NCBI RefSeq assembly: GCF_014270105.1
Contig: NZ_JACNMF010000002.1
Location: 248,001-312,000, forward strand
DNA: 64,000 nucleotides
Direction: 5' to 3'
From: Hyunsoonleella aquatilis
GTDB lineage: Bacteria > Bacteroidota > Bacteroidia > Flavobacteriales > Flavobacteriaceae
In this document: piece by piece, positions 1-64,000 of the stretch
How positions within the stretch are numbered: the first letter of the stretch is position 1
Layout of the letters: the number at the start of each line of letters is the position of its first letter
Translations under genes and position numbers: made by a program
The notes under the pieces: generated by a model
What the model was told of the DNA's origin: nothing
Seen by the model: the letters and a program-made list of their open reading frames with translations, nothing else
The model's database searches: none

Positions 1-2687
1 CGAAACGTCACAAACCGAGGTTGTATAAAATACTCCGAAGCAAAAACCGATACATTGTTATTACCGTTTTGCACTTGCCGTGTGGTGTTTAGCAAGTTGG
101 TAGCTTTAATGGTATATTCCCATTTGGCATCCCTATTCTTTCTATAAGATAGCGAGGCGTTCCAAATTTCAAATTCCTGTGGGGAGCCGTTGGGGTTGCT
201 TTGGCGGTTATAGGTATAGTCGGTTAAAAACGTAAATTTCTTCCAGATATAGGCATCAAAGTCGATGGAAGGCGCATTCGTGGTAAACTTGGTGCTTCTG
301 CCTCCTTGTTCGTTGTTATTTACAGCATATCGGTATCGAATTCTAAAGTTTGGGGCTTCCTTAAAATTACTGCGAATCTCTGGCGTGTAGCTTTGGGAAA
401 AACTTTCGTTTATGGAGCGTTCTCCTTGCACGAACTGATTGAACTTACTATAACTAACCCTCGCGTTTAAGCTCAATCGAAACTTACCAAATGTGCGCTG
501 TATTCTTCCAAAAGAAGATACACTTTCGTCCGCAAAACCTGAATTAAAAAAGTTGTTGGTCCGAACTACACTTTCAAAGTCCGCAATAGACCGAATTTGG
601 TCTACCGCATTGCTATAGGTCACCGAGGCAAACACATTGGTGTAATTAAACAGGTTAAAACTGCGATAAAACAAGCTGACATTATTGGTTACCGCATTTT
701 GCAATTCCGGATTCCCAATGTTAATACTGTTAAAACTATTCAATACTATACCACTGGCCAAACGGGTCACATCAGTAAACTGGTTGCGCATATTATAGCG
801 CAAAGTCAGACTTTCGCTCTTTTTAAACTGGATTCGGGTTTCAAAACTTGGCAATACCAATCCAAAATTATCCTGGGTTTCTACTCCAAACTGTTCGTTG
901 CCGTAACGGTAGGCATGCGCCGAAACACCCGGGGTAAAAGTAAAGATACCCGCCTTCAAAGTGTATTTCACTCCCAAATAATAATCGCTAAAATTGTATT
1001 GAGTATCGTTGGTATCCAGTCCGTCATTATCCGTTGGAACGGGGTCAAAACTGCTACCATCATCCAATAGCTGAAACAAGTTGGAATTGAAATCCTGTCG
1101 GCTCACCATGGCGCCAAGGGTGAAATTGATATTACTGCGATCGTTCAAAATGTTCCAATAATCCAATTTGGCGTCCATTTGATTGGACTTTACGCGTCTG
1201 TTTTGATTCACATTATAACCTATTTGATCGGGGTCGAGCCCTAAATTATCTGCAATGCTTCCATAATTATCCTTATCCTCTAAAATGGCGTTGTAAAACG
1301 GATCTTCATCCTGCAATAAATGTTGTACCTCTAAAGCGAAAATATTATCGTCATTCAAAGTGTAATAATAGTTCAAATTCTGACTGATGCTGTATGGCGT
1401 ATTATCTTCAATCTCATTTGTATTCCCTAATACAAAGGACTCTAAATTCTGTTCTTGAGATTCTTTGGTCAACCGCCCTAACACATCATAATCCAATTGA
1501 TTATTAATATTTGGCTTATAGACAGTGCTTAATTTCAACAGGCCAATATCCGATCGTTGGGTGGTCATTTGGTCGGTTTCATCATCCGGTATCCCTGAAT
1601 TAGGATTGGAATATTGGATAGACCGTTTTTGGCGAATATCCACACGACTGCTATTAAAAATACCAAACCCGCTAATATCCAAAGCTTTAGTGGGCGAATA
1701 ACTGAAATTACCCGAGGCCAATTTGTTTTCAATATCCTGGGCACGATTATTTTGTGTTGCCAAAAATCCTAAACTATTATTACCTAAACTTAAATTGGTA
1801 CCGCTATCTCTACTTGGCGGACGAAAGCCCCCTCCAAATCCCCGTAAATCACTTCGCGTAAGTGCGGGTTCTCCGGTATTGTTCAAATCGCCAATTAGGT
1901 TGATGCTGTATTTTGGGCTGTAGTAAAACAGTTTTGGTTGAAATAAATACAGTTCATTGTCCGTTGAAGCCCCGCCTCCGGCCGTCACATTCCCAAACCA
2001 AAAACTCTTTTTGCCTTCTTTTAGTTTAATGTTAATGGCGTAGTTATCCTGATTGTTGGTTACGCTACTTAACTGTCCCACTTCGGCATAATTCTTTAGC
2101 ACTTGTACTTTGTCCACCGCATTGGAAGGTATATTTTTAGTGGCCAGCTTTGAATCGCCATCAAAAAAATCCTTCCCTTCTACCATCACCTTAGAAACGC
2201 GTTGTCCTTCCACTTCAATTTGGCCTTCATCATTCACCTCCACCCCGGGGAGTTTTTCTAGGATATCCTCCAGCTTACGCTCGGTGCCATTTTTAAAGGA
2301 ATCGGCATTATAAATTAGGGTATCCCCACTAATGGTTACGGGCATTTCATAGGTGAGTTCCACGACATCCAATTGGTTATCCGAAACCATACTTATGTCC
2401 TTATCAATATCTTCGGTAGTGGTCTTTAAAATCTCCTCATATGTTTTCATCCCGATATAGCTCACCTGTAATTTATAGGTGGAATTTTTACTTAGGTTGA
2501 GGATGAACTTGCCCTTATCGTTAGTGATGCCATAAGATTCCAAAGCACTGGTTTCTTGATTAATGGCTACTACATTAGCAAGCTCCAAAGGGTTACCAAT
2601 ACTGTCTTTTACAACACCCTGTAGTTTAATTTGAGAATATCCTAGTGACACTACAAAGGCCAAAATTATGGTCAGTTGTTTTTGCAT
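1..2687 (-). CDS. Outer-membrane beta-barrel protein with carboxypeptidase-like regulatory domain (3' end cut)
   Basis: Reading frame open from ATG at 2687 to the window edge, about 895 codons. Residues 1-19 look like a signal peptide. About 20-105 form a carboxypeptidase-regulatory-like Ig fold. About 115-225 resemble a TonB-receptor plug and include ISGDTLIYNADSF, a motif typical of this Bacteroidota family. The rest is an aromatic-rich beta-barrel. It ends in YFIQPRFVTFR, the usual last strand, so only a few residues are probably missing. No SusD partner is present, so it is not a SusC pair. Two GLPGLI genes lie immediately upstream on the same strand (24 bp gap), suggesting one transcript. 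The family is known as TonB-dependent-receptor-like; the ligand is unknown. Confidence 0.85.
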   Translation of the reverse strand, partial: MQKQLTIILAFVVSLGYSQIKLQGVVKDSIGNPLELANVVAINQETSALESYGITNDKGKFILNLSKNSTYKLQVSYIGMKTYEEILKTTTEDIDKDISMVSDNQLDVVELTYEMPVTISGDTLIYNADSFKNGTERKLEDILEKLPGVEVNDEGQIEVEGQRVSKVMVEGKDFFDGDSKLATKNIPSNAVDKVQVLKNYAEVGQLSSVTNNQDNYAINIKLKEGKKSFWFGNVTAGGGASTDNELYLFQPKLFYYSPKYSINLIGDLNNTGEPALTRSDLRGFGGGFRPPSRDSGTNLSLGNNSLGFLATQNNRAQDIENKLASGNFSYSPTKALDISGFGIFNSSRVDIRQKRSIQYSNPNSGIPDDETDQMTTQRSDIGLLKLSTVYKPNINNQLDYDVLGRLTKESQEQNLESFVLGNTNEIEDNTPYSISQNLNYYYTLNDDNIFALEVQHLLQDEDPFYNAILEDKDNYGSIADNLGLDPDQIGYNVNQNRRVKSNQMDAKLDYWNILNDRSNINFTLGAMVSRQDFNSNLFQLLDDGSSFDPVPTDNDGLDTNDTQYNFSDYYLGVKYTLKAGIFTFTPGVSAHAYRYGNEQFGVETQDNFGLVLPSFETRIQFKKSESLTLRYNMRNQFTDVTRLASGIVLNSFNSINIGNPELQNAVTNNVSLFYRSFNLFNYTNVFASVTYSNAVDQIRSIADFESVVRTNNFFNSGFADESVSSFGRIQRTFGKFRLSLNARVSYSKFNQFVQGERSINESFSQSYTPEIRSNFKEAPNFRIRYRYAVNNNEQGGRSTKFTTNAPSIDFDAYIWKKFTFLTDYTYNRQSNPNGSPQEFEIWNASLSYRKNRDAKWEYTIKATNLLNTTRQVQNGNNNVSVFASEYFIQPRFVTF

Positions 2688-2711
2688 TTGCTTTTGATTT
2701 GTGTTATTGGA

Positions 2712-3569
2712 TTAGCCCCGTTGTCCTCCTCTTCGGCCACCGCCCCGTCTGAAGTTTTCCCGCATTTCCTGAAACTTTTGGGTAGCGAGTTCAATATATT
2801 CTTCCTTGGTGACCTCCTTACCTTTTGTTGGCTCTTTTATGTTGGCCTTATCCTCGGGGTTCAGCACTATTTTCGAACATAAAATCGTCGTTTTATCCGA
2901 ACTTACTTCGAGGATAAGCCCAGGCAATCCCCAATAATTTCCGGGACCTTGGTTCACAGGGATTTGCATCGTGTACCAAGCGGTAATTTCAGTTTCCTTT
3001 GGGGCTTCCTCCGTTTCAGGTTCTTCACTTTCAGCTTCATCTTCGTTTCTTGGAGGCCTTCTAATTGAACTAAAATCAAAATCTTCCCATGTTTTTATAG
3101 CTGTCGCCTTAAAGCACATATAATTGCCTATTTTTTTGGTTTCGCCTGTAATTTTCCAATTCAATTGGGGCAGTTCTTCTTTCACCAAAAAGAGTTTGCC
3201 GAAGAGTTCCATTTCTGTAAGCGACGCTTTCTTTTGTATGTTTTTGTACTGAATACCTTCCAAAGCACCAGACATCATAGCCCCAAATCTAAATCCACCT
3301 TGGTTAGGAGCTTCCAACTTTTCTTCTTCTTTATAAATAGATTCTGTTCGGTTAAAAGTGAGTACAAATGTTTTCTCAAACATAGTTTTTAAACGTTCTT
3401 CCATACGTTTGCGCTGTTCCTCGCTCATCTCGGGTCGTCCAAAAGTGCTCATGTCCACCGAAGTTTTGGACATATAAATGGCTTTACCTTGAAAGTCTTG
3501 GGCATTTATAAATACTGAAACAAATAAGAAAAGGAGTATAGGGATGTGTTTAAGGGAAATAAATGTCAT
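2712..3569 (-). CDS. GLPGLI family exported protein (copy 1)
   Basis: 285 aa with an N-terminal signal peptide (hydrophobic residues 8-22, then NAQDFQG). It carries the family signature GLPGLILEV in the C-terminal half, preceded by a WYTMQIPVNQGPGNYW block. A Glu-rich acidic linker sits near the middle, and the C-terminus is an Arg/Gly-rich tail. GLPGLI proteins are Bacteroidota-specific, exported and of unknown function. They often stand beside outer-membrane beta-barrel genes, as here (24 bp before the barrel gene). It is a clear paralogue of the next gene upstream. Binding of a ligand or metal handed to the barrel is possible, but nothing in the sequence proves it. Confidence 0.88.
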   Translation of the reverse strand: MTFISLKHIPILLFLFVSVFINAQDFQGKAIYMSKTSVDMSTFGRPEMSEEQRKRMEERLKTMFEKTFVLTFNRTESIYKEEEKLEAPNQGGFRFGAMMSGALEGIQYKNIQKKASLTEMELFGKLFLVKEELPQLNWKITGETKKIGNYMCFKATAIKTWEDFDFSSIRRPPRNEDEAESEEPETEEAPKETEITAWYTMQIPVNQGPGNYWGLPGLILEVSSDKTTILCSKIVLNPEDKANIKEPTKGKEVTKEEYIELATQKFQEMRENFRRGGGRRGGQRG

Positions 3570-3689
3570 AATGAAATTTCAATTGGATAGGGTTAACAAA
3601 TTGCCCAAAAAACGTTTTGAACATTCATTTGACATCAATTAAAGCCCTTGGTTTAAACCAAAACTATTAAATATATGTTAAAAAATTGA

Positions 3690-4550
3690 CTAAGACCTGT
3701 TGTATCGTCTTCCCCCTCTGTTATCCCTGAATTCCTTCATCTTTTGGAAAATGATGTCTTTATATTCCTTTTTGGTAGCTTCCTGTCCCTTTTTTGGTGC
3801 CTCAATTTTTATTTTCTCTTGGGGATTAATTACGATTTTAGAGCACAGAATGGTGGTGGTGCCGATATTGAGTTCCAAAATTAATCCAGGAAGCCCCCAA
3901 AACTCAGACGGCCCTTGGCTAATTGGGATTTGCGGAGTGTACCACGCCTCCACCTCGGTCATGGGAATTTCTTCCGGTTCTTCCTTTTCGTCCGAACTTG
4001 CCTCAGCAGTTTCCACTGAATCCTCTTGCGTTTCCTGGCGCAACCTGCCCCATGAAAATTCCCAAAAAGCCAATTCCGAAGAAGGTATCAATGCCATTGC
4101 CTTAAAGCAATTGTAGTTACCAATTTGTTTGGTTTCAGCATCCATTTTCCAGTTGATTTCGAGTAGCTTATCCTTAATCAAAAAACGTTTTCCATAAAAC
4201 TCCTGATCTTGCACAAAGGTGTTAGTCTTTAAATTTTTATACTGTTCCCCTGGCATAAAATTTTTGCCCCATGAGTCTGTCGCCCCAGAGAGGGCATCCA
4301 ACTTTTCATATTCGTTGTACACAGAAGCTTCTTTATTAAAATCTAATATATAAGTCTTCTCCAGCCTGTTTTTCAACCGAGCGGCCACTTGTTTTTTTTG
4401 AGCCTCGCTCATTTTCGCCCCCCATCGGCCCAAATTCATTTGTGCCTTGTAAACGTATTCCGCCCTCCCTTGAAATTCTTGCGCAAAATTTAAGGAAGGT
4501 AAACAAAACAGGAGGGTAAGGATAGTGATTTTTATGACGGTGGTTTTCAT
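3690..4550 (-). CDS. GLPGLI family exported protein (copy 2)
   Basis: 286 aa with a signal peptide (residues 1-23, ending NFAQEFQG) and the signature GLPGLILEL. It shares the same architecture with copy 1 throughout: FxGRAEY/FQGKAIY start, EKTYILDFN/EKTFVLTFN, KQIGNYNCFKA/KKIGNYMCFKA, an acidic Ser/Glu linker and a basic Arg/Gly/Asn tail. The pair is therefore a tandem duplication. It is the first gene of the apparent three-gene unit that ends in the beta-barrel gene. A TATATTTG element lies just upstream. Function unknown. Confidence 0.88.
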   Translation of the reverse strand: MKTTVIKITILTLLFCLPSLNFAQEFQGRAEYVYKAQMNLGRWGAKMSEAQKKQVAARLKNRLEKTYILDFNKEASVYNEYEKLDALSGATDSWGKNFMPGEQYKNLKTNTFVQDQEFYGKRFLIKDKLLEINWKMDAETKQIGNYNCFKAMALIPSSELAFWEFSWGRLRQETQEDSVETAEASSDEKEEPEEIPMTEVEAWYTPQIPISQGPSEFWGLPGLILELNIGTTTILCSKIVINPQEKIKIEAPKKGQEATKKEYKDIIFQKMKEFRDNRGGRRYNRS

Positions 4551-4569
4551 GTTTTAAAATTTTGTTTAA

Positions 4570-4577
4570 CAAATATA
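4570..4577 (-). promoter_or_regulatory. Candidate -7 element (TATATTTG) of the GLPGLI/beta-barrel unit
   Basis: TATATTTG on the minus strand matches the Bacteroidota TAnnTTTG element and lies 20 bp before the ATG at 4550. No clear TTG -33 element is seen, so this is tentative. Confidence 0.4.
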
Positions 4578-4699
4578 CAAAATTGTTGAACATTAATTTT
4601 GGTGAAATCTAAATTCGTAACAATTGAAAGCATTATGAAACGTTTATCAAAACAAGATACGTCCAATAATGGTTCAATTTTTGTACTTTTCAATCTGAA

Positions 4700-5485
4700 A
4701 TGAAGCAGACCCTTTTTCTTGTTTTTATATGCGTTTATTGCAGTGTTTTTTCTCAAAACCCTGTTGAACTGTTGCAGACGAAAACATTAACGCTGAAAGC
4801 AGACCGTATCGTCGGTATTGATAATTTTGGCACCATTTTTTACACCAAAATTAATACCATCTACAAAAAAAATAGGGACACTACGATTAGTTACAATAAT
4901 TTACAATTGGGGAAGTTGACCACAGCGAACAGCTTCAACCCTTTGAAAATCAATTTATTTTATCACGACTTTAATACCGTAATTATTTTAGACAATCGTT
5001 TAGCCGAAATTTTCAAGGTAGATTTCAATACACTAAGGAACTATAGAAATATTTCCCACGTTTCTACAGGTTACGACAATACGATCTGGATTTTCAATCA
5101 AGATACTCAATTATTAGAAGTTTTCGATTACAAAACAGGCATCACCAAAGCCCAAACTTTGAAACCTATTGACAGCCCGATTTTAGATTTGAAGAGCAAT
5201 TATAATTATGCCTATTTATTGACTGAAGATGCGCTTTGGGTTTATAACTATTTTGGGAGTTTGGTGAAAAAAATCAAAAATGATGGTTTCACCGAGATTG
5301 CTGAGAATAATGAAGCCATCTATCTAAAAAAGGAAAATACACTTTCCTATTTGGCCAAAGATGCCAAGGAATCGATTCCCATAGAAACTGATAATATTTT
5401 GATACCTCAGTTTTTTGTAACCAATGAAACCTTGTATATTTACAACTTTGAATCTCTCCAAGAATTCCAAATAAAAATGAAATAA
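4700..5485 (+). CDS. Conserved exported protein of unknown function, beta-propeller-like
   Basis: 261 aa with a signal peptide (residues 1-18, ending CSVFSQN). The mature part is rich in short beta-strand repeats of the kind seen in propellers (GYDNTIWIFNQDTQLLEVFDY, then NYAYLLTEDALWVYNYFG). There are no Cys pairs, catalytic motifs or membrane segments after the signal. It stops 3 bp before the deoxynucleoside kinase and is presumably co-transcribed with it. I do not recognise a characterised family; a periplasmic or surface scaffold is only a guess. Confidence 0.75.
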   Translation: MKQTLFLVFICVYCSVFSQNPVELLQTKTLTLKADRIVGIDNFGTIFYTKINTIYKKNRDTTISYNNLQLGKLTTANSFNPLKINLFYHDFNTVIILDNRLAEIFKVDFNTLRNYRNISHVSTGYDNTIWIFNQDTQLLEVFDYKTGITKAQTLKPIDSPILDLKSNYNYAYLLTEDALWVYNYFGSLVKKIKNDGFTEIAENNEAIYLKKENTLSYLAKDAKESIPIETDNILIPQFFVTNETLYIYNFESLQEFQIKMK

Positions 5486-5488
5486 ACT

Positions 5489-6103
5489 ATGCATATTGCT
5501 GTTGCCGGAAACATTGGCGCTGGAAAAACTACCCTGACAAAACTCCTAGCAAAACATTACAGATGGGAAGCCCAATTGGAAGACGTCGTGGACAATCCGT
5601 ATCTGGATGATTTTTATAACCAAATGGAACGTTGGAGTTTTAATTTGCAGGTTTACTTTTTGAACAGCCGATTCCGTCAGGTACTGCAAATTCGTGAAAG
5701 CGGGAAGAATATTATCCAAGATAGGACCATATACGAAGACGCCCATATTTTTGCGCCCAACCTGCATGCCATGGGCTTGATGACCAACAGGGATTATGAA
5801 AACTACAGGACGCTATTTGATTTGATGGAATCCTTGGTGCAAGGGCCTGATGTATTGATTTATTTGAGAAGTTCCATACCAAATCTGGTAGCCCAAATCC
5901 ATAACCGTGGGCGCGATTATGAAAATTCTATCAGCATAGACTACCTCAGCAGACTGAACGAACGCTACGAGGCGTGGATTCATGGTTATGACAAAGGAAA
6001 ATTACTAATTATGGATGTGGACAAACTCAATTTTGTGGACAATCCAGAAGATTTAGGGCACGTTATCAATACCATTGATGCTGAGATTAACGGGTTGTTT
6101 TAA
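5489..6103 (+). CDS. Deoxynucleoside kinase
   Basis: 204 aa, the normal size for the bacterial deoxyadenosine/deoxyguanosine/deoxycytidine kinase family. The P-loop is GNIGAGKTT (residues 7-15). QDRTIYEDAHIF is the DRS-type motif of the nucleoside pocket, and the Arg-rich lid is NRGRDYENSI. It phosphorylates salvaged deoxynucleosides to dNMPs in the cytoplasm. It is the second gene of a two-gene operon. A second member of the family starts beyond the right edge of the window (63784-64000), so the genome carries at least two. Base preference (dA, dG or dC) cannot be told from sequence alone. Confidence 0.92.
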   Translation: MHIAVAGNIGAGKTTLTKLLAKHYRWEAQLEDVVDNPYLDDFYNQMERWSFNLQVYFLNSRFRQVLQIRESGKNIIQDRTIYEDAHIFAPNLHAMGLMTNRDYENYRTLFDLMESLVQGPDVLIYLRSSIPNLVAQIHNRGRDYENSISIDYLSRLNERYEAWIHGYDKGKLLIMDVDKLNFVDNPEDLGHVINTIDAEINGLF

Positions 6104-6239
6104 GGCGACCTTCTCGATTTTGCAGTTAAAAATCTATTAAATATTCCGCCATCTTTCGTCAAAGTAGATTTATTACTGTTATTTTGTAATGATGCAACCA
6201 ATAAATCGCCTAATCTACACATACAGATTTAAGCTCAAG

Positions 6240-8291
6240 ATGAAACAATTCCTATTTGTATTTTTACTTTTATGTTCCAGTTTGGGGTTTTCCCAGTTGT
6301 ACAACCCGGTAAAATGGAGCACTGAGTTAGAGAAAATTTCGGATTCGGAATACAACTTAATTTCGATTGCAACGATTGAGGCAAAGTCGCATTTGTACGC
6401 TCAGGACATTCCAGAATTTGGCCCTGTTCCAACGGAGTTCACCTATATAAAATCTGGTGAAGATTTCGATTTAATTGGAAAGACAATAGAGGAGGAAGGC
6501 GTTACCGTCTTTGACTCGGTGTTTGAAATGACCATCAAATACTTCGAAAAAACGGCCATTTTTAAGCAAAAGGTTAAACTCCTAAAAGAAGTTGAAATCA
6601 TTAAAGGTTCCGTTTTGTTTATGGCCTGTGATGATGAAAAGTGCACGCCCCCTACAGATGTTGAACTAATTTTCAATTTAAGTGGCAACACACAAACAAA
6701 TAATACCTCCGGCATTGTCCCCAAAATAGATAATGACGAAGCCAATGAACTACTGTACGGGATGTCCCCTACTGATGTTCAAAAAGCGGATTTCAAATGT
6801 GAAAATGAGACTAGCGCAACAGCCTTGGAAGTAGATTCCAGTTCCAATTCATTATGGCGGATTTTTGGATTAGGGTTTTTGGGAGGGCTCCTAGCATTAC
6901 TGACTCCTTGTGTATTCCCTATGATTCCTTTGACCGTTAGTTTTTTCACAAAAAAAGGTACTTCTAATCAGGGTGCTGGTATTTCAAAAGCTTTGCTTTA
7001 TGGGTTTTTTATTTTTTTGGTGTACGTGCTTTTAAGCATACCGTTTCATTTACTGGATTCCGTCAATCCCGACATTTTAAATGAGGTGTCCACCAACGTT
7101 TGGCTTAATATCATTTTCTTTTTGATTTTTATGTTCTTTGCCTTTTCGTTCTTCGGTTATTACGAATTGACACTGCCATCAAGTTGGACTACGAGAACCA
7201 CCCAAGGTGAAAGCACAGGCGGTTTGGTAGGTGTATTTTTTATGGCGTTGACTTTGGCCATTGTGTCCTTTTCGTGTACGGGTCCCATTTTAGGTTCGTT
7301 ATTGGCAGGCTCGTTGACCTCTGATGGAGGGGCATGGCAATTGACCTCTGGAATGGCCGGTTTTGGGGTATCCCTAGGTTTGCCTTTTGCACTTTTCGCG
7401 ATGTTTCCTAACATGCTTAATGCCTTGCCAAAATCCGGAGGGTGGTTAAATTCAACAAAAGTTGTTTTGGGTTTTTTAGAACTGGCTTTGGCCTTCAAAT
7501 TCCTTTCCAATGCCGATTTGGTAGCCCATTGGAATCTTCTTAAAATTGAACCATTCCTCATTATTTGGATTCTCATTTTTGCTGGATTGGCCTTGTATAT
7601 CTTCGGAAAAATTAAATTCCCACACGATTCACCGATTAAAAAACTATCCTTTTTCCGAATAGCTACAGGCATTATGGTGGCTTCTTTTGTCATTTATCTG
7701 GCTTCTGGTTTTAGGGTAAACAAAGACACCAATACGTTTACGCCGTTGACTTTATTAAGTGGCCTCGCACCTCCTGTAGGTTATAGCTTTTTATATCCTA
7801 ACGACTGCCCCAATAATCTGGATTGCTTTAAGGATCTAAAAGAAGGGCTGGCCTACGCCAAAAAGGAGAACAAACCTGTGATGATTGACTTTACAGGTTT
7901 GGCCTGCGTGAATTGCAGAAAAATGGAAGAGCACGTTTGGCCCGACAAAACTATTGACAACTATTTACGAAATGACTTTGTATTGATTTCCCTATATGTA
8001 GATGACAAAAAAGAACTTCCGGAAAGCGAGCAAATTTTTGTGGAACGTTTGGATGGCGGCACAAGAAAACTCAAAAACTACGGGCATAAATGGGCACATT
8101 ATCAAACCCAGTTCTTTCAAAAGAACTCCCAGCCATACTATGTATTGTTAAGCCCGGACGCTAAGACCATTTTGAATGTTCCAGTGGCCTATACGCCTAA
8201 TGAACAGGAATACGCCTCATTTTTGGAATGTGGATTAGAAGTATATCTTAAATTGAGTGAGACAACTCCCCAATTCTTTACATCGAACTAA
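6240..8291 (+). CDS. dsbD: Thiol:disulfide interchange protein DsbD
   Basis: 683 aa from the ATG at 6240. An earlier in-frame ATG at 6189 would add 17 residues before the signal peptide [19 protein letters not shown] and is not favoured. There are three modules. The periplasmic N-domain has Cys130/Cys135 (ACDDEKC). The membrane domain has the redox Cys pair in TPCVFPM (Cys224) and FSCTGP (Cys346). The C-terminal thioredoxin-like domain has CVNC (Cys556/Cys559). It carries electrons from cytoplasmic thioredoxin to periplasmic disulfide isomerases and cytochrome c maturation. It is a monocistronic gene ending against hppA, with a shared hairpin terminator between them. Confidence 0.93.
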
Positions 8292-8349
8292 GCTTAATCG
8301 CTAAATGTTGATCGCAACACTTGCCTTACACTTACTACTTACCGGGAAT

Positions 8350-8376
8350 AAAAAAAGCCACGCAAAACGTGGCTTC
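8350..8376 (-). terminator. Rho-independent terminator for hppA (bidirectional position)
   Basis: Perfect 8-bp stem AAGCCACG/CGTGGCTT (8355-8362 with 8368-8375), 5-nt loop. A run of seven T follows on the minus strand. It sits between convergent dsbD and hppA. Confidence 0.8.
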
Positions 8377-8417
8377 AAAAATCAAAAAATAGTTGTTTAG
8401 TTTAGTTAGTTTCCTAT

Positions 8418-10775
8418 TTAGGAAGCATCTTTGATTTTTAGTGCTTGAATTTTAGCCTCAACCTCAGCTTTCTTTCCGGTAATCGTTTCATATGTGGTGG
8501 ACGTTTCACCATTTTCAACAGTTGTGGTAGTCACTACAGCTTTTACTATACCTTCTTCATTAGTTTCGGTCAATTCTACTTTCATTTCCTTTTGGATTTC
8601 AACTTGCTCAATTTGATTGTCCTCAGAAACATAGGCAGTCACTGCATCAGCAGATAAGGCAATACTTGGCGCAATCACCAATGCCACAACGGACATCAAT
8701 TTCAAAAGAATATTTAATGAAGGCCCTGAAGTATCTTTGAATGGATCGCCAACGGTATCGCCAACAACGGCTGCTTTGTGTGCGTCAGTCCCTTTTCTGC
8801 CTTGCTCCTCAATCATTTTTTTAGCGTTGTCCCAGGCACCACCAGCATTAGATTGGAATATTGCCATTAGCACACCACATGTGGTTACACCTGCTAATAA
8901 ACCTCCTAGCATTTCAGCGCCACCTATAAATCCAACTGCAACAGGCACTGCAATGGCCAATAAACCTGGCAGTACCATTTCCTTGATGGAAGCTTTTGTT
9001 GAAATAGCAACACATTTATCGTATTCCGCAACACCATCGGCTTCATCAAAAACCTTTCTTTGTGCATCAGTCGCCTTAGACATGTCTGAATCTACCGCAC
9101 GCATCACCTCCAAAGCTGCTTTCAATTTTGGGATGTCCCTAAACTGACGGCGCACCTCTTCAATCATGGCCATGGCCGCACGACCTACAGCGTTCATAGA
9201 TAAAGCAGAGAATACAAATGGCAACATACCACCTACTAATAATCCTGCCATGATTTTCGGTTGTGACACGTCAATAGCCTCAACACCAGCTGTCTCCATA
9301 AAAGCAGCAAATAGAGCTAAAGCCGTTAAAGCCGCAGAGGCAATAGCAAATCCTTTGCCGATAGCAGCAGTTGTATTTCCAACAGCATCCAATTTATCGG
9401 TGCGCTCTCTAACTTCACTTGGCAATTCGGCCATTTCAGCAATACCGCCCGCATTATCAGAAATTGGCCCATATGCATCAACTGCCAATTGGATCCCTGT
9501 GTTGGCAAGCATACCAACTGCCGCAATTGCAATTCCGTATAAACCAGCAAAGTGATGAGATACCAAAATCGCCGCAGCAATTAAAAGAATTGGAATCATT
9601 GTAGACATCATACCTACGCCTAACCCTGAAATTATATTAGTTGCGGCGCCTGTTTCAGATTGTCTTACAATAGACGTGACTGGTTTTGTACCCGTACCTG
9701 TGTAATATTCGGTCACTTTTCCAACGGCTAAACCAGCGACTAAACCAGCTATAGTTGCCCAAAACACACCCATCGAACTATACTCAACATCTTTAAAAAT
9801 ATACGTTTCGGGAATTAATGCGTTAATAATAAAATAGGATGCCACAACCATTAATCCAGCAGAACCAAATTCTCCAAGGTTTAATGCCTTATGAGGCGAA
9901 CCACCATCCTTTACTTTAACAAATAAAGTTCCGATGATAGACATTATAATTCCAACAGCAGCTAAAACCAATGGTAAGTAAACAGCCCCGATGCCATCAA
10001 AATCTGAACCTGTGGAGATTAATGCCCCCAAAACCATGGTACCAATAATAGAACCTACATAAGATTCAAATAAATCGGCACCCATTCCGGCAACATCTCC
10101 CACGTTATCTCCAACATTATCGGCAATAGTTGCAGGGTTCAATGGATGATCCTCCGGGATACCAGCTTCAACCTTACCCACTAAATCCGCACCAACATCG
10201 GCAGCTTTGGTATAAATACCACCACCCACACGAGCAAATAGGGCAATAGAGGATGCTCCTAATGAAAAGCCTGAAAGCACATTCAAAACTTCATTTAAGC
10301 CCCAGCCCATTTCACTATAAATCATAAATAAACCGCTAAGTCCAAGTACCCCCAATCCAACAACGCCAAGCCCCATTACGGCACCTCCGGCAAATGCAAC
10401 TTCCAATGCTTTTCCGAGTGATGTTCTTGCAGCACTTGTAGTTCTCACGTTAGCTTTGGTCGCTACTTTCATACCGATAAAACCAGCCAATGCCGAACAT
10501 ATCGCTCCGATAATAAATGACACTGCCACCATACCGTTTGAGCCTACTTCATTGCTTCCCTTAAAGAATAACAGCACAGCAACGGCAACCACAAAAATGG
10601 CTAAGATTTTGTACTCCGCCTTTAAGAAGGACATGGCACCATCAGCGATGTTCTTCGCTATCCTTTTCATCTTATCCGTACCTTGATCCTGTTTGCTTAC
10701 CCATGCACTCTTTATAAAAACGAATAGCAAGGCCAACACTCCAAACGCGGGCAATCCTTTTATTAATAATTCCAT
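8418..10775 (-). CDS. hppA: Membrane-bound ion-translocating pyrophosphatase
   Basis: 785 aa and about 16 membrane helices. The substrate motifs are visible: [39 protein letters not shown], and [15 protein letters not shown] near the end. The enzyme hydrolyses PPi at the inner membrane and pumps H+ and/or Na+. [10 protein letters not shown] has Ala where K+-independent enzymes have Lys (GNTTKA), which by family rules indicates a K+-stimulated enzyme. The pumped ion cannot be decided here. After the last helix is an unusual tail of about 60 polar, Thr/Glu-rich residues. The soluble pyrophosphatase gene lies just upstream on the same strand. Confidence 0.95.
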
Positions 10776-10821
10776 CTGATTATTACTTAGTTTTTGGTTA
10801 ATAGATTTTTTTCAATGTCGC

Positions 10822-10829
10822 CAAAAATA
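10822..10829 (-). promoter_or_regulatory. Candidate -7 element (TATTTTTG) of hppA
   Basis: TATTTTTG on the minus strand, 46 bp before the hppA ATG and just after the ppa terminator, implies that hppA has its own promoter. There is no convincing TTG upstream. Confidence 0.45.
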
Positions 10830-10845
10830 GGAAAATCTATGTGAT

Positions 10846-10876
10846 AAAAAAAACCACCTTTGATTAAAGATGGCTC
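10846..10876 (-). terminator. Rho-independent terminator of ppa
   Basis: Stem CCATCTTT/AAAGGTGG on the minus strand (one G-T pair), loop AATC, followed by eight T. It separates ppa from hppA transcription. Confidence 0.75.
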
Positions 10877-10909
10877 AATTTTTTTTGCGATAAATTATCA
10901 ATTTGATAA

Positions 10910-11446
10910 TTAGATTACGAAGGTACGCTTTTTCTTATGCTCACTTTCTTCATAACGCTTAACGCACTCATGATAAATTTTACGAGCTTCCTCAGCATTG
11001 CTCCATCCACCTGTATCTACCTTTTTCTTCTCAAGGTCCTTATATACTTGGAAAAAATGCTCTATTTCCTTTAGCCTATGGGGGTTCAAATCGAGGATAT
11101 CACTGCGGTGGCTCCACACAGGATCGGTCACCGGAACACAGATGATTTTTTCATCCGGCCCTTTCTCATCGGTCATGTGGAACACGCCTATTGGCCTCAC
11201 TTCCATAACCACCATTGGATAGGACGGTTCAGTTGAAAGCACCAAAACGTCCAACGGATCTTGATCTAAAGCTAAAGTCTCCGGAATGAATCCATAATCT
11301 CCTGGATACATCATCGATGAAAACAATGTACGGTCAAACCTAATTTTATTTAATGTAAAATCGTATTCGTATTTATTTCTGCTGCCTTTCGGTATTTCGA
11401 TCAATACGTCAAAGGTCAATTCATTTTTATTTTTAGCCATAGTCAT
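10910..11446 (-). CDS. ppa: Inorganic pyrophosphatase (soluble, family I)
   Basis: About 178 aa (ATG at 11446; a second ATG at 11440 is equally likely). The frame is open up to 11482, but a strong promoter sits at 11459-11489 inside that extension, so the longer start is rejected. Family I motifs are present: EIPKGSRNKYEYD near the N-terminus, YPGDYGFIPETL, and DQDPLDVLVL with the metal-binding Asp residues. It hydrolyses PPi in the cytoplasm, driving biosynthesis. It precedes hppA, so the cell has both a soluble and an energy-conserving enzyme side by side. Confidence 0.95.
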   Translation of the reverse strand: MTMAKNKNELTFDVLIEIPKGSRNKYEYDFTLNKIRFDRTLFSSMMYPGDYGFIPETLALDQDPLDVLVLSTEPSYPMVVMEVRPIGVFHMTDEKGPDEKIICVPVTDPVWSHRSDILDLNPHRLKEIEHFFQVYKDLEKKKVDTGGWSNAEEARKIYHECVKRYEESEHKKKRTFVI

Positions 11447-11458
11447 AGATTTAGGCCT

Positions 11459-11489
11459 CAAAGGTATGGATTGACAGCCCATTTAACAA
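11459..11489 (-). promoter_or_regulatory. Promoter of ppa (TTG-N20-TACCTTTG)
   Basis: On the minus strand TTG (11489-11487), a 20-bp spacer and TACCTTTG (11466-11459) form a near-ideal Bacteroidota -33/-7 promoter. The expected start site is just before the ATGs at 11446/11440, which fixes the translation start. Confidence 0.7.
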
Positions 11490-11618
11490 TAAATGTGATA
11501 CCTTTCAAGCTTTTTCAGAGTGCTTTTATCTAAATCGAAAAAAAGCGATGACCGTATTAGCTTTTTGACAAAATCGACAAGAATTACATAAAGAAATTAG
11601 ACAATTGGTCATGGAATC

Positions 11619-12584
11619 TTAAGAAAAATGATTTACAACCATAAAATCCACCAATCTTGAAGCCAATAACGCCGTTTGTGTATCCCTATCAAATTGCGGA
11701 TTAAGCTCTGCAATATCAAAGGACATCACCTTTTTACTTTTTAGAAGAACCTTTAATGTTTCGAAAACGAATTGTGGCGTAAAACCTAATGGCGAAGGTG
11801 CGCTAACTCCTGGTGCATAAGCCGAAGCAAAACCATCCATATCAATGGTGACATACAAATAATCATTATTGTCCGAGATCGAGCGTAATTTTTTATGAAG
11901 TTGTTTGATACCCGTTTTTGAATGGAGTTCATCATGCAACATGAAGTCAATATTAAACTTTTTCGCTATTTCAAATAATTCTTTTGTATTGGATTGCTTT
12001 TGAATACCAATAGGGAAATAATCCACATTATCATATTGCTGAAGAATTTGATAGAAAGGCGTTCCAGAATTCGGCTGATGTTCCACGGGACGCAAATCAA
12101 AATGCGCATCAAAATTGATGATACCGATGCGCTTATCTGGGAAGGTATTTTTCAATCCTCTATAATGCGCAAAGGCCATATCGTGCCCTCCTCCAATTCC
12201 GATGGGAAATACATTATTTGAAATAAGTGTCGCAATACTTTTTGAAAATGCTACCTGACAGGATTCCAAATCGTCGCCATTACAGATAACATCCCCAAAG
12301 TCAACGACTTTTTTATTTTCAAAGTGAATAGGCACACCTCCTAATTTCGCCCTTAAGCACCTTGAACCGTCTTTAGCTCCCGGCCTCCCCAAATTTCGCT
12401 TCACACCTTCATCACAGGCATAGCCAATAATTCCGAAACCAAAGGCATCCTTGCCAATTCCTCTTATATCTTCACATTGAATTGCTTGACACCAATATTG
12501 TGCCCCTAAATCCGGGTTGGTCGGTCTTCCTTTCCAATCTGATTTATCTCCGGGTCGATATGTAATATTGAGATCAGCAAACAT
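11619..12584 (-). CDS. hutG: Formimidoylglutamase
   Basis: 321 aa from the ATG at 12584; a GTG two codons earlier is possible but overlaps the hutI stop. It belongs to the ureohydrolase (arginase) family. The Mn2+ ligand motifs are visible: GGGHDMAFAH, NFDAHFDLRP and TIDMDGFASAYAPGV. It cleaves N-formimino-L-glutamate to glutamate and formamide, the last step of the four-step histidine pathway. It is the last gene of hutHUIG and starts 2 bp after the hutI stop codon. Confidence 0.92.
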   Translation of the reverse strand: MFADLNITYRPGDKSDWKGRPTNPDLGAQYWCQAIQCEDIRGIGKDAFGFGIIGYACDEGVKRNLGRPGAKDGSRCLRAKLGGVPIHFENKKVVDFGDVICNGDDLESCQVAFSKSIATLISNNVFPIGIGGGHDMAFAHYRGLKNTFPDKRIGIINFDAHFDLRPVEHQPNSGTPFYQILQQYDNVDYFPIGIQKQSNTKELFEIAKKFNIDFMLHDELHSKTGIKQLHKKLRSISDNNDYLYVTIDMDGFASAYAPGVSAPSPLGFTPQFVFETLKVLLKSKKVMSFDIAELNPQFDRDTQTALLASRLVDFMVVNHFS

Positions 12585-12586
12585 GG

Positions 12587-13825
12587 TCACACTATTTCTT
12601 TTCCTTTCAAATACACCTTTTCAATATGATTTGAGCCGAAGGCATAAGGTATGTAACTATAAGACGGTATTGGCCTTGTTAAAATTAGATTAGCCAATTT
12701 TCCTTTGGTAATAGATCCTACTTCATTTTGAAGCCCCATGGCATAAGCCCCATTTATGGTACTGGCATTAACGGCTTCTTCTGGTGTCATTTTCATTTTG
12801 ACACAAGCCGAAGACACTGCAAAATTCATATTGCCAGACGGCGCAGAACCTGGATTATAATCTGTGGCCAAGGCCAAGGGCAATCCGGCATCCATCATTT
12901 TTCGAGCGGGGGTATATGGGATCCCCAAAAAATAGGAACACCCTGGAAGCGCGACGGGCATGGTACGTGTATTTTTTAATGATTGAATATCCGCATCCCG
13001 CATTTCCTCAAGATGGTCAACCGAAAGGGCATCATATTTTACGCCAACCTGCACCCCCCCAATTGCGGTAAATTGATTCACATGGATTTTAGGTATCAAT
13101 CCAAACTGTCTTCCAGCTTTTAAAATTGTATCGGTATCTTCTACCGAAAAATAACCTGTTTCGCAAAACACATCTATAAACTCGGCCAACCCCTCCTTGG
13201 CAACCCTTGGAATCATATCTTCAATTAACAATTTCAGATAGCCTTTCTTATTAACTTTAAATGCCTTTGGAAAAGCATGTGCCCCTAAAAATGTTGCTTT
13301 AATTGGAATGGAATAATCCTCTTTTAGACGTTTAATGACCCGCAACATTTTCAATTCTGCATCCAAGGTTAACCCGTATCCCGATTTGATTTCAATAGCA
13401 CCCGTACCTAATTTGACCACTTCTTCCAATCGAACTTTGCTTTGTTGGTACAAATCTTCTGCTGAGGTTTTTTGGAGTTGTGTTGCTGAATTTAGGATAC
13501 CGCCACCGCGTTTGGCGATTTCTTGATACGACAACCCTTTTATCCTATCTACAAATTCAGCTTCTCGATGGCCAGCGTAAACTAGATGGGTATGTGAATC
13601 GCACCAGCTTGGCAATACCATTTTTCCAGTAGCATCTATGGTTTTATCGGCTTCAATTTTAGGGCAATTTTCCATTGCACCAAAATCTTCAATGTTGCCA
13701 TTTTTTACCAGCAAATATGCGTTCTTGATAGTTGGCAAAACGGCCATATCCACACCCGAAACAAAATCAATTCGTTCCTCCCTAACCTGCAATAATTCTT
13801 TTATGTTTTTGAATAACACAGTCAT
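12587..13825 (-). CDS. hutI: Imidazolonepropionase
   Basis: 412 aa, amidohydrolase superfamily. Metal ligands appear in SHTHLVYAGHREAEF, then LGAHAFP, a DHLEEM His/Asp segment, and ATDYNPGSAPSGNM near the C-terminus. It hydrolyses 4-imidazolone-5-propionate to N-formimino-L-glutamate, the third step of histidine breakdown. Its ATG overlaps the hutU stop codon by one base (TAATG), the tightest junction in the operon and a sign of translational coupling. Confidence 0.95.
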   Translation of the reverse strand: MTVLFKNIKELLQVREERIDFVSGVDMAVLPTIKNAYLLVKNGNIEDFGAMENCPKIEADKTIDATGKMVLPSWCDSHTHLVYAGHREAEFVDRIKGLSYQEIAKRGGGILNSATQLQKTSAEDLYQQSKVRLEEVVKLGTGAIEIKSGYGLTLDAELKMLRVIKRLKEDYSIPIKATFLGAHAFPKAFKVNKKGYLKLLIEDMIPRVAKEGLAEFIDVFCETGYFSVEDTDTILKAGRQFGLIPKIHVNQFTAIGGVQVGVKYDALSVDHLEEMRDADIQSLKNTRTMPVALPGCSYFLGIPYTPARKMMDAGLPLALATDYNPGSAPSGNMNFAVSSACVKMKMTPEEAVNASTINGAYAMGLQNEVGSITKGKLANLILTRPIPSYSYIPYAFGSNHIEKVYLKGKEIV

Positions 13826-15822
13826 TAAAACAAAGATTTTAAAATAGAATTGTCCACCCTATTCGGTAGGGTTACCTTCAGGTTTGGGGTGCGCTCCATT
13901 TCTCGTTTTATGGCAAAAAGGGCGCCTTCATTTCTGGCCCAACTTCGTCTGGAAATTCCATTATTTACATCGTAAAATAACATATTCTTAAGTCGGTCTT
14001 CTGCTTCTCTAGTGCCGTCCAACAGCATGCCAAACCCACCATTAATGACTTCGCCCCAACCCACTCCGCCACCGTTGTGGATGGACACCCAAGTAGCACC
14101 TCTAAAACTATCCCCAATCACATTATGAATGGCCATATCTGCTGTAAACTTACTACCATCATAAATATTTGAGGTTTCCCTATAAGGGGAATCTGTTCCG
14201 CTCACATCGTGATGATCCCTACCCAAAACCACTGGGCCAATTTCTCCGTTAGCAATTGCTTTATTAAATGCCAAAGCAATTTTTGAACGCCCCTCAGCAT
14301 CAGCATACAAGATACGTGCCTGCGAGCCAACTACCAATTTATTTTGTTTCGCATTTTTTATCCATGTGATATTGTCCTGCATTTGCAACTGTATGTCTTT
14401 TGGAGCATTACCTTTAATGCTTTGCAAAACTTCCAAGGCTATCTGGTCCGTTTTATCCAAATCTTTGGGGTTTCCTGAAGTACACACCCAACGAAATGGC
14501 CCAAAGCCATAATCAAAACACATGGGACCTAAAATATCCTGTACGTAGGATGGATATTTAAAGTCAATGCCGTTTTTAGCCATCACATCTGCTCCAGCCC
14601 TTGAGGCTTCCAGTAAAAATGCATTCCCATAATCAAAAAAATAAGTGCCTTTTTTTGCGTGTTTGTTTATGGCTTCAGCATGTCGTTTTAATGATGCCTG
14701 TACTTTTTCCTTGAACAAAACCGGATTATCCTTTATCATAATGTTTGCCTCCCCAAAGGTGCAATTCGCTGGATAATACCCTCCCGTCCAAGGAATATGC
14801 AACGAGGTTTGGTCCGAACCCACATGCACAAAAATATTTTCCTTATCAAATTCCTCCCAAACCTCAACTACATTTCCGATATAGGCAATAGATACTACCT
14901 CTTTTTCTGCTTGGGCAGTTTTTACAAAATCTATTAATTCATTGATATCTTGTATCAAAATATCCACCCAGCCCTGTTCATGTCGTTTTTTGGCCGCTTT
15001 GGCATTCACCTCGGCACAAACCGTGATACACCCTGCAATATTTCCCGCTTTGGGTTGTGCACCGCTCATGCCTCCCAAGCCAGAAGTTAAAAATATTTTT
15101 CCCTCAGGTGTTTCTCCTTTTGGAAGAATTTTTCGAAAGGCATTCATGACGGTTATCGTGGTGCCGTGCACAATGCCCTGCGGGCCGATATACATATACG
15201 ACCCCGCCGTCATTTGCCCGTATTGTGTTACGCCCAAAGCATTATATTTTTCCCAATCGTCCGGTTTTGAATAGTTAGGAATCATCATACCGTTGGTCAC
15301 CACAACCCTCGGCGCTTCTTTGGAGGACGGAAACAAACCCATGGGATGACCAGAATACATGTGCAGGGTTTGCTCATCGGTCATGGTTGCTAAATATTGC
15401 ATCGTCAACACATATTGCGCCCAATTTTGAAATACCGCACCGTTGCCACCATAAATAATCAATTCCTCCGGATGTTGCGCCACTTTGGGATCAAGGTTAT
15501 TCTGAATCATCAGCATAATGGCCGCCGCTTGCTCTGATTTGGCTGGATAGGCATCTATTGACCTTGCATATATTTTATAATCCGGCTTGAAGCGATACAT
15601 ATAAATACGACCGAATTCTTTAAGTTCCTCAGCAAATTCTATAGCTAATTCCGCGTGCCAATCCTTAGGAAAATAGCGCAATGCATTTTTAATTGCCAAT
15701 TGCTTTTCGGCTTTGGTCAATACATTCTTTCGTTTTGGTGCTCTGTTGGTATCCTTTGGATATGGCTTTTGTTTTGGCAACGTAGCTGGTAAACCTTGTA
15801 AAATTTGTTCTTTAAAGGTCAT
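13825..15822 (-). CDS. hutU: Urocanate hydratase
   Basis: 665 aa from the ATG at 15822 (a TTG two codons upstream is less likely). Urocanase motifs include GGMSGAQPKAGNIAG in the NAD+-binding core and PFRWVCTSG carrying the conserved Cys near the active site. It hydrates urocanate to imidazolonepropionate with tightly bound NAD+. It is about 100 residues longer than the roughly 555-aa proteobacterial enzymes; the extra length is at the N-terminus and as inserts, and long forms are usual in Bacteroidota. It starts 7 bp after the hutH stop. Confidence 0.95.
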   Translation of the reverse strand: MTFKEQILQGLPATLPKQKPYPKDTNRAPKRKNVLTKAEKQLAIKNALRYFPKDWHAELAIEFAEELKEFGRIYMYRFKPDYKIYARSIDAYPAKSEQAAAIMLMIQNNLDPKVAQHPEELIIYGGNGAVFQNWAQYVLTMQYLATMTDEQTLHMYSGHPMGLFPSSKEAPRVVVTNGMMIPNYSKPDDWEKYNALGVTQYGQMTAGSYMYIGPQGIVHGTTITVMNAFRKILPKGETPEGKIFLTSGLGGMSGAQPKAGNIAGCITVCAEVNAKAAKKRHEQGWVDILIQDINELIDFVKTAQAEKEVVSIAYIGNVVEVWEEFDKENIFVHVGSDQTSLHIPWTGGYYPANCTFGEANIMIKDNPVLFKEKVQASLKRHAEAINKHAKKGTYFFDYGNAFLLEASRAGADVMAKNGIDFKYPSYVQDILGPMCFDYGFGPFRWVCTSGNPKDLDKTDQIALEVLQSIKGNAPKDIQLQMQDNITWIKNAKQNKLVVGSQARILYADAEGRSKIALAFNKAIANGEIGPVVLGRDHHDVSGTDSPYRETSNIYDGSKFTADMAIHNVIGDSFRGATWVSIHNGGGVGWGEVINGGFGMLLDGTREAEDRLKNMLFYDVNNGISRRSWARNEGALFAIKREMERTPNLKVTLPNRVDNSILKSLF

Positions 15823-15829
15823 CTTCAAT

Positions 15830-17320
15830 TTATTTTAAAATGAAAGCCTGATTTGCCACCAATTCAATCATGGCATCAATATCATCCTTCAACAGCCGAT
15901 CGCCTTCTAATTTTGGCACTTTTTCACGGATGACTTTAAAATTCGCCTCGATAATATCAGAAAAGGTATTGGGCCTCCTAAATTCCAATGCCTGTGCCGC
16001 ATACATCAATTCAATAGCTAAAATCTTCTCTAAATTCCCCAAAACCTGATTGAATCTTCTGCCCGAAATACTGCCCATGGAAACGTGGTCCTCTTGGCCC
16101 AATGCCGTTGGTACGCTATCGGCTGAAGCCGGAAAACACAAGGATTTATTCTCCGTAACCAAAGCTGCAGTGGTATATTGTGGAATCATAAAACCGGAAT
16201 TCAGCCCTCCTCCAGTAGTTAATAGTCGCGGTAATCCGAATTTGCCTTCTAACAATAGAAAGCATCGTCTGTCCGAAATATTCCCCAGTTCCGAGGTGGC
16301 AATTGAACCATAATCCAATGACATGGCCAAAGGTTGCCCATGAAAATTCCCTCCTGAAACGGCTTCGGTATCGCTTAAAACAATAGGGTTATCGGTTACG
16401 GAATTCAACTCGATTTCAGTGAGTTCCCGTAAATGATAAAAGGCATTTCGGGATGCCCCATGGACCTGCGGAATACAACGCATAGAATATGGATCCTGCA
16501 CACGCTCGCAATTTTCATGAGAATCCACATTTTGCGACCTATAAAGCAAAGCGAACATACGTTCGGCCACCTCAATAGTTCCCGGAAAAGGTCTGATTTT
16601 GTGCAATTCATCCTTAAACGGGGCCGAACTACCTTGATAGCCCTCAATACTCATGGCTCCTGCCACATCGGCCAAATCCAGCAGGTATTCCATTTTTTTT
16701 AGGCCAGTGACTGCGTGCGCCAAAATAAACTGGGTGCCGTTTATTAAGGACAAGCCTTCTTTGGCTTTTAGTTTGATAGGTTTTAAATGATGCTGAATTA
16801 AAACTTCTTTTGCCGGAACAACAGTATCATTTGCCCAAAATTCCCCTTCGCCAATTAACGGCAAAAACAGATGGGATAATGGTGCTAAATCTCCCGATGC
16901 CCCTACCGAACCTTGCTCAGGGACCACCGGCAGAAGATCATTTTCAATAAAATATAAAATACGTTCGATGACTTCCAAACGAATGCCCGAATAGCCTTGG
17001 CACAGTGAATGTACCTTGCAAATCATCATGAGTTTGGATAGGGTTTTATCAATGGGCTTACCCACACCAACGGCATGCGTCAGCAACAGATTTTTTTGCA
17101 AAAGATTGGTTTCGTCCGTTGAAATTCGAACGTCACATAACGGGCCAAAACCAGTGTTAATACCATAAACGGGCTTGTTGGCATTTGCAATTACCTCAAC
17201 TTTTTTTCTACAAGCAATGACTTTTTCTTTTGCCTCTGAAGTTAAGGTTGCTTCCAAATCACCATTGGCAATTCGGATTACCTTTTTTACGGTTAATTCA
17301 TCTATGCCATATCGGAACAT
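15830..17320 (-). CDS. hutH: Histidine ammonia-lyase
   Basis: 496 aa. The tripeptide Ala141-Ser142-Gly143 in GSVGASGDLAPLSH cyclises to the MIO electrophile. YGINTGFGP, with the catalytic Tyr, and QDPYSMRC are also conserved. It deaminates L-histidine to urocanate. It is the first gene of hutHUIG, transcribed away from a LysR regulator across an 83-bp gap (17321-17403). No histidine permease is in the operon. Confidence 0.96.
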   Translation of the reverse strand: MFRYGIDELTVKKVIRIANGDLEATLTSEAKEKVIACRKKVEVIANANKPVYGINTGFGPLCDVRISTDETNLLQKNLLLTHAVGVGKPIDKTLSKLMMICKVHSLCQGYSGIRLEVIERILYFIENDLLPVVPEQGSVGASGDLAPLSHLFLPLIGEGEFWANDTVVPAKEVLIQHHLKPIKLKAKEGLSLINGTQFILAHAVTGLKKMEYLLDLADVAGAMSIEGYQGSSAPFKDELHKIRPFPGTIEVAERMFALLYRSQNVDSHENCERVQDPYSMRCIPQVHGASRNAFYHLRELTEIELNSVTDNPIVLSDTEAVSGGNFHGQPLAMSLDYGSIATSELGNISDRRCFLLLEGKFGLPRLLTTGGGLNSGFMIPQYTTAALVTENKSLCFPASADSVPTALGQEDHVSMGSISGRRFNQVLGNLEKILAIELMYAAQALEFRRPNTFSDIIEANFKVIREKVPKLEGDRLLKDDIDAMIELVANQAFILK

Positions 17321-17345
17321 CGGTTAAATTTTTAATAGATTATTA

Positions 17346-17353
17346 CAAAGTTA
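17346..17353 (-). promoter_or_regulatory. Candidate -7 element (TAACTTTG) of hutHUIG
   Basis: TAACTTTG on the minus strand, 25 bp before the hutH ATG, in the divergent gap with the LysR gene. No TTG is seen at -33, which would fit dependence on an activator. Confidence 0.5.
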
Positions 17354-17403
17354 TCCCTATTTTTGATGTTTAAAAAGACTATTTATGTTACTTTTTGATA
17401 ACT

Positions 17404-18297
17404 ATGGGTAATCAATTAGAATATCGACATTTGAATTATTTTTTGGCTGTTGCCGAAGAACTACACTTTAGAAAAGCGGCCGAGCGCCTCTATATTTCGC
17501 AACCTGGCTTAAGCAGACAGATCAAACAAATGGAGGAGGGTTTGGGGGTGCAACTTTTTGAGCGACACAACCGGAAAGTTATATTGACCAAAGCTGGCGA
17601 ATATCTAAAGCGCGAACTCGTCATCAATCTAAAGCAGCTTGATGATATTTTAAATCACACTAAACTTTTGGGGCACGGCAAAAAAGGTCAACTGAAGTTT
17701 GGATATGTGGGCTCAGCAATGCAACGTATCATTCCAGAATTGCTATTGCACTACCGGGATACAAATCCGGATGTGGTGTTCAGCTTAAAGGAAATGGACA
17801 ATCAAAAACAGATTGAGAATCTGTTGAATTTTAAAATTGATGTCGGTTTCGTGCGTTTGGAGCATATCCCACCTTCCATTAAGATAAAACGTGTATTGAG
17901 CGATACCTTTTGTTTAGTATTGCCAAAAAACCATCCGCTAGATACCTCAAATTTTGAGGATTTGTGCCAACTTAAAGAAGAATCCTTTATTCTTTTTGAC
18001 CCCCAATACAGCCAATCGTATTACAATAATGTCATGCAGGTTTTTCGGGACAGTGGTTTTGCGCCTTTGGTAAGCCATCTTACTATTCATGCCAGCTCTA
18101 TATACAAACTGGTAGAAAATAATTTTGGGATTTCCATAGTTCCAAAATCTTTAGCCTCAAGCCATATTAAAGGGATAAAGTTTATTGAACTGGATATGAT
18201 GCCACAGCGGACCGAGCTATCCATGGTTTGGCATAGTGAAAATCGCAACCCTATTTTAATGGGATTTCTGGACGTTGTAAAACAACAAAATCCATGA
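17404..18297 (+). CDS. LysR-family transcriptional regulator, probable hut regulator
   Basis: 297 aa from ATG 17404; a TTG three codons earlier is less likely. The N-terminal winged HTH covers about residues 4-62 (LNYFLAVAEELHFRKAAERL, then ISQPGLSRQIKQMEEGLG). It is followed by the usual two-lobed effector-binding domain. It is divergent from hutH with only 83 bp between starts, so it probably controls hutHUIG in response to histidine or urocanate; this is inferred from position. A strong 14-bp hairpin overlaps its stop codon. Confidence 0.88.
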   Translation: MGNQLEYRHLNYFLAVAEELHFRKAAERLYISQPGLSRQIKQMEEGLGVQLFERHNRKVILTKAGEYLKRELVINLKQLDDILNHTKLLGHGKKGQLKFGYVGSAMQRIIPELLLHYRDTNPDVVFSLKEMDNQKQIENLLNFKIDVGFVRLEHIPPSIKIKRVLSDTFCLVLPKNHPLDTSNFEDLCQLKEESFILFDPQYSQSYYNNVMQVFRDSGFAPLVSHLTIHASSIYKLVENNFGISIVPKSLASSHIKGIKFIELDMMPQRTELSMVWHSENRNPILMGFLDVVKQQNP

Positions 18298-18316
18298 TAA
18301 TGTCATGGATTTTGTT
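18284..18316 (+). terminator. Hairpin at the LysR stop codon
   Basis: Perfect 14-bp stem (18284-18297 with 18303-18316), loop TAATG. The left arm includes the TGA stop. There is no T-run downstream, so termination may be weak; RNA protection is an alternative. Confidence 0.5.
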
Positions 18317-18431
18317 CTGATTTCAAAAGGGGAAATCATGCTATTGACCAACTCAAATCATCTATTATGAAGATAATCTTTTGAAGATTTTTATAATCTT
18401 ACATTGTAAAGTTACAACTAATTTTAGATTA

Positions 18432-18452
18432 ATTTTTATTTATATTTTTTAT
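18432..18452. repeat. 21-bp AT-rich direct repeat, copy 1 (downstream of icd)
   Basis: The 21 bases here are identical to 20144-20164 on the other side of icd. Every base is A or T, so chance or low complexity is possible. Confidence 0.4.
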
Positions 18453-18492
18453 AATATTCATTTAAATAAATTATGATTATACTCAAAGGAAA

Positions 18493-18512
18493 ACCCACGA
18501 AAATTCATGGGT
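18493..18512 (-). terminator. Probable terminator hairpin of icd
   Basis: Stem ACCCATGA/TCGTGGGT on the minus strand (one wobble pair), 4-nt loop, then TTTTCCTTT. It lies 50 bp after the icd stop. Confidence 0.55.
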
Positions 18513-18561
18513 CTTCAACAACAACATTTAACTATTAACTAAACTAAACCAACCAAATATT

Positions 18562-20097
18562 TTATTCCCCTTGCCCCAATGAAAAAGCGCGTTTTCCATT
18601 GAATTCATAAAGGTTTTCTGTTTTTATGACGTCCATGCCTTCATTATGCAATTTTGATAACAAAGCGATAACCTGCTCATATTCCACGGGTTCGTAAACA
18701 GGTTCGGTTTTATCAATATTCGCATCCATCGCCACAAATCGGCATCTCCAGTGGTCTGTACAATAGGTTTCCTTTAGCCCCCTTGGGAACACTTTAACCC
18801 CCCTATTGGTAATCATTTTAAGCTTGAGCTTATAAACGCTTATGTTTGAAAGCATTTCACCTATTTCCTCAGGGTTTGAGCCTTTCCAATCCATAAAAAC
18901 ATCCACTCCCAGTAATTGCTTTTCGGCCTCTTTGCGCTTATATTCTGGAATTGTAATTTTTCCAGTACCACTGGCCATGCTACTTTTCGGTAATTTTACA
19001 GGGGACTCCCCTAATCTAGCAATAATGGCATCGGCGAATTCACTAGTGGACACTCTTTTTATACTGTATTGATTATTGTAAATGTCCGCAGTATGGTAGC
19101 CCTCTTCCAATGTAGTTAACCACGCATTTTTTATGTTATCCGCTATTTCAGTTTGACCTATATAAGCCAACATGTTGATTGCGGCATTTAATAACCCAGA
19201 CGGATTGGCAATATTCCGCCCCGCAATATCAGGTGCAGAGCCGTGGATGGCTTCAAACATAGCAATATTTTTCCCAATGTTGGCCGAACCAGCCATCCCC
19301 ACGGAACCTCCAACCTCGGCCGCGATATCAGAGATAATATCCCCATATAAATTTGAAGTAACGATCACATCATATCGCTCAGGGTGGGCCGCCAGATGGG
19401 CCGCGCCTATATCAATAATCTGGGATTCGTTAATGATATCCGGGTATTCCGCCGCTATTTCTAAAAACACTTTATGGAAGAGTCCATCGGTCAATTTCAT
19501 AATATTGTCCTTAATCATACAGGTAACCTTCTTTCTACCAAAAGCTCTGGCATACTCAAAAGCATAACGTACGATGCGCTCACAACCCGGCCTGGTAATC
19601 AGCTTTAAACATTGTACAACGTCGTCTGTTTGTTGATGTTCTATACCGGCATAGAGGTCTTCCTCATTTTCACGCACAATCACCACATCCATATCTGGGA
19701 AGTTAGTCTTTACATAAGGATGCAAGGCCGTTACGGGACGCACATTGGCAAACAACCCAAGTGATTTTCTTAAGGTAACATTCAAGCTTTTATAGCCCTT
19801 CCCTTGTGGCGTAGTTACTGGCGCTTTTAGTATAATCTTTGCATCGCCGATAGTTTCCCATGCTTCAGGTTTGATGCCCGAGGTATTCCCGGATAAATAC
19901 ACCTGCTCGCCCAATTCAATAAAATGAGGCTCAATTTTGGCGCCTGCTGCCTTAAGGATTTTTAGGGTAGCCCCCATAATTTCGGGGCCAATACCGTCGC
20001 CTTGGGCAACGGCTATTTTTACCTTTTCATTGCTTTTCCTAATACCGTTTTCAGACCTCTTTTTGTGAAAACTGCCGTTTAATAATTCTGCTTCCAT
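18562..20097 (-). CDS. icd: Isocitrate dehydrogenase, long (Thermus-like) form
   Basis: 511 aa. The isopropylmalate/isocitrate dehydrogenase core spans about residues 25-365: GDGIGPEI, the substrate motif NVTLRKSLGLFANVRP, the metal site NLYGDIISDIAAE, and IHGSAPDIAGRNIANP. It is followed by a C-terminal domain of about 140 residues, as in the roughly 500-aa Thermus/Rickettsia-type enzymes. It converts isocitrate to alpha-ketoglutarate in the TCA cycle. Coenzyme choice (NADP or NAD) is not certain from sequence. It is monocistronic, with its own promoter and terminator. Confidence 0.9.
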   Translation of the reverse strand: MEAELLNGSFHKKRSENGIRKSNEKVKIAVAQGDGIGPEIMGATLKILKAAGAKIEPHFIELGEQVYLSGNTSGIKPEAWETIGDAKIILKAPVTTPQGKGYKSLNVTLRKSLGLFANVRPVTALHPYVKTNFPDMDVVIVRENEEDLYAGIEHQQTDDVVQCLKLITRPGCERIVRYAFEYARAFGRKKVTCMIKDNIMKLTDGLFHKVFLEIAAEYPDIINESQIIDIGAAHLAAHPERYDVIVTSNLYGDIISDIAAEVGGSVGMAGSANIGKNIAMFEAIHGSAPDIAGRNIANPSGLLNAAINMLAYIGQTEIADNIKNAWLTTLEEGYHTADIYNNQYSIKRVSTSEFADAIIARLGESPVKLPKSSMASGTGKITIPEYKRKEAEKQLLGVDVFMDWKGSNPEEIGEMLSNISVYKLKLKMITNRGVKVFPRGLKETYCTDHWRCRFVAMDANIDKTEPVYEPVEYEQVIALLSKLHNEGMDVIKTENLYEFNGKRAFSLGQGE

Positions 20098-20118
20098 ATC
20101 TTTTTATTTAGAACAGTT

Positions 20119-20126
20119 CAAAATTA
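20119..20126 (-). promoter_or_regulatory. Candidate -7 element (TAATTTTG) of icd
   Basis: TAATTTTG on the minus strand, 21 bp before the icd ATG; consensus TAnnTTTG. The -33 region is AT-rich without a clear TTG. Confidence 0.5.
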
Positions 20127-20143
20127 TAAAAAGAAAATCATAT

Positions 20144-20164
20144 ATTTTTATTTATATTTTTTAT
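20144..20164. repeat. 21-bp AT-rich direct repeat, copy 2 (upstream of icd)
   Basis: Identical to 18432-18452; lies about 20 bp upstream of the icd -7 element. Confidence 0.4.
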
Positions 20165-20429
20165 TTAAATAATAAATAATTTTAATGATTAATCAAAAAC
20201 TCCAAAGTAGGAAAAGCTGAATCTATCAGAAAATCACGAATTTCGTTCCTGCAGATAAGTAGATAGGCTACCGTCGACAAACTTTATTAAAATACTAACT
20301 TAAGGTGTACAAACTACGGCGGATTTCAATGCGTCCAAATTTATTAGGAATAACCAAATCCAGTGTCAAATCGAAATAAACGCTAATCTAATCCATAACT
20401 GGCTATGATAGGAGTCCACTAAACACGCC

Positions 20430-22937
20430 CTAAAAATTAAACCCAAAGCGCCCCGTGATACCAAACTTTCGTGCATTGGGATATTGCTCAGCGCCTTTGT
20501 AGTTACCTCGGAAGTTAAAATCGAGCCTAAACACCTTAAAAATATTACCAACACTTAGGCTGTACTCGTAGTAGGGCTCTTTTGACGGTGCTACCAATAA
20601 GAGGTTTGCTGGATTGCTGGGGACGTTGCTCAATGCAATATTTTCATCTGAAATACTAGCCAGAACACCTCGAACACCAATAATTTCGCGCAGATTCAGC
20701 TTTTTTAACAGCGGAATCCTAGAAAATATGCGACCGTTAAAATTATGCTCTATATGAAATGAGGCATAAGTATCCGAAACGAATTCATAAAAATCCAGTT
20801 GGGAAAAGGTGTTGTAAATAGAAAAATACGTTTGGTTCCCAGGAATGACACTAAGCAGCCCCAAAGGCACTTCCCCAAAGGTTTTCCCCACCTCAACAGA
20901 AGTGGTCAATCTTCCAAAACCACCAATTTGCCATGGCTGTAAGTAAGACAACTGCACTTTAGTATAATCAAAATCGCTTTCTAAAATACTTCGGTCCGCC
21001 CGGCTGACCTGAGCAAAAAAGCGGGCAAAATCATAATTTGCGGTTCGGCGTTCCACTCCAAAACCTGTCATCTTTCTTCCCGGGTAATACTCCAGGGACA
21101 AGGTAGTCTCAAATTGCTTGATTCTGGAACGGACACCATCAGGGGTATTATAATCCAAACTAAAGGTAGGGGATGCCGACTCCAAAGTACGGTAGTTACC
21201 ACCAAGCCTAAAGATCAGATTCCGAAAGGGCTCGGTTTCCACAGCAAAACTAGTGAGGTTAATAGCCGTTAATTTATCATTGGAACCCGTATTGGCCACC
21301 GAAGAGGATGCCAAACTTCTTCCCAGCACATCTGAACTGGTGGTTAAACTTGCCCCGATTTGTTCAATATCTCGGCGATTACCTCCCGATAAGATTACTC
21401 GATTCTTTTTATCGACCATCCATTTACCTGAAATGCCGTATTTAAACTTATCGTCCCTGAACCCATAAGCCATAAAGCCTTCCAGTCGCCATAAGTCATT
21501 CTGTCCGAAATAGGTGCGCCCTCCAGCCCTTACGCGCCAACCCTCTACATCATTAAAACCAAATGAGGAAAAAATAGGCCCATAATCCAAAGGCAAGGAG
21601 TTAAATTCAATATAGCCAGAAGCCAAAATACTTCCCAAATTATAAAGGCGCTGGAATTTCTTTACCGTTTTTAGGGTGTCCAGCATTTTATAAACGGCCT
21701 TTTCATCCTTGCTCAATTCTTCCATACGATTGGCCTTCCAAAAGGCATCATCCCTGTCGTAGGCATCCACGTTATAATTGTACACCTCGGTCTCATAGAA
21801 TTTTTCATCCTTAGGAATATCAAACGCATAATTATCGTAAAGCGTGGTACGTTTCCCATAAATACCTCTGGCCTTTTCCTTTTTACTAAAGGAGAAATCA
21901 CTCATCATATAGTCCCGCTTAATTAAAATCAGGGAATCATTCAACACATCGTACTCCTGTTCAATATAAATATCCTTTACCCAGTTGATATTGGCACTTT
22001 TTGAAGCCTGAAGATTAATTTCCTTGATGGCATAAGTGGTATCGGCTACCCAAAAATCGCCCTTAAAGGTTAGTTCGTTGGTTCGTCTTGGGTAATATAT
22101 AATATTGAAGCACCATTTATCGTCAATGAATGTGCTGTCAGATAGTACGTAATTATAGGTATTGATTCCTGTTCTGGATAATGGGCTGACAAAGCTCTTA
22201 TCAAAAAACTTCAAATAATTGTCATAAATATTGAAATCGGAGTACAAATCGCCCACAAAATCAATAATGACCTGATTATCACTAAACCCTGAGTTTTTAT
22301 TGCCTTGTAATACCTCTTTTTCCTTATTGGTGGTGTTGTCTCCATATACCTTGGAAACTGCCTCGTTGATAAACATGGGTAAATAGGTTTTCCCCGTAAC
22401 GCTAGAGGTGTCCACTTCGTCAAAAACAAACTCCATCCCCCTAAAAAGGCGACTTTTTATAAGCCCACTGTCAATACTATTGATATCAAACTCTACTTTT
22501 TCGTATTTATCGTATTCGTACTGCTTGAACTGTTTCAGCCCATTTTGGCGTTTATGTTCCCAAATCTTTCTCAGAATATCGATAGCAGGATTATTCTTTT
22601 TGGATTGTTTTCCAGAAACGATAACGACCTCGTTTAGCTGGGACGCTTCTTCCTTTAAAGTGAATTTTAAATTATAATTGACTTTTTTGGTCAGTGGCAC
22701 TTTTAACGTATGATACCCTAAAAATGAGACGGTAAGTCCATCCCGAGTTTCATCGGATTCCAAATAAAACTTACCATTTTCATCCGTAATAGTTCCTTCG
22801 GAAGTGCCCGTAAAAATTACGTTGGCAAAGGAAACCGGCTCGTCAGTTTCATCAAACACGTAGCCGCTCACCTTAGTTTGGGCCATGGCAATACCAATGC
22901 TGAAAAGAAAAAGGGCAAAAAGCAGGTTTATCTTCAT
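20430..22937 (-). CDS. DUF5686 family outer-membrane protein with carboxypeptidase-like regulatory domain
   Basis: 835 aa. Signal peptide 1-19 (ends IAMAQ). Carboxypeptidase-regulatory-like domain about 20-105 (VSGYVFDETDEPVSFANVIF). Then comes the long DUF5686 region, which begins NPAIDILRKIWEHKRQNGL, and a C-terminal barrel ending in an aromatic residue (GRFGFNF), as outer-membrane proteins do. The family is widespread in Bacteroidota and its function is not established. It stands alone between icd and pdhB on the same strand. Confidence 0.88.
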   Translation of the reverse strand: MKINLLFALFLFSIGIAMAQTKVSGYVFDETDEPVSFANVIFTGTSEGTITDENGKFYLESDETRDGLTVSFLGYHTLKVPLTKKVNYNLKFTLKEEASQLNEVVIVSGKQSKKNNPAIDILRKIWEHKRQNGLKQFKQYEYDKYEKVEFDINSIDSGLIKSRLFRGMEFVFDEVDTSSVTGKTYLPMFINEAVSKVYGDNTTNKEKEVLQGNKNSGFSDNQVIIDFVGDLYSDFNIYDNYLKFFDKSFVSPLSRTGINTYNYVLSDSTFIDDKWCFNIIYYPRRTNELTFKGDFWVADTTYAIKEINLQASKSANINWVKDIYIEQEYDVLNDSLILIKRDYMMSDFSFSKKEKARGIYGKRTTLYDNYAFDIPKDEKFYETEVYNYNVDAYDRDDAFWKANRMEELSKDEKAVYKMLDTLKTVKKFQRLYNLGSILASGYIEFNSLPLDYGPIFSSFGFNDVEGWRVRAGGRTYFGQNDLWRLEGFMAYGFRDDKFKYGISGKWMVDKKNRVILSGGNRRDIEQIGASLTTSSDVLGRSLASSSVANTGSNDKLTAINLTSFAVETEPFRNLIFRLGGNYRTLESASPTFSLDYNTPDGVRSRIKQFETTLSLEYYPGRKMTGFGVERRTANYDFARFFAQVSRADRSILESDFDYTKVQLSYLQPWQIGGFGRLTTSVEVGKTFGEVPLGLLSVIPGNQTYFSIYNTFSQLDFYEFVSDTYASFHIEHNFNGRIFSRIPLLKKLNLREIIGVRGVLASISDENIALSNVPSNPANLLLVAPSKEPYYEYSLSVGNIFKVFRLDFNFRGNYKGAEQYPNARKFGITGRFGFNF

Positions 22938-23098
22938 TCAAAAAACTTTATTTCCTTTTATAAGACAAACAAAATTGATATTGGTTGCATGGGTTGGCAA
23001 ATAGGGCTTGGTTCATCTTAAAACAAAAACTTCACCAACAACCGCGCAAATTCTATGCCGATAGTGGATGAAGTTTATATAACGTAAAACGTCAGAAT

Positions 23099-24076
23099 TT
23101 ATTTGTAAAGTACTTTCTTTACCGCTTTGATCACATCCTCGTGGTTTGGCAACCATTCTGCCAATAATACTGGCGAATATGGGGCCGGGGTGTCGGCGGT
23201 ATTAATTTTCACAACCGGAGCATCCAAATAATCGAATGCTTCGCTTTGCACCAAATAGGTAATTTCAGTCGCCACATTTCCAAAAGGCCATGCTTCTTCT
23301 AAAACTACCAGACGGTTAGTTTTCTTAACGGATTCCAAGATGGCTTTTCTGTCCATCGGACGCACGGTGCGCAAGTCTATTATTTCACAGGAGATGCCTT
23401 CTTTTTCAAGCTCATCAGCTGCTTTGTAAGCCTCTTTGATAATTTTTCCAAAAGATACGATGGTTACGTCATCACCTTTTCTTTTGATCTCGGCAACACC
23501 AATTGGTAAAATATATTCACCTTCTGGCACTTCGCCTTTATCGCCATACATCTGCTCACTTTCCATGAAGATAACAGGGTCGTCATCGCGAATGGCCGCT
23601 TTCAACAAACCTTTAGCATCGTAAGGATTTGATGGCACCACCACTTTTAAGCCCGGGGTATTGGCAAACCAATTTTCAAAAGCCTGGGAATGCGTTGCAC
23701 CTAATTGACCCGCCGAAGCTGTTGGCCCGCGAAATACGATGGGGCATTTAAATTGCCCGCCAGACATTTGTCTAATTTTTGCTGCATTGTTTATAATCTG
23801 ATCAATTCCAACCAAAGAGAAGTTGAAGGTCATATATTCCACAATAGGCCTGTTACCTGTCATGGTGGAACCGATGGCCACACCAGCAAAACCAAGCTCG
23901 GCAATAGGGGTATCTATAACCCGCTTTGGTCCAAATTCGTCCAACATGCCTTTGGAAGCTTTATAGGCCCCATTGTACTCCGCTACTTCCTCACCCATTA
24001 AATATACACTTTCGTCTCTGCGCATTTCCTCGCTCATGGCTTCGCAGATCGCCTCTCTAAACTGAATTGTCTTCAT
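23099..24076 (-). CDS. pdhB: Pyruvate dehydrogenase E1 component, beta subunit
   Basis: 325 aa, the normal size of a separate E1-beta. It starts MKTIQFREAICEAMSEEMRR and shows the thiamine-diphosphate Glu region (GEEVAEYNGAYKASKG), the potassium/TPP pyrimidine domain and the C-terminal transketolase domain (DLRTVRPMDRKAIL). It forms the alpha2beta2 decarboxylase of the pyruvate dehydrogenase complex. The alpha subunit and E2 genes are not adjacent, so the complex is encoded at split loci. Other 2-oxoacid E1-beta subunits look similar, but the match is best to pyruvate. Confidence 0.88.
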   Translation of the reverse strand: MKTIQFREAICEAMSEEMRRDESVYLMGEEVAEYNGAYKASKGMLDEFGPKRVIDTPIAELGFAGVAIGSTMTGNRPIVEYMTFNFSLVGIDQIINNAAKIRQMSGGQFKCPIVFRGPTASAGQLGATHSQAFENWFANTPGLKVVVPSNPYDAKGLLKAAIRDDDPVIFMESEQMYGDKGEVPEGEYILPIGVAEIKRKGDDVTIVSFGKIIKEAYKAADELEKEGISCEIIDLRTVRPMDRKAILESVKKTNRLVVLEEAWPFGNVATEITYLVQSEAFDYLDAPVVKINTADTPAPYSPVLLAEWLPNHEDVIKAVKKVLYK

Positions 24077-24099
24077 AAACTTGCTTTTAAGTCAGACTG

Positions 24100-24133
24100 C
24101 AAAAATAACAATATTTCATTAGAAACATGACAA
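24100..24133 (-). promoter_or_regulatory. Promoter of pdhB (TTG-N23-TATTTTTG)
   Basis: On the minus strand TTG at 24133-24131, a 23-bp spacer and TATTTTTG at 24107-24100, then C. A good Bacteroidota promoter 24 bp before the ATG. Confidence 0.6.
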
Positions 24134-24206
24134 AAATTTAACGTAAAAATATACCTACGGAATTATGTTTTTTCGTACATTTATAACGTCTCTTTAATTC
24201 ATTTTT

Positions 24207-25283
24207 ATGAAACGACGCTACTTCCTTTTAATACTTTTTGCTATTTCCTTGCTTGGAAATGCTCAAACCAACCTATTATGCCCTTCAATTGTAGAAGGTA
24301 TGTACTTTAAAGACGAACCCTTAATTACAGAAAACAACGATGGCACATTGACCTTAACCCACCCAAATCAAACGGTAACAGAAATATTTGCCAAATACAA
24401 AATATTCGACTTCTATGAAGCTTGGAGTAGCAGAAAAATCTACGGCGTAGCTTTTAATAGCAAAGATTTGGTTGTTGAAATTGAAGATAAAGTTGCTCGA
24501 GAAATCATGTATATCTCGTACGGTTTTCTTTCTCCCTACACCTATACGTCTTCCACCATAAATGCTGAAATTATTGAATTTTTAGATGGTAAAAAATTTA
24601 GTTTTAACAAATATTGTGATGATATACCTGGCTTTGGCCCAGATTGCTCCCTTAATGAAAATAGTGTCCCGCAGGATTTTTCCTTACAATTAACGTTTGA
24701 TTATGATGAAACCGAAGACATATTGTTGGCTAGAACAGATAACTTAACCCCTTGCGGCAATTCATTTTCTATTAAATTAAAGGGAGGGGCAACGGATAAC
24801 ACATTAACACTATGGGAAGTGGAATCCGGGACTGCCTCCGAGAGCACGAATGAACAGCCATGTTATTCTATTGAGCAAAGACTTTATTCAGTCCTTGACA
24901 TCACCTGTATTCCTTCTGGAGCTATTGGATACATTTATGTCGATTTAGATATTGATAACAAAGTTTTTACTTTAGAAAGAGCTTTCAACGTATTTACTGG
25001 TACCATAGTTAAATTTGAAGAAGAAGTATTGTCCAGTAAAAACTTTCAGTTGAATGATATCGAATTCTTCGAAACTAGAGCAAACTCTTATCTACATATT
25101 TCAAATATGCCTCATCAGCCTCTATACACCGAAATGCATACAATTACAGGTCAAAAAATTAGGAAAAGGCAAATATTGGTGGATAATAAAATCCCAATAA
25201 ACACTTTAAGTAGTGGGCTATACCTACTAAAAATCTCGAACAAAGAGAACCACTTCAAGGTCTTTAAATTCATTAAAAGGTAA
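24207..25283 (+). CDS. Exported protein with T9SS type A C-terminal sorting signal
   Basis: 358 aa. Signal peptide 1-19 (LLGNAQ). The final 80 or so residues form a type IX secretion CTD: TGQKIRKRQI, then INTLSSGLYLLKISNKE and FKFIKR. The middle contains Cys residues that could form disulfides (KYCDDIPGFGPDC, TPCGNSF, QPCYS, DITC). No enzymatic motif is recognised, so this is surface or secreted cargo of unknown function. It stands alone between pdhB (divergent) and etfB. Confidence 0.8.
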   Translation: MKRRYFLLILFAISLLGNAQTNLLCPSIVEGMYFKDEPLITENNDGTLTLTHPNQTVTEIFAKYKIFDFYEAWSSRKIYGVAFNSKDLVVEIEDKVAREIMYISYGFLSPYTYTSSTINAEIIEFLDGKKFSFNKYCDDIPGFGPDCSLNENSVPQDFSLQLTFDYDETEDILLARTDNLTPCGNSFSIKLKGGATDNTLTLWEVESGTASESTNEQPCYSIEQRLYSVLDITCIPSGAIGYIYVDLDIDNKVFTLERAFNVFTGTIVKFEEEVLSSKNFQLNDIEFFETRANSYLHISNMPHQPLYTEMHTITGQKIRKRQILVDNKIPINTLSSGLYLLKISNKENHFKVFKFIKR

Positions 25284-25408
25284 ATAGTAAGCATAAATTC
25301 AAACTATTATACAAAATTCAAAATTTATTATGCGTGCATAGTATTTTTCAAATAAAATACCTACCTTCGTGCAGTTAAAAATAAACGTATTTTAATAGTA
25401 ATAATGTT

Positions 25409-26161
25409 ATGAAAATATTAGTTTGTATAAGTCATGTGCCGGACACAACTTCGAAAATAAATTTTACGGGGGGCGATACAAAATTTGACACCAATGGCGT
25501 ACAATTTGTGATTAATCCCAATGACGAATTTGGGTTGACACGAGCCATGTGGTTTAAAGAAAAACAAGGTGCTAACGTTACTGTTGCCAATGTGGGAGGT
25601 GCTGAAACCGAACCTACATTGCGCAAAGCGCTGGCCATTGGTGCTGACGAGGCGATTAGAGTAAACACTCCTGCCACGGATGGTTTTTCAGTGGCAAAAC
25701 AATTGGCTAAAGTTGTTGCCGACGGAGGTTATGATTTGGTGATTGCTGGGCGCGAATCCATTGACTATAATGGCGGTATGGTGCCAGGTTTACTCGCCGG
25801 GTTGACGGGTGCCAATTTTGTAAACAATTGCATCGGACTTGAAGTGGATGCTTCGACAGGCTCAGCAACCGCTACAAGGGAAATTGACGGTGGGAAGGAA
25901 ACCGTTTCTACAGGTTTACCACTGGTGATTGGAGGCCAAAAAGGATTAGTTGAAGAAAGTGATTTGAAAATCCCCAACATGAGAGGGATTATGATGGCAC
26001 GTAAAAAACCTTTGAACGTTTTAGAACCTGTGGATACAGATGCAAAAACCCAATCGGTCTCCTTTGAAAAGCCTGCTCCAAAGGGTGCCGTAAAATTGGT
26101 ATCTCCGGATAATTTGGATGAATTGGTGGATTTACTTCATAATGAAGCGAAGGTGATTTAA
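25409..26161 (+). CDS. etfB: Electron transfer flavoprotein subunit beta
   Basis: 250 aa, family-normal. It has the ISHVPDT start, the FVINPNDEFGLTRA segment, the AMP-pocket region (AIGADEAIRV) and the ETF-beta signature AGRESIDYNGGMVPGLLA. It carries electrons from acyl-CoA and other dehydrogenases to the quinone pool together with EtfA, encoded 73 bp downstream. No ETF:quinone oxidoreductase is nearby. Confidence 0.95.
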   Translation: MKILVCISHVPDTTSKINFTGGDTKFDTNGVQFVINPNDEFGLTRAMWFKEKQGANVTVANVGGAETEPTLRKALAIGADEAIRVNTPATDGFSVAKQLAKVVADGGYDLVIAGRESIDYNGGMVPGLLAGLTGANFVNNCIGLEVDASTGSATATREIDGGKETVSTGLPLVIGGQKGLVEESDLKIPNMRGIMMARKKPLNVLEPVDTDAKTQSVSFEKPAPKGAVKLVSPDNLDELVDLLHNEAKVI

Positions 26162-26166
26162 TAACC

Positions 26167-26216
26167 AAATTCCAATTACTAAATTCCAAATGTTTGGGAT
26201 TTGTTTTTTGGGATTT
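26167..26216. repeat. Inverted/direct repeat cluster in the etfB-etfA spacer
   Basis: AAATTCCAA occurs twice (26167, 26181) and its near-complement TTTGGGATTT twice (26193, 26207). Together they form a hairpin of about 10 bp directly before etfA. The word AAATTCCAAAT recurs in the spacer after etfA. Confidence 0.6.
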
Positions 26217-26234
26217 ATATTTTGAAAAAATATT

Positions 26235-27194
26235 ATGTCAGTTTTAGTATATACAGAATCAGAACAGAATAAGTTTAAAAAATCGGCTTTTGAGGTGGCA
26301 TCTTATGCCAAGGCAGTAGCCGACCAGTTAGGCACTACCGTAACTGCAGTGGCCATTAATATTGATGACACTTCTGCCCTTGGCAATTATGGCGTGGATA
26401 AGGTTTTGAACGTATCTAATTCAGAATTAGATAGTTTTAATGCGAAAGCTTATGCCTCGGTCCTTCAACAGGGTGCAGAAAAAGAAAGTGCCAAAGTTGT
26501 GGTACTAAGTTCCAGTGCGGACAGTAAATATCTGGCACCTCTTGTAGCCGTTGGATTGGACGCTGGTTATGCCTCAAATGTCGTGGGTGTTCCGTCAAGC
26601 TCCAGTCCCTTTACAGTTAAGAGAACTGCCTTTACCAATAAGGCGTTCGAAAATACCGAAATTACGTCCGATGTAAAAATCATTGGAGTTTCCAATAATG
26701 CTTTTGGACTGGTTGAAAACAGTGGGAGCGCGTCTTCTGAAAGTTTTGCACCTTCTTTGCCAGCTTCAGACGTAAAGGTAGAATCCATCGATAAAGCCAC
26801 TGATAAAGTAACTATTGCCGATGCTGAAATTGTGGTGTCTGGTGGCCGAGGCCTAAAAGGCCCAGAAAATTGGGGTATGGTGGAAGAATTGGCCGACGTA
26901 CTTGGAGCGGCAACTGCCTGCTCAAAACCTGTTTCAGATTTAGGCTGGAGACCCCATGGTGAGCACGTTGGGCAAACAGGTAAACCTGTGGCTTCCAACC
27001 TTTATATCGCCATTGGCATTTCAGGAGCCATCCAACATTTAGCTGGGATAAATGCATCAAAAGTTAAGGTGGTGATTAATACCGACCCCGAAGCCCCTTT
27101 CTTTAAAGCCGCAGATTATGGGGTGGTTGGTGACGCTTTTGAAGTGGTGCCACAACTCATAGAAAAATTGAAGGTTTTTAAAGCCCAGCAATAA
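26235..27194 (+). CDS. etfA: Electron transfer flavoprotein subunit alpha
   Basis: 319 aa. The C-terminal FAD-binding region is textbook: SGGRGLKGPENWGMVEELA, then GWRPHGEHVGQTGK and YIAIGISGAIQHLAG. It pairs with EtfB. The spacers on both sides of the gene contain structured repeats, which may tune subunit expression. Confidence 0.95.
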   Translation: MSVLVYTESEQNKFKKSAFEVASYAKAVADQLGTTVTAVAINIDDTSALGNYGVDKVLNVSNSELDSFNAKAYASVLQQGAEKESAKVVVLSSSADSKYLAPLVAVGLDAGYASNVVGVPSSSSPFTVKRTAFTNKAFENTEITSDVKIIGVSNNAFGLVENSGSASSESFAPSLPASDVKVESIDKATDKVTIADAEIVVSGGRGLKGPENWGMVEELADVLGAATACSKPVSDLGWRPHGEHVGQTGKPVASNLYIAIGISGAIQHLAGINASKVKVVINTDPEAPFFKAADYGVVGDAFEVVPQLIEKLKVFKAQQ

Positions 27195-27226
27195 AATATT
27201 TTATAACTTGTAAGTTCGAAAGACGA

Positions 27227-27301
27227 GGAACTGTTTAAATTTGGCGAATTAATTGTAAATCTGCCTATGGCAGTTGGTAAATTCCAAATTTAAGCAGTTC
27301 T
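27227..27301. repeat. Large imperfect hairpin after etfA
   Basis: Arms of about 23 bases (27228-27251 with 27279-27300) pair with one wobble and one bulge. A small inner hairpin CTGCC-tat-GGCAG lies at 27261-27273. There is no T-run for termination in the plus direction. Confidence 0.6.
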
Positions 27302-27318
27302 TTGCGTTTTAAAATAGT

Positions 27319-27936
27319 ATGAGTTTAGTAAGATTGAACATAAAGGGCATTTCCTATAGCCAGACCCAGAATGGAGCGTATGCCCTGATATTGAATGAAA
27401 TTGAGGGCGACCGAAAACTTCCTATCGTCATTGGTGCTTTTGAAGCCCAATCCATAGCCATTGCTTTAGAAAAGGAAATCCGCCCACCACGACCTTTAAC
27501 TCACGACCTTTTTAAGAATTTTGCCGATAGATTTGATATCGTAGTAAAACAGGTCATCATCCATAAATTGGTAGATGGCGTTTTCTATTCCAGTTTGATT
27601 TGCGAACGCGATAAGATTGAGGAAATCATCGATGCCAGAACGAGTGATGCCATTGCTCTGGCCTTACGTTTTGACGCTCCTATTTTCACTTATAAAAATA
27701 TCTTGGATAAGGCTGGTATCTATTTGAAAGTCGACACCAAAAAAGAAGACGAAGACGAAACAGAGGACAGCGTTTTAGTGGATGATGTCTTAGCTGGTGA
27801 GCTGGAACCTGCCACCTCCCAAACGGACTATTCTTCAAAATCTTTGGATGAACTTCACAAGCTATTGGACGAAGCCGTAGCTAATGAGGACTATGAAAAA
27901 GCTGCACACATCCGGGATGAAATCTCCAAACGGTAA
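27319..27936 (+). CDS. Bifunctional nuclease family protein (DUF151 + UVR motif)
   Basis: 205 aa. Residues 1-135 are the DUF151/BFN domain (LVRLNIKGISYSQTQNGAYALIL, LPIVIGAFEAQSIAIALE, DARTSDAIALALRF). An acidic linker follows, then a C-terminal UvrB/UvrC motif (KSLDELHKLLDEAVANEDYEKAAHIRDEIS, helices 172-205). Plant and mycobacterial relatives have RNase/DNase activity; the role here is not known. It ends 15 bp before the nucleoside transporter and is probably co-transcribed with it. Confidence 0.88.
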   Translation: MSLVRLNIKGISYSQTQNGAYALILNEIEGDRKLPIVIGAFEAQSIAIALEKEIRPPRPLTHDLFKNFADRFDIVVKQVIIHKLVDGVFYSSLICERDKIEEIIDARTSDAIALALRFDAPIFTYKNILDKAGIYLKVDTKKEDEDETEDSVLVDDVLAGELEPATSQTDYSSKSLDELHKLLDEAVANEDYEKAAHIRDEISKR

Positions 27937-27951
27937 TTAAACATTTCTTTT

Positions 27952-29481
27952 ATGAAGCAATTGGTTTTCAGTATCATGTTTATCCTTTGCTTGATTACAA
28001 CACCTTCATTTTCACAAAACGACACTGCACTTACCGAAGGCAATCCCACTGAATTAATTTCGCAGGTTGAAACGGAAATCAATACGACTCTTGTTGGCGA
28101 CACCACTGCCACTGCGACTGCCAATACCAAACTTAAAAATACCTCCGCAGACTCGCCTGACGAAATTATTCCTAGTCAGGGCTTTTCATTCAACAGCCTT
28201 TGGCGCGGTATTTTGGGTATGCTATCCTTGGTGTTTATCGCCTTTTTATTCAGCAGTAATCGCAAAGCGATCAACTGGAAAATTGTGGGTATGGGATTGG
28301 CGCTGCAATTGCTAATTGCAATTGGCGTGCTAAAAGTGCCATTTATTGAAAGCATATTCGAGTTTCTCGGAAGCATTTTTGTTCAAATTTTGGAATTCAC
28401 AAAAGCTGGAAGCGATTTCCTTTTCAGTGGCCTAATATCGGATACGCAAACCTTTGGCTATATATTTGCATTTCAAGTCTTACCGACGATTATATTTTTC
28501 TCGGCGCTCACTTCTGTATTGTTCTATTTAGGCATTATTCAAAAAGTGGTAAAAGCCATGGCATGGCTGTTAACCAAAGCCTTAAAAATATCGGGGGCGG
28601 AAAGTCTTAGCGTGGCAGGGAATATCTTTTTGGGACAAACTGAAGCCCCATTATTGATAAAAGCCTATTTGGAGCGCATGAACAAATCCGAAATACTGTT
28701 GGTGATGATTGGTGGGATGGCCACAGTTGCGGGCGCTGTTTTAGGCGCATATATCGACTTTTTAGGTGGAGACAGCGATGTGTTAAAGTTGTTTTACGCC
28801 AAACATTTATTGGCCGCTTCAGTGATGGCAGCACCTGGCGCGATTGTGATTTCCAAAATACTTTATCCCCAAACAGAAACCGTAAATACGGATGTGTCCG
28901 TATCACAAGAAAAAATTGGTTCTAACTTTTTAGATGCCATTGCTAATGGCACTACTGAAGGTCTTAGGCTTGCGGTTAATGTTGGTGCCATGTTATTGGT
29001 ATTTTTGGCGTTCATCGCCATGTTCAACGGTATTCTTTTTTGGATTGGCGATATCACTTCTTTTAATGGGTGGATTGCCAATAATACCATTTATGATGAA
29101 TTTTCTTTAGAGCTTATTTTGGGGTATCTATTCGCTCCTTTAATGTGGTTAATAGGTGTGGCCAAGGAAGATATGGCCTTAATGGGACAACTGCTGGGCA
29201 TCAAATTGGTCGCCAGCGAATTTGTAGGCTACATCCAGTTGGCGGACCTGAAAAACGCATCAAAAGCCGTTCATTTGAATTATGAAAAATCTGTGATAAT
29301 GGCCACATACATGCTTTGTGGTTTTGCCAATTTTGCATCCATTGGTATCCAAATTGGAGGCATCGGTTCCTTAGCGCCTGGGCAACGTAAAACGTTATCC
29401 AAATTTGGAATGCGCGCTTTACTGGGTGGCACAATTGCATCGTTGATTTCAGCCACTATTGCAGGGATGATTATTGGATAA
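27952..29481 (+). CDS. Concentrative nucleoside transporter (NupC/CNT family)
   Basis: 509 aa. Residues 1-21 are a signal-like segment, followed by a polar Thr-rich stretch to about residue 75. The CNT core of about ten helices then starts. Signature motifs are GNIFLGQTEAPLLIKAYLER in the first re-entrant/substrate region and YMLCGFANFASIGIQIGGIG in the second. It imports nucleosides with Na+ or H+. The N-terminal extension is typical of Bacteroidota copies. Nearby thyA, DHFR and deoxynucleoside kinase genes fit a salvage role. Confidence 0.9.
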   Translation: MKQLVFSIMFILCLITTPSFSQNDTALTEGNPTELISQVETEINTTLVGDTTATATANTKLKNTSADSPDEIIPSQGFSFNSLWRGILGMLSLVFIAFLFSSNRKAINWKIVGMGLALQLLIAIGVLKVPFIESIFEFLGSIFVQILEFTKAGSDFLFSGLISDTQTFGYIFAFQVLPTIIFFSALTSVLFYLGIIQKVVKAMAWLLTKALKISGAESLSVAGNIFLGQTEAPLLIKAYLERMNKSEILLVMIGGMATVAGAVLGAYIDFLGGDSDVLKLFYAKHLLAASVMAAPGAIVISKILYPQTETVNTDVSVSQEKIGSNFLDAIANGTTEGLRLAVNVGAMLLVFLAFIAMFNGILFWIGDITSFNGWIANNTIYDEFSLELILGYLFAPLMWLIGVAKEDMALMGQLLGIKLVASEFVGYIQLADLKNASKAVHLNYEKSVIMATYMLCGFANFASIGIQIGGIGSLAPGQRKTLSKFGMRALLGGTIASLISATIAGMIIG

Positions 29482-29756
29482 AAAACACCCAATTTGCTCA
29501 AAATATTTGGAATAATAGAGGTGCTTCACTAATAATACTTTCAGTCTCTAAATCAACGATGTTTGTTTTAGAAATAATTTATCATTTTAACATAATCAAT
29601 AAAATATAAATATGTTTATTATTAATATTTTGAGATATTCATTTTTTTTTCATTGAATTATAACGATTATTTTTACAATGATTCAGATTATTTTGTAAAT
29701 TGTAGCAGTTCAAAGTTTTTTTTGAACACAAACCTTCTCCTTTAAACTAAATAATT

Positions 29757-30095
29757 ATGACTACTTACATTACTTTAGGCATAATCTTGTTACTATTTTT
29801 AGCAATGTATGCATACGCCTATGGCTCTGTGTATTTAGAGTCCCTCAGAAAAGAACGCTCATTAAAACAATTAGAGGAACGGCAAGAAGCGAACCGCAGA
29901 TTAAAAATGAGCAAACAACGGCAACGCGAAGAAAAGTTACAGAAAATCCGTCAACGAAGTCGAGAAATTAAAGAGCGTATAAAAGAAGTAGAACGCGAAA
30001 GGGCTTTGGTAGCTCAAAAATTTAAAAATACGGTAAAAGTAGAGCTTATTAAAAGCACATTACAACAGGACTCCACGCAACAGCAAGCGGGCTAA
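29757..30095 (+). CDS. Small single-pass membrane protein with coiled coil
   Basis: 112 aa. One N-terminal helix (residues 5-25) is followed by a long, highly charged Arg/Glu/Lys/Gln coiled coil (about 30-95) and a Gln-rich end. No known family recognised. The predicted topology is N-out/C-in, with the basic coil in the cytoplasm. It is monocistronic: 275 bp of AT-rich sequence precede it and a long-stem terminator follows. Confidence 0.7.
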   Translation: MTTYITLGIILLLFLAMYAYAYGSVYLESLRKERSLKQLEERQEANRRLKMSKQRQREEKLQKIRQRSREIKERIKEVERERALVAQKFKNTVKVELIKSTLQQDSTQQQAG

Positions 30096-30106
30096 CCAAC
30101 CTTTTA

Positions 30107-30154
30107 AAAACAAAAAAACCGTTCATTCTAAAGATAGAGTGGTTTTTTTGTTTT
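30107..30154 (+). terminator. Rho-independent terminator after the small membrane protein
   Basis: AAACAAAAAAACC pairs with GGTTTTTTTGTTT (outer stem of about 13 bp). An inner ATTCT/AGAGT stem is present. T-rich on both strands. Confidence 0.75.
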
Positions 30155-30308
30155 GAAACAACATGACTTATCGTTAATAACTTTTTGATATTCTCCCTCA
30201 TATTAATGAAAAATTAACTTGTCTTTTTCTTTAAATTCGTGACCGCTGTTATTACAATGCAGCCTATGTTTAATCTTAAAGAGATTCCCGTGTCCATGGG
30301 AAGTTAAT

Positions 30309-31163
30309 ATGAAGCAGTACCACGACTTAGCAAAACACGTTTTAGAGCATGGCAATGAAAAATCGGACCGCACGGGTACGGGCACCAAAAGTGTGTTCGG
30401 ATATCAAATGCGATTTGATTTAAGCGAAGGGTTTCCGATGGTAACCACCAAAAAATTGCATTTAAAATCGATTATTTACGAACTGTTGTGGTTTTTAACG
30501 GGCGATACCAATATTAAGTACCTAACAGAAAACGGAGTGCGGATTTGGAATGAATGGGCCGATGAAAACGGTGATCTTGGACCAGTGTACGGGCATCAAT
30601 GGCGTAACTGGAACAGTGATGAAATTGACCAAATCAAAGACGTTATCCACAGCTTAAAGCACAACCCCAACAGCCGACGCATGCTGGTGTCTGCTTGGAA
30701 TCCATCGGTATTGCCGGACACTTCAAAAAGCTTTAGCGAAAATGTAGCCAATGGCAAAGCGGCACTGCCTCCATGCCATGCGTTTTTTCAATTTTATGTA
30801 AGCCCCCCAGCCCCCGAAGGAGGAGCAAATAAAAAGCCTAAATTATCTTTGCAACTCTATCAACGCAGTGCGGACATTTTTTTAGGCGTGCCCTTTAATA
30901 TTGCTTCCTATGCATTATTTACCATGATGATGGCGCAGGTTTGCGGTTACGAAGCTGGTGAGTTTATCCACACCTTTGGTGACGCCCATATTTACAGTAA
31001 CCATTATGAGCAGTTGGAATTGCAATTATCCCGTGATATCCGACCATTGCCAAAAATGATTTTAAATCCCGAAGTAAAAGATATTTTTGATTTTACCTTT
31101 GAGGATTTTACTTTGGTGGATTACAATCCGCATCCGCATATTAAGGGGGTTGTGGCGGTGTAA
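30309..31163 (+). CDS. thyA: Thymidylate synthase
   Basis: 284 aa. [12 protein letters not shown] binds phosphate. [12 protein letters not shown] carries the catalytic Cys. [17 protein letters not shown] and [15 protein letters not shown] bind dUMP and folate, and the C-terminus is the usual AV. It makes dTMP from dUMP using methylene-tetrahydrofolate. A segment of 13 residues (165-177, [13 protein letters not shown]) replaces the short ADG-type turn usual between FYV and KLS; it comes from a palindromic GC-rich DNA patch. DHFR, its partner in folate recycling, lies about 2 kb downstream. Confidence 0.96.
30801..30839 (+). repeat. In-frame GC-rich palindromic insert within thyA
   Basis: 39 bp encoding residues 165-177, with C-rich then G-rich arms (CCCCCAGCCCCC, GAAGGAGGAGC), unlike the surrounding AT-rich code. 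Net gain is about 10 residues against normal ThyA. Confidence 0.6.
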
Positions 31164-31268
31164 ACTACCATGATTTAGTATTTTATTTTTTTGTCAGAAA
31201 ATATTCTTATACTATAGGGACTCAATAAACAATGGCTGCTTTTTAGTTGCCATTAACAAACCAACCAA

Positions 31269-32477
31269 ATGAAAACCACACTGACAAAAACTAGGAGAAT
31301 ACACTCCATGGACTCCCTGCGGGCTATTATGATGCTTTTAGGTCTGGTATTGCACTCAGTTATAACCTATGGCACCTTTGATTACAAGGTTTGGCAGATC
31401 CAAGACCCCAATACTACCCACCTTTCAAACGACTATATGGTTGGCTTGATTCATGCCTTTAGAATGCAAATATTTTTTATGGTGGCCGGATTTTTTGGCG
31501 CCATGCTATTCTATGAGCGCACGCCTATAAAAATGATAAAAAATCGCCTAGAAAGGATCCTATACCCCTTTTTGGTTTTTGTGGTTTTACTTTGGCCAAC
31601 CATTGTATTTGGTTTTGCTTATACGGGACGTATTTTTCAAGGTAACGCCAATGCTTTGGAAGACACTTTGTCCCTGTTCACCAACTTGGGCATATATATT
31701 CCCCAAAGCACATTTCACCTGTGGTTTTTGTACTATTTAGTTCTGATAACTGCGGTCTCTGTGCTATTCGGTTTTATATTTAAAAAGCTCCCAATTGTTT
31801 CACTTAGAATTTCAAATGGATTTAACTGGGTTATTAAAAGGCCTTTACTTCGTATTTTGGTTTTGGCAAGTATCTCGGCCTTAGTCTATATTATAATGGG
31901 AGTTTCTTATGTATCCACATCGATCTCTTTTGTTCCTGAGTTTAACACCTTTATTTATTACTTCACCTTCTATAGTATTGGCTGGGTATTGTATCAATCT
32001 AAACATCTATTACATGTTTTTATGAAACACGATTGGATAAATACCTTATTTGGTGTCATCCTGTTTAGCGTATATTTTTTCATGCGTAGTTCCATTGGTT
32101 ACGAAGGACTAATCATCTTAAAATCCGTAATGGTTTGGTTCTTTATTTTCGGCATCACGGGTTTATTTATTCGCTATACCAGTAATCATTCCGCAAGAAT
32201 GCGATATATTTCCGATGCTTCTTATTGGGTATATCTGGTGCACGTTACTATAGTGGTAATGCTTCCGAGTTATCTTGTGGATTGGCCAGTAGCCTCCACT
32301 ATTAAAACGCTAGTTGTAGTCATTAGTGCCGGGGTTATCAGTTTTGCAAGCTATCATTATTTAGTCCGGTCTACTTTTATTGGAAAGTTTTTGAATGGTA
32401 GACGCTATTCCAAAAAGTTATCGGATATAAAGAAAGCTGAGGCATTAACCAACTTAAAACCGCTATTAGATAATTAA
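31269..32477 (+). CDS. Acyltransferase family membrane protein (acyltransferase 3 / OpgC-like)
   Basis: 402 aa and about ten membrane helices. It begins RIHSMDSLRAIMMLLGLVLHSV, where the D-LR pair and the following His are the hallmark of acyltransferase-3 proteins. FFMVAGFFGAMLFYER is the second conserved block. Such enzymes O-acylate or O-succinylate sugars of glycans and envelope polymers; the substrate here is unknown. It is monocistronic. A structured GC-rich repeat element lies immediately downstream. Confidence 0.85.
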   Translation: MKTTLTKTRRIHSMDSLRAIMMLLGLVLHSVITYGTFDYKVWQIQDPNTTHLSNDYMVGLIHAFRMQIFFMVAGFFGAMLFYERTPIKMIKNRLERILYPFLVFVVLLWPTIVFGFAYTGRIFQGNANALEDTLSLFTNLGIYIPQSTFHLWFLYYLVLITAVSVLFGFIFKKLPIVSLRISNGFNWVIKRPLLRILVLASISALVYIIMGVSYVSTSISFVPEFNTFIYYFTFYSIGWVLYQSKHLLHVFMKHDWINTLFGVILFSVYFFMRSSIGYEGLIILKSVMVWFFIFGITGLFIRYTSNHSARMRYISDASYWVYLVHVTIVVMLPSYLVDWPVASTIKTLVVVISAGVISFASYHYLVRSTFIGKFLNGRRYSKKLSDIKKAEALTNLKPLLDN

Positions 32478-32512
32478 GGAGTACCCCGAAAAGGGTTGTT
32501 TCTTCCAATGCT

Positions 32513-32640
32513 TCCGCGTTAGGGATTGAAGCGGCCGCTTTTGGGGAGACGTGCTCCCGAAAGCTTCCGGGAGAGCCAAAACTATGAGCGGAAAGCCTGC
32601 CTGACGGCAGACAGGCCCGACCCCTTAGGGTAACGCTCAA
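32513..32640. repeat. GC-rich structured intergenic element
   Basis: About 128 bp, far more GC-rich than its surroundings and without a convincing ORF. It contains at least three hairpins: CTCCCG...CGGGAG (32554-32573), GCCTG...CAGGC (about 32595-32616) and CCCTTAGGG. The pattern (GTTAGGGATTGAAGCGG ... GAGCGGAAAGCC ... hairpin) resembles dispersed repeats I recall from other Flavobacteriaceae intergenic regions; that memory is unverified. Confidence 0.55.
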
Positions 32641-32694
32641 AACATCCCAGCGCCCTAAAGTAAATTTAGGCCGTTAGTTAAAATGGGCGTAAAA

Positions 32695-32721
32695 CAAAAA
32701 AGCACCTCCAAAAGAAGGTGC
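32695..32721 (-). terminator. Terminator of the CBM48-domain gene
   Basis: Stem GCACCT/AGGTGC (32702-32707 with 32716-32721), followed on the minus strand by a T-rich run. It is 25 bp after the stop at 32746. Confidence 0.7.
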
Positions 32722-32745
32722 CTTGTGTAAATGTTTTAGTAAAAC

Positions 32746-33042
32746 TTATACGGTTACAACGCCGTTTTCAGCACCTGCAAAATCGTTCCAGGCATAAGAA
32801 TCTGCTTCAGAATCGTTAACATAAGCACCGTCAACAACATACTTAAACTCGTAAGAGCTGTCTTTGTCTAAATCAACGGTACCTTTAAACGTACCGTTCT
32901 TTAATTTTTTAAGTGGTGCTTTTTTAGCATTCCAATCGTTGAAACTTCCAACTACAGATGCTTTTTTTGCGTCTGGAGCTTCTACCGTGAAAGTTACTTT
33001 ACATATAGGTTTACTCTTTAAATACTGTTTTTTAATAGCCAT
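32746..33042 (-). CDS. Small isoamylase early-set (CBM48/AMPK-beta-like) protein
   Basis: 98 aa consisting of a single E-set glycogen-binding-like domain: VTFTVEAPDAKKASVVGSFN, then DWNAKKAPLKKLKNG and YEFKYVVDGAYVNDSEADSY. The WNxW-type surface typical of carbohydrate-binding modules is partly kept (FNDWN). No signal peptide, so it is cytoplasmic. No glycogen genes are close, and whether it binds glycogen or is a stand-alone regulator is unknown. Confidence 0.82.
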   Translation of the reverse strand: MAIKKQYLKSKPICKVTFTVEAPDAKKASVVGSFNDWNAKKAPLKKLKNGTFKGTVDLDKDSSYEFKYVVDGAYVNDSEADSYAWNDFAGAENGVVTV

Positions 33043-33242
33043 AATTCTAGGTGTTTTTTATTGGTGCAAATTTATAAAAACTACCAGAACTGGTATATGA
33101 TAACCCGCTTATTTTTAAATAATTATCAATTTGATAATCTGTGTTTCGCATTACTTTAAAGTATGCAAATAATCCCATTGAAATTTATGTTTTATGCAAT
33201 TTTTGAAGGCATTTATAATTGATTATCAGGCCATTTGTTTTT

Positions 33243-33276
33243 TTGGCGTGATAACGCAGTTAAATTCCTATTTTTG
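33243..33276 (+). promoter_or_regulatory. Promoter of the 2TM-DHFR gene (TTG-N23-TATTTTTG)
   Basis: TTG at 33243-33245, a 23-bp spacer, then TATTTTTG followed by C at 33269-33277. It lies 47 bp before the ATG at 33324. Confidence 0.55.
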
Positions 33277-33323
33277 CGCTCCAGTAATTAAAAAACTTTA
33301 ACTTTACTTTTTAAACGTTGAAC

Positions 33324-34256
33324 ATGTTCGGGAAGAAAAAACAAGCACCTCAAATAGATAAGGAACAACTGGAACTTATTGAAAACGCCCAAAGACGGGT
33401 AAAACAGAAAAAAAGGCTGTATGCGCATTTTGTACTGTTTTTGATTGGTTGTGTTTTTCTAATCGTGGCCAACACGGTTCTTGGTATTGGCAAGGATTTT
33501 ACCATTGCTGGCATCAACTGGTTTGTTTATGCGATTTTGATTTGGCTTTTCCTGTTTCTATACCATCTCTTCAACGTGTTTGTGACCCACAAATTTATGG
33601 GGAAGGCATGGGAGCAACAACAAATGGAAAAATTGGTAGCCAAACAGCAGGAGCGCATTGATAAAATGAAAGAAGGGTTTAGAAAAGAGGAAGAAATCAA
33701 AGCGAAGAGCGAGGTGTACAACGAAACCTTGGCCACAACTGAAAAAACCACCCCCAAAAAAAAGACCTCTGAACTCACTATAATTGCCGCGGCCGCGGAG
33801 AACGATGCCATCGGCAGGGGCAATCAGTTGATTTGGGATTTAAGTAATGATTTAAAACGTTTTAAGTCATTAACAAGTGGACACCACATCATCATGGGAC
33901 GAAAAACCTTTGAAAGCTTCCCCAAACCCCTGCCCAACCGCACCCATGTGGTGATAACAAGACAAAAAGATTATAAAGCTCCTTCAGGAGTTATAATAGT
34001 GCATTCCTTGGAAGATGCCATTGATGCTTCAAGAAATGACAGCCAGCCGTTTATTATCGGTGGTGGACAGATTTATGAACAATCCATGGGAATTGCAGAT
34101 AAAATTGAACTCACCCGAGTACACGAAACCTTTGAGGCAGATGCCTTCTTCCCAAAGATTGATACTTCAGTTTGGAAGGAAACCGAAAATGTTTTCCACC
34201 AAAAGGATGCAGAGCATGACCATGATTTTTCGTTTATTACTTACGAAAGAATTTAG
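33324..34256 (+). CDS. 2TM-domain / dihydrofolate reductase fusion
   Basis: 310 aa from ATG 33324; an in-frame TTG two codons earlier is less likely. Residues 1-110 are a 2TM domain: a basic start, helices at about 33-55 and 66-88, and a Gln/Lys-rich coil. A charged linker runs 110-148. Residues 150-310 are a complete DHFR (LTIIAAAAENDAIGRGNQ, Asp176 of LSNDLKRFK as catalytic acid, HHIIMGRKTFESFPKPLPNR, FIIGGGQIYEQ). DHFR reduces dihydrofolate with NADPH to support ThyA. No ATG occurs at the DHFR border, so a membrane-tethered enzyme is the direct reading. In many relatives I recall these as two adjacent genes. Confidence 0.9.
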   Translation: MFGKKKQAPQIDKEQLELIENAQRRVKQKKRLYAHFVLFLIGCVFLIVANTVLGIGKDFTIAGINWFVYAILIWLFLFLYHLFNVFVTHKFMGKAWEQQQMEKLVAKQQERIDKMKEGFRKEEEIKAKSEVYNETLATTEKTTPKKKTSELTIIAAAAENDAIGRGNQLIWDLSNDLKRFKSLTSGHHIIMGRKTFESFPKPLPNRTHVVITRQKDYKAPSGVIIVHSLEDAIDASRNDSQPFIIGGGQIYEQSMGIADKIELTRVHETFEADAFFPKIDTSVWKETENVFHQKDAEHDHDFSFITYERI

Positions 34257-34268
34257 TGCTTTTTTCAG

Positions 34269-34829
34269 ATGACCGAAAAGGAAAAAATGATTGCTGGGGA
34301 AATGTACAACCCCAAGGATGAGCAACTGGTTGAAGAGCGCCATATGGCTAGACTACTTTTTCAAAAAGCAAATAGTCTGAATGACGATAACAAAACAGAA
34401 CGAAACCGGTTGCTGTACCAACTTATGCCCCAAGCAGGCAAAAACCTATGGATTGAACCTCCTTTTTATTGTGATTATGGCTACAATATAAAAGCTGGCG
34501 ACAATGTTTTTATGAATTTCAACTGTTGTATTTTGGATGTTTGCCCAGTAAACATTGGCGACAATACCATGTTTGGACCCAATGTTCAAATCTATACAGC
34601 TACGCATCCATTGGAGCACAAAGCACGTAATAGTGGCAAGGAATTCGCAAAACCCATAAACATTGGAAAAAATGTTTGGATTGGTGGTAGCGCAGTGCTA
34701 TGTCCCGGAGTTTCTATTGGCAACAACGTGGTGGTAGGAGCGGGTGCCATAGTTACCAAAAGTTTTCCGGATGATGTGTTTATTGCTGGCAATCCCGCAA
34801 AAATTATCAAAACCATTGATAATAGCTAA
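34269..34829 (+). CDS. maa: Sugar O-acetyltransferase (maltose/galactoside acetyltransferase type)
   Basis: 186 aa. N-terminal Mac domain (EKMIAGEMYNPKDEQLVEER), then left-handed beta-helix hexapeptide repeats (FNCCILDVCPVNIGDNTMFG, NIGKNVWIGGSAVLCPGVSI) and the ending IAGNPAKIIK. The catalytic His is in the YTATHPLE block. It transfers acetyl from acetyl-CoA to sugars in the cytoplasm. It starts 12 bp after the DHFR fusion and is probably co-transcribed with it. The exact sugar is unknown. Confidence 0.88.
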   Translation: MTEKEKMIAGEMYNPKDEQLVEERHMARLLFQKANSLNDDNKTERNRLLYQLMPQAGKNLWIEPPFYCDYGYNIKAGDNVFMNFNCCILDVCPVNIGDNTMFGPNVQIYTATHPLEHKARNSGKEFAKPINIGKNVWIGGSAVLCPGVSIGNNVVVGAGAIVTKSFPDDVFIAGNPAKIIKTIDNS

Positions 34830-34873
34830 TTATTATTATTTTTACTAAACAGAAACTGACTAATCAACTAACT

Positions 34874-35767
34874 ATGAAAGCATACGTATTCCCTGGACAA
34901 GGTGCCCAATTCACTGGAATGGGACTGGATCTTTACGAGAACTCGCCAGAAGCCCAAGAACTTTTTGAAAATGCCAATGACATTCTGGGCTTTAATATCA
35001 CAGATATTATGTTTGAAGGTTCCGCTGAGGATTTGAAACAAACTAAGGTAACCCAACCCGCTATATTTTTACATTCCGTAATACTTGCAACAACTTTGGG
35101 CGATTCGTTTCAACCTGATATGGTTGCTGGACACTCCTTGGGCGAATTATCAGCGTTGGTAGCTAATGGCACACTGACTTTTGAAGACGGCTTAAAACTG
35201 GTTTCAACACGTGCTATGGCCATGCAAAAAGCCTGTGAATTACAACCCAGCACTATGGCGGCCGTTTTAGGTTTAGAGGATGATATTGTTGAAAAAGTAT
35301 GTGCTGTGACAGAAGGTGTTGTTGTTGCCGCCAATTACAATTGCCCTGGACAATTGGTGATTTCTGGTGAAATCGATGCCATAAACAAGGCCTGCGAAAC
35401 CTTAAAAGAAGAAGGTGCGCGTCGTGCCTTAGTTTTACCGGTTGGAGGTGCATTCCATTCACCATTAATGGAGCCTGCACGCGAAGAGTTGGCAGCAGCA
35501 ATTGAAAGCACCACATTTAGCACACCGAAATGCCATATTTATCAGAATGTTACGGCCAGTGCCGTAAGTGACGAAAATGAGATAAAAGCGAATTTGATTT
35601 CCCAATTGACTGCTCCGGTGCGATGGACACAATCCGTACAGCAAATGATAGCCGATGGTGCTACTTTATTTACCGAAGTGGGCCCAGGGAATGTATTGCA
35701 AGGCTTGGTAAAGAAAATCAATAGAGAAGCACAAACTGCATCTGCAACTTTTGAAGCCAATGCCTAA
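34874..35767 (+). CDS. fabD: Malonyl-CoA:ACP transacylase
   Basis: 297 aa. FPGQGAQFTGMG at the N-terminus, the nucleophile Ser in VAGHSLGELSALVA, GGAFHSPLM with the catalytic His, and EVGPGNVLQGLVKK at the end. It loads malonate onto acyl carrier protein for fatty acid synthesis. Its stop codon is followed directly by the lspA start with no gap. Confidence 0.95.
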   Translation: MKAYVFPGQGAQFTGMGLDLYENSPEAQELFENANDILGFNITDIMFEGSAEDLKQTKVTQPAIFLHSVILATTLGDSFQPDMVAGHSLGELSALVANGTLTFEDGLKLVSTRAMAMQKACELQPSTMAAVLGLEDDIVEKVCAVTEGVVVAANYNCPGQLVISGEIDAINKACETLKEEGARRALVLPVGGAFHSPLMEPAREELAAAIESTTFSTPKCHIYQNVTASAVSDENEIKANLISQLTAPVRWTQSVQQMIADGATLFTEVGPGNVLQGLVKKINREAQTASATFEANA

Positions 35768-36286
35768 ATGAAAATCACACGTCGCTCCGCGTTTATTTTT
35801 ATTACTACAATTGTCACTATTGCAGTGGACCAGATTTCTAAAGTTTTGGTTCGAGCAAATGTTGAGCCCGGCTCTTCATCACCAATTGTCGGCGACTATC
35901 TTCAACTGATGAATGTTGAAAATACCGGTGCCTTTTTGGGAATGGGCAGTGAGCTAAATGGCACTTTGAAAATCATTTTACTTTTAGTGTTACCCGTGAT
36001 AGTCTTGGCTCTTGTCATGCGCCATATACTGAAAGACAAAAGTTTGGATAATTGGTCTTTGTTTGCATTTGCCAGTATCATCGGTGGTGGTATTGCTAAT
36101 GTTTATGACCGGTTTGCTTATGGAAGCGTTACGGACTTTTTATATTTGAGATTAAACGATACGTTAAGGACAGGCATCTTTAATCTGGCCGATTTATCCG
36201 TAACTACCGGCATGATTATTTTGGTGGTGATGATGTTTCGAAATAAAAAGAAAACAAAAACCGAGGAAACCAGTTCCTCGGCTTAA
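35768..36286 (+). CDS. lspA: Lipoprotein signal peptidase (signal peptidase II)
   Basis: 172 aa with four membrane helices. Catalytic Asp residues lie in NVYDRFAYGSVTDFLYL, and VENTGAFLGMGS is conserved. It cleaves prolipoprotein signal peptides in the inner membrane, serving the many lipoproteins in this window. The last residues are Lys/Thr/Ser-rich and the DNA there forms a hairpin that can end transcription from the opposite strand. Confidence 0.95.
   Translation: MKITRRSAFIFITTIVTIAVDQISKVLVRANVEPGSSSPIVGDYLQLMNVENTGAFLGMGSELNGTLKIILLLVLPVIVLALVMRHILKDKSLDNWSLFAFASIIGGGIANVYDRFAYGSVTDFLYLRLNDTLRTGIFNLADLSVTTGMIILVVMMFRNKKKTKTEETSSSA
36255..36281 (-). terminator. Terminator for the convergent lipoprotein gene, lying inside lspA
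   Basis: Stem CCGAGGAA/TTCCTCGG (36261-36268 with 36274-36281). On the minus strand it is followed by TTTTTG and a further T-rich run. It is located in the last codons of lspA. Confidence 0.65.
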
Positions 36287-36329
36287 GTCAACACTTAGGT
36301 ATAGCTTAGTTTGGTTGATTTTTCAGTAG

Positions 36330-37034
36330 CTAATTTATTTGAAAGGTCTGTTCTTCTCCAAAGCCATAGGCCCCATCACCCGAAATGATGACGTTGTCAT
36401 TATTGGTAATAGTATAAGGGCCTCCACCATCTCCGAAAGCATCCAACATGATTAGCTTGTACGTCCCAGATTGCAAACAAAACGATTGGCTAAATTCGGT
36501 TTGGTCAGGATACGGTCCACCAGAAAACAGCAAACTATCACTGGCATCATACAATTCCCAAGCTTGCTCCTCTGGAAAGCCATCAAAAGTAATGCTTAAT
36601 GTGGTTTCGGGAACTGGGCAAATTTGTTTGATATTCAAGGTAATAGGTTCGCCTATAAAAAGGCCGTCTTCATTTTTAAAAACTAGTACTAAAGTTTCTC
36701 CTTCCGCACTAATATTTATATCTGAAATGGTAATGGGAAGTTCTCCAACATTGGTATTGGCTGGCACAATCACGGTTGAAGGCACTGTGTAAGCTGATGG
36801 GTCAACCGATGAAGCTTCGGCATCTACTTCCACACTGAACTGCCTATCACTTCCAGAAAGTTGTGTGGTGTACACTTTTATTTGGTTTGTGCTACTCCCT
36901 TGGATATCCACTCCAAAATCATAAACTGTGTTTTCAAATGCTATGTAATTAATAAGTTCAAAATCCTGAGACTCCTTACAGTTGAACAGCGTCAATACCA
37001 TAAGAAATAGAACTGCTTTTATGGTTTTTTTCAT
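36330..37034 (-). CDS. Lipoprotein with Calx-beta-like/Ig domain, SusCD-associated
   Basis: 234 aa. A lipobox (TLFNC, Cys19) marks a lipoprotein. Residues about 30-130 look like a beta-sandwich of the Calx-beta type (SAYTVPSTVIVPANTNVGELPITISD). The C-terminal about 90 residues (WELYDASDSLLFSGGPYPD, then YKLIMLDAFGDGGGPYTI) resemble a secreted matrix-binding beta fold with Asp/Gly-rich loops. It starts 22 bp after the susD stop on the same strand, so it is probably the third surface component of that locus. Ligand unknown. Confidence 0.75.
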   Translation of the reverse strand: MKKTIKAVLFLMVLTLFNCKESQDFELINYIAFENTVYDFGVDIQGSSTNQIKVYTTQLSGSDRQFSVEVDAEASSVDPSAYTVPSTVIVPANTNVGELPITISDINISAEGETLVLVFKNEDGLFIGEPITLNIKQICPVPETTLSITFDGFPEEQAWELYDASDSLLFSGGPYPDQTEFSQSFCLQSGTYKLIMLDAFGDGGGPYTITNNDNVIISGDGAYGFGEEQTFQIN

Positions 37035-37056
37035 AATAATTCTTGGCTTAAAGATG

Positions 37057-38517
37057 TTATTGATTTATACTGTCGTCCATATTTGGATTCGCGTCAATTT
37101 CTGATTGTGGAATCGTTAAATAGAACAATTCGCTATCCGCAGGCACATTCACCACCACACGATGGACAGCATCTCTATTTATGGGCATTCTCAACCTTTT
37201 GGCATCAAACCATTCCACTCCCATTTCGCCATAGAGCTCCTTCCTTCGTTCTAATAAAATTTCCTGTAAAAGGGCATTCCCTGAATTTGTGGACATGGTT
37301 GCATTCGGATCCCTCGCACTCTGCAGGGCGAATAGCAAACTTCTAGCCTCTCCTTCATCTCCTAAACGATACTGCGCCTCGGCATCTACCAATACCATTT
37401 CCGATTTTCTCATAAATGGTACGTCCGAAGCAAAAGTGAAGTTAAACTTGGTGGTGATAAATTCCCGATACGGTGTTGAAGACCCATAAAAATCTTGGAA
37501 TAATTTCCTAACATCGGTATCCGAAAAGGTGTCCCTAAAATTAGTATTGATGTAGGCCGCATTGTAGGACAAATTCATATGATCGAACATAGCATGTGGC
37601 GACAACCAGAAAAAGTTGGTTTCGTTGGAGCCGTCCTGAAACATGCCCCATAGCCAATCTTGATCAGTTAAATCATCAAAACCTTCACCCCAGTTTGTGG
37701 ATGCCACAGCTATACTGGCATCCCCCCCATAGGCTTCCCGTGCCGAAGATGAGGCCAAGGCCCAATCGTCCTGGGTGACTTGTAACACCCGAGCCAAAAT
37801 ACCATTGGCCACCGTTTTGTTGATGTAACTTTTACCCAGCCTTTCCTCTGGTAAATCTTGAATCGCATCTTTCAAATCGGACAAAACCATATTATACACA
37901 TCACTTAAAGGACTTGGCGCGTTTCCTTCCGAAGCGCCCGTTGCAGGTTTCGTATAAATTGGTATTCTGGCCACCGATCTGTCATTGTTATAGTTCGGTG
38001 CAAATTCTAAGGCCAGTTGAAAATAATGAAAGGCTCTTATAGCCTTGCCCAAGGCAATAAACTCTTTTTTGGTAGCTTCATCCAAGCTTGGGCTACTCTC
38101 TACACCATTAATGATAACGTTGGCATAATTGATAATTTCATAATTAAAGGTCCATGTAAAACTTGTTCTTCTGAAAGTTGGCGACCGATTCTCGTGCGCA
38201 TAGTCAAATAAAAACCACGAGGGCGCTTGAATGACATCGTTGCCTTTAACGGTTCTTGCATAATACATTGCGTATAATCCTCCTGTATCGGTATTTGAAT
38301 TATTAACCCCATCGGTTAAATCATCGTCCCATTGCCCTTTGTACCTAGCATAAATTCCTGAGACAAAAGATTGCACAATCTCCCTATCGGAAAACACCAC
38401 TGATTCTGGAAGACCCGCAGTATTCCTTGGTTCATCTAAAAATTCTTTGGAACAACTCCATAATACCGTCGCCAAGGTCAGCACCGTAATAATCTTGTTT
38501 GATATAAATGTTTTCAT
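37057..38517 (-). CDS. SusD/RagB family nutrient-binding lipoprotein
   Basis: 486 aa from ATG 38517; a TTG two codons upstream is less likely. Lipobox VLWSC with Cys22. N-terminal SusD-like domain with TPR helices, and a C-terminal RagB/SusD segment with ELYGEMGVEWFDAKRL, a recognisable motif. It is the surface lid that captures a ligand for the SusC channel encoded 11 bp upstream. The substrate (glycan or peptide) cannot be read from the sequence, and no hydrolase is in the locus. Confidence 0.92.
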   Translation of the reverse strand: MKTFISNKIITVLTLATVLWSCSKEFLDEPRNTAGLPESVVFSDREIVQSFVSGIYARYKGQWDDDLTDGVNNSNTDTGGLYAMYYARTVKGNDVIQAPSWFLFDYAHENRSPTFRRTSFTWTFNYEIINYANVIINGVESSPSLDEATKKEFIALGKAIRAFHYFQLALEFAPNYNNDRSVARIPIYTKPATGASEGNAPSPLSDVYNMVLSDLKDAIQDLPEERLGKSYINKTVANGILARVLQVTQDDWALASSSAREAYGGDASIAVASTNWGEGFDDLTDQDWLWGMFQDGSNETNFFWLSPHAMFDHMNLSYNAAYINTNFRDTFSDTDVRKLFQDFYGSSTPYREFITTKFNFTFASDVPFMRKSEMVLVDAEAQYRLGDEGEARSLLFALQSARDPNATMSTNSGNALLQEILLERRKELYGEMGVEWFDAKRLRMPINRDAVHRVVVNVPADSELFYLTIPQSEIDANPNMDDSINQ

Positions 38518-38528
38518 TTTCAATTTTT

Positions 38529-41500
38529 TTAAAATTCGATGATTAGTCCCGAAGTAATCGTCTTGGACAAGGGCGACCGATTGTTAGCCACGCCGTTAAA
38601 GGCCTGCTCTGGGTCGATCCCTTTGTGCGATTGCCAGGTGAAAATGTTATCGGCCTGCAAAAAGAGCCTCAGTTTGGACAGCCCAATACGCGACACAGTG
38701 GACTCCGGCAGATTGTACCCAAACGTTAAACTCTTCAGCCTTACGTAATCATTTCTAAACAGGAAACGCGTAGAGCGCGACGCGTGATCGTTATTGCTGG
38801 CCAGCAATAATGGAAAATCGGCAATATCCCCGGGGGTTTGCCAAGCATTGAAATTATCTGGATGTGCACTGATACCAGGGTTTTCAAAGGGATTTATTAA
38901 GCCTGAATAGTCATTATCCAACAAATATTGCCCAAAACTAAAGTTGAACAGTACATTTAGGTCAAATTGCTTGTACCTTAAGAAGGATGTGAAGCCCCCT
39001 TCTATATCTGGCAAAGAACTTTTGCCTTGATCGTACCGGGTAGCATCATCATAGCTTTTGGTGGTAACTTTATCGGTTACCACCCCATTGGCATCCACCA
39101 CATCCATAAACCACATGCCACGCCCATCGGCAGGATCTACACCTGCCCACTCGCGAATAAAGAAGTCAAAAATAGAACCTCCGACCACGTAGCGTTTTGA
39201 GCCGTCCAAAATTTCATCCTGTGGCAATTTGGTCCATTCATTCTTATTTAAAGCGAAATTAATTCCGGTACTCCAAGTGAAATCCTGGGTATTGAAATTC
39301 ATAGAACGTAGGGACACCTCCCATCCAAAATTTTTGATGGAACCGATGTTGGTTACAATCTTATTGACGCCCAATGACCTTGGTAAAGGTTTATCCAAAA
39401 TCAAATCGACGGATTCTTTTTCATAGTATTCCACCGTTCCTGAAATTGCCCCGTTGAACAATTCAAAATCGGCACCAATATTTAATGACTCCACTTTTTC
39501 CCATCTTAAATCCACATCCGAAACACCTTCCAGTAAAATTCCTGAATTGCCTTCGTTGACAAACCCTGTCTGGAAAACCGATTGGAAAGGAAAACGACTT
39601 GTAGTCCTGTTGTTTCCCAACTCCCCATAGGAACCGCGAAGCTTTAGGTATGTCAATGTATTGCTTTCGCTTAAAAAATGCTCCTTGGAGACTACCCAAC
39701 TTAAACCCCCGGCCAAAAAGTTACCCCATCGGGTATCCTCATTAAATCTGGTAGAGCCATCCCTTCGGAATGAAAACTCACCAAAATATTTTTCACCAAA
39801 ATTATAGCTTGCTCTACCTAAATAACTATTGATCCTTGAGGTGATCACATTGCCACCTAAGGTTTCGGGTACTGTGGCACTATTTAAATTTTCCACACCG
39901 GGAAGAAATCCAGTACCTTGCGCGTTCAGATCGTCCTGCGTATTGGTATAGGCTTCAGTAATCACATCTACCGAAATATTATGATTGCCAAAACTATTGG
40001 TATAGTTTAAGGATTGGATGGCATTAAGCGTAGTGGTTAAATCCCTGTCCTGATCCACCCTCCCCTGCACATTAGAAGCAATCCCTATCTTGTCATCATC
40101 AAAACTAAAGGAGTCGAACAGATAGTTTTCATAACTTAACCGAGACCTAAATGTGAGTTCCGGAATAATTTTGACTTCAGCAAAAGCATTGGCCAAATAA
40201 TTGGTTCGTATTCGTTTTTCCCTGCCCAGGATTAAACTTGCCAACAGGTTTTCACCTCCAAAAATAGGTCTCGTGTTGTTTACAGGCTGGCCCGGTGCTT
40301 GACCGTTTCCTAAATCGTAAATCAACTCTCCAGCACTATCCCTAACAAAGTCCCCATCAACATCTCGTAAATAAATAGGGTAAATACTGGCAATACCATA
40401 AATCCACGAAATGGCTTGTATAGTGCTACCACTGGTTTGATCGGGGTTATTGGAATTGGAACGTGAAAAACTGGAATTCAAGCCCACTTTAAACCAGTCG
40501 TTTACCTGAGTTTCCAAATTTAAACGCGTTGCCACCCTTTCAAAATTGGATGGGATTACTGGGCCATCTTCATCTAAATAATCAAAGGACAAGAAGTATC
40601 GCGTTTTTTCGCTACCACCAGAAATACTTAAATTATGATTCACCCTGAGATAATCGTTTCTAATGACTTCTTCTTCCCAGTTGGAATCCCACAGCAAATT
40701 GGCACCAGCTACCAAGTTTCCATTGGTATCAATTGGATTTGTAACACTATAGGGATTATAACCCAAATAATCAATGAGTCCGTTGGTAGCGCTTTGGGCC
40801 GCCTCGGAAGCGGTCTGTCCGTTTTCGTATTGATTGGTGTTTTTTAGGGCTTGCCATGTTAACTTTAAATAATCCTCTGGCCCGGCTAAATCGTGGATTC
40901 CAATAGTAGGATTTGAAATTCCGACCTGAGAGCGAATAGTAACCTTTGGTGTAGCACCGACGCTCCCTCTTTTAGTAGTTATCAAAATAACGCCACCTGA
41001 AGCCCTTGAACCGTACAATGCCGAAGACGAGGCATCTTTTAATACCGAAACGCTTTCGATTTGATCCTGGCTTATGGTGTTCAGATTTCCGGAAAATGGA
41101 GCGCCGTCCACAACAATTAAAGGCCCTTGCTCCAAACTCTCACTGGAAATTCCACGTATTCTAATGATTGGATTCGTGCCAGGTTGCCCACCGTCCGTTA
41201 ACAAACTTAATCCTGGAACAGCACCTTGGAGGGCTCTCAAGGGAGAGGTTACCTGTTGGGTCTCGATCACACCACTGGACACCACGTTTACCGCACCCAC
41301 GATAGATTCCCGGGTTTGGGAACCATAGGCGACGACCACCACTTCCTCTAGCGCCGTGGTATCTTCCAGAAGCGTTACACTGATCGTATTTCCTGAGCTA
41401 ACAGTAATCTCCTTGGTAGCATAACCCACAAAACTAAAAACCAAAGTTGCACCTTGACTCACCGTTATGATGTAATTACCATCAAAATCCGTCGTAGTTC

Positions 41501-41654
41501 CCGCAGTTGATCCTTTGATTAGGACCGTAGCTCCAGGCAGGGGAAGATTGTTTTGATCTACAACTTTGCCCGAAACTGCCTTTTCCTGTGCCAATGCAGA
41601 TAGCAAACCAAATATTACCAGCATTAGCGCTAAATAGTAATTTTTTAATCTCAT
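38529..41654 (-). CDS. SusC/RagA family TonB-linked outer-membrane transporter
   Basis: 1041 aa. Signal peptide 1-22 (LLSALAQ). Carboxypeptidase-regulatory-like domain 24-105 (VSGKVVDQNNLPLPGATVLIKG). TonB plug about 115-225 with VVVAYGSQTRESIVGAV and the SusC signature ALYGSRASGGVILITTKRG. Then a 22-strand barrel ending in TSGLIIEF. It imports a SusD-captured ligand using TonB energy. First gene of a three-gene unit (susC, susD, lipoprotein). An AraC-type membrane regulator lies 240 bp upstream. Confidence 0.95.
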   Translation of the reverse strand: MRLKNYYLALMLVIFGLLSALAQEKAVSGKVVDQNNLPLPGATVLIKGSTAGTTTDFDGNYIITVSQGATLVFSFVGYATKEITVSSGNTISVTLLEDTTALEEVVVVAYGSQTRESIVGAVNVVSSGVIETQQVTSPLRALQGAVPGLSLLTDGGQPGTNPIIRIRGISSESLEQGPLIVVDGAPFSGNLNTISQDQIESVSVLKDASSSALYGSRASGGVILITTKRGSVGATPKVTIRSQVGISNPTIGIHDLAGPEDYLKLTWQALKNTNQYENGQTASEAAQSATNGLIDYLGYNPYSVTNPIDTNGNLVAGANLLWDSNWEEEVIRNDYLRVNHNLSISGGSEKTRYFLSFDYLDEDGPVIPSNFERVATRLNLETQVNDWFKVGLNSSFSRSNSNNPDQTSGSTIQAISWIYGIASIYPIYLRDVDGDFVRDSAGELIYDLGNGQAPGQPVNNTRPIFGGENLLASLILGREKRIRTNYLANAFAEVKIIPELTFRSRLSYENYLFDSFSFDDDKIGIASNVQGRVDQDRDLTTTLNAIQSLNYTNSFGNHNISVDVITEAYTNTQDDLNAQGTGFLPGVENLNSATVPETLGGNVITSRINSYLGRASYNFGEKYFGEFSFRRDGSTRFNEDTRWGNFLAGGLSWVVSKEHFLSESNTLTYLKLRGSYGELGNNRTTSRFPFQSVFQTGFVNEGNSGILLEGVSDVDLRWEKVESLNIGADFELFNGAISGTVEYYEKESVDLILDKPLPRSLGVNKIVTNIGSIKNFGWEVSLRSMNFNTQDFTWSTGINFALNKNEWTKLPQDEILDGSKRYVVGGSIFDFFIREWAGVDPADGRGMWFMDVVDANGVVTDKVTTKSYDDATRYDQGKSSLPDIEGGFTSFLRYKQFDLNVLFNFSFGQYLLDNDYSGLINPFENPGISAHPDNFNAWQTPGDIADFPLLLASNNDHASRSTRFLFRNDYVRLKSLTFGYNLPESTVSRIGLSKLRLFLQADNIFTWQSHKGIDPEQAFNGVANNRSPLSKTITSGLIIEF

Positions 41655-41846
41655 AAGTAAGTATTTGAATTAGTCTATGCAGATTGAAGAAAGGGGGGCA
41701 AAAAAGATTTTTTAAGTGACTAATTCAAAAAATTATACTTTACAGGAACAAAGCTTAGTGTAATTCCAATATATTATGTAAAGCTCTTAGTCGCCCCACC
41801 TTTGACAATTGCATTGATAAAAGAAAGGATTATGAAAGTTGACGGG

Positions 41847-41871
41847 GGTAAATCTTATAATAGTTTACCCT
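41847..41871. promoter_or_regulatory. Inverted repeat GGGTAAA-N11-TTTACCC upstream of susC
   Basis: Perfect 7-bp arms with an 11-bp spacer, about 190 bp before the susC ATG. A third TTTACCC copy lies at 41894-41900, overlapping the end of the regulator gene. It looks like a binding site for the neighbouring AraC-type protein; no T-run is present. Confidence 0.5.
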
Positions 41872-41894
41872 ACCGAAGAAAACTTACTTATGGT

Positions 41895-43421
41895 TTACCC
41901 CAGTTTTTTACGAAGTCTTAATTTGGATTGTATATATTCAGAAGGTGTTTGCGAAGTTTCTTTTTTAAAGGCTTTATTAAATGTGACCTTATTGTTGAAG
42001 CCCACCTCATATGCAATATCAATGATATTAAGGCTACCATGAACATCATTATCCATAATGCTGAGGGCTTCCTTAATTCTGAAAGTATTAATTAGTTCGA
42101 AAAAATTCATATCGAAATGCTCATTAATGATTTGGGAGGTGTTATGACGCGTAGTATTTAGTTCTTCAGAAAGCCTCTCCAAATTGATGTTGCTTTGCTT
42201 GTAAATCTTGTCTTCCACAAGTAATTTAACTAAGCTTTCTTTAAGTTCTTTAGAAAGCCCTTTGGTCAGCCCTGACTTTTGGTATTTTTTAGTGAACAGT
42301 CCATCCACAGGGTTAAACTCATTGGTAAAAATACTCGGTTGCACACTCGCTTTGTAGGCAATATAAATCACCATAATAGACATGGCACCAACTTGAAAGT
42401 AACTTAGAAAATCAGAAGTAAACACCAAAATACCACTTACGGGCAAACCATAAATCACATAACTAATGACGTACGCCACATGTAAACGATAAATAGTTTG
42501 TTTCCACTTGTAAATGGGTTGACCGGTATTACTAGAAAGTATCTCATTATTCTTAGTCGCATATTGCAATTTCCGAATCAAAATAGCATAAACGGAAAGT
42601 GAAATTACCTTCGAAATAAAAACAACATACCTATTTATATCATAGGACGTATTGAGTTCTAACATGATTTCAATCTTCTCTGAACCCGACAGTGCATACA
42701 TTGGAAAGAGATACAGCACCAAAATTATATTGGGCACAAAATGCAACGCATCCAAAGGCTTGAACTTGTAATTATGGGTGGCGCTTTTAAAGTAAAAATA
42801 AAGCAACGGACCATATAATAATGCCGTACTTGCCGCCATTAAGTACACATGTGGATACTCATAGCGATAGTTAGACAAATACATGACAAACTCCAAAATA
42901 AATAGGGAATGCACCCCAACAAAACCGCTAATAAACAACTTGGCACGCGTATTGGCCTTACCTGACAAATTGATAATGACCATAAAGAAGAAACCAATCA
43001 GCGAAGCGTAAAAAAATAGAAATGTAACGAAATTGACCTTTTTAACGAACTTGTCGGCAATGGTTTTATAGGCTTTGGAAGTCTTAATGGTATCGTACGC
43101 ACTATCATTTAGAATATCAAAATCCAGTGTATTGTTGATATACTTTTTGGTGTAAAGAATGGAGTTTTCAGGTTGATTGAGTTTTGCATTGAGGAGTGCG
43201 AGATTTTTGAAAATGGCTACCGAATCATGGCGCTGTTCTTTAATAGCTTCTTGGTACAGTACCAATAAATCCTTACTGCCCAAAACTTTATCGGCATCCT
43301 TTTTTTGGATCGAACTATCTATTGGTGCTGGTGAAGTCTCGGAAAACGCAAATAAACCACTTATACTTCCGTAAACCACAAGGCAACAAAAGAAATGCAG
43401 TATTTTTGCTTGGTTGACCAT
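41895..43421 (-). CDS. Membrane-bound AraC-family transcriptional regulator
   Basis: 508 aa from ATG 43421 (an upstream TTG at 43457 would only extend it). Signal-like N-terminus, then a periplasmic segment of about 100 residues with short helical repeats. About six to seven membrane helices (about 125-365) follow. The C-terminal AraC HTH (about 400-500) includes YEVGFNNKVTFNKAFKKETSQTPSEYI. The architecture senses outside the cytoplasm and binds DNA inside. It is adjacent to susC on the same strand, so it probably regulates that locus. Confidence 0.85.
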   Translation of the reverse strand: MVNQAKILHFFCCLVVYGSISGLFAFSETSPAPIDSSIQKKDADKVLGSKDLLVLYQEAIKEQRHDSVAIFKNLALLNAKLNQPENSILYTKKYINNTLDFDILNDSAYDTIKTSKAYKTIADKFVKKVNFVTFLFFYASLIGFFFMVIINLSGKANTRAKLFISGFVGVHSLFILEFVMYLSNYRYEYPHVYLMAASTALLYGPLLYFYFKSATHNYKFKPLDALHFVPNIILVLYLFPMYALSGSEKIEIMLELNTSYDINRYVVFISKVISLSVYAILIRKLQYATKNNEILSSNTGQPIYKWKQTIYRLHVAYVISYVIYGLPVSGILVFTSDFLSYFQVGAMSIMVIYIAYKASVQPSIFTNEFNPVDGLFTKKYQKSGLTKGLSKELKESLVKLLVEDKIYKQSNINLERLSEELNTTRHNTSQIINEHFDMNFFELINTFRIKEALSIMDNDVHGSLNIIDIAYEVGFNNKVTFNKAFKKETSQTPSEYIQSKLRLRKKLG

Positions 43422-43573
43422 TAACTTAGTTTGAAAGTAAGAATTTAAAAACAACAACGGGATATTGTAGCCACTTTTTATGAATTTATAAATTATGTCG
43501 TCGTCAACTCTTAAAAATATCTTAAAATGGTAACCCCCGATAATCTTTTACCTTCTGATTCAAAAAATAAAAT

Positions 43574-43608
43574 TGAAAAACCCCATTCCTAAATTTAGCA
43601 ATGGGGTT
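43574..43608 (-). terminator. Rho-independent terminator of galE
   Basis: Stem AACCCCATT/AATGGGGTT (43579-43587 with 43600-43608), then TTTTTCAATTTT on the minus strand, 32 bp after the galE stop. Confidence 0.8.
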
Positions 43609-43639
43609 CAATATGTTTGAATAAAAATATTCTAATTTT

Positions 43640-44665
43640 CTATGACTTACCTCTCACTTTTTGCTCCCATTTCCATGCGGAGCGAATAGCATCGTCCAAG
43701 GATAATTTGGTCTTCCAACCCAATTCATCATTTGCCTTGTTGGTATCAGCATAGGCCGAAATAATATCGCCCTCTCTTCTTCCTACAATCTTGTAGTTCA
43801 ACTTTTCTCCTGATACCCGCTCAAAAGATTGCACAACTTCCAAAACTGAACTTCCTTTTCCAGTACCCAAGTTGAAGGTTTCGTAATTCGATTTATTTTT
43901 GTTTTGAAGCAATCTTTCTAACGCTACTACGTGCGCTTTTGCCAAATCCACCACATGGATATAATCACGAATACATGTGCCATCCGGTGTTGGATAATCA
44001 CCTCCGAATACCGATAACTGGTCTCTTAAACCGATAGCTGTCTGGGTAATAAAAGGCACCAAATTCTGTGGCACCCCAATGGGCAATTCACCAATTTCCG
44101 CTGATTCATGCGCACCAATCGGATTAAAATAGCGCAAAGCAATCGCCTTTAAATCTGGTACTACCTTGCAAGTATCTTGAATAATTTCCTCCCCAATCTG
44201 CTTAGTGTTTCCATAAGGGGACTCTGCTTTTTTTACAGGTGCACTTTCCGTAATCGGCAATTCATCTGACTGCCCATAAACCGTACAAGATGAACTGAAA
44301 ATAAAGGATGCCGAAGACAATTTCTTCAACTCCTTCAAGACATAAACCAAAGTGGCTATGTTATTTTCGTAATACAACAATGGTTTTTGCACACTTTCAC
44401 CCACCGCTTTACTGGCGGCAAAATGAATTACGCCTTTAACATCGTTATGCTTGGCGAAAAATGCCTCGACACCAGCCTTATCCTTTAAATCCAGTTTTTC
44501 AAAGATGGGTTTTTTTCCTGTGATGGCCACGATACCATCCAGCACCTTTTCAGATGAATTTGACAGGTCATCAATAATGACTACCTCATAGCCTTCGTTC
44601 TGCAATTCTACTACCGTATGCGAACCGATAAACCCTAGCCCACCAGTTACTAATATTTTATCCAT
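43640..44665 (-). CDS. galE: UDP-glucose 4-epimerase
   Basis: 341 aa. NAD+-binding GGLGFIGSH (residues 8-16), SSSCTVYG, and catalytic Tyr151-x3-Lys155 (SPYGNTK). NPIGAHESAEIGE is GalE-typical. It interconverts UDP-glucose and UDP-galactose (or the N-acetyl forms). It overlaps the upstream DegT gene by 8 bp, so the pair is translationally coupled and probably feeds envelope polysaccharide synthesis. Confidence 0.92.
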   Translation of the reverse strand: MDKILVTGGLGFIGSHTVVELQNEGYEVVIIDDLSNSSEKVLDGIVAITGKKPIFEKLDLKDKAGVEAFFAKHNDVKGVIHFAASKAVGESVQKPLLYYENNIATLVYVLKELKKLSSASFIFSSSCTVYGQSDELPITESAPVKKAESPYGNTKQIGEEIIQDTCKVVPDLKAIALRYFNPIGAHESAEIGELPIGVPQNLVPFITQTAIGLRDQLSVFGGDYPTPDGTCIRDYIHVVDLAKAHVVALERLLQNKNKSNYETFNLGTGKGSSVLEVVQSFERVSGEKLNYKIVGRREGDIISAYADTNKANDELGWKTKLSLDDAIRSAWKWEQKVRGKS

Positions 44666-45818
44666 TAATAAATTTTATGATTGTTGATGTAATAAATTCA
44701 ATCTGTTCGTAATCCAGTTCAGTATGCATCGGTAATGAAATCACCTCTTTTACCAATTGATTCGTTACTGGAAAGTCGGCTTCATTATATCTCTCATCCG
44801 CATAGGCCTTTTGTTTGTGTAAGGCAATAGGGTAATATACGCCACAAGGTATGCCTTGTTCGTTCAAATGTTTTGCCAAAGCATCCCTATCTACACCAAT
44901 CACTCTTAATGTATATTGATGAAACACATGACAATCGCAGTTCTCACAAATACTACCTTCACCACAGCCCCCGGTAATTTTTGGGGTAATTATTTTATCT
45001 ACATTTTCGAATGCCTTGTTGTATTTCTTTGCCGCCATTTGCCGGGCTTTATTGTAGTTGTCCAAATTAGGTAGTTTGGTATCCAAAACCGCCGCCTGTA
45101 TGCTGTCCAACCTCGAATTTACACCAACCACATCATGGTGATAGCGCTCATACATACCATGATTGACAATACCCCTTATGGTATGTGCCAAATCGTCATC
45201 ATTGGTAAAAATTGCACCACCGTCACCATAACACCCTAAATTTTTTGATGGAAAAAACGAGGTGGCACCCACATCGCCAATCGCTCCAGCCTTTACTTTT
45301 GATCCATCTTTATAAGTATAATTTGCCCCAATAGCCTGAGCATTATCTTCAATTACATACAAGTTGTGCTCCTTCGCAATTTTCAAAATAGCCTCCATAT
45401 CGGCACATTGACCAAATAAATGCACTGGCACAATAGCTTTGGTTTTTGGAGTAATTGCTTTTTTAATGGCCTCAATATTGATATTAAAATCGTCTTCATT
45501 GACATCAATTAAAACGGGAGTCAATTGTAAAAGCGCAATCACTTCAACGGTGGCAGCAAAGGTAAAATCGGCCGTAATCACCTCATCACCTGGCTTTAAA
45601 CCCAATCCCATCATGGCTATTTGTAGGGCGTCAGTTCCATTAGCACAGGGAATCACATGTTTCACCCCTAAATATTCCTCAAGATTCTTTTGAAATTCGT
45701 GGACCTTCGGTCCGTTTATAAATGCAGTGTTTTCAAGAACCTCCTGAATAGAGATATTAACAGTTTCTTTTATACCATTATATTGCCCTTTGAGGTCAAC
45801 CATTTGGATTTTCTTCAT
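44658..45818 (-). CDS. DegT/DnrJ/EryC1/StrS-family sugar aminotransferase
   Basis: 386 aa from ATG 45818; the frame runs to 45854, but MKKIQMVDLKGQYNGIK is the usual start. PLP-binding Lys192 (FFPSKNLGCYGDGG), IEDNAQAIGA and PCANGTDALQIAM are family hallmarks. These enzymes aminate UDP-keto-sugars for surface glycans; a WbpE-like substrate (3-keto-hexuronate) is a guess. Odd feature: a Cys-rich insert, Cys285-x5-Cys291-x2-Cys294-x-Cys296, just before HVFHQYT, which could bind a metal. Confidence 0.85.
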   Translation of the reverse strand: MKKIQMVDLKGQYNGIKETVNISIQEVLENTAFINGPKVHEFQKNLEEYLGVKHVIPCANGTDALQIAMMGLGLKPGDEVITADFTFAATVEVIALLQLTPVLIDVNEDDFNINIEAIKKAITPKTKAIVPVHLFGQCADMEAILKIAKEHNLYVIEDNAQAIGANYTYKDGSKVKAGAIGDVGATSFFPSKNLGCYGDGGAIFTNDDDLAHTIRGIVNHGMYERYHHDVVGVNSRLDSIQAAVLDTKLPNLDNYNKARQMAAKKYNKAFENVDKIITPKITGGCGEGSICENCDCHVFHQYTLRVIGVDRDALAKHLNEQGIPCGVYYPIALHKQKAYADERYNEADFPVTNQLVKEVISLPMHTELDYEQIEFITSTIIKFING

Positions 45819-45968
45819 CTTAAAAATTTGAAGACCTTTTTGCCTGAAAAGCAATGGTCGGTTAGTTTAGCTTAGATTATTTTCACAGCCCATAAAATTA
45901 CAAAATTCACCAACGCAAGCCATAGATTTATTCCAAAGAAATGTATTTTAGCACGAAACTCGAAGAGA

Positions 45969-47204
45969 TTGCGTTTCATCTATAACATAGGCATTGGCAT
46001 AACTGGTTTCGTCCTAAAATGTATTGGGCTGTTCAATGAGAAAATTAAAAAAGGGGTAACAGGCCGCAATGCAGCTTTTGAGATTTTAAAATCCAATTTA
46101 TGTGCATCCGATAAAACGCTTTGGTTCCATTGTGCATCCTTGGGCGAATATGAGCAAGGACTTCCCGTGTTCCAAAAACTAAGGAAACACTATTATGATT
46201 ATAAAATCATTTTGAGCTTTTTCTCCCCTTCGGGCTACGATATTCGCAAAAACTCGCCTATTGCTGATGTGGTGGTATACCTGCCTTTGGACACCAAAAG
46301 AAACGCAAAACGGTTTTTGGACTTGGTACATCCCAAATTGACCCTATTTGTGAAATATGATATTTGGCCAAATTTTTTAAAAGAACTGGGGCATAGAAAT
46401 TTAAGGGCGATCCTGATTTCGGCTTCTTTTAGAAAGACTCAAATCTATTTTAAGCCTTACGGCGGACTATTCAAAAAAGCACTGCTCTCATTTGAACATA
46501 TTTTTACTCAAAATGAAAGCTCGAAATCCCTATTGGAATCCATAGGCTATCAAAACGTAACAGTTTCGGGCGATACGCGCTTTGACCGTGTGACAAGTCA
46601 GTTGGAAAGTGATAATACCCTGGGATTTGTTGAAGCCTTTAAGCAAGACAAATTATGTGTGGTTGTGGGCAGTTCGTGGCCTGAGGATGAGGCTCTTTTT
46701 ATTGAGTTCATAAACTCTAGAAGGAATTTGGGGGTTAAATACATTGTAGCACCTCACAACATTAAATCCGGCCAAATCCAAAATTTTGCTTCAAAATTAA
46801 GGGCAAAAACGGTTCTATATTCTGAAAAAGATAACGAAGAGTTAAAGCATTTTGATGTTCTAATTATTGATACCATCGGCCTACTCTCAAAAATTTATAG
46901 TTCTTCGGATATCGCTTATGTGGGCGGTGCGATGGGCACAACCGGGTTGCACAATATTCTGGAACCAGCTGTATTTGGCCCACCAATTGTTATCGGAAAA
47001 AATTACATTAAATTTCCTGAAGCTCAGGCCATGATTGATAATGGAGGTGTTTTTTCAGTATCAGATCAAATGGGCTTTAATGCTATTCTAAGAAAACTTA
47101 TTGCGGATAGTGACTTTCGTCGATTATCCGGGTCTAAAAATACAGAGTTCATCAAAAAAAATACGGGTGCTGTGATCCAAATACTTAATTACTTACGTAT
47201 ATAA
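45969..47204 (+). CDS. waaA: 3-deoxy-D-manno-octulosonic acid (Kdo) transferase
   Basis: 411 aa with a TTG start at 45969; no in-frame ATG is nearby, and MRFIYNIGIGITGF matches the normal N-terminus. Membrane anchor 1-20, then a GT-B glycosyltransferase: WFHCASLGEYEQGLPV, FVKYDIWPNFL, GDTRFDRV, GSSWPEDE, YVGGAMGTTGLHNILEPA and GPPIVIGKNYIKFPEA. It adds Kdo to lipid A at the inner membrane. Monocistronic. Confidence 0.93.
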   Translation: MRFIYNIGIGITGFVLKCIGLFNEKIKKGVTGRNAAFEILKSNLCASDKTLWFHCASLGEYEQGLPVFQKLRKHYYDYKIILSFFSPSGYDIRKNSPIADVVVYLPLDTKRNAKRFLDLVHPKLTLFVKYDIWPNFLKELGHRNLRAILISASFRKTQIYFKPYGGLFKKALLSFEHIFTQNESSKSLLESIGYQNVTVSGDTRFDRVTSQLESDNTLGFVEAFKQDKLCVVVGSSWPEDEALFIEFINSRRNLGVKYIVAPHNIKSGQIQNFASKLRAKTVLYSEKDNEELKHFDVLIIDTIGLLSKIYSSSDIAYVGGAMGTTGLHNILEPAVFGPPIVIGKNYIKFPEAQAMIDNGGVFSVSDQMGFNAILRKLIADSDFRRLSGSKNTEFIKKNTGAVIQILNYLRI

Positions 47205-47295
47205 AAGAGTTTTGATGAAACCGAAAAGAATTGTGCTCACCTGTAAAATAAGCCAGTTTTGCACAACTAAATAATTAACACTAAAAACAAAAACA

Positions 47296-47667
47296 ATGAG
47301 AAAATTAGTTTTAGGAACAACTTTAGTACTAGCTTTAGGTATGTTTTTTACATCTTGTAGAGATGAAAAGAAATCTGCTGGTGAGCATTTAGACAACGCT
47401 ATCGAAGCCACTGAAGACGCAGCTAAATCTGCAGGTGACGCCGTTAAGGATGCTACAAAAGCAACAGGTGATGCTGTTGAAAACGCTGCTGAAAAAGCTG
47501 GGGATGCCGTTGATAATGCAGTGGACGCAGCAGGTGATGCGGTAAACAATGCTGCTGACAAGGCTGGAGAAACAGTTGATAAAGCTGTAGACGCTGCTGG
47601 AAAAGCCGCTGATGATGCTGCGAATGCCGTTAAAGACGAAGCAAATAAACTGAAAACCGAGCACTAA
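47296..47667 (+). CDS. Ala/Asp-rich repetitive lipoprotein, LEA-like
   Basis: 123 aa. Lipobox MFFTSC (Cys21), after which almost the whole protein is tandem Ala/Asp/Lys/Gly repeats of about 11 residues (KSAGDAVKDAT, EKAGDAVDNAV, DKAGETVDKAV). These should form an amphipathic, reversibly folding helix like group-3 LEA or apolipoprotein proteins. Small Bacteroidota lipoproteins of this kind are often called YtxH- or LEA-like; an envelope stress role is an inference. It is monocistronic with a strong terminator and is likely well expressed. Confidence 0.8.
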   Translation: MRKLVLGTTLVLALGMFFTSCRDEKKSAGEHLDNAIEATEDAAKSAGDAVKDATKATGDAVENAAEKAGDAVDNAVDAAGDAVNNAADKAGETVDKAVDAAGKAADDAANAVKDEANKLKTEH

Positions 47668-47695
47668 TTCTTGGTTTTACAAGTTTATACATTTT

Positions 47696-47725
47696 AAACC
47701 ACCTGTTCAGGGTGGTTTTCTTTTT
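47696..47725 (+). terminator. Terminator of the LEA-like lipoprotein gene
   Basis: Stem AAACCACC/GGTGGTTT with a 7-nt loop, then TTCTTTTTG. Confidence 0.8.
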
Positions 47726-47738
47726 GCCCCAAAACTAA

Positions 47739-47770
47739 AAAGCCTTTTCAATTTTAATTGAAAAGGCTTT
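47739..47770 (-). terminator. Terminator of the hydroxyproline cluster
   Basis: Perfect 15-bp stem (47739-47753 with 47756-47770), short AT loop. On the minus strand it is followed by TTTAG. It is 65 bp beyond the last stop of the cluster. Confidence 0.7.
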
Positions 47771-47834
47771 GTTCATTACTTTTTACATTACATTGACCTG
47801 TTTTATCTGTAGACCAGAAATATCTTGAGAACCA

Positions 47835-49082
47835 CTAAAAGCTTCTTTCAGGATGAAAAGCAAATACATCCATCTCAGTCTTTCTCTCAGAAATTATATC
47901 TGAGACTAGCTTTCCAGTTGCTGGGCCTAAGCTCCAACCCATCATAGCATGCCCTGTTGCAATAGTTAGGTTTTTGTATTTTGAAGTTTTACCGATATAA
48001 GGCAAACCATCAGGGGTACAAGGGCGCAAACCGCATTTTGCCTGTTCTTTTTCTTCAATAGTTATATTTAGTTGATTATAATACTTAGCACTTGCTTCCG
48101 CAATGGCTTTTACACGTGCAGGATTAACTCGATGATTAATCCCTGAAAGTTCCATAGTACCAGCAAAACGCGTAAAACCATCCATTGGCGTTACTGCCAC
48201 TTTTGCTTCGCACAATATAGCTGGAATCCTAATGTTAGTGTCTTGCCTTACGTTAATGCTATACCCCTTGCCTGCCTGAACGAGCAATTTTAAACCTAAC
48301 TTTTTTCCAATTTTTGGACTCCAACTTCCAGTTGCCAAAACCACTTCATGGCATGATAACTTTTGGGTACTGGTGATTACTTTTGAAATGTTTTGATTGT
48401 CCATTTCGAAATCAACCACTTCTTCCTTCTTAAAAATTGAAACACCACTTTTTTTCAAGTGAACAATCATTTCTTCCATAAAGTTATTTGGTGTCATGTG
48501 GGCATCAGAGTGGTAGTAAATGGCACCTTTAACATTTATATCTGCTTTAGGCTCTAATTTCGAAACCTCATTTTGAGACAAATGCTCCACCTTAAGCCCT
48601 TCTTGTATGCCACGTTTACCTACCTCCCATTCTTCTTCGCCTACTTTATCTGTCTTGTAGCACATTAAAAGGCCTTTTTTTTCATAGTGAAAACTAAAGT
48701 CTCCGGATTGATTCAAATCTTCATATAATTCCCTACTAAGCAAATTGATATCCAATAATGGTTTTATGGACTTTTCTACTTTTGAAGGTGTTGCAGATTT
48801 TTTAAACGACCAAGACCATTTCAAAAACTCTAAATCTAATCTTGGTTTTATATAAAGCGGACTTTTAGAATTAAACATCCATTTAATGCCTTTTGACAAA
48901 GTACCCGGCGAGGCCATGGAGATAAAATGACTAGGCGTGATGTAACCCGCATTGACATGGGATGCTCCGGAATCCATGTTAGATTTATCAATAACCGTAA
49001 CTTGATGTCCTTCTTTATGAAGATAATAGGCCGAACACAAACCTATAATTCCACCGCCTATAACAATAACAGTTTTGCTCAT
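47835..49082 (-). CDS. FAD-dependent D-amino-acid dehydrogenase, probable D-hydroxyproline dehydrogenase
   Basis: 415 aa of the DadA/DAO family. Dinucleotide-binding VIGGGIIGLCSAYYL at residues 6-20; FAD/substrate-domain motifs HVNAGYITPS, VLATGSWSPKIGKKL, GLRPCTPDGLPYIG, and TGHAMMGWSLGPATGKLV at the end. In the hydroxyproline pathway this enzyme oxidises cis-4-hydroxy-D-proline to pyrroline-4-hydroxy-2-carboxylate. The assignment rests on the epimerase, deaminase and semialdehyde dehydrogenase in the same cluster; generic D-alanine or D-proline dehydrogenase is the alternative. Its ATG abuts the stop of the S9 peptidase (TAAATG). Confidence 0.85.
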   Translation of the reverse strand: MSKTVIVIGGGIIGLCSAYYLHKEGHQVTVIDKSNMDSGASHVNAGYITPSHFISMASPGTLSKGIKWMFNSKSPLYIKPRLDLEFLKWSWSFKKSATPSKVEKSIKPLLDINLLSRELYEDLNQSGDFSFHYEKKGLLMCYKTDKVGEEEWEVGKRGIQEGLKVEHLSQNEVSKLEPKADINVKGAIYYHSDAHMTPNNFMEEMIVHLKKSGVSIFKKEEVVDFEMDNQNISKVITSTQKLSCHEVVLATGSWSPKIGKKLGLKLLVQAGKGYSINVRQDTNIRIPAILCEAKVAVTPMDGFTRFAGTMELSGINHRVNPARVKAIAEASAKYYNQLNITIEEKEQAKCGLRPCTPDGLPYIGKTSKYKNLTIATGHAMMGWSLGPATGKLVSDIISERKTEMDVFAFHPERSF

Positions 49083-51347
49083 TTATAGCTTTAGACTAAA
49101 ATTCCAAATGGGCTTTTCACCTAAGAGGTGTTCAACAAAATAATTCCAACGCCTTTTAATGAAATAATCTCGGTACTTGCCAACATAACCATGTCGCTGA
49201 CTTGGAATTATTAACATGTCAAAATCCTTATCTGCCTTAATTAAAGCTTCAGCAAACTTAAATGTAGCCGAGGGGTTTACATTATCATCTAAACCACCGT
49301 GAACTAACAACAATTTTCCTTTTAAATTTTTGGCATTGGTAATATTTGACACGGCTTCGTAAGTTTCATCCACCGGCCAACCTTGGTACATTTCTGGCCA
49401 CCACGCTTTTTCCATTCTAAAATCATGGTCTCCAGAGCTAGCCACACCAACTTTATAAACATCAGGAAATGCAGTCATGGCCCTTCCTGTGTCATAACCA
49501 CCAGCAGAGTGCCCAAATATGCCAACTTTTTCAGTATCTATCCATTTGTATTTTTCTCCTAAATATTTAATAGCTAAAACATGATCTTCCAAATTATTGC
49601 CCATGTCTTTATAAGAGTGATTTAAAAATGCTTTAGAGCGCCCAGAAGTGCCCAAGCCATCAACTTGCATTATTATAAAACCTAATTCTGAAAGGTCTTG
49701 ATTGTAAAATGCAGAACGGAAAGATTTAGGGAATCTTTGTGTATGCGGTCCTGTGTATGTAGCATCTATTATGGGGTACGATTTTAAGCTATCAAAATTT
49801 GTGGGCTTCCAAATAGCACCGTAAATAGTGGTTTTACCATCTTTAGCTGTAAGCTGAAAAACCTCTGGTGCCTTCCATCCTTTCGAAATGACCTTAGATA
49901 CATCCGCTTGTGTCAATTTTGCTAAAACTTTACCATTTTTAGAACTCCTGACAACCGTTTTTGTTGGAATTTGAACGGTTGAATAATTATCTGCAAAATA
50001 GAGTCCATCCTCAGAAAAGGAAATATCATGGTGTCCTTTTTCGGGGGTCAATAAGGTTACTTCCCCTTTTAAGGATACTTTGTATAACTTTTGATGATAT
50101 GGATTTTCACCATCTTCTTTACCTGATGCCAAGAAATAAACCACGCCATTATCTTCATCGATGTAACTTATATCATTTATAAAATAATTACCGTTTGTAA
50201 GCGGTGTGATTTTACTAGTTATTAAGTCCAAACTATAAAGCTGTCGCCATCCGCTTTGTTGAGAAAGAAATATTAATCTACCTTTCTTTTCTAGAACTTT
50301 ATAATAAAAATTATCAATATTAGTTTCGCTAGTTTCCTTGATTAGGATACGTTCGGAATTTGTGCTCAAATTAACTTCTTTAACAAACGAAGTTTTGAAA
50401 CCTCGCTCCATATAATCAGCGTAAAAAATACCCGAACTATCTGACCAGCGAACTGAAACCTGATTAATATGAGTGTTTTTTGGAAGCTTTGTTTTCACCT
50501 CCTGCTTCGCTTCAATATTATAAAATACAGGTTGCACATGTACCATTGTTGTATCTCCTGGAGAGCCACGGTAGTAGGATAATAATTTTGGCTTGTACAA
50601 AGAATCTATACTCCAATCTAAGAGATACATTTTTTCTGCCTGTTGCAAATCAATAACATTTGTAGCCAGCCATTTGGAGTCTGGAGACCAATTGACCTCA
50701 AAGCGTTTTGGCCGCTCACCATTTTCACCTTCCATTTTATCATACCAACCATAATAACTGGCATACTCATAATTCTTTTTGCCATCATTACTCAGCTTAT
50801 ACTCCTCATCAGTAGCTACAGATTTTATAAACAGGTTATAATCCTTTGTGTAGGCTAGCCATTTTCCATCGGGGGATTTTTTCTCGAATTCATTCTCAAG
50901 TTCTTTTTGCCTTTCTGTCTCTTTCAGCTCGAGCTCGTAAGTCTCTAAATTTAAATGGAATGTTTTATCAAATGCGCTAAAAGAAAGTAATACGTCGTCT
51001 ATTAATTCAATTTTGGACAGATTTAATTCATTGGCGCTTACAGTGTCCTTCAAAATATTACTAAGCGAATTTGCAAGCTTGTTATGATCAAAAAACAGCT
51101 CGGTTTTGTTTCTTTTAAAGCTGTACTTTTTGTACTGCCTCCCTTCATCTGAATACTCAATAAACCACAGGCCAGATTTATTTTTAAACCAGTTAACTTC
51201 CGTATGCAAATTGAAGACTGATTTATTGTAGGCATTGCTATAACTATAGCTTACAGCTCTTTCATAATCTTCCATGGTTAAACTTTGCCCATTACCAAAG
51301 TAAAAACCTAGAAAAGCAAAAAACACAAAATTGATAAGATATTTCAT
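49083..51347 (-). CDS. S9 family serine peptidase (dipeptidyl-peptidase IV/prolyl oligopeptidase type)
   Basis: 754 aa. Signal peptide 1-20. Beta-propeller N-domain about 60-480, then an alpha/beta-hydrolase with Ser614 (GHSAGG), Asp687/688 (HGGLDDNV) and His719 (SQRHG). S9 enzymes cut after proline, and many accept hydroxyproline. The Glu-Glu motif that holds the free N-terminus in true DPP4 is not evident (the region reads YYGWYDKMEGENG), so tri- or oligopeptidase activity is possible. It sits between the dehydrogenase and the epimerase in the hydroxyproline cluster, which suggests periplasmic release of Pro/Hyp peptides. Confidence 0.87.
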   Translation of the reverse strand: MKYLINFVFFAFLGFYFGNGQSLTMEDYERAVSYSYSNAYNKSVFNLHTEVNWFKNKSGLWFIEYSDEGRQYKKYSFKRNKTELFFDHNKLANSLSNILKDTVSANELNLSKIELIDDVLLSFSAFDKTFHLNLETYELELKETERQKELENEFEKKSPDGKWLAYTKDYNLFIKSVATDEEYKLSNDGKKNYEYASYYGWYDKMEGENGERPKRFEVNWSPDSKWLATNVIDLQQAEKMYLLDWSIDSLYKPKLLSYYRGSPGDTTMVHVQPVFYNIEAKQEVKTKLPKNTHINQVSVRWSDSSGIFYADYMERGFKTSFVKEVNLSTNSERILIKETSETNIDNFYYKVLEKKGRLIFLSQQSGWRQLYSLDLITSKITPLTNGNYFINDISYIDEDNGVVYFLASGKEDGENPYHQKLYKVSLKGEVTLLTPEKGHHDISFSEDGLYFADNYSTVQIPTKTVVRSSKNGKVLAKLTQADVSKVISKGWKAPEVFQLTAKDGKTTIYGAIWKPTNFDSLKSYPIIDATYTGPHTQRFPKSFRSAFYNQDLSELGFIIMQVDGLGTSGRSKAFLNHSYKDMGNNLEDHVLAIKYLGEKYKWIDTEKVGIFGHSAGGYDTGRAMTAFPDVYKVGVASSGDHDFRMEKAWWPEMYQGWPVDETYEAVSNITNAKNLKGKLLLVHGGLDDNVNPSATFKFAEALIKADKDFDMLIIPSQRHGYVGKYRDYFIKRRWNYFVEHLLGEKPIWNFSLKL

Positions 51348-51357
51348 CCATTAAAAA

Positions 51358-52368
51358 TTAAATTACCTGAAAACCATGCGCATAGGGATCATCTTCCTCA
51401 TCTATAATTATGGTATTATACCCATAAATTTTAGCCCAGCCTTGAATACTTGGTATGATTGCTGGATTCTCCCTGATAGAGGTTGCAGCCTCCACACGAC
51501 CAATAAATTTACTCCCTATAAAACTCTCATGAATAAATTCCTCGCCCACCTCTAGCTTACCTTTAGCAAAAAGTTGCGCCATTCTTGCCGATGTTCCTGT
51601 ACCGCAAGGACTTCTATCGATAGCTTTATCACCATAAAACACAGCATTTCTTCCAGAAGATGTGGGGTCTATCGGTGTCCCTGTCCAAAGTAAATGGGAT
51701 ACCTCTCTGATGGTCTCGTTTTCCGGATGTATAAATCTATCGGGATATTTTTGATTGATAGCCTCACGTATTACTTGTGAATACTGAATTAGTTTACTTG
51801 CTGAAAAATTTTGAATGCCAGAGAAATTTTTTTGAGGATCAACAATAGCATAAAAGTTTCCACCATAAGCCACGTCAAAAATCAATTCACCTAATTCGGG
51901 ACAATCTATCGTCAAACCTTCCTCGGCCAAATAACTTTTTACATTTGTTAATCGCACCCAATCTACTTTATTACCTGTCTGTTGATATTTGATTTCCACT
52001 AAACCTGCTGGGGCTTCCATTTTAATTTTTCCAGGTGTTTTAGGAGTTATCAAGCCTTCTTCAACAGCAATAGTAATCGTACCAATAGTCCCATGACCAC
52101 ACATGGGTAAACACCCAGAAGTTTCTATAAATAGAATCGCAAAATCGTTTTCGGGATCGTGTGGCGGATACAATATACTCCCGCTCATCATATCGTGACC
52201 TCGAGGTTCAAACATTAAGCCTTTTCGAATCCAATCGAATTCCTTTAAAAAATGCTGTCTCTTTTCGCTCATGTTGGCACCCATCAATTCAGGACCGCCA
52301 TGTTTAATCACTCGAACTGGATTTCCGCAAGTGTGGCCATCAATACAAACAAAAGTACTTCTACTCAT
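51358..52368 (-). CDS. 4-hydroxyproline 2-epimerase (proline racemase family)
   Basis: 336 aa. It has two catalytic Cys: Cys90 in CLPMCGHGTIG and Cys255 in DRSPCGTGTSAR. This is the Cys/Cys pattern of true racemases/epimerases; dehydratases carry Thr at the second site. It inverts C2 of trans-4-hydroxy-L-proline to cis-4-hydroxy-D-proline. Proline racemase is the alternative, but the adjacent deaminase and semialdehyde dehydrogenase point to hydroxyproline. It overlaps the DUF885 peptidase gene by 8 bp. Confidence 0.9.
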   Translation of the reverse strand: MSRSTFVCIDGHTCGNPVRVIKHGGPELMGANMSEKRQHFLKEFDWIRKGLMFEPRGHDMMSGSILYPPHDPENDFAILFIETSGCLPMCGHGTIGTITIAVEEGLITPKTPGKIKMEAPAGLVEIKYQQTGNKVDWVRLTNVKSYLAEEGLTIDCPELGELIFDVAYGGNFYAIVDPQKNFSGIQNFSASKLIQYSQVIREAINQKYPDRFIHPENETIREVSHLLWTGTPIDPTSSGRNAVFYGDKAIDRSPCGTGTSARMAQLFAKGKLEVGEEFIHESFIGSKFIGRVEAATSIRENPAIIPSIQGWAKIYGYNTIIIDEEDDPYAHGFQVI

Positions 52369-54121
52369 TTTTCACACGATCTATATAGCTGTTGACACGA
52401 TTTTCTAAAATGGGCAAAGTAACCGTCCCTTGTTCTAAAACAATCTCATGAAATTCTCGAATATCGAACTTTTGCCCCAGTGCTTCCTCGGCCTTTTTAC
52501 GAAGCGCCCTAATTTTAAGTTCTCCCATTTTATAGGATAGGGCTTGTCCTGGCCAAGAAATATAGCGATCTGTTTCTGTATTTATTTCGTGTATGGATAG
52601 CGCTGTGTTTGAAGCCATATAATCTAACACTTCTTCTCGCGTCCAGCCTTTAGCATGAATACCAGTATCTACCACCAATCTACACGCACGCCACATTTCA
52701 TAAGTAAGTCTTCCAAATTGCTCATAGGGTGTTGTGTACATCCCCATTTCATCCGCCAAAAATTCAGAATATAAGCCCCAACCCTCACCATAAGCAGATA
52801 GGTATAAATCTCTTCTAAATTTGGGGATACTGTCTCCCAATTCGTTATTCAAAGTAATCTGAAGGTGATGGCCTGGCACAGCTTCGTGTACCGTTAATGA
52901 AGGTAACGTGTATAATGGGCGACTAGGCAAATTATAAGTATTTACCCAATAATAACCGGGGTCTGTGCTCTCCTTAGTCGTTTCCACATAGCGCCCTCCA
53001 GTATATTTTGGAGCTATGGCATCTGGCACTGGATTAACACCGTAGGGTTTTCTAGGTAAAGTTTTAAAGAATTTGGGCAATTGTGCGTCGGCTCGCTTAG
53101 ACATGTCTCTGGCTATCATCAACAATTCTTTTGCACTTTTAGCATAAAATTGTTCATCTGATCTTAAAAATTGCAAGAAATCCAGAAAATCCCCATTAAA
53201 ATTAAGGTCGTTTATTATGGCCTGCATTTCAAGCTTTATGCGAGCTACTTCCCTTAGTCCTATTTGGTGGATATCATCAGAGGTGTATTTTGTGCTTGTG
53301 GTGTAGTAATTAATTCTATTTTGATAAAAATCTTTTCCATTGGGTAGGTTTAAAGCTCCTAAACTGGTTCTTGTTTTTGGAAGGTACTCCGTCTCAAAAA
53401 AAGATTTTATTCTCTTGAATTGAGGCGTTACTATGTCTTCAATAACAGCTTTAGCAACTCTAAGGACCGAATCTTTTTGAGACTGAGTTAAACTTTGTGG
53501 AAGATTTTTAAATGGGGAATAATAAAAACTATCTTTATAATCATCAACAATATGGTCATTGTATGTTGACTCATAACCGTTGAAAACAACCCTAGATTGT
53601 GAAATACCTTTTTCTAATCCTTCACGTAAATTCGCGAAATGCTGATCTACAAAATCAGGAATCGCATTAAGCGTATTCAAATAGGTTTTTATTTGATTGT
53701 AATTTGTCAAAGGTCTTACGTTATAGGTTAAATTATTATGAAATCCAGAATCAGAAAGCAATGGATTTAAGTAACATTCAAATCTATAGAAGTCAATTTT
53801 ATCCTGAAGCACAAATTTGAGAAGCTCATAAGAAATCTGCTCAGTTTCGGTTAATTCATCAACATTAATGTTTGATAGCTCTTCCAACTTCGATAGGGCA
53901 AAGTCGGCTTCATTTTTGTAATATTCTTTCGTAAAGACCCCTAAAGGAAATTCTTTTTCGTCAAAACCCTTATGATCCTGATAGCTGTTTATAATATTTT
54001 TTAAAAACTCAGAATTATTGACGTTTTGGGAGGTAGTATGTGAAACAAAAAGCAAAAACGATATGAGCAGAACTATCCTAAAATTTTTGCTTTTGGTAAA
54101 AATAAAATCTATTCTATTCAT
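52361..54121 (-). CDS. DUF885 family exported metallopeptidase-like protein
   Basis: 586 aa. N-terminal hydrophobic signal (about 15-31, ending HTTSQN). A long helical body carries the zinc-type motif His412-Glu413-AVPG-His418-His419 (TVHEAVPGHHLQ), and Glu455 or nearby (AYGEGWGLYSEFL) is a plausible third ligand. DUF885 proteins are presumed peptidases, and one relative cleaves dipeptides. Its place inside a hydroxyproline operon, overlapping the epimerase, suggests it processes Hyp-containing peptides after the S9 enzyme. That role is inferred. Confidence 0.82.
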   Translation of the reverse strand: MNRIDFIFTKSKNFRIVLLISFLLFVSHTTSQNVNNSEFLKNIINSYQDHKGFDEKEFPLGVFTKEYYKNEADFALSKLEELSNINVDELTETEQISYELLKFVLQDKIDFYRFECYLNPLLSDSGFHNNLTYNVRPLTNYNQIKTYLNTLNAIPDFVDQHFANLREGLEKGISQSRVVFNGYESTYNDHIVDDYKDSFYYSPFKNLPQSLTQSQKDSVLRVAKAVIEDIVTPQFKRIKSFFETEYLPKTRTSLGALNLPNGKDFYQNRINYYTTSTKYTSDDIHQIGLREVARIKLEMQAIINDLNFNGDFLDFLQFLRSDEQFYAKSAKELLMIARDMSKRADAQLPKFFKTLPRKPYGVNPVPDAIAPKYTGGRYVETTKESTDPGYYWVNTYNLPSRPLYTLPSLTVHEAVPGHHLQITLNNELGDSIPKFRRDLYLSAYGEGWGLYSEFLADEMGMYTTPYEQFGRLTYEMWRACRLVVDTGIHAKGWTREEVLDYMASNTALSIHEINTETDRYISWPGQALSYKMGELKIRALRKKAEEALGQKFDIREFHEIVLEQGTVTLPILENRVNSYIDRVKNE

Positions 54122-54135
54122 GTCGATTTTGTTGT

Positions 54136-55668
54136 TTAGTACTGGCTTTTCAAAGCCTCTGGTAATAATGCCTTCGGAAAGGATTGATAACTCACAGGGC
54201 GCACCCAGCGTTTTATAGAATTAGTACCAACTGCTGTAAATCTAGAATCGGTTGATGCCGGATAAGGGCCTCCATGTTGCATGGACGGACACACCTCTAC
54301 CCCAGTTGGCACACCGTTAAAAATGAGGCGTCCTACTCTGTCCTCAAGAGCGTCAACAATGTTATGAAGTTTAGCATATTCGTCTTCTTCAGCAATGATA
54401 GTTCCTGTTAACTGACCTTCTAAATTTTCTATTATTTTGATAAGTTCTGCCTCATCCTTAGCTTTTACGACTAATGAAAAAGGGCCGAACACCTCTTGTT
54501 GCAACTTTGGATTGTCTAAAAAGTCTTTTCCTGAGACACTAACAACTTGTGATGGTGCGTAATTGGGTGCAACTTCGGTTTCAATTTTAGCAATAGTTTC
54601 AGCACCTTTTTGAGATGATACCTTGGCGCCATTGTGCACAAAACCCTCTTTAATATTTGGATGCAACATACATTGCGCCTCTATATTTACCGTTTTTTTA
54701 GCCAAATCTTCAATAAAAGCCTGACTGCACTCACCGTCAATAGTCAAAATTAAGCCTGGATTTGTGCAAAATTGCCCTGTACCCAAAGTAATAGAATTGG
54801 CGTATTGCGTTGCCAAAGCTTCGGAACGTTTTTCGAGAGCTTTTGGTGTGATAACCACAGGATTGACACTTCCCATTTCGGCAAAAACTGGTATGGGTTC
54901 TTCGCGTTTAGAAGCCAAATCGAACAACGCTCTTCCGCCCTTAGCGCTCCCTGTAAAACCTACAGCTTTTACTTTTGGGTGCTTTACTAAAGCGGTGCCC
55001 ACCTTAATACTTTTCCCGTTTAAATTTGAAAATACGCCATTGGGCATACCCGTAATTTTCATGGCTTTTATAATTGCACTGGCTACCAATTCGCCTGTAC
55101 CCGAATGCATGGGATGCGATTTTACGATAACTGGACAACCCGACGCCAAAGCACTCGCGGTATCGCCCCCGGCGGTTGAAAATGCCAATGGAAAATTACT
55201 CGCTCCCAATACCACTACTGGCCCTAATGGAATAGAGGTTTTCCTCAAATCTGCTTTGGGTAGTGGCTCTCTGTTGGGTTGTGCTTCGTCAAAAATATTA
55301 TCGCGCCAATCTTCATTATGAATTAAATCCGCAAATGAACGTAACTGAAAAACAGTTCTACCACGTTCACCAATAGCACGTCCTTCAGGTAGTCCAGATT
55401 CAGACATATACATATCGATAAGCGTTTGGTCCAACGCTAAAATTTCATCGGCTATGGCGTTTAAAAATTCTGCACGTTTTGCGCCCGAAACTTTTCGGTA
55501 AACTTTAAAAGCATCCCAAGCTAGGTTTACAGCTTCGTTAATTTCGCTATTTGTTGCATCGTGAAATTTAGTTGGATTCTCGATGTTTAGTTTCGGATTT
55601 ACGGTTTTGTACGTATTAGTTCCTGAGGCTTTTAAGGTTTGCCCGATATAGTTTTTTCCGGTAATCAT
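54136..55668 (-). CDS. Aldehyde dehydrogenase, alpha-ketoglutarate semialdehyde dehydrogenase type
   Basis: 510 aa. NADP-binding SNFPLAFSTAGGDTASALA and FTGSAKGGRALFD, catalytic Glu264 (VFAEMGSVNP) and Cys301 (GTGQFCTNPGL). The N-terminus and the AEMGSVNPV form match 2,5-dioxovalerate dehydrogenases. It oxidises alpha-ketoglutarate semialdehyde to alpha-ketoglutarate, the last step of hydroxyproline catabolism, feeding the TCA cycle. It lies between the DUF885 and DapA-family genes. Confidence 0.9.
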   Translation of the reverse strand: MITGKNYIGQTLKASGTNTYKTVNPKLNIENPTKFHDATNSEINEAVNLAWDAFKVYRKVSGAKRAEFLNAIADEILALDQTLIDMYMSESGLPEGRAIGERGRTVFQLRSFADLIHNEDWRDNIFDEAQPNREPLPKADLRKTSIPLGPVVVLGASNFPLAFSTAGGDTASALASGCPVIVKSHPMHSGTGELVASAIIKAMKITGMPNGVFSNLNGKSIKVGTALVKHPKVKAVGFTGSAKGGRALFDLASKREEPIPVFAEMGSVNPVVITPKALEKRSEALATQYANSITLGTGQFCTNPGLILTIDGECSQAFIEDLAKKTVNIEAQCMLHPNIKEGFVHNGAKVSSQKGAETIAKIETEVAPNYAPSQVVSVSGKDFLDNPKLQQEVFGPFSLVVKAKDEAELIKIIENLEGQLTGTIIAEEDEYAKLHNIVDALEDRVGRLIFNGVPTGVEVCPSMQHGGPYPASTDSRFTAVGTNSIKRWVRPVSYQSFPKALLPEALKSQY

Positions 55669-55740
55669 AATGACTTATTTTTTATTCTTTATCCAAATTT
55701 ACTCGTTTGCAAACTTCCTTTTTTTGATAATTTAAAAGAA

Positions 55741-56697
55741 TCAACTTGTTAAATCCAGTGCTTCAAGTCTTTCTTTTGCCAGAAGATATCTTGCACGGAC
55801 ATCATCAATTTGTTGTTTAGTTAATTTCTTACCAAAAGTACGCAGTCCTCCGGCAATATCATTATGGTGAATTCCCATAGCAAGTTTAAGATATTCCAAA
55901 AGCAGAGGCTGAGCATCCAGATACGATATGGAATTTAAAGCCTGAGAAATTTTATTTGCCTCAGTCCATTCACCATTTAAAACATACTCCTGCATGGTAA
56001 CACTTGCTTTTGGGAAGATATTACCTACACCTGTAATCCCACCACATGCTCCAGCAAGTCCTGCATGTACAGTGACTGTATCTACTCCTGCCAAAACTTT
56101 TAAATCTTTGTTCTCTAGCATCAGCGTTTCAATAATTGAAACATCTATAGTCGATATTTTAAGAGCAGTTACTTTAGGAAGCACAGAAAGTCTTAAAAGA
56201 AGATTAGTTGAAAGCGAATGATATCCAGCTGCATCAGGATTGTTATAAGGCATCATTGTTACACCTACATTGTTTGCAGTTGCTTCGGCATGTTCATAAT
56301 ACTCATACATTTTTGTTTCAGAAGGAACCGTTTTAGTTTTTGGTGGCATGACCATAACTGTATCAACTCCAACTGTTACAAGTCCTTCAATGATTTTGGC
56401 AAGTTCTTCCTTAGTTTCTGCTGAAGCACCACTGATTAACGGAACATTGCATTCTTTAGCAACCTCAGAAAGGGATTTGAGTAAAGAAAGACGCTGTTGG
56501 GTACTTAGGTAGCTATTCTCACCTAGAGTACCAGAACCAACAAGTCCGCTCATTCTGCTTCCTCCCTTTCCTTGAGCTTTTAAAATACCTGCCGCCTGTT
56601 TTTGTGTGGTATCAAAGTCAATTTCAAGAGTGCCAGATTTTGACTCTTTCAACCATGTAAACACTGCAGGCATTACACCATCCCAATTGGATTTCAT
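55741..56697 (-). CDS. DapA-family lyase, probable 1-pyrroline-4-hydroxy-2-carboxylate deaminase
   Basis: 318 aa TIM-barrel protein of the dihydrodipicolinate synthase family. Schiff-base Lys180 (VTALKIS), catalytic Tyr151 (MMPYNNPDAAG) and GSGTLGENSYLS for carboxylate binding. In hydroxyproline pathways this enzyme deaminates and dehydrates HPC to alpha-ketoglutarate semialdehyde, which the next gene oxidises. A housekeeping DapA is unlikely because of the context and the divergent N-terminus. First gene of the cluster, divergent from the AraC regulator. Confidence 0.85.
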   Translation of the reverse strand: MKSNWDGVMPAVFTWLKESKSGTLEIDFDTTQKQAAGILKAQGKGGSRMSGLVGSGTLGENSYLSTQQRLSLLKSLSEVAKECNVPLISGASAETKEELAKIIEGLVTVGVDTVMVMPPKTKTVPSETKMYEYYEHAEATANNVGVTMMPYNNPDAAGYHSLSTNLLLRLSVLPKVTALKISTIDVSIIETLMLENKDLKVLAGVDTVTVHAGLAGACGGITGVGNIFPKASVTMQEYVLNGEWTEANKISQALNSISYLDAQPLLLEYLKLAMGIHHNDIAGGLRTFGKKLTKQQIDDVRARYLLAKERLEALDLTS

Positions 56698-56739
56698 ATT
56701 ATTTTATTCTTTTTAATGAATTGTAAAACTATATAAATA

Positions 56740-56749
56740 TTGCTAGCAA
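56740..56749. promoter_or_regulatory. TTGCTAGCAA palindrome in the divergent hydroxyproline-cluster promoter region
   Basis: A perfect 10-bp palindrome 43 bp before the DapA-family ATG. On the minus strand it overlaps a TTG that is 18 bp before TAGTTTTA (a near -33/-7 pair). It is a candidate operator for the AraC regulator. Confidence 0.4.
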
Positions 56750-56809
56750 CAATACTACTAAATTACTCCTTTATAATATTATATTATCCATTTATTAACA
56801 TATTATTTA

Positions 56810-56817
56810 TATTTTTG
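56810..56817 (+). promoter_or_regulatory. Candidate -7 element (TATTTTTG) of the AraC regulator
   Basis: TATTTTTG 44 bp before ATG 56862; the AT-rich background lowers certainty. Confidence 0.4.
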
Positions 56818-56861
56818 GAGTATTATTCATGTATTTTTAGCATGAAAATTGAGAATAAACC

Positions 56862-57704
56862 ATGAAGGTTTTACCCTTTAAAATACCAAAGCCTGAGTTA
56901 AATGCTGTTGTTTTTCAAGAAGACAGGGGAGCGACTTTTTTTGGAAAATTACATCAGCATGAAGAAATCCAAATTAGTTTAGTCCTTTCGGGTGAGGGCA
57001 ATTTGATAGTTGGAGACACCATTAATCGGTATAAGGAAGGTGATATTTTGGTAATTGGGAGCAATATTCCGCATGTATTTAATAGTGATACTCAAAAGAA
57101 AAAACAATCTAGAATGTTCACGGTATTTTTCTCAAAACGGTTATTGGGCGATGCCTTTTTTAAGTTGAATGAGCTAAGAGAAGTTTCCAATTTTTTTAAG
57201 CGTTCAAAATATGGATTCAAAATTAATTCTAATAAAAGATGGGCTACCGATTTAATTCTAAAAACCGAAACTGCTAGTCAATTAGAGCGTCTTATCATTT
57301 TAATCCAACTCCTAAAAGTTGGAAGCGAATCGCGATACACACCGCTTTCTACGTTCATATATGCCAGGAATTATACTGATAATGAGGGTAACAGAATACG
57401 TGATGTTTTTGAATATACTATGACCCACTACAAAACCGCTATCACTTTGGAAACCATTGCCAATGTTGCTAACATGACCAAAAACGCTTTTTGTAAATAT
57501 TTTAAAAAACGCACCAACAAAACCTATATTACGTTTTTAAATGAAATCCGCGTGGAGCATGCCACACGATTATTGGAGCAACAAACCGATTTGCCGATTG
57601 TTGAAATTGCCGAACTCTCAGGGTTTCAAAATTTATCAAATTTTAACAGGCAATACAAGCAGGTAAAGGGATATGTACCCTCTCAAGTAAGGAAGAGAGT
57701 TTAA
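56862..57704 (+). CDS. AraC-family transcriptional regulator of the hydroxyproline cluster
   Basis: 280 aa. N-terminal cupin (residues 20-90: KLHQHEEIQISLVLSGEGNL, GDILVIGSNIPHVF) for effector binding. C-terminal double HTH (about 180-280: ITLETIANVANMTKNAFCKY, LPIVEIAELSGFQNLSNFNR). It is divergent from the six-gene catabolic unit with 164 bp between starts, the standard arrangement for a pathway activator. The inducer is probably hydroxyproline or a pathway intermediate; inferred. Confidence 0.87.
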   Translation: MKVLPFKIPKPELNAVVFQEDRGATFFGKLHQHEEIQISLVLSGEGNLIVGDTINRYKEGDILVIGSNIPHVFNSDTQKKKQSRMFTVFFSKRLLGDAFFKLNELREVSNFFKRSKYGFKINSNKRWATDLILKTETASQLERLIILIQLLKVGSESRYTPLSTFIYARNYTDNEGNRIRDVFEYTMTHYKTAITLETIANVANMTKNAFCKYFKKRTNKTYITFLNEIRVEHATRLLEQQTDLPIVEIAELSGFQNLSNFNRQYKQVKGYVPSQVRKRV

Positions 57705-57838
57705 TCATTTATATTTCGATTCTTAAAGGCTGGACTCCAAATATCTTTATAATCTGGCTCCTTATTTTGCATGAGCTGTTTGCGGATATGATAGGTTACC
57801 TCCATCCATGGTTTACTTTCATCACCCAATGGTGCCAT
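57701..57838 (-). pseudogene. Small ORF, probable C-terminal remnant of a lost gene
   Basis: 45 codons from ATG 57838, preceded by an in-frame TAG four codons upstream. The peptide is dense and protein-like (WMEVTYHIRKQLMQNKEPDY, then KDIWSPAFKN), not random AT-rich coding. Its stop overlaps the end of the AraC gene. It reads like the tail of a larger enzyme whose body was deleted. I cannot name the family; an intact short protein is the alternative. Confidence 0.45.
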
Positions 57839-58216
57839 TAACGTGGTCTACCTAGACTGTATAAAGCCTTTAATTCGTGAAGTTCGTTATTATGTATTGA
57901 AGAAAGGTCTTTGGTTTCGGTTTAGCAATGGTATATTGAATATGAACAAAAGCGGCTCTGATTCTCTACTTTTAACTGGTTCCTAATTTGGAAAGAGATG
58001 ACATAGTATCAAGAACCCAGTACAATTGGTTATTGTAAGAACAGCTAAATTAACCAAAATATAAAAGATTGGAATTTGGATTTTCAAAAAACAATTATGG
58101 TTCCCAAATCACTTATAAAATACTTTTGAGGCTACATAACAATACCGAAATCATACCAAAATGATATTTGACAAAATAAAAACCCTTGAAAATCAAACGA
58201 TTAACAAGGGTTACAG
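57839..58216. other. 378-bp intergenic region before the tRNA genes
   Basis: No convincing gene. A plus-strand frame at about 57843-57986 is open for some 47 codons without a plausible start and may be decayed coding sequence linked to the remnant next to it. The rest is AT-rich and holds no clear hairpin. Confidence 0.5.
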
Positions 58217-58301
58217 TACTGAAGGCGGGACTTGAACCCGCACGGCCATAATGGCCATTGGATTTTAAGTCCAACGTGTCTACCAATTCCACCACTTCAG
58301 C
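58217..58301 (-). tRNA. tRNA-Leu (anticodon UAA)
   Basis: Class II tRNA of 85 nt with a long variable arm (TGGCC-atta-TGGCC). Anticodon loop ACTTAAAAT gives UAA; T-loop GTTCAAGTC. Acceptor stem GCTGAAG/CTTCAGT with discriminator A. The 3' CCA is not encoded. Confidence 0.93.
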
Positions 58302-58353
58302 ATAATTCGACAGTGCTATTGCACATTGAATTGGTACATTTTGAAAAAATCAG

Positions 58354-58425
58354 AGCGAAAGACGGGATTTGAACCCGCGACCCTCACCTTGGCAAGGTGA
58401 TGCTCTACCCCTGAGCTACTTTCGC
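58354..58425 (-). tRNA. tRNA-Gly (anticodon GCC)
   Basis: 72 nt. Acceptor GCGAAAG/CTTTCGC, D-arm GCTCAGGGGTAGAGC, anticodon CTTGCCAAG, T-arm CGGGTTCAAATCCCG. CCA not encoded. It lies 52 bp upstream of tRNA-Leu on the same strand. Confidence 0.95.
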
Positions 58426-58519
58426 ATTATTTAATGAACGTATAATCCTGAGATTGCGGATGCAAATTTAAACTATTTCTAGGAAATCCAAAGTCTTTTA
58501 GAAAATAAATCCAACTTTT

Positions 58520-61132
58520 TTAAGCGTGCTTTTTCTTCACCAACATGCGCTTAATCTCATTCAGTTTCATAAGCGCTTCCACAGGAGTTAATGTGTCAAT
58601 ATCCGTGTGTAGAATTTCATCTTTAATGTTTTCCAATAAAGGGTCGTCCAAATTAAAAAAGCTCAATTGCATATCGTCATGCAGGGTTTTTACCTTATCC
58701 GTGAGCTCTTCACTGGAGTGCGATTTCTCCAATTTTTCAAGAATTTTATTGGCCCTTCGCAACACTTGCTGTGGCATTCCCGCCATTTTAGCCACATGAA
58801 TTCCAAAACTATGGGCGCTACCGCCTTCAACCAGTTTTCTTAAGAACAATACGTTGTCCTTTAATTCTTTTACCGAAACGTTAAAGTTTTTGATACGTAC
58901 AAACGTTTCACACATTTCATTCAATTCATGATAATGCGTTGCGAAAAGTGTTTTTGGTTTTGAAGGGTGCTCATGTAAATATTCACTGATGGCCCAAGCA
59001 ATAGAAATACCATCGTAGGTACTGGTACCACGCCCAATTTCATCCAACAACACTAAACTTCTATCCGAAATATTATTCAAAATGGAAGCCGTTTCATTCA
59101 TTTCTACCATGAATGTGGATTCGCCCATCGAAATATTGTCACTTGCACCAACTCTTGTAAATATTTTATCTACTAATCCGATTTTTGCTTCTTTAGCAGG
59201 TACAAAACTTCCTATTTGTGCCAACAAAACGATTAATGCGGTTTGCCTTAAAATAGCAGATTTCCCGGACATATTTGGCCCAGTAATCATGATAATTTGC
59301 TGAGATGTTCTGTCTAAAAACACATCGTTCGCAATATAAGATTCTCCGATTGGCAATTGCTTTTCAATCACTGGATGGCGACCATCTTTGATATCCAAAT
59401 CAAAAGAATCATCTATTTTCGGATATACATAATGATTGTCCTTTGCCAATTGCGCAAACCCGCACAAACAATCCAGCTGACCTATCAAATAAGCATTTTG
59501 TTGCACTGCTTTGATATACTGATTCATCCAGCTCACCAATTCAGCAAACAATTGTTGCTCAATAGCCAAAATACGCTCTTCCGCCCCTAAAATTTTAGCC
59601 TCATATTCTTTGAGTTCTTCTGTAATATAGCGTTCGGCACTTACTAAGGTTTGCTTTCGAATCCAATCCTCGGGTACTTTGTCCTTATGCGTATTTCGCA
59701 CTTCAATATAATACCCAAATACATTGTTAGAAGCAATTTTCAGTGAGGTAATTCCGGTACGCTCACTTTCCCGCTCCAGCATATTATCAAGATAATCTTT
59801 CCCAGATTTGGACAAGTTTCTAAGTTCATCCAATTCTGTTGAAAACCCTGAAGCTATGGTATTACCCTTTAAAACATTTACGGGCGCTTCTTCATTTAAA
59901 GTTGCTTTAATTTTTTCACGTAAGACTTCACAGCTCTGCAAATTATCGCCAATAATACACAAAGACTCATTCTTAGCATTTGAAGCAATACTTTTAATGG
60001 GCACAATGGCTTCCAAGGAATTTTTAAGCTGAATCACCTCGCGCGGGTTTACCTTCCCTGTTGCAGTTTTAGAAATAAGACGCTCTAAATCCCCAATATG
60101 TTTGATATGGTTTTGAATCTTTTGAAGTACCTCATCATTTTTAGCGAGAAAATCCACCACCTCGTGACGTTGCTTGATTTTTTCAATAGTTTTAAGTGGC
60201 AATGCTAACCAACGCTTTAATAAACGTCCACCCATTGGTGAGATGGTTTTATCAATTACGTTTAAAAGGGTTACCGCATTATTATTGGTGGAATGGTATA
60301 GCTCTAAATTTCGAATGGTGAATTTGTCCATCCACACATAGTCATCTTCGGCAATTCTTGAAATTGATGTAATGTGTTGCAATTTATGATGCTGGGTTTC
60401 GCCTAAGTAATGTAAAATAGAACCTGAAGCGATAATGCCTTCATATAAATCCTCAACGCCAAAACCTTTTAACGTTTTGGTATCAAAATGCTTGGTTAAG
60501 GTTTCGTAGGCATAATCCGTTTGATATACCCAATCTTCCAAATAAAAGGTGTGGAAATCATCGCCAAAAATCTCGTTGAAAAGTGTTCGTTTTTGTTTGG
60601 ACACCAATACCTCACTTGGACTAAAATTTTGAAGCAGTTTGTCAATGTATTCTGCATTTCCCTGAGACGTTAAAAACTCCCCGGTTGAAATATCTAAAAA
60701 GGAGACTCCAATATATTTTTTATCAAAATACACCGAGCATAAAAAGTTGTTGGATTTGGAAACCAGCACCTCATCGTTCAATGCTACACCGGGTGTCACC
60801 AACTCGGTTACACCTCGTTTTACGATAGTTTTGGTTTGCTTGGGATCCTCCAATTGATCGCAAATGGCAACCCGCTCACCCGCTTTTACCAACTTGGGCA
60901 AATACGTATTTAAAGAATGATGCGGAAACCCGGCCAACTCGGTTTCACTGGTACTGCCCGCACCTCGTTTTGTCAAAATGATACCCAAAATACCTGCCGC
61001 CTTCACAGCATCTTCCCCAAAGGTTTCATAAAAATCGCCCACACGAAATAGCAACAAAGCATCCGGATACTTAGCCTTGATGGCATTGTACTGTTTCATT
61101 AACGGAGTTTCCTTTTTCGCTTTTTTAGCCAA
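58520..61132 (-). CDS. mutS: DNA mismatch repair protein MutS
   Basis: 870 aa. Mismatch-recognition [14 protein letters not shown] near the N-terminus (the Phe-x-Glu wedge is FYE), connector, lever and clamp domains. ATPase with Walker [14 protein letters not shown], Walker [17 protein letters not shown] and the His loop [11 protein letters not shown]. It binds mismatches and recruits MutL. The start is TTG at 61132: an in-frame stop lies just upstream, the next Met is residue 12, and [14 protein letters not shown] matches usual N-termini. Confidence 0.96.
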
Positions 61133-61299
61133 TGGACAAATGGTTTTTTAGTCTTACTTTTGTGAAAATTGTAGCATGCAATGTACTATTAATTTCATGT
61201 TTTTTGAAGTTGAAAAACCACAAGTTATCTACAATTGAAGGGAGATTTCAACAATGCTTTTGTCTTTTAGAACAAAACTAAAGATTTGAAATTTGCAAG

Positions 61300-61329
61300 G
61301 CGCTTCGTCCCGATAACTATCGGGAGCGC
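61300..61329. repeat. Palindromic element CCCGAT-aact-ATCGGG with GCGCT/AGCGC outer arms
   Basis: Two nested stems (61300-61304/61325-61329 and 61309-61314/61319-61324) in the gap between divergent mutS and the RNA methyltransferase gene, followed by CAGCGTGACAAAG. It resembles small dispersed repeats I recall from flavobacterial intergenic DNA. Confidence 0.5.
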
Positions 61330-61353
61330 TCAGCGTGACAAAGAATTTAAAAA

Positions 61354-61890
61354 ATGCGAAAACTAAAAAATAACGAACTGGACAGATTAAGTGTTGATGG
61401 TTTCAAACGGGCAGAAAAAACACCTGTCATCATCATTTTGGATAATATCCGAAGCCTGAATAATATTGGCTCGGTATTTAGAACGAGCGACGCATTTTTA
61501 GTTGAAAAGATTTATCTATGCGGTATCACGGCACAACCGCCACATAAGGACATCCACAAAACCGCTTTGGGAAGTACCGAAACTGTGGATTGGGAATATG
61601 TTGAGAGCACCTTAGATTTGATTGAAAGATTAAAAACGGACAACGTTAAAATCTGCGCCATCGAGCAGGCCGAAAATGCCGTCATGTTAAACGAGTTCAA
61701 AGTCGAAAACAACAACAAGTACGCGCTTATTTTTGGCAATGAAGTTAAAGGTGTTTCGCAGGATGTGGTTTCGGCTAGTGATATAGTGATAGAGATTCCG
61801 CAATACGGCACCAAACATTCCTTAAACATTTCGGTAAGCTGTGGCGTGGTTGTTTGGGATGTATTTAGCAAACTGCAGCGGCTTAAATAA
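61354..61890 (+). CDS. RNA 2'-O-methyltransferase, SpoU/TrmH family
   Basis: 178 aa. The SPOUT-knot motifs are clear: motif 1 VIIILDNIRSLNNIGSVFRTSD, motif 2 YALIFGNEVKGVSQDVV, motif 3 IPQYGTKHSLNISVSCGVVVWD. A small, stand-alone enzyme that methylates tRNA or rRNA ribose with SAM; the exact target is unknown. Its stop is followed directly by the next start codon. Confidence 0.92.
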   Translation: MRKLKNNELDRLSVDGFKRAEKTPVIIILDNIRSLNNIGSVFRTSDAFLVEKIYLCGITAQPPHKDIHKTALGSTETVDWEYVESTLDLIERLKTDNVKICAIEQAENAVMLNEFKVENNNKYALIFGNEVKGVSQDVVSASDIVIEIPQYGTKHSLNISVSCGVVVWDVFSKLQRLK

Positions 61891-62553
61891 ATGTCTAAAA
61901 AAGCAAAAATGCCTTGGCCTACCAAAGAGGTAATGACCCAAATTTACGAGAAGCACTTTTGGGGCGGCAAAGGCCATGATTTTTATTCCGGTTGGGGTTC
62001 ACACGACACAAAAATCACAAAACCTTATTTAGATAACGTTACCTCATTTTTAAAATCATTTCCAGAACCTTTAACGGTTTGCGATTTAGGCTGTGGCGAT
62101 TTTAATATTGGAAAGCAACTTGTAAAATACACCAAAAAGTATATTGCTATTGATATTGTTGACACCCTGATTGAAAGAAATAAGACACTTTTTAAAAGTG
62201 ATTGTTTAGAATTTCATTGCTTAGATATAGCAAAGGATGAACTCCCGAATGCTGACTGTATTATTTTGAGACAAGTATTGCAACATTTATCGAATACTGA
62301 AATTAAAAGCATCCTAAAAAAAACCAAAGATTACAAATATATTATTCTGACTGAACATATCCCAACAGGTATTTTTATTCCAAATAAAGATATTATTTCT
62401 GGACAGGGCAACCGTGTAAAACATAATAGCGGAGTTGATGTATTAAAACCTCCTTTTAATTTAAAAATTAAGGATGCGAAACACCTAAGGACATATTATT
62501 TGGAGAGCCCCACTAAAAGTAAAATTACCACCACAGTATATCGATTACCCTAA
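61891..62553 (+). CDS. Class I SAM-dependent methyltransferase
   Basis: 220 aa. SAM-binding motif I VCDLGCGDFNIGKQL (residues 64-78), acidic residue in IAIDIVDTLIE, motif IV-like CIILRQVLQHL. N-terminal block IYEKHFWGGKGHDFYSGWGSH looks family-specific. The substrate is not recognised. It begins at the base after the RNA methyltransferase stop and is therefore co-expressed; a shared RNA-modification theme is only a guess. Confidence 0.82.
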   Translation: MSKKAKMPWPTKEVMTQIYEKHFWGGKGHDFYSGWGSHDTKITKPYLDNVTSFLKSFPEPLTVCDLGCGDFNIGKQLVKYTKKYIAIDIVDTLIERNKTLFKSDCLEFHCLDIAKDELPNADCIILRQVLQHLSNTEIKSILKKTKDYKYIILTEHIPTGIFIPNKDIISGQGNRVKHNSGVDVLKPPFNLKIKDAKHLRTYYLESPTKSKITTTVYRLP

Positions 62554-62580
62554 AAGGTTTCATATTCGCTTGTGTCCCTA

Positions 62581-62618
62581 AACAAACAAGGCTGCCTGAG
62601 AAGGCAGCCTTGTTTGTT
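62581..62618. terminator. Bidirectional terminator between the methyltransferase and lipoprotein genes
   Basis: Perfect 17-bp stem (62581-62597 with 62602-62618), GAGA tetraloop, with T-rich ends in both directions. Convergent genes on both sides. Confidence 0.85.
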
Positions 62619-62655
62619 TTACATATACTGAATACTCTTTTAATTCAAGTTCAAA

Positions 62656-63591
62656 TTAGTTTTGAACTCTTTCATGCGTAGTATTCGCCCATCTAATTTG
62701 TGCTCTTCCGCCTTTAACTCGGTATGCACCGTATCTAATTTTCGATTGCGTCCCTCTTTCTGGATCGGGAATATTCCATGGATGTGCTTCACCTCCAATT
62801 ATGGCATTGCAATAATGTATTTTCTTAGTACTATCGCTTGGATCTTCTTTAAAACCAACCTCTAACACAAAAGAAGTTATTGCATTTTTATCTACTGTTG
62901 TTAGATAAACAACTTCTCTGCCATTGCTTCCTGATCCTCCACGCTCTTTGATACGCTCTGCATAAATATCAAACGCCACTTGTATGTTTGCATTAACACC
63001 TGTACCATATTTGGGCTTTGCTAAATATAAACAAATAGCCGGGTCAGGAGAACCTCCACCACCAGTATGCTTCCCTTTGGCCTGTGCAATGTAAGTACCA
63101 TTTTCAACATCAGACCCTGCATCACCCACTTCAAGAATTCTAAAATCCCCTGTGAATTTTGTAAACGACCCTACATTACTGTTGGCTATAGGCAATGCGC
63201 GTTCAATTCGCGGTTGTAATGTTGTACCAACATTATTTGAACCATCTGTGATATTATATACACCCCATGTAACGCCACCAACAATACTTTCTTTGTAATC
63301 AGCATAACAACTCCTGTCATCGATGGTACCAACATTTACAGCATTTGGTATATCTGCGAATTGTCCACCTTCCCCATCTGAGTTACAAGTGGTGTAAGCA
63401 CCTATATCTTCATCCTCTGCTACCAATAGACCGGAATCTGGATCTGGATCCGGATCCGGATCTGGATCGTTCTCAATCGCTTTTATCGGTTTGGTGAGAT
63501 CTATCTCATCAGTTGCACAAGAAAAGAAGGCTACAAAAACAATTAATGACGTAATTGTTAATATCTTGTAAATAGTCTTTGTTTTTTTCAT
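62656..63591 (-). CDS. Secreted lipoprotein with Asp-Pro repeat linker, unknown (possibly carbohydrate-active)
   Basis: 311 aa. Lipobox VAFFSC (Cys25), then a linker of six Asp-Pro units (about residues 42-53) and a beta-sandwich-like domain with conserved-looking blocks: LQPRIERALPIA, YIAQAKGKHTGGGGSPDPAI, IYAERIKERGGSG and IRYGAYRVKGGRAQIRWA. The Arg/Lys/His-rich blocks remind me of jelly-roll polysaccharide lyases and sugar-binding proteins, but I cannot name a family. Surface location is expected. The linker is encoded by a tandem 6-bp repeat. Confidence 0.65.
   Translation of the reverse strand: MKKTKTIYKILTITSLIVFVAFFSCATDEIDLTKPIKAIENDPDPDPDPDPDSGLLVAEDEDIGAYTTCNSDGEGGQFADIPNAVNVGTIDDRSCYADYKESIVGGVTWGVYNITDGSNNVGTTLQPRIERALPIANSNVGSFTKFTGDFRILEVGDAGSDVENGTYIAQAKGKHTGGGGSPDPAICLYLAKPKYGTGVNANIQVAFDIYAERIKERGGSGSNGREVVYLTTVDKNAITSFVLEVGFKEDPSDSTKKIHYCNAIIGGEAHPWNIPDPERGTQSKIRYGAYRVKGGRAQIRWANTTHERVQN
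63438..63467. repeat. Tandem hexamer repeat (CYGGAT)x5 within the lipoprotein gene
   Basis: Five copies of CTGGAT/CCGGAT, coding for the Asp-Pro linker. Unit length is a multiple of three, so copy-number change alters only linker length. Confidence 0.85.
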
Positions 63592-63783
63592 AATTTTTTA
63601 AGTTTGTAGCAAAATTAAGGCTTAAAAGAAAACAATCCATCCTGACCTATCCTGCCTGTTTTTAGCGGTTTAACTCTAAGTTTTAATTGAAATCACGAAA
63701 GTTCAGTAAATTCCTTTCAATAAATAACTGAATTATTAGTCGATTTATTGTTTACAAATTGCGCCTGAAGTAGATTTTTTTTG

Positions 63784-64000
63784 TTACCGTAAAGAGTTTA
63801 AAAATATTTCATTCAGCACCAACAAATAATCAGCGCGATTACCAACAAAATCCCTTTCTGAAACATCAATGATTTTGATCTCAAAATCAGTTTGTGTTTT
63901 TAAGAATTTTAGATAGCCAGCATTGATATTTTCTAAATAGTCATCGGCTATGTTTTGTTCATAATCGCGTCCACGCTTTTTGATATTTTCCTGCAAACGG
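63784..64000 (-). CDS. Deoxynucleoside kinase, C-terminal part (5' end beyond window)
   Basis: 72 complete codons of the C-terminus, running off the right edge. It holds the Arg-rich lid (KKRGRDYEQNIADDYLENIN), the same motif as RGRDYEN in the kinase at 5489-6103, followed by IIDVSERDFVGNRADYLLVL. It is a second, divergent member of the family. The start codon and P-loop are outside the window. Confidence 0.85.
   Translation of the reverse strand, partial: RLQENIKKRGRDYEQNIADDYLENINAGYLKFLKTQTDFEIKIIDVSERDFVGNRADYLLVLNEIFLNSLR

Follow-up and report, generated by a model that had tools for sequence, protein, structure and literature searches.

What is a chromosomal locus for that sets two apparently exported peptidase genes among the genes of hydroxyproline breakdown? 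Hydroxyproline is plentiful in collagen and in the wall glycoproteins of plants and algae, and Bacteroidota are leading polymer degraders; we found little in the open-access literature on how they free or use this amino acid. Here we analyze such a locus in a stretch of 64,000 nucleotides from Hyunsoonleella aquatilis (the window, to which all coordinates refer). The operon very likely converts hydroxyproline to fuel for central metabolism, and we consider it probable that it is an inducible unit for the use of hydroxyproline bound in peptides.

Layout of the operon

The open reading frame (ORF) listing places six minus-strand genes at 47835-56697, facing an AraC-family gene. The features are, in order of transcription of the operon:

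56862..57704, plus strand: AraC-family regulator, divergent from the operon (Pfam HTH_18 74 bits; Cupin_2 33 bits)
56763..56788, minus strand: predicted operator, a direct repeat of 21-bp period between the AraC gene and the operon (one mismatch to GRTAATATARTAN9GNTAA)
55741..56697, minus strand: DapA-type protein (Pfam DHDPS 86 bits)
54136..55668, minus strand: aldehyde dehydrogenase, probable alpha-ketoglutarate semialdehyde (KGSA) dehydrogenase (Pfam Aldedh 179 bits)
52361..54121, minus strand: DUF885 protein, predicted exported metallopeptidase (PF05960 521 bits)
51358..52368, minus strand: 4-hydroxyproline 2-epimerase, HypE (NF010578 590 bits; Pro_racemase 422 bits)
49083..51347, minus strand: S9 predicted exported serine peptidase, DPP4/prolyl tripeptidyl peptidase-like (PF00326, Peptidase_S9, 146 bits; PF00930, DPPIV_N, 142 bits)
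47835..49082, minus strand: FAD-dependent D-amino-acid dehydrogenase family, probable D-hydroxyproline dehydrogenase (Pfam DAO 222 bits)

The intergenic gaps are 72, 14, -8, 10 and 0 bp, the DUF885 stop overlapping the epimerase start by 8 bp. The original prediction of six same-strand genes with overlaps or tiny gaps, divergent from an AraC regulator, is borne out by the ORFs, and the interleaving of S9 and DUF885 with pathway genes by the agreement of Pfam matches and ORF order. The layout exceeds chance, the core order being found again in most of 99 scored loci from related genera: an aldehyde dehydrogenase is present in 94, a DAO gene in 91, either DapA type in 97 and an AraC gene (counted as one cluster) in 69. 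We took in 100 of the 104 other HypE loci, leaving out those of G066, G079, G016 and G081, three of which were viewed later; in one locus (L117) the epimerase ORF is masked by a longer opposite-strand ORF, and this locus lies outside the 99-locus counts and was added by hand to the 100-locus count. Across the phylum, HypE was matched in 81 of 395 genomes, with identities of just 36-39% in four.

The operator and its regulon

The AraC-family protein would bind the direct-repeat operator and turn the operon on. For the window operator, 0.03 matches are expected in the window, and 3 of 100 shuffles gave a match. Upstream of AraC genes the motif occurs in 57 of 71 regions at up to three mismatches, a count made without a shuffle control. 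Across all 199 family genomes the exact pattern is found in 39 of 105 HypE-positive and 4 of 94 HypE-negative genomes (p=4e-9). The exact sites total 52, against 5 for the reversed control pattern, and 35 of the 52 lie within 12 kb of HypE. Because the pattern was derived from the same loci, its occurrences at the core operon are in part circular as evidence, which does not hold for those elsewhere. An earlier run over 45 of the 105 HypE-positive genomes, chosen mostly for a site already seen, had given 36 sites in 29 genomes, with 2 for the reversed control. In a further count over 209 loci, selected for HypE or S9 so that shares are not genome-wide rates, the control gave three hits, one of them ahead of an S9 gene; the 80 best S9 loci used overlap the set of family genomes (L228 is G153, L232 is G069 and L265 is G005), and operator sites were de-duplicated by sequence.

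In relatives the operator also stands ahead of SusC importer genes and of S9-GH127 operons. Thirteen exact sites lie away from HypE in HypE-positive genomes, and those outside G130, G016, G055 and G066 were located. The two in G030 precede a SusC gene and an S9-GH127 operon, the two in G075 lie upstream of GH127 on the contig that carries it, and that in G061 precedes a GH2 gene. Sites in G100 and G094 adjoin an M1 peptidase gene and an S9-family gene, each in opposite orientation; that in G115 has unrelated genes only, and that in G085 falls within an ORF. Of the HypE-negative genomes with a site, four in all, one was inspected (G062); there the order AraC-DapA-ALDH-DUF885 lies at a contig end. 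A 21-bp operator shared as a control site looks new, and it offers a simple handle for finding the rest of the regulon, importer included, across many genomes.

Some candidate members were set aside. A search of the organism's own genome gave 27 sites at two mismatches and 30 for the control pattern, so matches at this level are noise, and two additional one-mismatch sites adjoin unrelated genes. A DUF6055 protein of one relative, preceded by the operator and carrying an HExxH motif and a T9SS tail, found no convincing counterpart in the PDB, the best of five hits having an E of 0.095.

The question of import

Hydroxyproline, or small peptides containing it, would reach the cytosol through a carrier encoded outside the cluster; no carrier for either was identified. 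That the cluster holds no dedicated importer had been predicted correctly, to which we add one neighboring feature:

36330-43457: SusC/SusD pair, 6.2 kb downstream of the cluster, with its own AraC-type gene

We rejected this pair as the importer of the operon: it has no operator at up to two mismatches, and its SusC shares 25% identity with the SusC that bears the operator in Algibacter pacificus, a relative whose operon is laid out like that of the window. In relatives such as Flavobacterium soyae and Flagellimonas oceanensis, SusC/SusD genes and CAZymes share a locus or regulon; in the window no such combination was found.

The target polymer

The cluster was originally proposed to target collagen-like or extensin-like proteins. 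Relatives point both ways. In one group, GH127-SusCD loci accompany the pathway, and these beta-L-arabinofuranosidases point to arabinosylated hydroxyproline-rich glycoproteins, a link to plant-type glycoproteins that looks new; such a locus would be a sugar-utilization locus that also consumes the protein it has stripped. In others the pathway has an M9 gene or trans-3-hydroxyproline genes close by, which point to collagen. For the window itself either target is a conjecture, as neither GH127 nor trans-3-hydroxyproline or M9 genes lie by the pathway. An M9 collagenase acting ahead of the pathway was set aside: a search of the organism's own genome gave no match, and no control genome gave one in that search either; the same type of search found an M9 gene in 1 of 199 family genomes.

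The strongest competing reading narrows the target in the window organism to one kind of polymer, an arabinosylated plant or algal glycoprotein rich in hydroxyproline, in place of collagen or a mixture of hydroxyproline peptides. GH127, GH43 and GH121 enzymes strip arabinose from hydroxyproline, according to the available text of PMC6085000, and besides the operator ahead of S9-GH127 operons and the rarity of M9, a GH127 of about 1,000-1,050 aa occurs in 10 genomes, all HypE-positive, 6 times in the HypE locus (p=0.002, for a length class picked post hoc). Against it, GH127 of any kind is not enriched with HypE (23 of 39 GH127 genomes are HypE-positive, compared with 105 of 199 overall), the window operon contains no CAZyme, the only GH127 of this genome (662 aa) lies on another contig unlinked to the operon, and the trans-3-hydroxyproline genes of other relatives suggest collagen. 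We regard this target as possible but doubtful for the window organism.

Somewhat more readily, though still tentatively and at less than even confidence, we suggest a hydroxyproline regulon of Bacteroidota. Under an AraC-type protein and one operator, the hydroxyproline pathway would be switched jointly with DUF885 and S9 peptidases, arabinosidases and an outer-membrane importer, such that hydroxyproline-rich glycoproteins are eaten whole, backbone and sugar side chains alike, as one program. DUF885 would then be a metallopeptidase for hydroxyproline peptides, and the window operon a reduced, peptide-only form.

The two peptidases

DUF885 is a predicted metallopeptidase from its family profile and its HE..PGH and E residues; HE..PGH and EGW are invariant in 19 aligned sequences. 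The modeled structure (pLDDT 87) is nearest in fold to 3o0y, 3iuk and 3u24. The three solved DUF885 members that we found go under "unknown function" or "putative lipoprotein", and the locus offers this family, so far without function, a concrete and testable role.

In the S9 protein S614, D687 and H719, presumably the Ser-Asp-His catalytic triad, are invariant in 17 aligned sequences, and triad, S9 domain and DPPIV N-terminal domain, features expected of an S9B dipeptidyl peptidase IV, are present. Fold and triad are like those of its nearest structures, DPP4 (2ecf) and prolyl tripeptidyl aminopeptidase (2eep), at 22-23% identity; a conserved loop, GWxDxxEGENGERP, sets it apart and may occupy the place of the glutamates that bind the N-terminus in DPP4. 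In the alignment this Glu-rich loop is conserved in the window-type S9 group and missing from the GH127-linked S9 group. Signal peptides had been predicted for both peptidases; the N-terminal hydrophobic stretches do resemble them, as judged by eye alone. Family, exported-looking N-termini and co-occurrence suggest that DUF885 and S9 would trim hydroxyproline oligopeptides in the periplasm.

Peptidases and pathway in relatives

A same-strand peptidase lies within nine ORFs of HypE, which does not imply co-transcription, in 58 of 100 loci from related genera (DUF885 46, S9 19, M24 15, S37 2; the M24 and S37 families were verified by Pfam on representatives). The DUF885 clade is found in 53 of 105 HypE-positive and 10 of 94 HypE-negative genomes (p=1e-9), and a window-type S9 (at least 54% identity) in 17 of 199 genomes, 16 of them HypE-positive and 14 with the gene adjoining HypE (Fisher p=2e-4), from the best candidates scored per genome, at most five for S9 and six for DUF885. 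Among the 99 scored loci, DUF885 immediately precedes HypE in 43 and S9 immediately follows it in 12. DUF885 and HypE adjoin in 42 pairs, and in 36 of these the DUF885 stop lies beyond the called HypE start, the overlap being exactly 8 bp in 17, as in the window; since each start was called from the longest ORF, overlaps outside the 8-bp class may be overstated.

These data bear on a second alternative, in which the operon simply serves free hydroxyproline, and DUF885 and S9, as peptidases of general use, came in by drift and were kept by chance or shared chromosomal position. Consistent with this, 42 of the 100 loci have no counted peptidase type, and DUF885 survives the loss of HypE, standing alone in 11 genomes, several times in the same chromosomal neighborhood. 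S9 relatives without HypE are common (they occur in Algoriphagus, Lewinella and Saprospiraceae): only 17 of the best 80 have a HypE homologue in the locus, one of these at just 35% identity, several loci being cut by contig ends. Parsimony changes on the HypE tree also equal those for shuffled labels (DUF885 32 vs 33.4, S9 17 vs 17.8, DapA2 10 vs 11.7); as presence is no more clustered than in shuffles, either gene content changes rapidly or the tree is a poor one. The enrichment of both peptidases with HypE and the recurring 8-bp overlap argue the other way, as does the joining of the two: DUF885 is present in 11 of the 12 loci with the window-type S9 and in 35 of the 87 others (p=0.001). Furthermore, a second DUF885 type and a second S9 type surround HypE elsewhere, the latter with the same operator. 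Drift is thus improbable. Synteny alone as the reason for the peptidases was set aside on the HypE enrichment and the second types; parsimony cannot separate inheritance from turnover.

The expected co-occurrence across the family is thus found as enrichment, without a strict bond to the pathway, and the proposed peptide-to-alpha-ketoglutarate unit stands to the same extent: its peptidases keep company with HypE and also occur away from it.

The pathway enzymes

The preferred reading, use of peptide-bound hydroxyproline, includes the four-enzyme trans-4-hydroxy-L-proline route named in the original prediction. The epimerase passes the curated NCBIfam 4-hydroxyproline epimerase model (NF010578, 590 bits, cut-off 376), falls below the cut-off of the proline racemase model (302 bits, cut-off 556), and keeps MCGHG and DRSPCGTG, which we take to be the catalytic-cysteine motifs; it is the single Pro_racemase match in the genome. 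This supports its predicted identity, and the other enzymes are placed at family level. The FAD oxidoreductase matches D-amino-acid dehydrogenase models best, all 25 NCBIfam models listed being under cut-off. The aldehyde dehydrogenase matches 2,5-dioxovalerate and KGSA dehydrogenases best, far under cut-off among 25 models listed, and its closest PDB sequences are 3v4c (1.9e-131) and 1eyy (1.7e-127), presumably the type-III KGSA dehydrogenase group. The DapA-type protein is likewise under cut-off among the NCBIfam models listed; in alignments to DHDPS and to the majority type, it retains the Tyr and Lys columns that we assume to be catalytic. Overlooked in the prediction, it belongs to a minority type found in 11 of the 99 scored loci, the other type occurring in 86 and both together in none.

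By the established pathway, the epimerase would convert hydroxyproline to cis-4-hydroxy-D-proline and the FAD enzyme would oxidize this product, which the DapA-family enzyme would deaminate to alpha-ketoglutarate semialdehyde, to be taken to alpha-ketoglutarate by the aldehyde dehydrogenase. That the unit instead serves mainly proline-rich peptides, with epimerase and dehydrogenase acting on proline or other D-amino acids, would suit the best matches of the FAD enzyme and the frequent proline specificity of S9 and M24 peptidases, but is highly improbable given the epimerase scores and a DapA-type and a semialdehyde dehydrogenase gene that fit a hydroxylated ring.

Relation to known systems

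Related clusters are already known. The collagen cluster published for Colwellia MAG BB5, in the available text of PMC7883544, comprises PepQ, YpdF, 4-hydroxyproline epimerase, D-hydroxyproline dehydrogenase, deaminase and KGSA dehydrogenase, and thus, like the window, joins peptidases with the hydroxyproline pathway. Colwellia BB5 also has an M9 collagenase, a TonB-dependent receptor, an MFS carrier and PutR, whereas the window cluster, without M9 or carrier, has DUF885, S9 and an AraC-family gene. The HypBA1/HypBA2/HypAA-type arabinosidases act on hydroxyproline-rich glycoproteins, as described in the part of PMC6085000 available; related HypE loci hold GH127, and one examined genome has GH43 there too. 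Beyond the enzymes described there, the GH127-bearing HypE loci contain hydroxyproline catabolism, SusCD and peptidases as well, while the window cluster has no arabinosidase. Finally, the proline racemase superfamily study (PMC4113996) gives, in its main text, the same neighborhood as the window, an epimerase with DAAO-, DHDPS- and ALDH-family genes. A peptidase is named once in that main text, in a trans-3-hydroxyproline dehydratase cluster of Bacilli; DUF885, S9 and an operator, all present or predicted in the window, were not encountered in the text consulted.

Organization of the probable hydroxyproline operon

The layout in the original prediction, same-strand genes with overlaps or tiny gaps and a divergent AraC regulator, is borne out by the sequence (G000:C12:248001-312000, in a genome of 3.93 Mb):

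56697 to 47835, minus strand: six-gene hydroxyproline (Hyp) operon encoding, in transcription order, a DapA-family protein, an aldehyde dehydrogenase (ALDH), a DUF885 protein, a proline-racemase-family epimerase, an S9 peptidase and an FAD oxidoreductase, with intergenic gaps of 72, 14, -8, 10 and 0 bp
56862-57704, divergent from the operon: AraC-family gene

The epimerase lies above the NCBIfam cut-off for 4-hydroxyproline epimerase (590 bits vs 376), and both cysteine motifs are found. Proline racemase (302 bits, cut-off 556) and trans-3-hydroxyproline dehydratase (271 bits, cut-off 540) were tried as identities and rejected. The FAD, ALDH and DapA proteins belong to the expected families, yet score under the cut-offs of the NCBIfam models shown. 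The ALDH is much nearer to 3v4c and 1eyy, a group that probably corresponds to the hydroxyproline-type KGSADH-III, than to 5x5t, a KGSA dehydrogenase of known structure. Past the AraC gene lie tRNA-Leu(taa) and tRNA-Gly(gcc) (58216-58425, minus strand), and at 47296-47667 there is a small lipoprotein-like protein with Ala/Asp-rich repeats, whose apolipoprotein and LEA matches are weak and under cut-off.

For the S9 peptidase, the structure model (pLDDT 84) has DPP4 and prolyl tripeptidyl aminopeptidase as its matches, and the triad is kept. The model of the DUF885 protein (pLDDT 87) matches the DUF885 structures 3o0y, 3iuk and 3u24, all function-unassigned; the next fold match, angiotensin-converting enzyme, is very weak (E 0.22). 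A second type of each peptidase occurs in relatives with GH127-linked loci. The HE..PGH motif and a downstream E are invariant across both DUF885 types, which suggests a metallopeptidase. The loop GWxDxxEGENGERP is conserved in the window-type S9 and absent from the GH127-linked one, so cleavage may differ between the two S9 types.

Association of the peptidases with the epimerase

An epimerase (HypE) match at E<=1e-60 is present in 105 of 199 same-family genomes (198 genera). We compared up to 20 kb around HypE in 100 of the other 104 positive genomes, composition being counted over the 99 loci with a called HypE ORF. ALDH is found in 94/99 loci, DAO in 91/99 and AraC in 69/99. The majority DapA type is found in 86/99 and the window type in 11/99; none of the fetched loci has both, the types replacing each other. 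In 4 of these 11 loci (L035, L038, L048, L061) the window-type DapA gene is inverted beyond AraC. DUF885 is present in 46/99 loci, 43 times immediately ahead of the epimerase. Its stop overlaps the called HypE start in 36 of 42 adjacent pairs, by exactly 8 bp, as in the window, in 17; since HypE starts are longest-ORF starts, overlaps outside the 8-bp class may be overstated. S9 occurs in 18/99 loci (19 with the hand-added L117), immediately after the epimerase in 12. Same-strand M24 genes (aminopeptidase-P or prolidase type) lie downstream in 15 loci, and S37 genes do so in 2, both families being confirmed by Pfam on representatives. At least one such peptidase (DUF885, S9, M24 or S37) is found on the same strand within 9 ORFs of HypE in 58/100 loci.

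Comparing Flavobacteriaceae neighbourhoods, as proposed with the original prediction, shows that both peptidases co-occur with the epimerase beyond chance. Scoring at most five or six candidates per genome in all 199, we found a DUF885 match of at least 55% identity in 63 (next 45%, others <=43%), of which 53 are HypE-positive and 10 HypE-negative, vs 105 and 94 overall (p=1e-9). S9 relatives at >=54% identity occur in 17 genomes, 16 of them HypE-positive and 14 with S9 adjoining HypE (p=2e-4). The two peptidases also go together: DUF885 is present in 11/12 loci with the window-type S9 vs 35/87 without (p=0.001). The proposed peptide-to-alpha-ketoglutarate unit, with DUF885 and S9 enriched alongside HypE, is well supported.

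The association is not strict. DUF885 is solitary in 11 genomes, 6 without an epimerase and 5 with one elsewhere, and G069, G040 and G048 keep operon parts without an epimerase (the G048 assembly, like that of G062, is incomplete). Window-type S9 relatives are also found in other Bacteroidota where no epimerase accompanies them: an epimerase homologue lies in the locus for 17 of the best 80 matches, one at 35% identity only. Parsimony on the epimerase tree requires as many changes for DUF885, S9 and the window DapA type as with shuffled labels, so either operon make-up turns over quickly or the tree has too little signal to decide. Remnant operons without a visible epimerase, with DUF885 kept beside S9, ALDH or DAO, were seen in L132 (Paucihalobacter ruber, also L232), L230 (Psychroserpens burtonensis) and L133.

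The core Hyp pathway and its gene neighbours are already known (PMC4113996). A reported Colwellia cluster combines peptidases with the Hyp pathway, as in the window, and adds an M9 collagenase (PMC7883544); this kind of peptide-to-alpha-ketoglutarate unit is therefore not new.

Substrates suggested by relatives

Six genomes (G127, G061, G100, G143, G117 and G094) combine the core with the second S9 type and a GH127 beta-L-arabinofuranosidase, as do Flavobacterium soyae, Salegentibacter agarivorans, Flagellimonas oceanensis and a Galbibacter sp. All members except G061 have SusC and/or SusD genes, all except G117 the second DUF885 type (~20% identity to the window's), and single loci have GH43, GH42, GH36, GH2 or GH97 genes. 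GH127 enzymes are described as freeing Hyp-bound arabinose in glycoproteins of the extensin type (PMC6085000; PMC4454575), so hydroxyproline-rich glycoproteins are the probable substrate of this group. GH127 genes of about 1,000-1,050 aa, a class picked post hoc by length, occur in 10/199 genomes, all HypE-positive, with 6 inside the HypE locus (p=0.002); GH127 of any kind shows no enrichment with HypE among the 199 genomes (23/39 HypE-positive).

Other relatives lean toward collagen. In two loci the Hyp operon faces a trans-3-hydroxyproline-dehydratase-like gene (its best model, under cut-off) and a delta1-pyrroline-2-carboxylate reductase gene (over cut-off), and the sole M9 collagenase match among the 199 genomes lies ~11 kb from HypE:

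L033:4497-6516 and L078:1377-3407: dehydratase-like and reductase genes
G123:C1:974645-975367: M9 collagenase

Second Pro_racemase-type copies, 35-37% identical, also occur in L055, L233 and L249.

The window has neither the GH127-linked sign nor the collagen sign (trans-3-Hyp genes, M9). On the same strand as the Hyp operon, at a distance of 6.2 kb, lies a possible separate import locus, with a weak DUF4843 match under cut-off and no copy of the operator predicted between the AraC gene and the Hyp operon:

36330-43457: possible import locus
37057-38523: SusD
38529-41654: SusC
41895-43457: AraC-type regulator

A predicted operator

AraC upstream regions have a common GGATAATATAGTA, with a second half-site, GGATAA, 21 bp further along; the first half-site is found at <=3 mismatches in 57/71 regions, a count made without a shuffle control. 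The window copy has one mismatch to GRTAATATARTAN9GNTAA, and the expected number of such sites in the window is 0.03:

56763-56788, minus strand: predicted operator

The exact pattern has 52 sites in 43 of the 199 genomes (reversed control 5), none of them in G000 itself. It occurs in 39/105 HypE-positive vs 4/94 HypE-negative genomes (p=4e-9), with 35/52 sites <=12 kb from HypE. From position and co-occurrence we infer that the AraC protein binds this operator.

Allowing one mismatch, we found 87 de-duplicated sites (reversed control 3) in 209 fetched loci, which were chosen for HypE or S9, so that shares are not genome-wide rates. Sixty-seven precede DapA, ALDH or DUF885 genes, including inverted window-type DapA genes; the others precede second-type S9 (7), SusC (6), other genes (4) or no gene (2), or lie inside an ORF (1). 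The inverted DapA gene has its own copy in 3/4 loci. The fourth, Algibacter pacificus, has none there, and carries sites ahead of DUF885-HypE-S9-DAO and ahead of a SusC/SusD pair. Sites precede SusC and the core in Pontibacter sp.; in Flavobacterium soyae and Flagellimonas oceanensis they precede the core and S9-GH127-DUF885. In G030, a SusC-SusD-AraC-S9-GH127-DUF5695 locus with its own AraC relative, on a different contig from the epimerase, has two sites, before SusC and before S9. We found no report in the open-access literature searched of a DUF885 or S9 link to Hyp, of the operator or of GH127-Hyp loci.

In G100 (L225/L159) and G143 (L160) an M1-peptidase-like gene, with M24 or GH2 genes nearby, has an operator site immediately upstream that is oriented the opposite way. 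At L152:354-2579, a DUF6055 protein with an operator upstream, HExxH and a type-IX secretion tail is a candidate extracellular peptidase.
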